Positions 1 to 28,469 of a stretch of 28,469 bases of DNA are shown here, piece after piece (positions within the stretch are counted from its first letter, which is position 1; the number at the start of each line of letters is the position of its first letter). The DNA is taken from the IMG/VR virus record IMGVR_UViG_3300043469_000535, positions 1-28,469 of that record, one strand, 5' to 3'. The position numbers were made by a program, and so were the translations under genes. A model generated the notes under the pieces. That model made no database searches, was not told the origin of the DNA, and saw only the letters and a program-made list of their open reading frames with translations. Source of the DNA: a virus.

Positions 1-3000
1 AAATCTTTTAAGTAAGTAGATAAAGAAGTATTATTTTCATCATCAATAAACAATTCATATCTTTTAGCTTTTGGGTCAATGTTAAATACATTATTTCCTT
101 TTCTTGAATAAATTAATTTCTTAATGTTTTCAACAATTTCTTCAAAATTTTCAATTATAGCATTATCAGAAATATTTTCTTCTTTACCTTGAATTTTCAA
201 TATCTCTTTCACAACATCATTTATTGACTTATCTTGATATGGAAAGAAATCTCTATATAAAGTATTACCTAAATGTAAACCATTGATTACAATTTGTCCT
301 TGTGGTGTTCTTGGTGTAACATAATAGTTTCCAATCATATAACCACCACTTTGATTTTCAGATGTATCAGAATAATCTCCAATTAATAAATGAGCATTTG
401 TAATAACTCCATTATCAGGAAGTTTTTTCAAACCTTCATATTTTAATTGTGATTCAATCATAGATTTACCAAGAGTATTAGTATTAATAACTTTTTGAAC
501 TTTAGCAACTTTTTTAGCTTCTTCTTCTAATGTTAAATATACATCTAAAGCAAGTAATTGCATTGCTCTATCTTTACCATTGTTTTCTATTCCTTCTAAC
601 ATTTTTGTACCTGTTAAAGCACTTGTATCAGAAGTTTTCCCTAATGCTCCTTGATTTTTATCTGTTCCTTCACTAACCATTCCAGTACCTAATTCAAAAA
701 CAAATTCTGAATTTGCACCATAAGATTCAATTAAATCATTGATTAATTTTTTATCATTTATAAATTCTCCTAATACTCCTTTACTTTCTTTTCTTCTTTG
801 ATTTAATTCTTTAATAATTGGTTGAGATAATAATAAATAAGAAATAGAATTACCATTTTCATCTTTACCAAATCCTCTCAATGCTGTATTAGCATCTACA
901 TTGATAGTAAATTCATCTACACCAACTCTACCAAGAACTTGCTCTTTTTCATTATCAGTACCAGTATTAATTTTTTCATCAAATGCTTCTGAAATATTTC
1001 TTTGGTGTTTTTCTCTCCATTCTTTTAATTTAGATTCAGACAAACCTGTTGGTTCTATATGTTGTATAGCACCAAGTTTCCCATCACTAATAAAATGACC
1101 AATTTGAATAGTTTTTGGATTACCTAAATCATCTTGAATATAAATATCTTCTCCTTGATGTTGTTGAAGTAAAGCATTAAATGTACTATAATTAGCATAT
1201 ACTCCAATAGCAACTTTACCAATAGCTCCTAAATTCATTTTACTTTTTTGGTAAGAATTTGTAAGCATTGTAAAATTCAATTGGTCAGCTTCATACATCT
1301 CATTAGCTTTTAAATCAGATAATGTAGCATCTTTAGCCATATATTTAGCAATCATCTTGTTTCTGTAACCAGCTTCATTTAATTTTTCTAACTGTTCAGC
1401 TTGACTTTTTGCAAAATCAATAGATAAAACACTATTGATTTTGTTTTGAATATCTAAATTAGGATTATTGAATATAGCCAAATGAGATTTAATAAATTCA
1501 TTTTCAGCTAATTTTCTTTTTAATTGTAATTCTAATCTATTTATTTTTTCAACAATATCAACTTGAGGTAATAATAAAGTTTCTAAAGATTCTTCATCTA
1601 ATAAACTTCCTTTACCTGCTATGAAACTTCTAAATAATTCATTAGCAAAATTACTTTTTGCAGAAGCACTTGTATTTTCAAGATTAAATTCTTCTATTTT
1701 ATTAGTTAAACTTCTTGTAATATCTTCTATATCAGAGTTTTCTAATACTTTAATTTTACCATCATTAGTCATAATATGATTTAATTGATAAGCAGATTCT
1801 TTATCAATATCATAATCAAGACCTTTTTGTTTAGTAAAGTTTTTAGGTACTATCATTAAATCCCCTACTTCTGGAGGTAATATACCAGCAATTTCAATAG
1901 ATGAACCTGATTTATGAGATGAAGTAGGAGTTCTAAAACTGAAGTTATTGAATAAAGCAGGGTCTATCATACCTTCTTTCAAAGTTAATGTACCATTTTC
2001 TCTTCTTGTTAAATACTTTCCTTCTTTACCATTAAATCCTTCAAATAAATCAATAAGTTCTTTTTTATCATTTTTAAATTTAGAAGGAATAAATACTTGA
2101 GCTTTATGAAATACTATTCCATTTTCATCTGTTGAAGTATGAGTTCCTTGTAATTCTTTACCATTATATGAATCTAAATAAATTATTCTTGATTTATCTA
2201 CACCTTCAAGATTTTCTTTCATTCTAAAACCACTTTCAGAACCAGCAACAAAACCATTACCAGGCATTTTATGCTTCATAATTTTGTTAGTGATAATTGA
2301 ATTTAATAGTGATTCATATCTATTACTATCAGAAGATAACCATAAAGGAGTTTTAAATTCATAATAGAATCCAGCAGCAGCAGCTAATTTTTCAATCTTT
2401 AATCCTGCTAATGATTTTACACTATAACCTCTTGAAGTAGCTTCTTTTATTAATAAATCTTGTAAGTTTTTTACAAAGTTTTGTTCATTTTTAATTTGAC
2501 CATTTGTATCTAAACCTAAATCTAAAAATAATTCTTGTTTTTTACTATCTACAATATCACTAAATGCTTTATTAAAATGTTGATATAATTCTTTACCAGT
2601 AAGTTCTTTACCATCAATAGTAAATCCTTCTTTATCAATTACACCATCACCAAATAATAATTTAAAAAACTGTGTACCCATAGAAACTTTATCATCTTGA
2701 TGTTTATCAGATTTAAAAGGTACATCTTGTTGTATTCTAAAATTATCTCTGTTCAATACTAACATATTAGTATTTATATCATCAGCATTATAATTTTTTA
2801 TAGTTGATAATGAATTTGTATCAAATGGCTTTACTGTTTTTATTGTAGCACCTACTTTGTTAGCTGTTTGAAAAGAAGCTCTTGTGAATCTACCTGTATT
2901 AGTTTCCAACTCTTCCATTTTTAATCTTAAAGCATCTAATTTTGTACCAGCAGTTAATTGTGGTATCAAAGGAAATGCAGAAGATTTAATATAAACTACT

Positions 3001-6000
3001 CTATTAACATCTTGATTTATATTAGTATATGTTCCTGTGTGAACAGGTTTAATTGGTTGAAATACTAATTTTAATTCTTCTTTAGTTAAATAACCTTTTT
3101 CTCCTTCTGTTAATAATTTATTAGTTATTACTTTAAATTCTTCATCAGAAATTCTACCTATTCTATGTAAAATAGATATATGCTCTGTTGCTGTTGAATA
3201 CTCTTGAGCATCAGTAGATTCAATATCAAAGTAAGCATCTATAGCTGGAAATTTATTAGCTAAAGATTTTCTAATATCAGATAATGTTTTATTGATAGCA
3301 TTATATCTAACAGAATTTAAACTTAAAATACCTTGTTCATGTTTATTTAATATTTCAGCAGCTTTTTTATATTTATCTAATAAAGGTTGAGCTTCATCTA
3401 ATCCTTTTTTACCATAGTAATTTTTAATTAAGTATTCTGAATTTTCACTAATATCTATAGAATCTTCAAGAAATATTTGATTATATTTTTCTCCATAAGA
3501 ATTAGCAATTTTACTACCAGGAGCAATAAGTAGTGCTAACCTTTTACCAAGATTTACACCAATTTCTTTATTAATAGAAACATAAGTTTTATCATCTTTT
3601 ATATCAAAAGGATTAACTGATTTACCTTCTTCTTTGTATAATTTATCTTTACTATAATTAGCAATATCTCCAGCAAATACTTTGAATACTTCTGAATTAG
3701 TAATCATATTATTTAATACAAAATCATAAACAGCTAAATCATAATCAGTTGAAGGATTTTTACCTTCTTCTTTAAAATAATTATTATCAAACATTTTAGA
3801 GTATGAATTTCCTTCTTTATTTACTTCTAAATAATTACTCCACATACCTTTTTTATGTTCTACTTCTTTTTTTATTACACCTTCAATAGCATCTTCAAAA
3901 GTAGATTGATATTTTTCAATAGCTTCATCTATTGTAATACCTGTTAATGCTAACTTATTTACAATATTTAAACCATCTTCATCTTTTAAAGTATTCATTA
4001 TAGGTAAGAAATGAAAAAGAGTTGCTCCTTTATCATAATCTTTAATATTTGTTGCTTTAACTTCTGTATGAAATTTAATTATTCTTTTTAGTTCTGGTAA
4101 CACCAATTGATTAAACAATAGAGTTTTAACAGTTGGTCCAATACCTTGTACTACACCTTCTTCTGTCAAATTAAACATACCATCTATTTTACCATCTTTT
4201 AAGAAATCAAAAATAGCAGTTGTCATATACATACCAGTAGTTTTATCTGACATAGTAGGAAATAACATATTAGCCATTCTCATTGATATACCTTCAAATT
4301 TAGTTCCTTTTGGTAATTTATCAATCTTTCTATCTTGAAAACCAGTAATACCAGCCATATCATAATCAATATCACTTAAATCAGTAATACTTGCTCTGTA
4401 TGGTTGTTCTCCTTTTTCTTTAAATGCTGTAATAGAAGTATGTGAAATTTCAAACATACTTTTAAAAGTAGGTTCATTTTTCAACATATCTAAAATTATA
4501 GAATTTTCAGATAGTGATAATGATAGTAAATCATCAACTAAATTGTTTCCATCTTCTGATATACTTCTTTTAAGATTCTGAACCATATCAGTTACATATT
4601 TAGTAGGAACTAAAGTGGATATGTTTTTACCAGAATCTCTAAAAGAAAGAGTTATTAGAGTTGGGTTATATTTTGCTTCTATTAAACTTAATGCTTTTGT
4701 AACACCAGCTAAATCATTAAATACACTTTCTTTACTATCAAAACTAAAATCAGCAGGATTAACTATTGCTTTTTCTAACCAATTTTTTAATGGAATAAAT
4801 AAACCACCAGCATTTTGACTATATAATACATTGAAAGAATTTTGTTTTCCAGCATTAAAAATACCTTCATTATAAATTTGATTCCAAGAGGTATCTTCAA
4901 AAGTATAACCTATTTTAGATAACCATTTCCTCAAATCATTTTCAGGAACTTTTCTATAATCTTGTCTATCCCATTTATTAAATTCATCTAATAATGATTG
5001 AGCATATTGTACATTTAAAGATTGGTTTTTGTTATATAAACCTGATGATTTATTTTCATTCTTCCAATTTTTAGCTATAATTCTTGTAGCTTCATTTGCA
5101 TTAGTATTATAGATTTTTAATGATACACCATTGTTTTTAGTGTTTTCATACATGGCAAATTTAGAAGACAAAGTATGTCTGACAAAATTATAAACTAATT
5201 CGTTTTTAATTTGTTGGTCAGCATTTTCTAATTTAGCTAAAACACTTTTTACAAAAGCATTATTACTTTGTTTCATTTTAGCTATGATAGTATTGTAATC
5301 AGATTTAACTTCTGAACCAAGAGCTAAAACTTTACTTAATTCATTATATACATCATTAAATGACATATATAAAGGAATACCTAAATAACCTTTTTGTGCT
5401 ACACCTTTGCTATCAAATACAGGAATTTCAGATAAAAATCTTCTTAATCTATAAGATGCTTTAGCTTTACCTGATTCTTCAATAGAATCTTTACTATAAT
5501 CTTTAACACTTAATTCTACATCATCTTGTTCAATATCACTTTCTTCTTTTTCATTTAAAGTAAGTTGAGTTTGTTTTTGAATATCAGCAAATGCTTTGTT
5601 ATATATTGTTTCATAATGATTTAAAGCACCATTAGTGTTATCTTGATTTTTAATTTCAGATAACATTGATAATACTTGTTTTTCTATCTTATTAAGATGT
5701 AAATTCAATTCTGATTTAATATCATTTTGAATAGCTTCTTTTGATATTTTATTTTTATAACCAAAACTTACTTTATTACCAATTTTATGATATATAAACT
5801 GTCTTACATTTTTTTCTTGAGTTATAGATAAATCTCCACTAACATTGAAAATGTTAGCTAACTTATCTGTATTAGCAATCATATCATTACTTTCATCAAA
5901 ATCATTAGGGTCAATACCCAAATCATTTAAAAATTCAGTATGTTTTTCTAAATTGAATGGTACAGATGTTTTAAGTTGCTCTACTACAGTAGCAGCAGCT

Positions 6001-9000
6001 TCTTGTCTTGCTTCAATATTTTTAGTTGCTGGTTTCTCCACTTCCTTGTAATCTACTGTGATAATTGGTTGTATCATAGTAACATAAGTAGGATTTTTTC
6101 CAGTATCATCAATATTAAAAGATTTGATATTAGTAAGTAAATTATTTTTTAAATAATTGTCATAAGTTTGATTTAAAGGAGTAACTCCTTCTCTTGTAAT
6201 ATGAACTATACTTTTTACATTTCTGTTATTCAAAAGTTTGTTATTTGTATGCTGTGAAACATTATTCATAACATTTTCATCAAACAAACCTTTTTTGTAT
6301 TGACCTAAATTATCTCCAGCAATATTGTCTTGAAAATAAGTTTTTATAAATTGAACTATTTCATTTCCATTTTCAATATCAAGACCCATTTGAGTATGCA
6401 CATCTTTTTGAATAGATTTAGCTTTCTCATAAGTCATTTCATATATAGTACCTTTCAAGTGTCTTGTCCAACTTGCATCTTTTTTAAGAGCTAAATGAGC
6501 AGCCATAGCAAATCTTGCTGTTTCTATTTGTTCATTAGAAACAACTCTTCCTACAGGATAAGCTCTATATGTTGGTACTATTTCTCCTTTATCATTTAAT
6601 GTTGTACCTATTCTTCTTACTTCCCAAGTATGACCTACACTATTAAAATCAAATTTTCCTTCATTACCAGATTTATCTTTATTTAAGAGTTTTCCAGCAT
6701 TAAAAATTTGATTACCCATATATAAGTCCTCTCCAATTTGTACTGTTACAATTGTTTGAGGATTAGCTTCATTTAGTGTAATTTTTGGTTCTGTCATAGG
6801 TATTTCATAAAATATACCATCAGAAGGTTTATTTATTGTAACTTCTGTTAAACCATTAGCTATACTATTTCTTAAATTTTGAGCATTTAATTTACCTTCA
6901 TTAATATGATTTATCCATTCTTGAGTAGGTAAGTTAGGATTACTTGAATCTCCAAAAGGATTACCTATATTGAATGTATTATACCAATCAGTATCTTGAA
7001 CATAAGCTAATTCTTTACCTGCACTATTAGTATAGAACACAGGAACTTTATTCATAAATTCTTGTGTGTTTCTGAAATTAGGATTTTGTTTTTCTTTTTC
7101 AGATAACCATTTATCAAAAGTAGTTGTTTGAGCTGCTCCTTGTGCATTTCTACCATCAGAAACAGTAATTTGAGACCATAAAGATTCAGGAGCAATTTTT
7201 ACTCCTAATTTACTTCCAGAAGGATGCATATCAGGATGTAATAATTCTCTAAAATCAATTAAATCTCCAAACTTATGATTTAATTCATTACCTATTGTTT
7301 TTCTAACTAATATACCATTTTCAATTACTTCAACATAAGCAATAGAAGAGAATCCTAATTTAGGAGTAATTGTCAAAGTTCTTTTAGATTCAATTTCATT
7401 TACTGCTGTTTTTTGAATAGGAATATTTTCTTCATCATAACCAACAGTAGTAACCTCTCTTTGAGCAACTTCTTTTTTTATTTCTTCTACTTTTTCTTCT
7501 AATTCTACAAATGTATTAGCTTCTTCAATAGGAACTTGTTGTTCAAACATTTGAGCCATCAATGAAGCATTAGTACCCAATGAAGCTAAAGGATTAAATA
7601 AATCCATATAAACTTGATTATAGTCATCTGCTTCAAAATTGTTTTGTTTCCAACCTTCTACATAACCATCAAATAATTTCTTTAATTGTTCTTTGTTATT
7701 TACAATTTCATCTAAATGAGACATATATTCTCTAAAGCTAATATTTCTATTCAATAGATTTTTAACTTTATTAACATCTTCTAATACAATTTTTTTAGCA
7801 ACACTACTCTGTTGAGGTGTAAAAGATGATGTATTTCCAATCATATCATTGAAATCATCTGCGATAAATACAGGGTCATTGTTTATAGTTGTGGAATTAT
7901 CATCTAATGAAAAAACAGTTTCCATAGTTTGTAAATTACCAGCAACAGAAGAAGTATGTTCTTCTTTAGCATCTTCATCTACAATTGTAATATATGGCTC
8001 ATTTTCAGGAACAACTTCTCCAGCATCTATTTTCTCTTGTCTTTGAGCTAACAAGTCTTTTATAGATTTAGCTATTTTTTCTTTATGAACTTGTTCTTGC
8101 TTTACTTTAAGTTCTTGTAATTTTTGTTCTTTTAAATCATTAATAAAATCTTTATTTTCTCCAGTAATATCTTTTTGTTTAAGTTTTTCAACTATACTTT
8201 CAATTAAAACAGGAGTTTCTTGTAATTCATTTTGATAATTAAATTCTGCATTTTCAGAACCTTCTTGTTTTATTTGTTCTACAATAGAATTATAATCTTG
8301 TAAAATAGCTTTTTTCTCCTCCATTTTCTTTTGATATAGAGGATGAACTTGGTCATTATAATTTTTTAATAATATACTTTGATTACTATTCAAAGTATCT
8401 TTTAACATTGTAGCATTCTTATGATTTTCTACAGCTAATAGATTTTCTTTTTCTAATTTGTCTAAAAAAGAATTATATTTTTGTTGGTCTTCTTCATTTT
8501 CAAATTGTCTATCTAATAAAGTATCAATAGAATAATCTATTTTGATACCTTCTCTTGTTATAAAAGCATCTATCTCTTCTTTAGCATTTTGTTTATTTTC
8601 AACAATATGTTTATCTAATTCTTCAATAGTTTGTTTATTTGCTAATTTTTTTTCAGCTAAATTGAATATTGTTCCAAAATTTTGTTTCTCTGAATGTGCA
8701 TCATAAACTTGTTTTAGTTCATCTATTCTCTTTTTAGCAAGTTGTATATTTAATTTAGTTTCAGCAGATATTTCAGTATCAGGTTTTAATAACACTTTAT
8801 CCAATGTTTCTTGGAAATTAGTTATTGTTCCTGTTCTTATAGCATGAGCAGCTAATCTTTCAAATTTTGTTTTTTCTAATTTATTAGCTTGTTCAATTTT
8901 ACCATTATCTCTTAATTTAGTTATCATAGCATCATATTCCAATGGACTATATAAACTACCAGAGGTATTCATATTAATATGAGTAGCTAAATCTTCATCT

Positions 9001-11108
9001 GTTGTAGAAGCATCAATATCTCTATAAATTTTACTAATTGCTTTTTTATCTAATCTGAAATTGTTGGCTCTCATTCCCATACCAACACTACCCATAGCTC
9101 CATTCATTATAAGAGTTTGAGCTATAACATCTTCATAAAATTCTGAATCACTTAATTGTTCTAATTGTTTACCATAATCTTGACCATAAGTAGGTACTAA
9201 AGCAGTAAATACTTCTTCTAATACTTCTCCAGGTAATGAATCTAACATATTCATTTGTCCTGTATGAGCAATAGCTTGAGTAGATATTTTACCTAATGCT
9301 AAATTATTCATAGCATTTCTACCCTTTACAAATTTATCATTTATTACTGATAAACCTTTTCCTATCTTACTTTCAGATAATTTAGTTAAACCTCTACCTA
9401 ACATAGTAGATTCAGATTTAGCTAATTTACCTAATGGTCCAAGTGCTTCTCCAACAAATCTTTCAGCAAATGCTTCTTTTAAATATTCTGAATAACCAAA
9501 CAAAGCTGATTCAAATTTACTATGTGGTTGTATTAAAGATAATTCATCAGCTAAAGAATCTTTCATTCCTTGCAATTCTTCTATTTTAGCTAAATTTTCT
9601 TCTGTTTTATTTTTAGATAATTTGTTTATTTGACTATCTATTTGAACATTCTTTAAACTAAAGTCTTTTTTATATTTGTTATAGATTGCTTGACTTGTTA
9701 GATAAATTTCTTTACCATTTTCATCATGTGATATTTCTACATTACCAATTTGGTCTTTTGCATAACCACCATAAGTCATAGGATTAACAAGTCCTTGTAC
9801 AGCTAAACTTGCTGTTCCTCCTGCTAATTCTCCACCTATCATTTTTAAAGCAAGTTTCTTACCACCTTGTTGTAAAGCAGTATTAAGAGTTAATCCTATA
9901 GCATCTCTTGCAACAAATTTACCCACAGCAGTTTCTATAGGACCTCCTATTGGTGCAGTAGCTATCATTTGCTCCATCATAACAGCAGATGTAGCAACAC
10001 CTTTACCTGTTCTGTATAATCTATTATCATGCATTAAATCTCTTGCTTCAATATTTTGTTTTTTAGCAATAGATTCTATAACAGCTTGTTCACTATCAGT
10101 AAGTGTTTCAGAAGGAACATAACCTTTTTTTACATTACCATTTTTATCTGTATTCTTTGTTACTTCATTTATTATCCTATTTTGTTTTTCAATAATAGGA
10201 ATACTCTTAATATCTTTAGCTATACTATATAACCCTAATGATTTTAAGTCTTTACTTTGTGTACCAAATCCTGACCAAAATCCTGTATTACCAGTAGTAT
10301 AATCTTCTAAAGTTTCTATTACTTCTTCATAATTTTTTTTAGCAATATTATAATTTACCTCTTCTTGATATGGAGTATAATTATCTTCTGATGTATTTTT
10401 TTGATAACCAGTAAGTCTATCTGGAACAGATGCTTTTGGACCAACACTACCATCTTTATGATATACTATTTGTGCATCATCTTTTAATTTAGCATCTCTA
10501 TATTTTTTAGCTTTCTCTTCAATTTCTTTAAATCTATTTTTAAAACTTTCTTTAACTTCATTCATTACAGGCATAATTTTATTATCTCTGTATGTAATTA
10601 AATCATTGTATTCTTTTTCTTCTTTAGCTGTTTTACCCCATTTATTTTCATCATCAGCAAAATAATCATGTAATTTATAAATAGGAGCAAAAATATTAAC
10701 TCCATTATCATCAATGAAATCAATACTTTTCTTTCTTTTTTCTTTTATTTTTTCATCAATATCTAAAAATTCAATAGCTTTTTCTTCTCCTACCTTATTT
10801 TTTAATTCAGCAAGAACACCATTATCATCAAGAGTTTTAGCTTTAGCTAATTTTTCAGCTTCTTTTTTAGCTTTAGAATTGAAAAAATCTTCTGTTTCTC
10901 TTTCAGTAGAAGATTTATACATCATATCCAATGTACCAGCAGATACATTACCTAAACTCATATCTTGAGAGGTAAGCTCTTCTTGTGATACATTAGCAGT
11001 ATTATTTTGCTGATTATTAACTACTTGTGAAGAAAATGTTTTCTTTTTATTTTCTATACTTTGGTTTAAAAAATCTAAACTTGCACTCTTTCTTTTAGGT
11101 GGTAACAT
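1..11108 (-). CDS. Giant crAss-like virion RNA polymerase polyprotein (3' end beyond window)
   Basis: This frame starts at an ATG at 11108 (MLPPKRKSASLDFL) and stays open to the left edge, giving at least 3702 codons with no stop seen. It is a single-chain, multisubunit-type RNA polymerase of the crAss-like/YonO lineage, carried in the virion and injected to transcribe phage genes (family knowledge from Cellulophaga phage phi14:2 gp66). The decisive motif is DYDID at residues 3098-3102, the metal-binding DxDxD loop. It is preceded by a KMPGNGF segment (from about 2947) and an RTPTSSHKS...LPPEVGD..IVP block (about 3057-3088), both typical of the double-psi beta-barrel core. A Gly-rich GAIGKVAIGVYAN stretch follows near 3293. 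Residues about 365-446 are hydrophobic and Gly/Ala-rich, and about 780-1020 are Lys/Glu-rich and probably coiled coil. The roughly 2900 residues before the core have no function I can assign. The C-terminus is missing. Confidence 0.9.
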   Translation of the reverse strand, partial: MLPPKRKSASLDFLNQSIENKKKTFSSQVVNNQQNNTANVSQEELTSQDMSLGNVSAGTLDMMYKSSTERETEDFFNSKAKKEAEKLAKAKTLDDNGVLAELKNKVGEEKAIEFLDIDEKIKEKRKKSIDFIDDNGVNIFAPIYKLHDYFADDENKWGKTAKEEKEYNDLITYRDNKIMPVMNEVKESFKNRFKEIEEKAKKYRDAKLKDDAQIVYHKDGSVGPKASVPDRLTGYQKNTSEDNYTPYQEEVNYNIAKKNYEEVIETLEDYTTGNTGFWSGFGTQSKDLKSLGLYSIAKDIKSIPIIEKQNRIINEVTKNTDKNGNVKKGYVPSETLTDSEQAVIESIAKKQNIEARDLMHDNRLYRTGKGVATSAVMMEQMIATAPIGGPIETAVGKFVARDAIGLTLNTALQQGGKKLALKMIGGELAGGTASLAVQGLVNPMTYGGYAKDQIGNVEISHDENGKEIYLTSQAIYNKYKKDFSLKNVQIDSQINKLSKNKTEENLAKIEELQGMKDSLADELSLIQPHSKFESALFGYSEYLKEAFAERFVGEALGPLGKLAKSESTMLGRGLTKLSESKIGKGLSVINDKFVKGRNAMNNLALGKISTQAIAHTGQMNMLDSLPGEVLEEVFTALVPTYGQDYGKQLEQLSDSEFYEDVIAQTLIMNGAMGSVGMGMRANNFRLDKKAISKIYRDIDASTTDEDLATHINMNTSGSLYSPLEYDAMITKLRDNGKIEQANKLEKTKFERLAAHAIRTGTITNFQETLDKVLLKPDTEISAETKLNIQLAKKRIDELKQVYDAHSEKQNFGTIFNLAEKKLANKQTIEELDKHIVENKQNAKEEIDAFITREGIKIDYSIDTLLDRQFENEEDQQKYNSFLDKLEKENLLAVENHKNATMLKDTLNSNQSILLKNYNDQVHPLYQKKMEEKKAILQDYNSIVEQIKQEGSENAEFNYQNELQETPVLIESIVEKLKQKDITGENKDFINDLKEQKLQELKVKQEQVHKEKIAKSIKDLLAQRQEKIDAGEVVPENEPYITIVDEDAKEEHTSSVAGNLQTMETVFSLDDNSTTINNDPVFIADDFNDMIGNTSSFTPQQSSVAKKIVLEDVNKVKNLLNRNISFREYMSHLDEIVNNKEQLKKLFDGYVEGWKQNNFEADDYNQVYMDLFNPLASLGTNASLMAQMFEQQVPIEEANTFVELEEKVEEIKKEVAQREVTTVGYDEENIPIQKTAVNEIESKRTLTITPKLGFSSIAYVEVIENGILVRKTIGNELNHKFGDLIDFRELLHPDMHPSGSKLGVKIAPESLWSQITVSDGRNAQGAAQTTTFDKWLSEKEKQNPNFRNTQEFMNKVPVFYTNSAGKELAYVQDTDWYNTFNIGNPFGDSSNPNLPTQEWINHINEGKLNAQNLRNSIANGLTEVTINKPSDGIFYEIPMTEPKITLNEANPQTIVTVQIGEDLYMGNQIFNAGKLLNKDKSGNEGKFDFNSVGHTWEVRRIGTTLNDKGEIVPTYRAYPVGRVVSNEQIETARFAMAAHLALKKDASWTRHLKGTIYEMTYEKAKSIQKDVHTQMGLDIENGNEIVQFIKTYFQDNIAGDNLGQYKKGLFDENVMNNVSQHTNNKLLNNRNVKSIVHITREGVTPLNQTYDNYLKNNLLTNIKSFNIDDTGKNPTYVTMIQPIITVDYKEVEKPATKNIEARQEAAATVVEQLKTSVPFNLEKHTEFLNDLGIDPNDFDESNDMIANTDKLANIFNVSGDLSITQEKNVRQFIYHKIGNKVSFGYKNKISKEAIQNDIKSELNLHLNKIEKQVLSMLSEIKNQDNTNGALNHYETIYNKAFADIQKQTQLTLNEKEESDIEQDDVELSVKDYSKDSIEESGKAKASYRLRRFLSEIPVFDSKGVAQKGYLGIPLYMSFNDVYNELSKVLALGSEVKSDYNTIIAKMKQSNNAFVKSVLAKLENADQQIKNELVYNFVRHTLSSKFAMYENTKNNGVSLKIYNTNANEATRIIAKNWKNENKSSGLYNKNQSLNVQYAQSLLDEFNKWDRQDYRKVPENDLRKWLSKIGYTFEDTSWNQIYNEGIFNAGKQNSFNVLYSQNAGGLFIPLKNWLEKAIVNPADFSFDSKESVFNDLAGVTKALSLIEAKYNPTLITLSFRDSGKNISTLVPTKYVTDMVQNLKRSISEDGNNLVDDLLSLSLSENSIILDMLKNEPTFKSMFEISHTSITAFKEKGEQPYRASITDLSDIDYDMAGITGFQDRKIDKLPKGTKFEGISMRMANMLFPTMSDKTTGMYMTTAIFDFLKDGKIDGMFNLTEEGVVQGIGPTVKTLLFNQLVLPELKRIIKFHTEVKATNIKDYDKGATLFHFLPIMNTLKDEDGLNIVNKLALTGITIDEAIEKYQSTFEDAIEGVIKKEVEHKKGMWSNYLEVNKEGNSYSKMFDNNYFKEEGKNPSTDYDLAVYDFVLNNMITNSEVFKVFAGDIANYSKDKLYKEEGKSVNPFDIKDDKTYVSINKEIGVNLGKRLALLIAPGSKIANSYGEKYNQIFLEDSIDISENSEYLIKNYYGKKGLDEAQPLLDKYKKAAEILNKHEQGILSLNSVRYNAINKTLSDIRKSLANKFPAIDAYFDIESTDAQEYSTATEHISILHRIGRISDEEFKVITNKLLTEGEKGYLTKEELKLVFQPIKPVHTGTYTNINQDVNRVVYIKSSAFPLIPQLTAGTKLDALRLKMEELETNTGRFTRASFQTANKVGATIKTVKPFDTNSLSTIKNYNADDINTNMLVLNRDNFRIQQDVPFKSDKHQDDKVSMGTQFFKLLFGDGVIDKEGFTIDGKELTGKELYQHFNKAFSDIVDSKKQELFLDLGLDTNGQIKNEQNFVKNLQDLLIKEATSRGYSVKSLAGLKIEKLAAAAGFYYEFKTPLWLSSDSNRYESLLNSIITNKIMKHKMPGNGFVAGSESGFRMKENLEGVDKSRIIYLDSYNGKELQGTHTSTDENGIVFHKAQVFIPSKFKNDKKELIDLFEGFNGKEGKYLTRRENGTLTLKEGMIDPALFNNFSFRTPTSSHKSGSSIEIAGILPPEVGDLMIVPKNFTKQKGLDYDIDKESAYQLNHIMTNDGKIKVLENSDIEDITRSLTNKIEEFNLENTSASAKSNFANELFRSFIAGKGSLLDEESLETLLLPQVDIVEKINRLELQLKRKLAENEFIKSHLAIFNNPNLDIQNKINSVLSIDFAKSQAEQLEKLNEAGYRNKMIAKYMAKDATLSDLKANEMYEADQLNFTMLTNSYQKSKMNLGAIGKVAIGVYANYSTFNALLQQHQGEDIYIQDDLGNPKTIQIGHFISDGKLGAIQHIEPTGLSESKLKEWREKHQRNISEAFDEKINTGTDNEKEQVLGRVGVDEFTINVDANTALRGFGKDENGNSISYLLLSQPIIKELNQRRKESKGVLGEFINDKKLINDLIESYGANSEFVFELGTGMVSEGTDKNQGALGKTSDTSALTGTKMLEGIENNGKDRAMQLLALDVYLTLEEEAKKVAKVQKVINTNTLGKSMIESQLKYEGLKKLPDNGVITNAHLLIGDYSDTSENQSGGYMIGNYYVTPRTPQGQIVINGLHLGNTLYRDFFPYQDKSINDVVKEILKIQGKEENISDNAIIENFEEIVENIKKLIYSRKGNNVFNIDPKAKRYELFIDDENNTSLSTYLKD
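1803..1817 (-). other. RNA polymerase catalytic DxDxD loop
   Basis: The codons GAT TAT GAT ATT GAT read in frame with the ATG at 11108 (9291 bases apart, divisible by three) and give D3098-Y-D3100-I-D3102, followed by Lys-Glu. In crAss-like polymerases and all cellular RNA polymerases, the three aspartates of this loop hold the catalytic magnesium. The preceding context, LPPEVGDLMIVP about 20 residues upstream, is also typical for the family. The loop is intact, so an active enzyme is expected. Confidence 0.88.
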
Positions 11109-11116
11109 ATAAATTT

Positions 11117-11130
11117 ATTTTTTTACAAAT
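11117..11130 (-). repeat. 14-bp repeat ATTTGTAAAAAAAT, copy 1
   Basis: The 14-mer ATTTGTAAAAAAAT (minus-strand reading) ends 8 bases before the start codon of the giant polymerase gene. An identical copy sits at 15153-15166, 11 bases before the next gap-preceded gene. It overlaps the promoter-like TATATTTG and its A-run could also serve as the A-rich translation enhancer that replaces Shine-Dalgarno sequences in Bacteroidota. Confidence 0.7.
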
Positions 11131-11133
11131 ATA
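11126..11133 (-). promoter_or_regulatory. Bacteroidota-type -7 promoter element (TATATTTG) before the polymerase gene
   Basis: Read on the minus strand, the 28-base gap before the giant gene contains TATATTTG, an exact match to the TAnnTTTG -7 consensus used by the primary sigma factor of Bacteroidota. It lies 17 bases upstream of the ATG at 11108. I see no good -33 TTTG at the usual 19-21 base distance, so the assignment is tentative. An AT-rich genome produces such octamers by chance, but its place in one of the few real intergenic gaps is suggestive. Confidence 0.4.
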
Positions 11134-11136
11134 AGA

Positions 11137-13335
11137 TTAATTTTGTTCAGAATAAATAATTTGATGTACTTTATCTATTTCTTCTGATTTAAGTAATTGT
11201 GTTCTACTCCCATCTTTATGAATAATATATGCTTTTCCATGGTCTGTTTCATAAGATTCTCCATTCATAGCTGGTACAGTTCTTCTACCTAATGTTTTAA
11301 TATTAGTCTGATTCATTGTTTTTCTCCATTCCATTTCTGGTCTATTTTTAGAAACAAAATTATCTATACTTGGTGTACTGATTTGATTAGTAGAAACCAA
11401 TGCTGGTAATCTATAATCTCCAATCTGTACACTCATACCTAAATTACTTTGACCAGCATTATCCAATGCCATATCTAAACCAACTGTTTTTTCATCTACT
11501 TGTAAACCAACTTCTTTACCATTTTGTCTTGTGATATATATTTTTTTACCTTCTTTATTAGTTCTTTGTTCTATACCACCTTCACTAATTAATTGAGATA
11601 CAGACAATTTACCTCCAGGAGCAACTTTATAAATTCTTGTTTTATATAATTGTTCTGCTGGTTTATCTAATTTGAAATCAAAGTAACCTGTTTCAACAGC
11701 AGGTTTTATTCCTGCTTTGACTTTTTCAGTTTTACCTGCTCTTTTATCATTTGCAGCAACATAAACTATTTCATTACCATTTTTATCTTCAAATTTTAAT
11801 TGAGAACCTTTTACTGTTTGGTCTATATTAAATGCAACATCATCAAATCTTTGTTCTATAACACCTTTCAATTCTGTTATTGTATTTTTATTTAAACCTA
11901 TACCATTTAAAGTTACTAAATTTTCTTTAATATTGTTTTTTTCTTTAGTGCCATTTACAGTCAAATATTCATTATATGCTTTTTGAGCATTAGGGTCATT
12001 TAACCAACCATTTTTAGTAGTATCAAATTTTCTTCCTGTCTTTTTAGCATATTCTATAAATCCCTGAGCTTGAGCATTTAATAGATTCTTTTTAGTTAAT
12101 TCTGACTTATATTGAGAAGATAATTCTATAGCACTTGCTTCTGACATACCAGCAGCAACCATAGCTTGAACATTACCTTTTTTGATAAGTTTTTCCATAT
12201 CACTACCAGGCTTAACTTTTAAGTTTTTAATTTGAGTATTAATATTATCTTGAATAGCACCAAGATTTTGGTTAGTTTGAGTAAGAGTTTTTTGAAAATT
12301 AGATGAAGAGTTAGTACCTACTTGATATACAGATTCATAACTTGTATTTACATTTTCAGCTTCTTCTTTAGCATCATCAGCTAATTTATTAGCTCTATCC
12401 CAAGTTTTCCAATATCCTTCATCATTATGAATAGTATCTGATACTTCTGTTTCTTTATGTGAATAAGTTTGAGCAGCAGCATTTATCATTTTACCATAAT
12501 GGTCAGTATTAAATCCTTTAAATTGAGGAATACCTTTTTCATTTTTCTCATAAACATAGGCTTTACTCAAATCTGCATTTTCATAACCACTAATACCTAA
12601 TTGTTTTCTTCTTTCAACAGCTTGTTGATAATCATTATCTGCTGTTAATTGAGAATACATAGCATTAGCTATTTCTTCTTTAGTTAATTGTTTACCACCT
12701 TCTTTATGTCTATAAATATAACCATTTCCTCCTCTTGTATCTTTTTCTACAGAATAACCACTTGCTTTCATGTGTTGTAAAAACTTATCATCAAAATCAG
12801 CAGCATAATAAGCATTTTGAATATCAGGTGATGCACCTGCTTTATTCATATCAGCATTCCAATTAATACCTTGATATTTAGCAAGTATATTAGCTTTTTC
12901 AGCAGCTATGTAAGCAGCATCATATTTAGAAGGGTCTTTCTTTGCTAATTCATCTAATTTATCATATTCAGCAACAACATTTTTTTTATATTGTTGCATT
13001 GTTCCAATTTTACCAGTAGTCCAATTAGCATTTATATCTCTACCTAAATGCATTATATCTGAACTGTATTTATTATATTCTAAAGGATTAGATTTTATAT
13101 TATCTACAATACCTGTAATTTTAGCTTCATAATTTTTTATTTCTTGCTGTAATTCAGGACTATCTTGAGTTAATACATCAGCTTTAAGTTTATCCAAATA
13201 AGCAGTTGCAGAAGTAATTTCTGTATCAATTTCCTTATCTTTATTTTGAAGTACCTGTGCCATCAATTGATGTGGTGCTTCAAACATTTTGTCATCTACA
13301 AATTTGGCATCTGATGTTTGATAAAATCTTCCCAT
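11137..13335 (-). CDS. Helical virion cargo-type protein, 732 aa, upstream of RNA polymerase
   Basis: The protein begins MGRFYQTSDAKFVDDKM and is charged and largely helical, with Lys/Glu-rich stretches and no signal peptide or membrane segment. The N-terminal 130 residues (YLDKLKADVLTQDSPEL, then NPLEYNKYSSDIMHLGRDIN) resemble proteins I know from the same position in crAss-like phages, directly before the polymerase genes, where packaged cargo proteins are encoded. From about residue 490 the sequence becomes more beta-like (for example VAANDKRAGKTEKVKAGIK). It starts 3 bases after the stop of the preceding 600-aa gene, so the two are surely co-translated, and it ends 28 bases before the polymerase gene. 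The likely role is a virion-internal protein ejected with or before the polymerase. No catalytic motif was seen. The gene call is certain; the cargo role is inferred from position and resemblance. Confidence 0.75.
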   Translation of the reverse strand: MGRFYQTSDAKFVDDKMFEAPHQLMAQVLQNKDKEIDTEITSATAYLDKLKADVLTQDSPELQQEIKNYEAKITGIVDNIKSNPLEYNKYSSDIMHLGRDINANWTTGKIGTMQQYKKNVVAEYDKLDELAKKDPSKYDAAYIAAEKANILAKYQGINWNADMNKAGASPDIQNAYYAADFDDKFLQHMKASGYSVEKDTRGGNGYIYRHKEGGKQLTKEEIANAMYSQLTADNDYQQAVERRKQLGISGYENADLSKAYVYEKNEKGIPQFKGFNTDHYGKMINAAAQTYSHKETEVSDTIHNDEGYWKTWDRANKLADDAKEEAENVNTSYESVYQVGTNSSSNFQKTLTQTNQNLGAIQDNINTQIKNLKVKPGSDMEKLIKKGNVQAMVAAGMSEASAIELSSQYKSELTKKNLLNAQAQGFIEYAKKTGRKFDTTKNGWLNDPNAQKAYNEYLTVNGTKEKNNIKENLVTLNGIGLNKNTITELKGVIEQRFDDVAFNIDQTVKGSQLKFEDKNGNEIVYVAANDKRAGKTEKVKAGIKPAVETGYFDFKLDKPAEQLYKTRIYKVAPGGKLSVSQLISEGGIEQRTNKEGKKIYITRQNGKEVGLQVDEKTVGLDMALDNAGQSNLGMSVQIGDYRLPALVSTNQISTPSIDNFVSKNRPEMEWRKTMNQTNIKTLGRRTVPAMNGESYETDHGKAYIIHKDGSRTQLLKSEEIDKVHQIIYSEQN

Positions 13336-13338
13336 TTC

Positions 13339-15141
13339 TTATGTTGTTTTAGGTTTTTCAATTAGATTACCTTTTTCATCAAAAGCTAATCCATATTTAG
13401 ATAATTGATTGATAACATTTGTCATCATTTTATTTTGCTTCATAGCATTCAAATCTTTACCAATATTTTGAACTCCTTCTCCCATAGTAGATTTATCTTT
13501 ACCTAATTGAGTATAAAAATTATCTCTATCTTTTCTATCATTCAAATCTCTTTCTTGTTCTCCACTCATTACAGCTTGGTCTTGTTGGTTTTCTAAACCA
13601 GCTTTTTGTCCAAGTAATTCTTGCATTGTTCTTTGAAAACTATCAACAGCACCTTGATTTGCTTCATTAGCATTTATATCAGTTGCTAAATCTAATGCTC
13701 TCATTTGGTTAATACCTCTTGCTGAATTTCTACCAATTCTTTTAGCACCATTAGCACTTGCTGTTATTTTTCTTAATGATTCTGCTTTTTGACCAGCACT
13801 CATTTCCATAGCAGCTAAATTGGCTTCTAATGCATCTTTACCAAAATCTTTATAAGCATTTATATTAGGTGTATCTCCTGCTCTATTTTCTAAAGTATTT
13901 TTCATTGGACTAAATGTAGATATTAAATCTCCAGCAATACCAACTAAATCTCCAGTACCAGGCATTTCAAAACCTGATTTATCTACAAATTTTCCAGCAC
14001 CATCTATAAATCTACTTGCTACACTACCTGGTTTATCTACAGTTTGTTTTTCTGGTGCTAATTCAGGATGAGAATAACCATCATATTTACCATTCTTGTT
14101 TAATACTTGTTCATCAGTTAAAGATATTGTATCAGGTTCACCTTTATCAAATCCTTTTATAAAATCTCCTGCACCATAATCTTTACTTGCTGGTAAACTT
14201 TCTCCAAAGTTATTAGCAAAAGTTGGTAATGGTGAATTTGGTTTATTCTCAACAGTAGCATATTTTTTATTTACTGATTTTCCAGTACCAACTACACCTG
14301 GAGTAATAATTTGATTTTTAATGTTGAAAATATTTTTATTTGGAATAGGATTACCAAATTCATCAAATTCCACTTCTCCTCCATTCCAATATTTTCTAAC
14401 ACCATTCTCATCTGTACCAAAAGCATACTCTTGTACAGCAGCCATAACTCCATACATTTCTTGAGTTTGTAAATCAGCTTGTTCTTGTTCATTAAGTGCT
14501 TCAACACTTCTTGCATGAGCATTTTTTACAGCAATATCCCCTTTAGAATTTTCTAATAATTTATTAAGATTGGTTAGTTTTTTTTCTCTGACTTTTTTTC
14601 TTTCAGCCATAGTTTCACCAAACTTCTCAATTCTTTTAGAGTATATTTTAGTTCCTTCTGGAACATTCATATCTACTCCTCCTTCTTCATGTGATGCACC
14701 TTTGACTTCTGCTACTTCTCCTGCTGGTGTTTCAATAACTTCTTCACCTTCTACTTCAATAGGACCAGAAGCATTGTTATTTCCCATAGCTGCTATAGTT
14801 CTATCTTCAAATACAGATTGTTGCTGTGGAGACATAAAAGTTCCTGAATTAAAATTATTAGAAGCAGGTATTGCATCAGGAGCTAATCCTTCTCCTGATA
14901 TTTGAGGACTTTTACTTGATGCACTACCACTTTTTCCTGCTCCAGCAGAAATAGCTGTAGAAGCCAATTGACCAGCCATTAAAGTAATAGGAATCCAGGG
15001 ATTGTTAGCAGCTTTTCTTTCTGCTTCTGCATTCATTATATCTCCTTTAGCTATAGTTGTAGCAGGATTTTCTATATAGTTACTACCAACTCCACTTGAA
15101 CCATAACCATATTTCTTTTTTGTAGCACATTTTTTTTTCAT
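13339..15141 (-). CDS. Virion cargo-type structural protein, 600 aa, with HeeGGv motif
   Basis: The N-terminus is basic and Lys/Gly-rich (MKKKCATKKKYGYGSSGVGS), followed by an Ala/Gly-rich weakly hydrophobic stretch (residues 48-70) and a Ser/Pro-rich linker. Residues 128-171 hold a compact domain with EVEGEEVIETPAGE, GASHEEGGVDMNVPEGTKIY and SKRI. This motif recurs in large structural proteins of Bacteroidota phages (recalled, not searched). Residues 180-245 are helical and charged. The C-terminal third is helical and Asn/Gln/Met-rich. It begins 34 bases after the muzzle gene, behind a promoter-like 14-bp repeat, and is followed after 3 bases by the 732-aa cargo gene. The position between muzzle and polymerase matches the ejected cargo protein of crAss-like virions. 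No enzymatic motif is evident, although the SHEEGG segment deserves a check for self-processing. Confidence 0.75.
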   Translation of the reverse strand: MKKKCATKKKYGYGSSGVGSNYIENPATTIAKGDIMNAEAERKAANNPWIPITLMAGQLASTAISAGAGKSGSASSKSPQISGEGLAPDAIPASNNFNSGTFMSPQQQSVFEDRTIAAMGNNNASGPIEVEGEEVIETPAGEVAEVKGASHEEGGVDMNVPEGTKIYSKRIEKFGETMAERKKVREKKLTNLNKLLENSKGDIAVKNAHARSVEALNEQEQADLQTQEMYGVMAAVQEYAFGTDENGVRKYWNGGEVEFDEFGNPIPNKNIFNIKNQIITPGVVGTGKSVNKKYATVENKPNSPLPTFANNFGESLPASKDYGAGDFIKGFDKGEPDTISLTDEQVLNKNGKYDGYSHPELAPEKQTVDKPGSVASRFIDGAGKFVDKSGFEMPGTGDLVGIAGDLISTFSPMKNTLENRAGDTPNINAYKDFGKDALEANLAAMEMSAGQKAESLRKITASANGAKRIGRNSARGINQMRALDLATDINANEANQGAVDSFQRTMQELLGQKAGLENQQDQAVMSGEQERDLNDRKDRDNFYTQLGKDKSTMGEGVQNIGKDLNAMKQNKMMTNVINQLSKYGLAFDEKGNLIEKPKTT

Positions 15142-15152
15142 AATGAAAATGA

Positions 15153-15166
15153 ATTTTTTTACAAAT
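15153..15166 (-). repeat. 14-bp repeat ATTTGTAAAAAAAT, copy 2
   Basis: This is an exact second copy of the motif at 11117-11130, located in the 34-base gap between the muzzle gene and the first cargo gene and ending 11 bases before that gene's ATG at 15141. The bases just upstream make TTAATTTG, one mismatch from TAnnTTTG. It is probably a promoter or translation-initiation element for the cargo genes. Confidence 0.65.
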
Positions 15167-15172
15167 TAATAT

Positions 15173-15178
15173 TTACTA
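15173..15178 (-). other. Tandem stop codons TAG-TAA ending the muzzle gene
   Basis: After the final Glu-Arg codons the muzzle gene reads TAG and immediately in frame TAA. Every other gene whose end lies in the window stops at TAA. If TAG were read through, as in some crAss-like lineages, the protein would gain one residue only. Confidence 0.9.
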
Positions 15179-18100
15179 TCTTTCAGATACTTTTGAATCC
15201 TGTACAGAGAAGTTCATAATTAATCTTGTGGTGTCAAAGGTATCAAATATCAATCTAACCACCAAGAATTTATCTCTAAAACTTTCCATTTCAGTCCAAT
15301 CTTTATTATAGTCAATTCTATTACTATTAACTATTTTATCTATAAAATAATCTGCTTGTAAACTTGTTAAGTTTTTATTGAATATAGATACATTAGGATT
15401 TACAGACAAATCTCTTAAATCATTAATGCACCAATCTCTTTCATTTCTATCAAGATTAATAAATCCTGCTGAATTTTCTACTTGATTGTTCATATATTCT
15501 AAATCAACATCTTTTACCAGCATATCAAGAATACCACTTATTTGATGGGTATTATAAGCCATCACTTTATTAAAAGTTATATATCTTTTATCAACATAAC
15601 TATCTGTAGCAATATCATACTGTTTTGCTTCTGTTTGAAATTTGATTGCATCATATATTTTACTAATCAAAGCATTTGAATTATCAACATACTCTATTAT
15701 AAAAGGATGTCTTTCTCCATAGAAATTCTGATAATGATTCTTTCTACCATGTCTCCAAATATTTGATAAACCTTCTCTCCAAGAATAAAACTTCTCTTGA
15801 ACATGCATATAGAAACTTGGTAAATATGAATGCCAAGAAATCCATTTTGTATCTTTCAATGAATAACTCATTGTAAAACTATTGTTTAATAAATTAGTTT
15901 CTAATGGAATACCATTCTCATATTCATAAGTCATTACTGGTACTTGTACTTCTACTTCAACTTGTGTTGTTGTAGTTAAACTTCCAAGAAAACCATTTAT
16001 ATCGGTAGCAAATTGTAAAGGAGTAATTATATCTCCAGTACCATCCCAACCCCTTGTATGTTTATATTGCCAATTTCTTTGACTTAAACCTGATGGATAT
16101 GGATTTACTCCTGCTAATGCTGTTAATAATAAAGCATAATCTCCTGTTGGAACAAAAGGATTAATATTAGCTGTTAAAAAAGCTAATTCCGTTGCATTTA
16201 ATGTTCTACCTGTAATAGCAGATATACTATGTTGTAACATACCTCTTGTAGGACCAGGAATACTTGTATAAACAATAGGGTATTGTAATCCATGAATACT
16301 ATATCCAGCAGCAATTAATGCATCATATCTTGTATTGTAATCATTAAAATCATTAATATATTCTGTAGAAGGAGCATCTGTAGGATTACTAATACCACTT
16401 GTATGATATTCCCCAGTACCTCCACAATTATTAATAGCTGCTTCATTTACAGTAGAAACTATGATTATGTTTCTACTTATAGTATTAAAATTAGTTATTG
16501 GTGTTTCTACACCAACTAAAGGATTTGCTGAATTATCTACTAAAAATATTTGCTGACTGTTTTGTAACCATCTTAATACACTCAACCATGCTTGACCACT
16601 ACATCTTTCAACAGCTAAAACATAAATCAATCTTCCTGTAAATGTTGGATTATCAATTTTAAATTGAGTAAACCAAGCTAATACAGCTACTTTGACATTA
16701 GCAACTCCTGCATTACCAAAACTACCAGACCTATCAAACTGTATAACTATATCACTATTATTAGGAACATTAGTAGTTATTGTTCTTATTTCTATTCTTG
16801 TTTCTATTACTGTTTTTTCAAATTTTAATTTACAATTCTCTACACCAATATAATTCCAACCATTAGCTAATCTATTAGCAATAATTTGAGACAAGTTAGG
16901 AAATATTACTGTTCCTAAACCTTCATTGCATAATTGATAATCTCCATCAGGTAAACCAGCAATATCAAAATCTTTTTTAGTTATAATCAATCTTTCTTTT
17001 TTAGTATCATAAGTAGATATATAACCAACACCAATAGGATTTGATGGATTATTATTATATGGATAATTAATATGATTAGCATTATAATAACTTTCAGCCA
17101 TTCTAAATTTCATATTTTCTCTAAAATAATTAGAGTTGTATGTATCAGAAATTGGTTGAAGAGATTGCCCATTAAACAAGTACCATTTTTTCTCTTTATG
17201 ACAAGGAAACAATACTCCATTTTTTGTTTTCAATCTACCCCATTTATGAGTATTACCAGAAGAACTATTATTATCATCAACAATTTTTCTTGGTGGTATA
17301 TTAAAATATTCTCCTGTTCCAATGAAAGAAATGATATTATCTGTTACTCTTTCTTGAAAATTTTGTGGTTGATGCCATAATGCTTCTTCTGTATGAATAT
17401 AAAGATTATTTTGTATTCTGAATAAATCAGTTATTACTCCTGTTTCTCCTTCAATATCTTTATAATTGTTTGGTAAAAAGTTTCTAAAATTATCTGTTAA
17501 TTCTTCTTGAAATGCTTGTTGAGACCAATGTAGTCTATGAGGAAAAGTTTCAGTACAATCTGAACAGCAATCATATTCTAATGGTAAATGGTTATATATT
17601 TTTTCTTTGTTTCTTCTTTTATAATCTTGATTGATTTGATATATTTCAGCTAATGCTAATCCTATATATGATTTACCTCCTTTTCTACCACTATTTAAAT
17701 AAGTTAATTTTTTAACCATGTGAATATCTAAAGAATTTGTAGGAGCAATTTCTCTTGAACCAACTGAATGTATTCCAAAGTATTCTTCATCCCATTCTCC
17801 ATAAGAAGTTCCTAATTCTCTATTACCAGGAGCATTAAGAAAGTCAGGTGTATTATCAGTAGCACCTTGTCTTAAATTCATATTTACATTAGATTCAAAC
17901 CATAAATTTAAACATTCTCCTAACCATTGAATTTCATCATCTGGTGGATTTTTAGCAAAACCTCTTTGTTCTCCATTATTAGGGTCTGAATCATATAGAA
18001 TATAATTATCTACTATTGTTTCTCTTAAACCTTTATCATATAAATCACTATATGCTCTTGCCCAAGCATCTTGTTTTATACCAGAAGCTACAAGTGCTGC

Positions 18101-21061
18101 TGCTCCACCTACCATAGCTGCTGCTACACCAATTAAAGCTATACTTCCTGCTGTTCCTGCTCCCCAAGTAAAGATAGCAATTACTACAGCAACTATAACA
18201 AGTAATCCTGCTACTATATAATTCCATACAGAAGTTTTAGCAGCTCTTTTTCTTAATCTATTATTATAAAATATACTATTTGTATATCTCAAAGGTGTTA
18301 TATAACTATCCCCATTAAATACATCACATTTTGATTCTGTGGAAGTAAAATATATAGGATTTTTTGTTTCTTTGTAATAAGGTGTTAATCTAAAATTATT
18401 ATATGGATTAGCATTATCTTTTATCAAATACACATAAGGTACATCATTTACAATAGGAAAGGTAATATTTTCATTTAATGACATTATACCTACTTTGTTA
18501 TCACAACCAAGATTAAATACATCTACACCTACATCATTTGAATCCTGTATTAATTTATCTCCTAAAGCTGGTAAATAAAATATTTCTTTGATTTTTGAAG
18601 CATCAATTTCAAAAGAATTTTTATTTGCAAAATCAGTAATATTATCTCTTGTTTTTATTTGTAATAGAAATCCATCAGGACCATTATTACCATTACCTTG
18701 AAATCTACCATTTTCAGCATCTTTCATACCACTTTGATATGAATTACCATCTTGAACATCAATGATTTTTGTTCTACTATGAATAGCTTCATGTCTTGTA
18801 AAACTACCTTGTTGAATTATTTTAGTTACATTTTTATATTTTTTATCATTGAATTTAAACTCTGGATTAATTAAACTTACTATATCTTTTTTAACTCTTG
18901 CATCATTACTCAATTCTGGCATCAATAAACCAGAAGATACAAATTGTGCATTTTGTATAGTTGAAGTTAAAACTGCACTATCTAATATAGTTTTTTCATC
19001 TTCAATTCTTTCATTTCTTACAATGTAATAACCTACTATTTTATTACCATTTAATTCCAATTCAGAAGGAATTTCTATATTAGAAAAATGAATACCAAAA
19101 ATATCAGAAGTAAATTGTTCATCTTTAGTTTCAACTACATCATTTGATAATGATATTGTATAAGTTAAATTTCTACCTGGTTTTATAGTACCTGTAGGTA
19201 ATCCTGTTGTAGGACTTAATAAATCTCCATTTGTAGAAGTAGCTGTAAAAACTCCTCCTGAAAGTGTACCAGTAATTCTTAATATATCTCCATTCTCTTG
19301 ACTTTCATCAAGAGTTATAAAAGTTACTAATGCAGCAACTATTATATTAGAATAATCATTTTCAGATATTATATATGAAGGATTACTACTTGCATAATCA
19401 GAAGGTCTAACTTGTCCTATAAATTCATTTAATTCTGTTGCACCATCTTTAGTATAATTAATTTTATACTGAAATGTATTAGCAACTATAGGTACACAAG
19501 CTGGGTCATATCCTGGTTCATCTTCTAATGGACAAGTTGTAGGTGTAGGAATACTTCCTGCAATATTTACCTTTATTCTTTTAAATACATTTGTTGTTGA
19601 GTTTGAGCTAATTCTTTCTATTAATGGTATATTAACATCTGTTCTTAATGGAAATCTATGATGTCTTACTAATTGACCTGTTAATTGTGTACCTTCTGAA
19701 TCTACTCCCCAATAATTAATTCCTCCACAACTATCATTATCAGTATATTCATTATCAGCACTTGTGTTATTAAGTGCCATAGGATATATGTTTTGACCAG
19801 CATCAAATATAGTATCTGCTGCAATCAAATTGCTTTTTCCTGGTATATGATAAACAGGAGTTAAAGTATTATCATCAAATATATATACAATACCAAAAGA
19901 ATATATTTCTCCTGGCATGTAACCTAATCCTTCTAAATTAACAGAAGCATGTTTACTATTACCCTCTATTAAGTTATTTAAAGCTACTTTTTTTGTAACC
20001 ATATCAGCACAGATTTTACTGGCATATTTTTGTAGATTACATAAATTTACTTCTTTACCTTTTACATTTCCTAATAATAATGTATTTTCTACTTGTTCAA
20101 TACTTTCTGCTTTCTCTATAATATTTTTAAATACTAATACATCTGATTGTGTACCAGAAGATTCAAAATTATTTCCTGTATATGTAAACACATTATTTTG
20201 AGTAGAAATTTCTTGTGTAAATTTAGTATCAGTAATTTGTCCTGTACCACCTGTAGCTTCTGTAATAGCTAATCTATAGAAAGGAAAAGTTTCATCTAAA
20301 TTAGATAATACTACTTTTATAGCTTTATCTGACCTTCCAAAATTTTGATATTCTGTTACTGTATTTGTAGAACCTCTTATATCTTTAAAAGGTAATGTAA
20401 AATCACTATTATATACTTGAACTGTTTCACTACTTGTTATAAATTCTGTAGGATTCAAATCCTCATCTAAATATTGAATAGAAAAATTATAACTGCCTGA
20501 TAATAAGTTACCTCCATTATTTAATACTTCAATTTCATCAAAATTAGGTATTGTTTTATAAATTTTAAATAAATTGAATTTTGAAATATCCCAATCTCCT
20601 GTATTATTATCTTGAAACTTTTCTGGTTTTTCTAATATAAATATTCTTGGTTTAGGGTCAATCCAATATATAACTCTTTCACAACCTTTTCTCAATCTAA
20701 AAGTTGCATCAATTTGCTGACTTATTTTAAATCCAAATTTTTCAGTTTGATTTACATCACTTACTTGAATAGAAAAATTACATTCTCTATCAACTATTGC
20801 TAACATTGAATCACCATTAGTTGAACATAAAAACAATAATGTTTCATCATTACCAATATAAACTTTACCTATTGGTGTAAAACCTTGAGGTATAGGATAA
20901 CATGGTTCATTAGATTCTTCATTAGCAATGAAACCTTTATCTCCTTCAACTGTTTCATTTACTCCATTTAAAACAAATGTAGTTGCTCCTTGAGGTTGAT
21001 TTACATAAGAGGTATCTGTACTTAATCCTCCAGGTTGAATTACTGTATTATTATCTCGCAT
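15176..21061 (-). CDS. Muzzle / tail stabilisation protein, 1961 aa, with vWA-like insertion
   Basis: The N-terminus (GGLSTDTSYVNQPQGATTF, then EGDKGFIANEESNEPC and IPQGFTPIGKVYIG, residues 12-70) followed by FRLRKGCERVIYWIDPKPR is characteristic of the large crAss-like tail stabilisation protein, the muzzle that closes the tail tip (P22 gp10-like in earlier annotation). Residues about 944-993 are strongly hydrophobic and Gly/Ala-rich, enough for two membrane helices. A Cys cluster (YDCCSDCTE) lies near 1161. Residues about 1425-1700 appear to be an inserted vWA-like domain. The last 250 residues resume typical muzzle sequence (TKWISWHSYLPSFYMHVQEK). As I recall relatives, 1961 aa is long, and the insertion explains much of it. 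The start overlaps the preceding gp4-like gene by 11 bases. It ends in tandem stops, TAG then TAA. Confidence 0.88.
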   Translation of the reverse strand: MRDNNTVIQPGGLSTDTSYVNQPQGATTFVLNGVNETVEGDKGFIANEESNEPCYPIPQGFTPIGKVYIGNDETLLFLCSTNGDSMLAIVDRECNFSIQVSDVNQTEKFGFKISQQIDATFRLRKGCERVIYWIDPKPRIFILEKPEKFQDNNTGDWDISKFNLFKIYKTIPNFDEIEVLNNGGNLLSGSYNFSIQYLDEDLNPTEFITSSETVQVYNSDFTLPFKDIRGSTNTVTEYQNFGRSDKAIKVVLSNLDETFPFYRLAITEATGGTGQITDTKFTQEISTQNNVFTYTGNNFESSGTQSDVLVFKNIIEKAESIEQVENTLLLGNVKGKEVNLCNLQKYASKICADMVTKKVALNNLIEGNSKHASVNLEGLGYMPGEIYSFGIVYIFDDNTLTPVYHIPGKSNLIAADTIFDAGQNIYPMALNNTSADNEYTDNDSCGGINYWGVDSEGTQLTGQLVRHHRFPLRTDVNIPLIERISSNSTTNVFKRIKVNIAGSIPTPTTCPLEDEPGYDPACVPIVANTFQYKINYTKDGATELNEFIGQVRPSDYASSNPSYIISENDYSNIIVAALVTFITLDESQENGDILRITGTLSGGVFTATSTNGDLLSPTTGLPTGTIKPGRNLTYTISLSNDVVETKDEQFTSDIFGIHFSNIEIPSELELNGNKIVGYYIVRNERIEDEKTILDSAVLTSTIQNAQFVSSGLLMPELSNDARVKKDIVSLINPEFKFNDKKYKNVTKIIQQGSFTRHEAIHSRTKIIDVQDGNSYQSGMKDAENGRFQGNGNNGPDGFLLQIKTRDNITDFANKNSFEIDASKIKEIFYLPALGDKLIQDSNDVGVDVFNLGCDNKVGIMSLNENITFPIVNDVPYVYLIKDNANPYNNFRLTPYYKETKNPIYFTSTESKCDVFNGDSYITPLRYTNSIFYNNRLRKRAAKTSVWNYIVAGLLVIVAVVIAIFTWGAGTAGSIALIGVAAAMVGGAAALVASGIKQDAWARAYSDLYDKGLRETIVDNYILYDSDPNNGEQRGFAKNPPDDEIQWLGECLNLWFESNVNMNLRQGATDNTPDFLNAPGNRELGTSYGEWDEEYFGIHSVGSREIAPTNSLDIHMVKKLTYLNSGRKGGKSYIGLALAEIYQINQDYKRRNKEKIYNHLPLEYDCCSDCTETFPHRLHWSQQAFQEELTDNFRNFLPNNYKDIEGETGVITDLFRIQNNLYIHTEEALWHQPQNFQERVTDNIISFIGTGEYFNIPPRKIVDDNNSSSGNTHKWGRLKTKNGVLFPCHKEKKWYLFNGQSLQPISDTYNSNYFRENMKFRMAESYYNANHINYPYNNNPSNPIGVGYISTYDTKKERLIITKKDFDIAGLPDGDYQLCNEGLGTVIFPNLSQIIANRLANGWNYIGVENCKLKFEKTVIETRIEIRTITTNVPNNSDIVIQFDRSGSFGNAGVANVKVAVLAWFTQFKIDNPTFTGRLIYVLAVERCSGQAWLSVLRWLQNSQQIFLVDNSANPLVGVETPITNFNTISRNIIIVSTVNEAAINNCGGTGEYHTSGISNPTDAPSTEYINDFNDYNTRYDALIAAGYSIHGLQYPIVYTSIPGPTRGMLQHSISAITGRTLNATELAFLTANINPFVPTGDYALLLTALAGVNPYPSGLSQRNWQYKHTRGWDGTGDIITPLQFATDINGFLGSLTTTTQVEVEVQVPVMTYEYENGIPLETNLLNNSFTMSYSLKDTKWISWHSYLPSFYMHVQEKFYSWREGLSNIWRHGRKNHYQNFYGERHPFIIEYVDNSNALISKIYDAIKFQTEAKQYDIATDSYVDKRYITFNKVMAYNTHQISGILDMLVKDVDLEYMNNQVENSAGFINLDRNERDWCINDLRDLSVNPNVSIFNKNLTSLQADYFIDKIVNSNRIDYNKDWTEMESFRDKFLVVRLIFDTFDTTRLIMNFSVQDSKVSER
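15960..16790 (-). other. vWA-like domain inserted in the muzzle protein
   Basis: This covers residues about 1425-1700 of the muzzle protein. A hydrophobic strand (SDIVIQF) leads into D1443-R-S-G-S, the DxSGS first motif of the metal-ion-dependent adhesion site of von Willebrand factor A domains. It is followed by a helix (VKVAVLAWFTQF), a strand (RLIYVLAV), a strand (RNIIIVSTV) and later helical segments ending in FATDINGFLGSL, an order compatible with the vWA Rossmann fold. The flanks are alternating beta-type sequence (IETRIEIRTITT before, TQVEVEVQVPVMT after), as expected at a loop insertion. The second (Thr) and third (Asp) metal-site motifs are not obvious. The boundaries are approximate. 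Confidence 0.65.
18083..18232 (-). other. Hydrophobic double-helix segment in the muzzle protein
   Basis: Residues about 944-993 read VWNYIVAGLLVIVAVVIAIF, then a Gly-Ala turn, then IALIGVAAAMVGGAAALVASG. It is a hairpin of two potential membrane helices in an otherwise soluble beta-rich protein. It is preceded by a basic patch (RKRAAK). In a tail-tip protein this could be buried in the closed tail and released to engage the host membrane on opening; that role is inferred. Confidence 0.6.
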
Positions 21062-22019
21062 AGTTTGTTATTTTTCTTGAACCATTAAATGTTCTATTTT
21101 CAGCAGTACCTAATTTACCAAAGAAACCATAATATCTATTATGATTAGGAATCAAATAATTTGATTGTTCCATTAAATTTTGATATTGGTCCACACCTGT
21201 AGGCATTTTAGCTTTATTTTTAAACTGCTTAATATATTTTAACCAATGTTGTTCAGCTATTTGAGCAAGTTGCATAGCACCTTCTCTATGATTCCATGCT
21301 TCTGTTTCTTTTACTTTCCAACCAAGATAATAAGTAATAGCTGCTCTTGCTGATTCATCATCAGGTATCATTGGATAACCAGTTTCAGAATCAATCATTT
21401 GTCTAATATATGCTAAAGCTATAAGACCACTTTTAAAATTAAATCTCAATTGGTCTTGTACTATTGTATATTCATCTCTATCATCACAATCTCTACAATA
21501 CACATCTTCCATATCCTTTTCTTTACAAACTAATGTATTTAAAAAAGAATGATTAGCTAATCTTACAGGAGTATATTTAGTTTTTTTATATGTTGAACCA
21601 ATCCAATTTTGAAAAGATAATGGTAAATTTAATTCCACTACATATTGAGATTGTTCTTCATCCCATGTAACTGAAACTTGTTCATTTGATAAATGTTTAG
21701 GTTGTTCATTACAACAATTAATTTCTGTTTCAATTTGAGCAATAGTATTAGATGCACAACTATTTGTGTCTTCTGGTTTTTCCCAATCATTATTTCTTGC
21801 TATTTGAGTTATATAATGAAGACCAGGTGGTATAGAAGCATGATAGTTTTTTACTTCAATGAAAGCAATAGCTTCTTCTGATGCACTAACTATTTTCATA
21901 AAACCTAATGCTTCTCCTATCCATTCAATAGCATCATCTTCATTTATATCAAGACCTTTAAAATCTCTTTGAAATTTAGCAAGGATTGAATCTATTTTTA
22001 CAAACTGAAATTTTTGCAT
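21051..22019 (-). CDS. P22 gp4-like tail tubular / tail hub protein, 322 aa
   Basis: The C-terminal half carries the signature I recognise from crAss-like gp4-type proteins: FKSGLIALAYIRQM, GYPMIPDDESARAAITYYLG, then WKVKETEAWNHREGAMQLAQ and HWLKYIKQFKNKAKMP (residues about 196-273). The N-terminal part has IDSILAKFQRDFKGLDINED and AIEWIGEALGFM, a helical opening also typical. In P22-like tails gp4 joins the portal to the rest of the tail; in crAss-like virions the homologue is part of the tail barrel/hub. Six Cys are present, including C102-C103 and the YCRDCDD pair (C175, C178). It starts one base after the 93-aa gene and its end overlaps the muzzle start by 11 bases, so the two products are probably made together. 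Confidence 0.82.
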   Translation of the reverse strand: MQKFQFVKIDSILAKFQRDFKGLDINEDDAIEWIGEALGFMKIVSASEEAIAFIEVKNYHASIPPGLHYITQIARNNDWEKPEDTNSCASNTIAQIETEINCCNEQPKHLSNEQVSVTWDEEQSQYVVELNLPLSFQNWIGSTYKKTKYTPVRLANHSFLNTLVCKEKDMEDVYCRDCDDRDEYTIVQDQLRFNFKSGLIALAYIRQMIDSETGYPMIPDDESARAAITYYLGWKVKETEAWNHREGAMQLAQIAEQHWLKYIKQFKNKAKMPTGVDQYQNLMEQSNYLIPNHNRYYGFFGKLGTAENRTFNGSRKITNYAR

Positions 22020-22020
22020 A

Positions 22021-22302
22021 TTAATCTAATTTATCAGCTAAAGATTTTTCTTCTTTAGGCATTGTTATTTTTAAAGGGTTTTCTTTAGACCACCATTCTT
22101 TACTGAAATATTCATAGTTTGAATCATCTCCTAACATCCATTTTATATCATAAGATTTTCTCAATATAAAACCATTTTCGATTTCTCTTACACTTATGGT
22201 ATGACTATTTTTAATAATAGTTGCTCCTTCTGGTAACTTAAATTCTCTTTTACCTTCAAATTCTGCTGATTCAATTGCTTTACTTGTTTCTAATGCTGAC
22301 AT
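22021..22302 (-). CDS. Small conserved crAss-like structural-block protein, 93 aa
   Basis: This is a small soluble protein with GATIIKNSHTISVREIENGF, ILRKSYDIKW and YEYFSKEWWSKENPLKI, ending in a charged helix (KSLADKLD). I recall very similar short proteins at the same place in other crAss-like phages, between the IHF-like and gp4-like tail genes, but know no assigned function. It lies 5 bases after the IHF-like gene and 1 base before the gp4-like gene, in a tightly packed tail operon, which argues for a tail-assembly or minor virion role. There is no membrane segment and no cysteine. The gene is real by frame, spacing and family resemblance; the function is open. Confidence 0.72.
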   Translation of the reverse strand: MSALETSKAIESAEFEGKREFKLPEGATIIKNSHTISVREIENGFILRKSYDIKWMLGDDSNYEYFSKEWWSKENPLKITMPKEEKSLADKLD

Positions 22303-22307
22303 AATAT

Positions 22308-22793
22308 TTATTTTTTAATTAGATATTCTTTTCCTTTTTTAATAGTAGCACTTATATTTCTCTTATTAGTTCTGGTTAATCTTAAACTGTAAAGAGTTTT
22401 ATTTTCAACCATAATTCTTTTTTTAGACCAAATAATTTTATATCTTACTCCATCAGTATGTTCATTAGTACAATATAATAATTTTTTATCTTCTTTAGCT
22501 TGAGGATTATTTTTCCAATAAGCTAATGTTTTTGTCCAATCAGGAGCTAACAAAGGTAAACCATTTTCATCAAATCTGATTTTTTGTTTACTACCTCTGA
22601 TATAAATTGTACCCATTTTAGCAGGTAAAGTTACTTCTTCTCCATCTAAAACTTTATCCAGTAAAAATTTATTATATTTATTTGCTATATCTATGTAAGT
22701 TTTAATATCTACTATTAAATGATTGTCTTCTTTAGTATGTAATTGTTTATATAATCTATAACTTTTTCTAATATTACTGTCTGTTTTTATCAT
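22308..22793 (-). CDS. IHF-like tail structural protein, 161 aa
   Basis: The layout fits the IHF-like proteins of crAss-like phages: helices at the N-terminus (IRKSYRLYKQL, IDIANKYNKFLLDKVLDG), then a beta-type core with EEVTLPAKMGTIYIRG, comparable to the segment in HU/IHF that leads into the DNA-binding arms. Residues 71-100 (DENGLPLLAPDWTKTLAYW) are a crAss-type extension, and YKIIWSKKRIMVENKTLYSL plus RLTRTNKR complete the fold. It is basic overall. Such proteins were first taken for DNA-bending factors, but as I recall later virion structures place IHF-fold proteins in tail rings, which suits this neighbourhood better. The start overlaps the upstream gene by 20 bases, and the next gene follows 5 bases downstream. 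Confidence 0.75.
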   Translation of the reverse strand: MIKTDSNIRKSYRLYKQLHTKEDNHLIVDIKTYIDIANKYNKFLLDKVLDGEEVTLPAKMGTIYIRGSKQKIRFDENGLPLLAPDWTKTLAYWKNNPQAKEDKKLLYCTNEHTDGVRYKIIWSKKRIMVENKTLYSLRLTRTNKRNISATIKKGKEYLIKK

Positions 22794-23487
22794 TTGTGTC
22801 AGATGTGTTATTTGTTATATCTTCTGTCATTTGAGAAAAAATATTTATTAATTCTGGAAAAGACATTTCTAATAATGTTTCTATCATATCTCCATCCATA
22901 GGAAATATTTTGTCTAACATACTACCACAATCATCTTCACAATCTGTACAATCTTGTTTACAATAAGATGGAAAATTATATGCTTCAATTGGATTTTCAG
23001 GTAATAATTTAATTTTAATTAATTTTGGTACATGTTCTCCATAAACATAAATATATCCATTTTCTAAAATATAATTCATATTCTTTTTAGTATATTTATT
23101 ACCATCTGAATATAAATATGCTTCTCTTGTTGTTTCAGTAATGATTTTACTACTTTCAATAGTCATAACCCATTGAATGATATGTTTATCCAAATCAGTT
23201 AAAACTTTAGGTAATTTTTCTTTTGTTCTATACACTTTACAACCAATAGGAGGTAAACAAGGACAATCATGTTTTTCAACTTGAATTAATTCAACACAAG
23301 GCAGTATAACAAAATTCCAATCACTTATCTTTTGTCTTTTTTTAAGCTGTTGAGAAATTAATTTATTTCTTACAGTTTTAAGTTTACTGTAAATATGTCT
23401 ATTAGATAAACGAGAATCATCACTCCTTACTCCTTTAGAATAAGCAGATTGTACTCTTTCAATTAATTCTCCTATTGTATTTGCCAT
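22774..23487 (-). CDS. crAss-like ring/connector-type structural protein, 237 aa, Cys-rich
   Basis: The opening MANTIGELIERVQSAYSKG followed by SDDSRLSNRHIYSKL and the block ISDWNFVILPCVELIQV are features I recognise from a conserved crAss-like virion protein of the head-tail/ring region. The middle has CPCLPPIGC (C75, C77, C83) and the C-terminal part YCKQDCTDCEDDCG (C176, C180, C183, C187); with C64 this makes eight Cys, enough for one or two metal sites. IFPMDGDMIETLLEM (194-208) is followed by an Asn/Asp-rich tail. It starts 1 base after the nuclease gene and overlaps the IHF-like gene by 20 bases. I infer a tail-ring or adaptor role and do not assign a particular ring. Confidence 0.75.
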   Translation of the reverse strand: MANTIGELIERVQSAYSKGVRSDDSRLSNRHIYSKLKTVRNKLISQQLKKRQKISDWNFVILPCVELIQVEKHDCPCLPPIGCKVYRTKEKLPKVLTDLDKHIIQWVMTIESSKIITETTREAYLYSDGNKYTKKNMNYILENGYIYVYGEHVPKLIKIKLLPENPIEAYNFPSYCKQDCTDCEDDCGSMLDKIFPMDGDMIETLLEMSFPELINIFSQMTEDITNNTSDTNDKNRQ

Positions 23488-23488
23488 C

Positions 23489-24199
23489 TTATTCTTTATT
23501 TAATTCTTGGAGCAATTCTTTTGTAAGATTTTCACAATCATACATAATATATTCTCCTGTTTTTAATAACCAAATAACTTTTCTTGATGAAACTTTATAT
23601 CCTGTTTGTTCAAATAGAAGTTGATAAAAAGAAAGTTGTATTTGATATTTATTAAAGGGAGAATCTAATAATCTTTCAAAAGGAGCTAATAAAGTTTTTT
23701 TCTTAAAATTTTTAAATAAGTCTTTATTAGTTTTATAATCAGCAATGATAAAAGTTTTGTTTATAGTATCAAATAATAATATATCTGATGTACCAGCAAA
23801 CATAAAATATAAATGATACATTCTTAATTCTAAACAAGCAGGAACTATATGAGAAGGAAGGTCATTCCAAAATTTTGTTACAGCAACTTCTTGAGGACAA
23901 GAAGGTTTCATAGTTCTATTAAATGGGTAGAGTTCACCAAATAAGTGAACTCTGTTTCCTGTAGTACAAGCTATATTTTTTTCCTCTTCCCATTGAGCTA
24001 AAAGAGATTCTTTTGATATTCCTAATCTTATAGCTTTATTTTCAGCTTTTTCATCAAAGTTTACCTTCTCAACAAATTTATCAATTTTTGATGATACAGA
24101 ACCTTTTAGTTTAATAGAATCTACACTATATTGATGTTTATCTTCATCAAAAGTGAGTTTTTCAAAGTTTGATTTTATATTTTTTATCATTTGTTCCAT
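23489..24199 (-). CDS. PD-(D/E)XK family nuclease, 236 aa
   Basis: The Cas4/RecB-type motifs appear in order: GNRVHLFGE with H85, ELRMYH with E124, FAGTSDILLFD with D139, IIADYKTNK giving D154-Y-K156, and YQIQLSFYQLL giving Q188-x3-Y192. The length matches single-domain phage members of the family. These enzymes cut DNA with magnesium or manganese; here the role may be in recombination, DNA processing or packaging, and no Cys cluster for an iron-sulfur centre is seen. Phages of this group often carry such a gene, but here it sits inside the structural block, one base before the ring protein. A TATCTTTG element lies 4 bases before the ATG. A second Met at residue 4 is an alternative start. Confidence 0.87.
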   Translation of the reverse strand: MEQMIKNIKSNFEKLTFDEDKHQYSVDSIKLKGSVSSKIDKFVEKVNFDEKAENKAIRLGISKESLLAQWEEEKNIACTTGNRVHLFGELYPFNRTMKPSCPQEVAVTKFWNDLPSHIVPACLELRMYHLYFMFAGTSDILLFDTINKTFIIADYKTNKDLFKNFKKKTLLAPFERLLDSPFNKYQIQLSFYQLLFEQTGYKVSSRKVIWLLKTGEYIMYDCENLTKELLQELNKE

Positions 24200-24203
24200 G
24201 CCA

Positions 24204-24211
24204 CAAAGATA
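24204..24211 (-). promoter_or_regulatory. Bacteroidota-type -7 element (TATCTTTG) before the nuclease gene
   Basis: The 22-base gap upstream of the nuclease reads TATCTTTGTGGCATG on the minus strand, an exact TAnnTTTG match. It ends only 4 bases before the ATG, so transcription from it would begin at or near the first codon and give a leaderless or nearly leaderless message, unless translation starts at Met4. No clear -33 TTTG is seen. Tentative. Confidence 0.35.
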
Positions 24212-24221
24212 AAAAATAATT

Positions 24222-24809
24222 TTATATATCTTTAACTTCTTCTTTAATTGTTTTATATTGGGTAAGCATTTTTACAAATGACCCTGCTATATCATAACCT
24301 GCTCTTTTAATATTTTCAAATACAATTGAATATATTTCAATAGCTGTACAAAAAGCTAAAGTAACTAATGTGATTGTCCAATTTTTATCAGATATATTAA
24401 AGAATGTAAAAGATTTAATTAAAAATACTTTTTCTACTCCATATACCAGCAATGTAAAAATAATATAACCGATTCCCTTAACTATAGATTTTCTCAACTT
24501 TTCACTTGTAATTGTTTCAATAAGTAAAAGACATTTGTTCAAGAAACCTAACTTCAATTCTCCTTTTTTCTTTTTGAGATTCCTATTCTCTATAAAAGAA
24601 GCATATATTCCTGTAGCAAAGTCTATAAAAAAAACTATACCTAATAATTTCCAGGCATTTGTTAAGTCATTTGATATTGCATAATAACTTACAGTTGGTA
24701 CTAAAATTGTTGCTCCTGTTTTAGTTGTCAATAAAGTTTTTGCGTTTACAATTATTTTTCCAAAATATTGTAAGTATATAAATAAATCTGTCATTAGTTG
24801 GGATTTCAT
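24222..24809 (-). CDS. Phage holin (holin 4 type), 195 aa
   Basis: This resembles the toxin secretion/phage lysis holin family (holin_4 type): a hydrophobic helix at 53-70 ends in FFIDFATGIYASF, the usual D-x-x-TG turn, followed by a basic stretch (NLKKKKGELKLGFLNK). Further membrane helices lie at about 113-130 and 144-165, and the family hallmark EIYSIVFENIKRAG is at 158-171. Holins open the inner membrane at the end of infection so that a peptidoglycan hydrolase reaches the wall. The partner lysin is not in this window. It begins 7 bases after another small membrane protein, and the two likely form the lysis unit. The C-terminal tail is charged, as is usual for holins. Confidence 0.85.
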   Translation of the reverse strand: MKSQLMTDLFIYLQYFGKIIVNAKTLLTTKTGATILVPTVSYYAISNDLTNAWKLLGIVFFIDFATGIYASFIENRNLKKKKGELKLGFLNKCLLLIETITSEKLRKSIVKGIGYIIFTLLVYGVEKVFLIKSFTFFNISDKNWTITLVTLAFCTAIEIYSIVFENIKRAGYDIAGSFVKMLTQYKTIKEEVKDI

Positions 24810-24816
24810 ATTAGTG

Positions 24817-25329
24817 TTATTTTAAAACTTTACTTGTAACTTGTGATTTGATTATAAAATGTGTAGCTATTGGTACAATTCCAATCCATTCAGCTACTAA
24901 TAAACTAAACAGATTAAATACAAAATGTAATGTAAGTCCAATTAGAACTATTCCTGATACAAAATATTTAAAACTTCTGAATGCAATATTAGAACTTAAT
25001 CCAATTGATAAAATACTACCAATAAAAAATATACTTGCAAATATATAATGAAAAAAGGAATAATCCAAATGAGGAGTTAAAGTAACACCAAATAATGATA
25101 TACCTAATATACCATTATACCAATGTCTTTTATAACCAACTCCATTGTATAGAAACATTGAACCAGCTAATGTTAATAAGAAAGCAAATAAATAATTAAA
25201 TTCACTATAAGCATAATCACTTATACTTGGTCTCCAACTACCATCAAATAATCTTAATATTATTGGAATAAATATTAATAAAAAAGCTACTAATACTTCT
25301 AATCTTTTAACATCTTTTGTATTTTCCAT
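24817..25329 (-). CDS. Multi-spanning membrane protein, 170 aa
   Basis: Most of the protein is membrane: hydrophobic helices at about 10-28, 46-64, 70-88, 92-111, 121-141 and 142-160, with short polar loops (GSWRPSISDYAYS, YKRHWYN) and a basic C-terminus (KSQVTSKVLK). The pattern WRPSISDY...YN...TPHLDYSFFHYIFA recalls DUF998-like six-helix proteins, but I cannot name the family with confidence. Its ATG overlaps the stop of the upstream gene (TAATG), so translation is coupled, and the holin follows 7 bases later. Position suggests a lysis accessory protein such as a second holin, antiholin or membrane-remodelling factor. It could instead alter the host envelope, for example to exclude superinfecting phage. 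The function is not established. Confidence 0.72.
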   Translation of the reverse strand: MENTKDVKRLEVLVAFLLIFIPIILRLFDGSWRPSISDYAYSEFNYLFAFLLTLAGSMFLYNGVGYKRHWYNGILGISLFGVTLTPHLDYSFFHYIFASIFFIGSILSIGLSSNIAFRSFKYFVSGIVLIGLTLHFVFNLFSLLVAEWIGIVPIATHFIIKSQVTSKVLK

Positions 25330-25922
25330 TACACAATTTGATTTAAGATTGAATCTTTAACAGTTACATTATCAGGTAATTTAGCATTTAATATTGCTAA
25401 TATTTGTTCATTGGTTTCTGACTTAATTGCATTTTCAAATTCTTTTGAACCATTTTCAATATAATTATTTAGGAAATTTAAAGTTTTTCCACTAATTACT
25501 CTTGCAGAATAAAATCCAAACAACATATCAATATATTGTTTAATACCCAATCTTGTACCTGCTTCTTGTAAATAGTTAATTTGTCTTTTTCTTCTACTTC
25601 TAATTTCTTCTGATGCACTTGAAATAGGTAATGAATTAGTAACAGTTTTAAACAAAGCAGGATTTCCCATTTCATCTAACCATTCTATTTTCATATTAAT
25701 ACCTATAAGAAATCCATTGTTATCTAAAACATCTGTATAAGTTTGTCTAACTACCACATTATCTTTTTCATCAGAATAAAATTCTGTTTTAATCTTTACA
25801 CCTTTAACAAATTCTGGGTCTCCTTTAGTAATACCATTTAATACTTCTACTGGAGTAGCCATTATTTCTTCTGGATGTTTGGTTTCTAACCAAGGATTAT
25901 GTTTAAATATTTTTAGTTTCAT
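25329..25922 (-). CDS. Conserved crAss-like structural-block protein, 197 aa
   Basis: The N-terminal half contains IFKHNPWLETKHPEEIMATP and PVEVLNGITKGDPEFVKGVK, then a beta-rich part with VVRQTYTDVLDNNGFLIGIN and IEWLDEMGNPALFKT. I recall closely similar stretches in a conserved protein of crAss-like phages encoded beside the tail genes, with no assigned function. The C-terminal half is helical and basic (SEEIRSRRKRQINYLQEAG), ending in NAKLPDNVTVKDSILNQI. There is no membrane segment or cysteine. It starts 4 bases after the 280-aa gene and its stop overlaps the start of the membrane protein (TAATG). A minor virion or assembly role is inferred from neighbours. Confidence 0.7.
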   Translation of the reverse strand: MKLKIFKHNPWLETKHPEEIMATPVEVLNGITKGDPEFVKGVKIKTEFYSDEKDNVVVRQTYTDVLDNNGFLIGINMKIEWLDEMGNPALFKTVTNSLPISSASEEIRSRRKRQINYLQEAGTRLGIKQYIDMLFGFYSARVISGKTLNFLNNYIENGSKEFENAIKSETNEQILAILNAKLPDNVTVKDSILNQIV

Positions 25923-25926
25923 ATTA

Positions 25927-26769
25927 TTAAATATTAGAAATTACTATTTTAAAATTTCTTGTTCCATACCCATTTTGTATTTGTCCTATCCAGTTATTTG
26001 TATTTGAATAGTTATTCCCTGCATAAGCATAACCTGTTCCTAACAAATTATTATTACCATCATTAGTAAATAATTGTAATTTAATACCTTGTGATTGATT
26101 TGTCATATCTAAACCTCCCCAATAAGGATAAGTATAATCCCAATTTTGAAAAGGAATAACAGTTAATACTTTACCATTAGTTGCCACTTCATCAGATAGT
26201 CCAGCATTTTGTGCTTCCATTCTAATTTTAGGAAGTACAGATGTATTATTTTCAATTGTGATATTATATGGTTGTGCTTGTATTAAATCATTACCATAAT
26301 TTTCTATACCAACTTGAAAATAAGCATCTACTGCAAAGTTTCCTATTAGAGTATCTTTAGTAATATTCTTAAATAACTTACCAACTCCATATATGTTATC
26401 AACTTGAGTATATATTCTTAAATACTTACCATTAGGTAAGTTTAAGTTCATATCTTCTTTTGTTTTAATTTGTAGAGGGTATTCAGAATTTAGATAAAAT
26501 TTAGCTTCTGTACTATTTGTGCTTCTTAATACAATAGTTTCAGTATTATTAATTAATAAAGGTACACTTGGAACAATTCCATTACCATTATTATATCTAT
26601 ATATTCTAATAAATCCTCCTGTAATATTACCAATAGCATTAGCTATTTGTTTAGCTTGACTATTTGTTAAATTGTCAAAACCAACTTTGATTCTGCTAAT
26701 TAAGTTTTTTAAATACCTTAATTGTTTCTGACTGAAATCAGAATTTTTTATTTCACTATCTAATCCCAT
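25927..26769 (-). CDS. Putative virion protein, 280 aa, helical N-terminus and beta-rich C-terminus
   Basis: I do not recognise a family. The first 55 residues are helical and charged (SQKQLRYLKNLISRIKVGFD, NSQAKQIANAIGNI), followed by short beta-type segments through the remainder, with many Asn, Tyr, Gly and Thr (GYAYAGNNYSNTNNW), as in phage fibre, spike or head-decoration proteins. Residues about 107-125 (LPNGKYLRIYTQVDNIYG) suggest a beta-sandwich. There is no signal peptide, membrane helix or cysteine. It lies 7 bases after the 160-aa gene and 4 bases before the 197-aa gene, downstream of the fibre-like gene. A helical attachment region plus a displayed beta domain would fit a fibre-type virion protein; this is inference from composition. 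Confidence 0.65.
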   Translation of the reverse strand: MGLDSEIKNSDFSQKQLRYLKNLISRIKVGFDNLTNSQAKQIANAIGNITGGFIRIYRYNNGNGIVPSVPLLINNTETIVLRSTNSTEAKFYLNSEYPLQIKTKEDMNLNLPNGKYLRIYTQVDNIYGVGKLFKNITKDTLIGNFAVDAYFQVGIENYGNDLIQAQPYNITIENNTSVLPKIRMEAQNAGLSDEVATNGKVLTVIPFQNWDYTYPYWGGLDMTNQSQGIKLQLFTNDGNNNLLGTGYAYAGNNYSNTNNWIGQIQNGYGTRNFKIVISNI

Positions 26770-26776
26770 AATAATA

Positions 26777-27259
26777 TTATTTTAAAATTTGCCAATCTTC
26801 AATTTTACTAAAATACATTCCTTTATCTTTTCCAGAAATACCTTGTTGGCATTCTAATTGTATGATAATTAATAAACCTTTTTGAAATAATTCATTAATG
26901 TTTTGCAAAGTTAATGAATTATCTGAAAAATCCACATTTAATTGTATAGATAATTCTTTTAATTGTGCATAAGTGTATTTTTTTAATCTTGTATTAGTTC
27001 CAAGTATTTTAATTACCTCTACATCTTCATAATCTTCTTCTTTTGGTTCTATTAAATTTATAGGTTTTTCAGGTGTTATTTGTAAAATATAATCTTTTTT
27101 AAGTTGTTTTTCTATTACCTTGTCAAAACAAGTATCTATAATTCTTAATTCATAAACTTCTTCACTTGGTTTGTTTTGAATTAAATCTATTTCCATTTTT
27201 ACATACCCTACATTTGCAGGTGGAAACTGTAATTTTTTATTTGATTGTATTGCTATCAT
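26777..27259 (-). CDS. Putative structural protein, 160 aa
   Basis: No family is recognised. The first 50 residues look like a beta-sandwich (NKKLQFPPANVGYVKMEIDL, then EEVYELRIIDTCFD). An acidic stretch follows (PKEEDYEDVEVIKILG), then a helical part (YTYAQLKELSIQLNVDF, LQNINELFQKGLLIIIQLEC). It has two cysteines and no membrane helix. It lies 6 bases after the fibre-like gene and 7 before the 280-aa gene, so it is expressed with them and may be a small fibre-associated or assembly protein. The open frame, tight spacing and one-strand layout support it as a real gene; the role is unknown. Confidence 0.62.
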   Translation of the reverse strand: MIAIQSNKKLQFPPANVGYVKMEIDLIQNKPSEEVYELRIIDTCFDKVIEKQLKKDYILQITPEKPINLIEPKEEDYEDVEVIKILGTNTRLKKYTYAQLKELSIQLNVDFSDNSLTLQNINELFQKGLLIIIQLECQQGISGKDKGMYFSKIEDWQILK

Positions 27260-27265
27260 AATTTT

Positions 27266-28469
27266 TTAATTTACTTGGTAACTTATATTTAGGTTAAATT
27301 GTGAATCTCCTGTTGGAACATTTCCTGATATTAATCCAGAACTTGATGGATAAATATAAACTTCTCCACTATCTATAAATCTTGCTAAATAAACACCATG
27401 ATACCCATTCATTGTAGTTCTAATTTCAGATTGTACCATATTGTGTCTAAAACCAACAGGTAATGTACAAAGAATTACATAGCCACTTCCAGCTAAAGCA
27501 GTTGTTAATTCTGTAAAACTTATATATCTATTGAAGTTAAAAGTTACTTGCTTTCCTGTTTTTATTACTTTAATAGCATCATTTTTATTAAAACCATCAT
27601 TTAGATTTAAAATAGTTTGAGTTATTGAAGCTGATGATTTATCTTCAACTCCAAAAGTTCCATCTGGTTTAGCTACTACTTGTTTTGTAAATGTAGAATC
27701 TCCTTGTGCATTTGTTAAATTTGATAATTTAAAAGTAAAACCAGCAGTATTAATTTCTGTATTTTTATATAGAACACCCCCTAATTCTGTCTTATTATTA
27801 GCCGTTGTTATTCCATTTATACCTTGTAAATACCAAAAAGTCATTCTGTTACCATTTCTATCTCTATAATAATGATTTAGATTACTTGGGTCATAGAAAA
27901 AAGCAGGTGCATTACTTATGTTTGGAGGAAGTCCTATTGATATAGAAGTTGCAGCAGGTATGTTATTATTATTCCAATTATCTATATCATTTTGTTCTAT
28001 TGAAGCAGCAGGAGATGCTGTAAAAACAGGGTCTTCTTCTTGTGTTAATAATGAATCAACAAAAGAATCTTTAAGTTTTAATGTGCTGGTATTAGGTTCA
28101 ACTACTGAATTTACAAATTCTAATTGTTGATTATATACAAGAATATTTTTTACATTTGGTGTAATAACTTGTATTCCATTATCTGCTAATGGATTATCTG
28201 TTGAACCAGTAATTAAAGTAGGTTGTATGATTTCTATAAAATCATTTACTGTAATAGGTACTCCTGAATCTCCCCATGTTCCTTTACCTAATTTGAATAA
28301 GTATTGAATTTTATGAATTTGTTCATCAGGTGATAAAGTAAAAATATAATTTTCATCATTATTAACAATAAAACCATTTGTATCATTTATAACACTTACT
28401 AATTGTTCTAATGGTGTACCACTATAATCACTACCTAATTCTACATTTATGAATTTATTATTTTGTTTA
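27266..28469 (-). CDS. Fibre / receptor-binding-type protein, C-terminal 400 aa (5' end beyond window)
   Basis: The frame is open from the stop at 27266 to the right edge. The ATG at 27844 is internal: the codons before it continue in phase (FYDPSNLNHYYRDRNGNR, then MTFWYLQGINGI), so the gene is at least 400 codons long. The upstream part has repeated beta-type segments and Asn/Pro-rich linkers (for example TASPAASIEQNDIDNWNNNN). The last 75 residues resemble the beta-jellyroll tip of phage fibres: a short strand, a proline turn with GFRHNMVQSEIR, then VYLARFIDSGEVYIYP and a closing GDSQFNLNISYQVN. I infer a tail or head fibre that may touch the host surface. There are no collagen-like repeats. 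The missing N-terminus prevents deciding where on the virion it attaches. Confidence 0.7.
   Translation of the reverse strand, partial: KQNNKFINVELGSDYSGTPLEQLVSVINDTNGFIVNNDENYIFTLSPDEQIHKIQYLFKLGKGTWGDSGVPITVNDFIEIIQPTLITGSTDNPLADNGIQVITPNVKNILVYNQQLEFVNSVVEPNTSTLKLKDSFVDSLLTQEEDPVFTASPAASIEQNDIDNWNNNNIPAATSISIGLPPNISNAPAFFYDPSNLNHYYRDRNGNRMTFWYLQGINGITTANNKTELGGVLYKNTEINTAGFTFKLSNLTNAQGDSTFTKQVVAKPDGTFGVEDKSSASITQTILNLNDGFNKNDAIKVIKTGKQVTFNFNRYISFTELTTALAGSGYVILCTLPVGFRHNMVQSEIRTTMNGYHGVYLARFIDSGEVYIYPSSSGLISGNVPTGDSQFNLNISYQVN

Follow-up and report, generated by a model that had tools for sequence, protein, structure and literature searches.

The window, by which we mean the whole 28,469-nucleotide stretch of IMG/VR virus record IMGVR_UViG_3300043469_000535, carries on its minus strand an open reading frame of 1,961 amino acids (positions 15,176–21,061) that encodes a crAss-like muzzle protein. 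Its translation matched the Pfam families crAss_MUZ (PF25731; E = 9.8e-37, 127.1 bits) and crAss_MUZ_C (PF25729; E = 2.2e-10, 41.2 bits), each against a curated cut-off of 27, and the gene adjoins CrAss_Ring_1 (21,051–22,019), with CrAss_Ring_2 lying further upstream. The family matches and the R1-then-muzzle gene order both identify the protein, as does the scaffold of the AF2 model described below. Among named phages, Flavobacterium phage FpV4 comes closest, with a muzzle 94% identical over the whole protein. The amino-acid changes relative to FpV4 are clustered in residues 501–650 (window positions 19,112–19,561), with 29 changes in 150 codons, a part of the protein that probably falls within the region corresponding to IG2/crass.

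Two other regions of the window were noted in passing. The giant open reading frame at 3–11,108 (≥3,702 amino acids) is a virion structural protein by PHROG 16227 and had no match in a Pfam search; its FpV4 counterpart has 4,287 amino acids. Further upstream than the holin and exonuclease genes, the genes at 25,329–28,468 gave no PHROG match, the last one excepted, which matched a tail fibre weakly. Their sizes are unlike those of the FpV4 genes at the equivalent location; the tail-fibre region therefore seems to have been replaced in the window phage.

Within the muzzle gene, residues 1422–1707 (15,941–16,798, minus strand) form a segment foreign to the muzzle core. The first-pass annotation, working from the letters and open reading frames, had placed a von Willebrand factor A (vWA)-like insertion with a DxSGS motif at 15,960–16,790, which corresponds to muzzle residues ~1425–1701, and the alignments bear this out: most crAss-like muzzles lack the segment, which is a clean insertion and not part of the core. 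Among the muzzles aligned, FpV21, FPSV-S29, and Leptolyngbya phage Lbo-JY46 lack residues ~1422–1707; FpV21 and FPSV-S29 have a different segment of ~90 residues at the insertion site, and Lbo-JY46 has none. The motif itself, described earlier as the end of a strand, is D1443-R-S-G-S1447 (16,721–16,735, minus strand). Taken by itself, DxSxS was dropped as evidence for a vWA domain, for it turns up in 44% of shuffled muzzle proteins, the expectation being 0.56 occurrences for DxSxS and 0.04 for DxSGS. What lifts the motif above chance is the absence of the surrounding segment from the aligned relatives, the retention of DxSGS in 10 of 12 homologous cassettes, most of which share only about 20–36% identity, and the position that the motif takes in the predicted structure.

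An AF2 model of the cassette, built on an alignment of eight homologous sequences, reached a mean pLDDT of 82.8 and a pTM of 0.84 and predicted a Rossmann-like vWA fold for residues ~1437–1694 (15,980–16,753, minus strand). In this model strand 16–22 ends at D1443 and is followed by helix 29–49, which places DRSGS on the β1–α1 loop, the position of loop 1 of a metal ion-dependent adhesion site (MIDAS). VIA-align gave vWF A1 as the best match (Z = 10.0 over 164 amino acids, rmsd 4.0), and all of the 50 matches listed were vWA/I domains or proteins containing one. The likeness to vWF A1 and the integrin I domains thus lies in the overall fold and in the β1–α1 position of DxSGS, whereas identity over the aligned residues is ~12% and the window domain sits in a phage virion protein. 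Comparisons by sequence were far less informative. Neither Pfam nor PDB sequence searches with the single domain returned anything useful; the window domain had no Pfam VWA match at E ≤ 10, PF13519 was not found in the window, and the best Pfam VWA score of any cassette, obtained by one member, was E = 0.12, over no threshold. A profile of eight cassettes searched against the PDB had no matches other than I domains of integrin alpha-M (E ~1), with the DxSGS stretch as the aligned part, and an hhalign comparison with Escherichia coli YfbK aligned exactly on the DxSGS strand-loop at E = 0.055, with the unrelated ElaD at 0.4, a result that is suggestive only. Foldseek searches of the PDB with the domain alone were weak (best E = 2.8e-3) and returned mostly vWA entries. 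The lack of significant VWA sequence matches and the chance expectation of DxSxS would both suit a different Rossmann-like domain in which DRSGS is coincidental, but the composition of the structural matches, the β1–α1 placement of the motif, and a second, larger AF2 model that gives the same result make that very improbable. From fold and motif position together, and not from sequence, which would not settle the matter, the cassette is predicted to be vWA-like, and the Rossmann sheet anticipated by the first-pass annotation is present in the model.

The metal site is a different matter. The DxSGS loop stands where a vWA domain would hold a metal ion, as had been proposed, yet the site as a whole departs from the integrin I-domain type. 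Across the 12 cassettes the loop-2 Thr is not conserved, an ERW-like motif being found there in many of them, and the loop-3 position after β4, N1539–E1540 in the window (16,442–16,447, minus strand, from the cassette alignment), is occupied by Asn-Glu instead of Asp in the DxSGS cassettes, except for Asn-Asn in L020. On these grounds we do not class the site with the canonical MIDAS type, and its binding of a metal ion is putative. In 2 of the 12 cassettes, those of L025 and Cellulophaga phage phi4:1 (L014), DxSGS is replaced by DTTSM, and both of these have Asp-Glu at loop 3. The coincidence of DTTSM with Asp for Asn, seen in two cases only, may be a paired change of the metal site.

We also considered whether length variation is confined to the loops of the presumed ligand side. 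The loops after β strands have length ranges of 5, 6, 11, and 15, against 1 and 0 for the α1–β2 and α–β5 loops, but this pattern is weakened by the α2–β4 segment, which has a range of 27, and by the stretch 229–260, which varies too. Since the α2–β4 segment would be expected to face away from the ligand side, loop lengths give mixed support.

The second AF2 model, of residues 1110–1961 (pLDDT 81.7, pTM 0.59), shows how the domain may be attached. Two strands of ~20 residues carry it: an ascending strand of residues 1411–1430 (16,772–16,831, minus strand; model strand E302–321) and a descending strand of residues 1697–1716 (15,914–15,973, minus strand; E588–607). The cassette takes in the ends of this stalk along with the vWA-like domain. 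Between the propeller and the stalk the model has a small beta-beta-alpha-beta unit, residues 1375–1408 (16,838–16,939, minus strand; E266–269, E276–279, H281–290, E294–299), leading from blade strand B; FpV21 has sequence similar to this unit. On the alignment and the model, the flanking segments are GYISTYD/RLIITKKD, residues 1345–1363 (16,973–17,029, minus strand), and SFTMSYSL/WISWHS, residues 1729–1744 (15,830–15,877, minus strand), which we infer from their Kelch-like pattern to be strands A and B and strands C and D of a late propeller blade, the insertion site being its B–C hairpin. As the B–C and D–A connections share one propeller face, the strand order places the vWA domain probably on the distal face of the muzzle.

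The scaffold of the larger model matched the phicrAss001 muzzle (7qol_P, residues 1024–1371) at Z = 17.4 and 21% identity, and the insert, matched separately, again gave vWF A1 (Z = 9.8). The insertion site aligns to position ~1201 of phicrAss001 gp44 (PDB 7qok/7qol), in 'VYFTYKD/HCLCYSEL'. With IG2 of gp44 ending at residue 1021 (PMC10172136), the insert lies in the propeller part, outside the crass/IG2 insertion zones, and a location of the site in the tip domain (crass or IG2), which we had entertained, is ruled out by this mapping. The window muzzle is like gp44 in the post-IG2 scaffold and in the R1 ring gene that adjoins the muzzle gene; it differs in carrying a stalk and a vWA domain where gp44 has only a tight turn, and the published insertions lie in the crass and IG2 regions (PMC10172136), whereas that of the window lies elsewhere. 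The insert proposed in the first-pass annotation is real, but it is predicted to stand on a stalk in a beta-propeller hairpin and not in the tip domain.

For a comparison of the site among relatives, we collected 80 IMG/VR muzzle loci with the C-terminal flank. In most of them only ~42–76 residues separate the conserved TKKD strand from the (N/D)xSWTxSY strand. Long cassettes at the site belong to Flavobacterium-type phages and are either vWA-like (the window, L019, L020, L024, L025, L028, L029, phi4:1, L101, L103, and L105) or unrelated (FpV21, L021, L022, L023, and L027). Outside this group, L036 (4408–6690) has an unrelated insert of ~250 residues at the same site that, by eye, resembles a beta-sandwich lectin-like domain; a Pfam search of the non-vWA cassettes, the L036 insert included, named none of them. 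FpV4 and Fpv3 have the same cassette as the window (96.8% identity within muzzles that are 94% identical), and their muzzle records read structural protein only, the cassette being absent from the annotation. The cassette of phi4:1 gp042 is a remote homologue at the same site (25% identity), unlike that of the window in having DTTSM for DxSGS and Asp-Glu at loop 3; by MS/MS, gp042 itself is on record as a component of the virion.

The segment is an exchangeable cassette that has been swapped independently of the scaffold, as shown by a mosaic locus and by the distribution of the vWA state on the muzzle tree. The mosaic, L012/L028, lies on one metagenomic contig: its flanks are 93% identical in DNA to FpV21 (167/180 nucleotides upstream and 223/240 downstream), whereas the cassette between them is of the vWA type, 68% identical in protein to that of the window and unrelated to that of FpV21. 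On a scaffold tree of 26 muzzles inferred with the cassette removed, in which the long-branch rows L014 and L053 are placed unsurely, the vWA state changes at least seven times, all forced by well-supported branches; shuffled vWA labels gave 8.6 changes on average, close to the observed number. Between the window and FpV4, synonymous divergence (dS) is 0.15 in the cassette and 0.32–0.35 in three large surrounding blocks (Fisher P = 4e-5 for this contrast in synonymous changes), and the cassette is the 286-codon stretch of the muzzle gene with the fewest synonymous changes. Together with a dN/dS of 0.10, the low dS fits recent exchange and purifying selection. Across 85,000 species genomes of bacteria and archaea, a search with narrow patterns found no relatives of the cassette, which may still have a cellular source. 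Apart from the muzzles, an 843-amino-acid protein of another viral contig, L108 (7692–10223), found also in L109 and L110 and without a PHROG or phage-record match, contains a DTSGSY domain whose ERW and L-N-E motifs resemble those of the muzzle cassettes; this type of domain is thus not confined to muzzles.

We consider it somewhat probable that the segment serves as an exchangeable cassette for adhesion, a stalked vWA domain on the muzzle propeller that binds a ligand on the host surface. The distal muzzle has been proposed to contact the cell surface (Bayfield et al. 2023, PMC10172136). The vWA domain would sit on a two-stranded beta stalk of ~20 residues rising from the hairpin of a late beta-propeller blade, and six copies would hang from the distal side of the muzzle, provided that it is a hexamer like that of phicrAss001. 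A ligand on the flavobacterial host surface would be bound by the top face of the domain, around the DxSGS loop, possibly with a metal ion; such contact would position the muzzle and may help to trigger its opening, and, as hosts or their surfaces changed, exchange of the cassette would alter the ligand bound. The pilus adhesins GBS104 and SpaC likewise carry a vWA domain at the tip of a structure that projects from the cell. Both were among the Foldseek matches of the larger model, with a weak match and a high rmsd; unlike the muzzle, they belong to bacterial pili with covalent anchoring and share no scaffold with it. FpV4 and FpV21, with their different cassettes, are listed for one and the same host strain; the cassette is therefore not the sole determinant of the host strain. 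The more specific proposal, that these integrin-like cassettes are the primary or secondary receptor-binding modules of flavobacterial crAss-like phages, with an unusual metal site (DxSGS/Asn-Glu or DTTSM/Asp-Glu), we advance tentatively, at a little short of even chances.

Other functions of the domain can be weighed against the same evidence. As the binding of a ligand or metal alters the shape of vWA domains, the cassettes might touch one another, or else the crass domain, and so keep the muzzle shut as a metal-dependent latch or force sensor, a role that had been raised at first reading. The incomplete metal site speaks against this, and close relatives have unrelated cassettes or a short hairpin instead, which means that a vWA domain is no general requirement for gating; given how often the segment has been exchanged or is absent, a latch is less likely, and we think it improbable. 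Docking between proteins is equally a common role of vWA domains, and the cassette might be the place where a further protein of the virion, for example a tail fibre, attaches to the muzzle, the more so as the upstream tail-fibre region of the window differs from that of FpV4. Yet in L012/L028 the cassette was swapped on its own, and the fibres of phicrAss001 dock on the R1/R2 hubs and not on the muzzle (PMC10172136), which leaves little likelihood for this role.

Certain relatives carry next to nothing at the insertion site, as might be expected if the cassette were a surface decoration without a specific ligand, tolerated by a hairpin that accepts inserts and serving for shielding, for weak adhesion to mucus or particles, or for escape from host surface defences. 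The purifying selection seen against FpV4 and the conservation of motifs across cassettes that have otherwise diverged so far are difficult to reconcile with such a role, and we consider it unlikely. The adhesion cassette remains the reading that we prefer.

Variation in muzzle length through insertions in the crass and IG2 regions has been published (Bayfield et al., PMC10172136). The insertion site, fold, and exchange described here were not found in the literature searched, and our search, made in a set of openly accessible journal papers, returned no paper on a vWA domain in crAss-like phages. Host recognition by crAss-like phages is poorly known, and the muzzle is their proposed point of contact and gate. 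A stalked, portable domain carried by the cultured phages FpV4 and phi4:1 gives binding assays and cryo-EM a definite target, with the natural cassette swaps as ready-made comparisons. If the proposed function is true, the vWA adhesion fold would be used by a bacterial virus at the tip of its tail.
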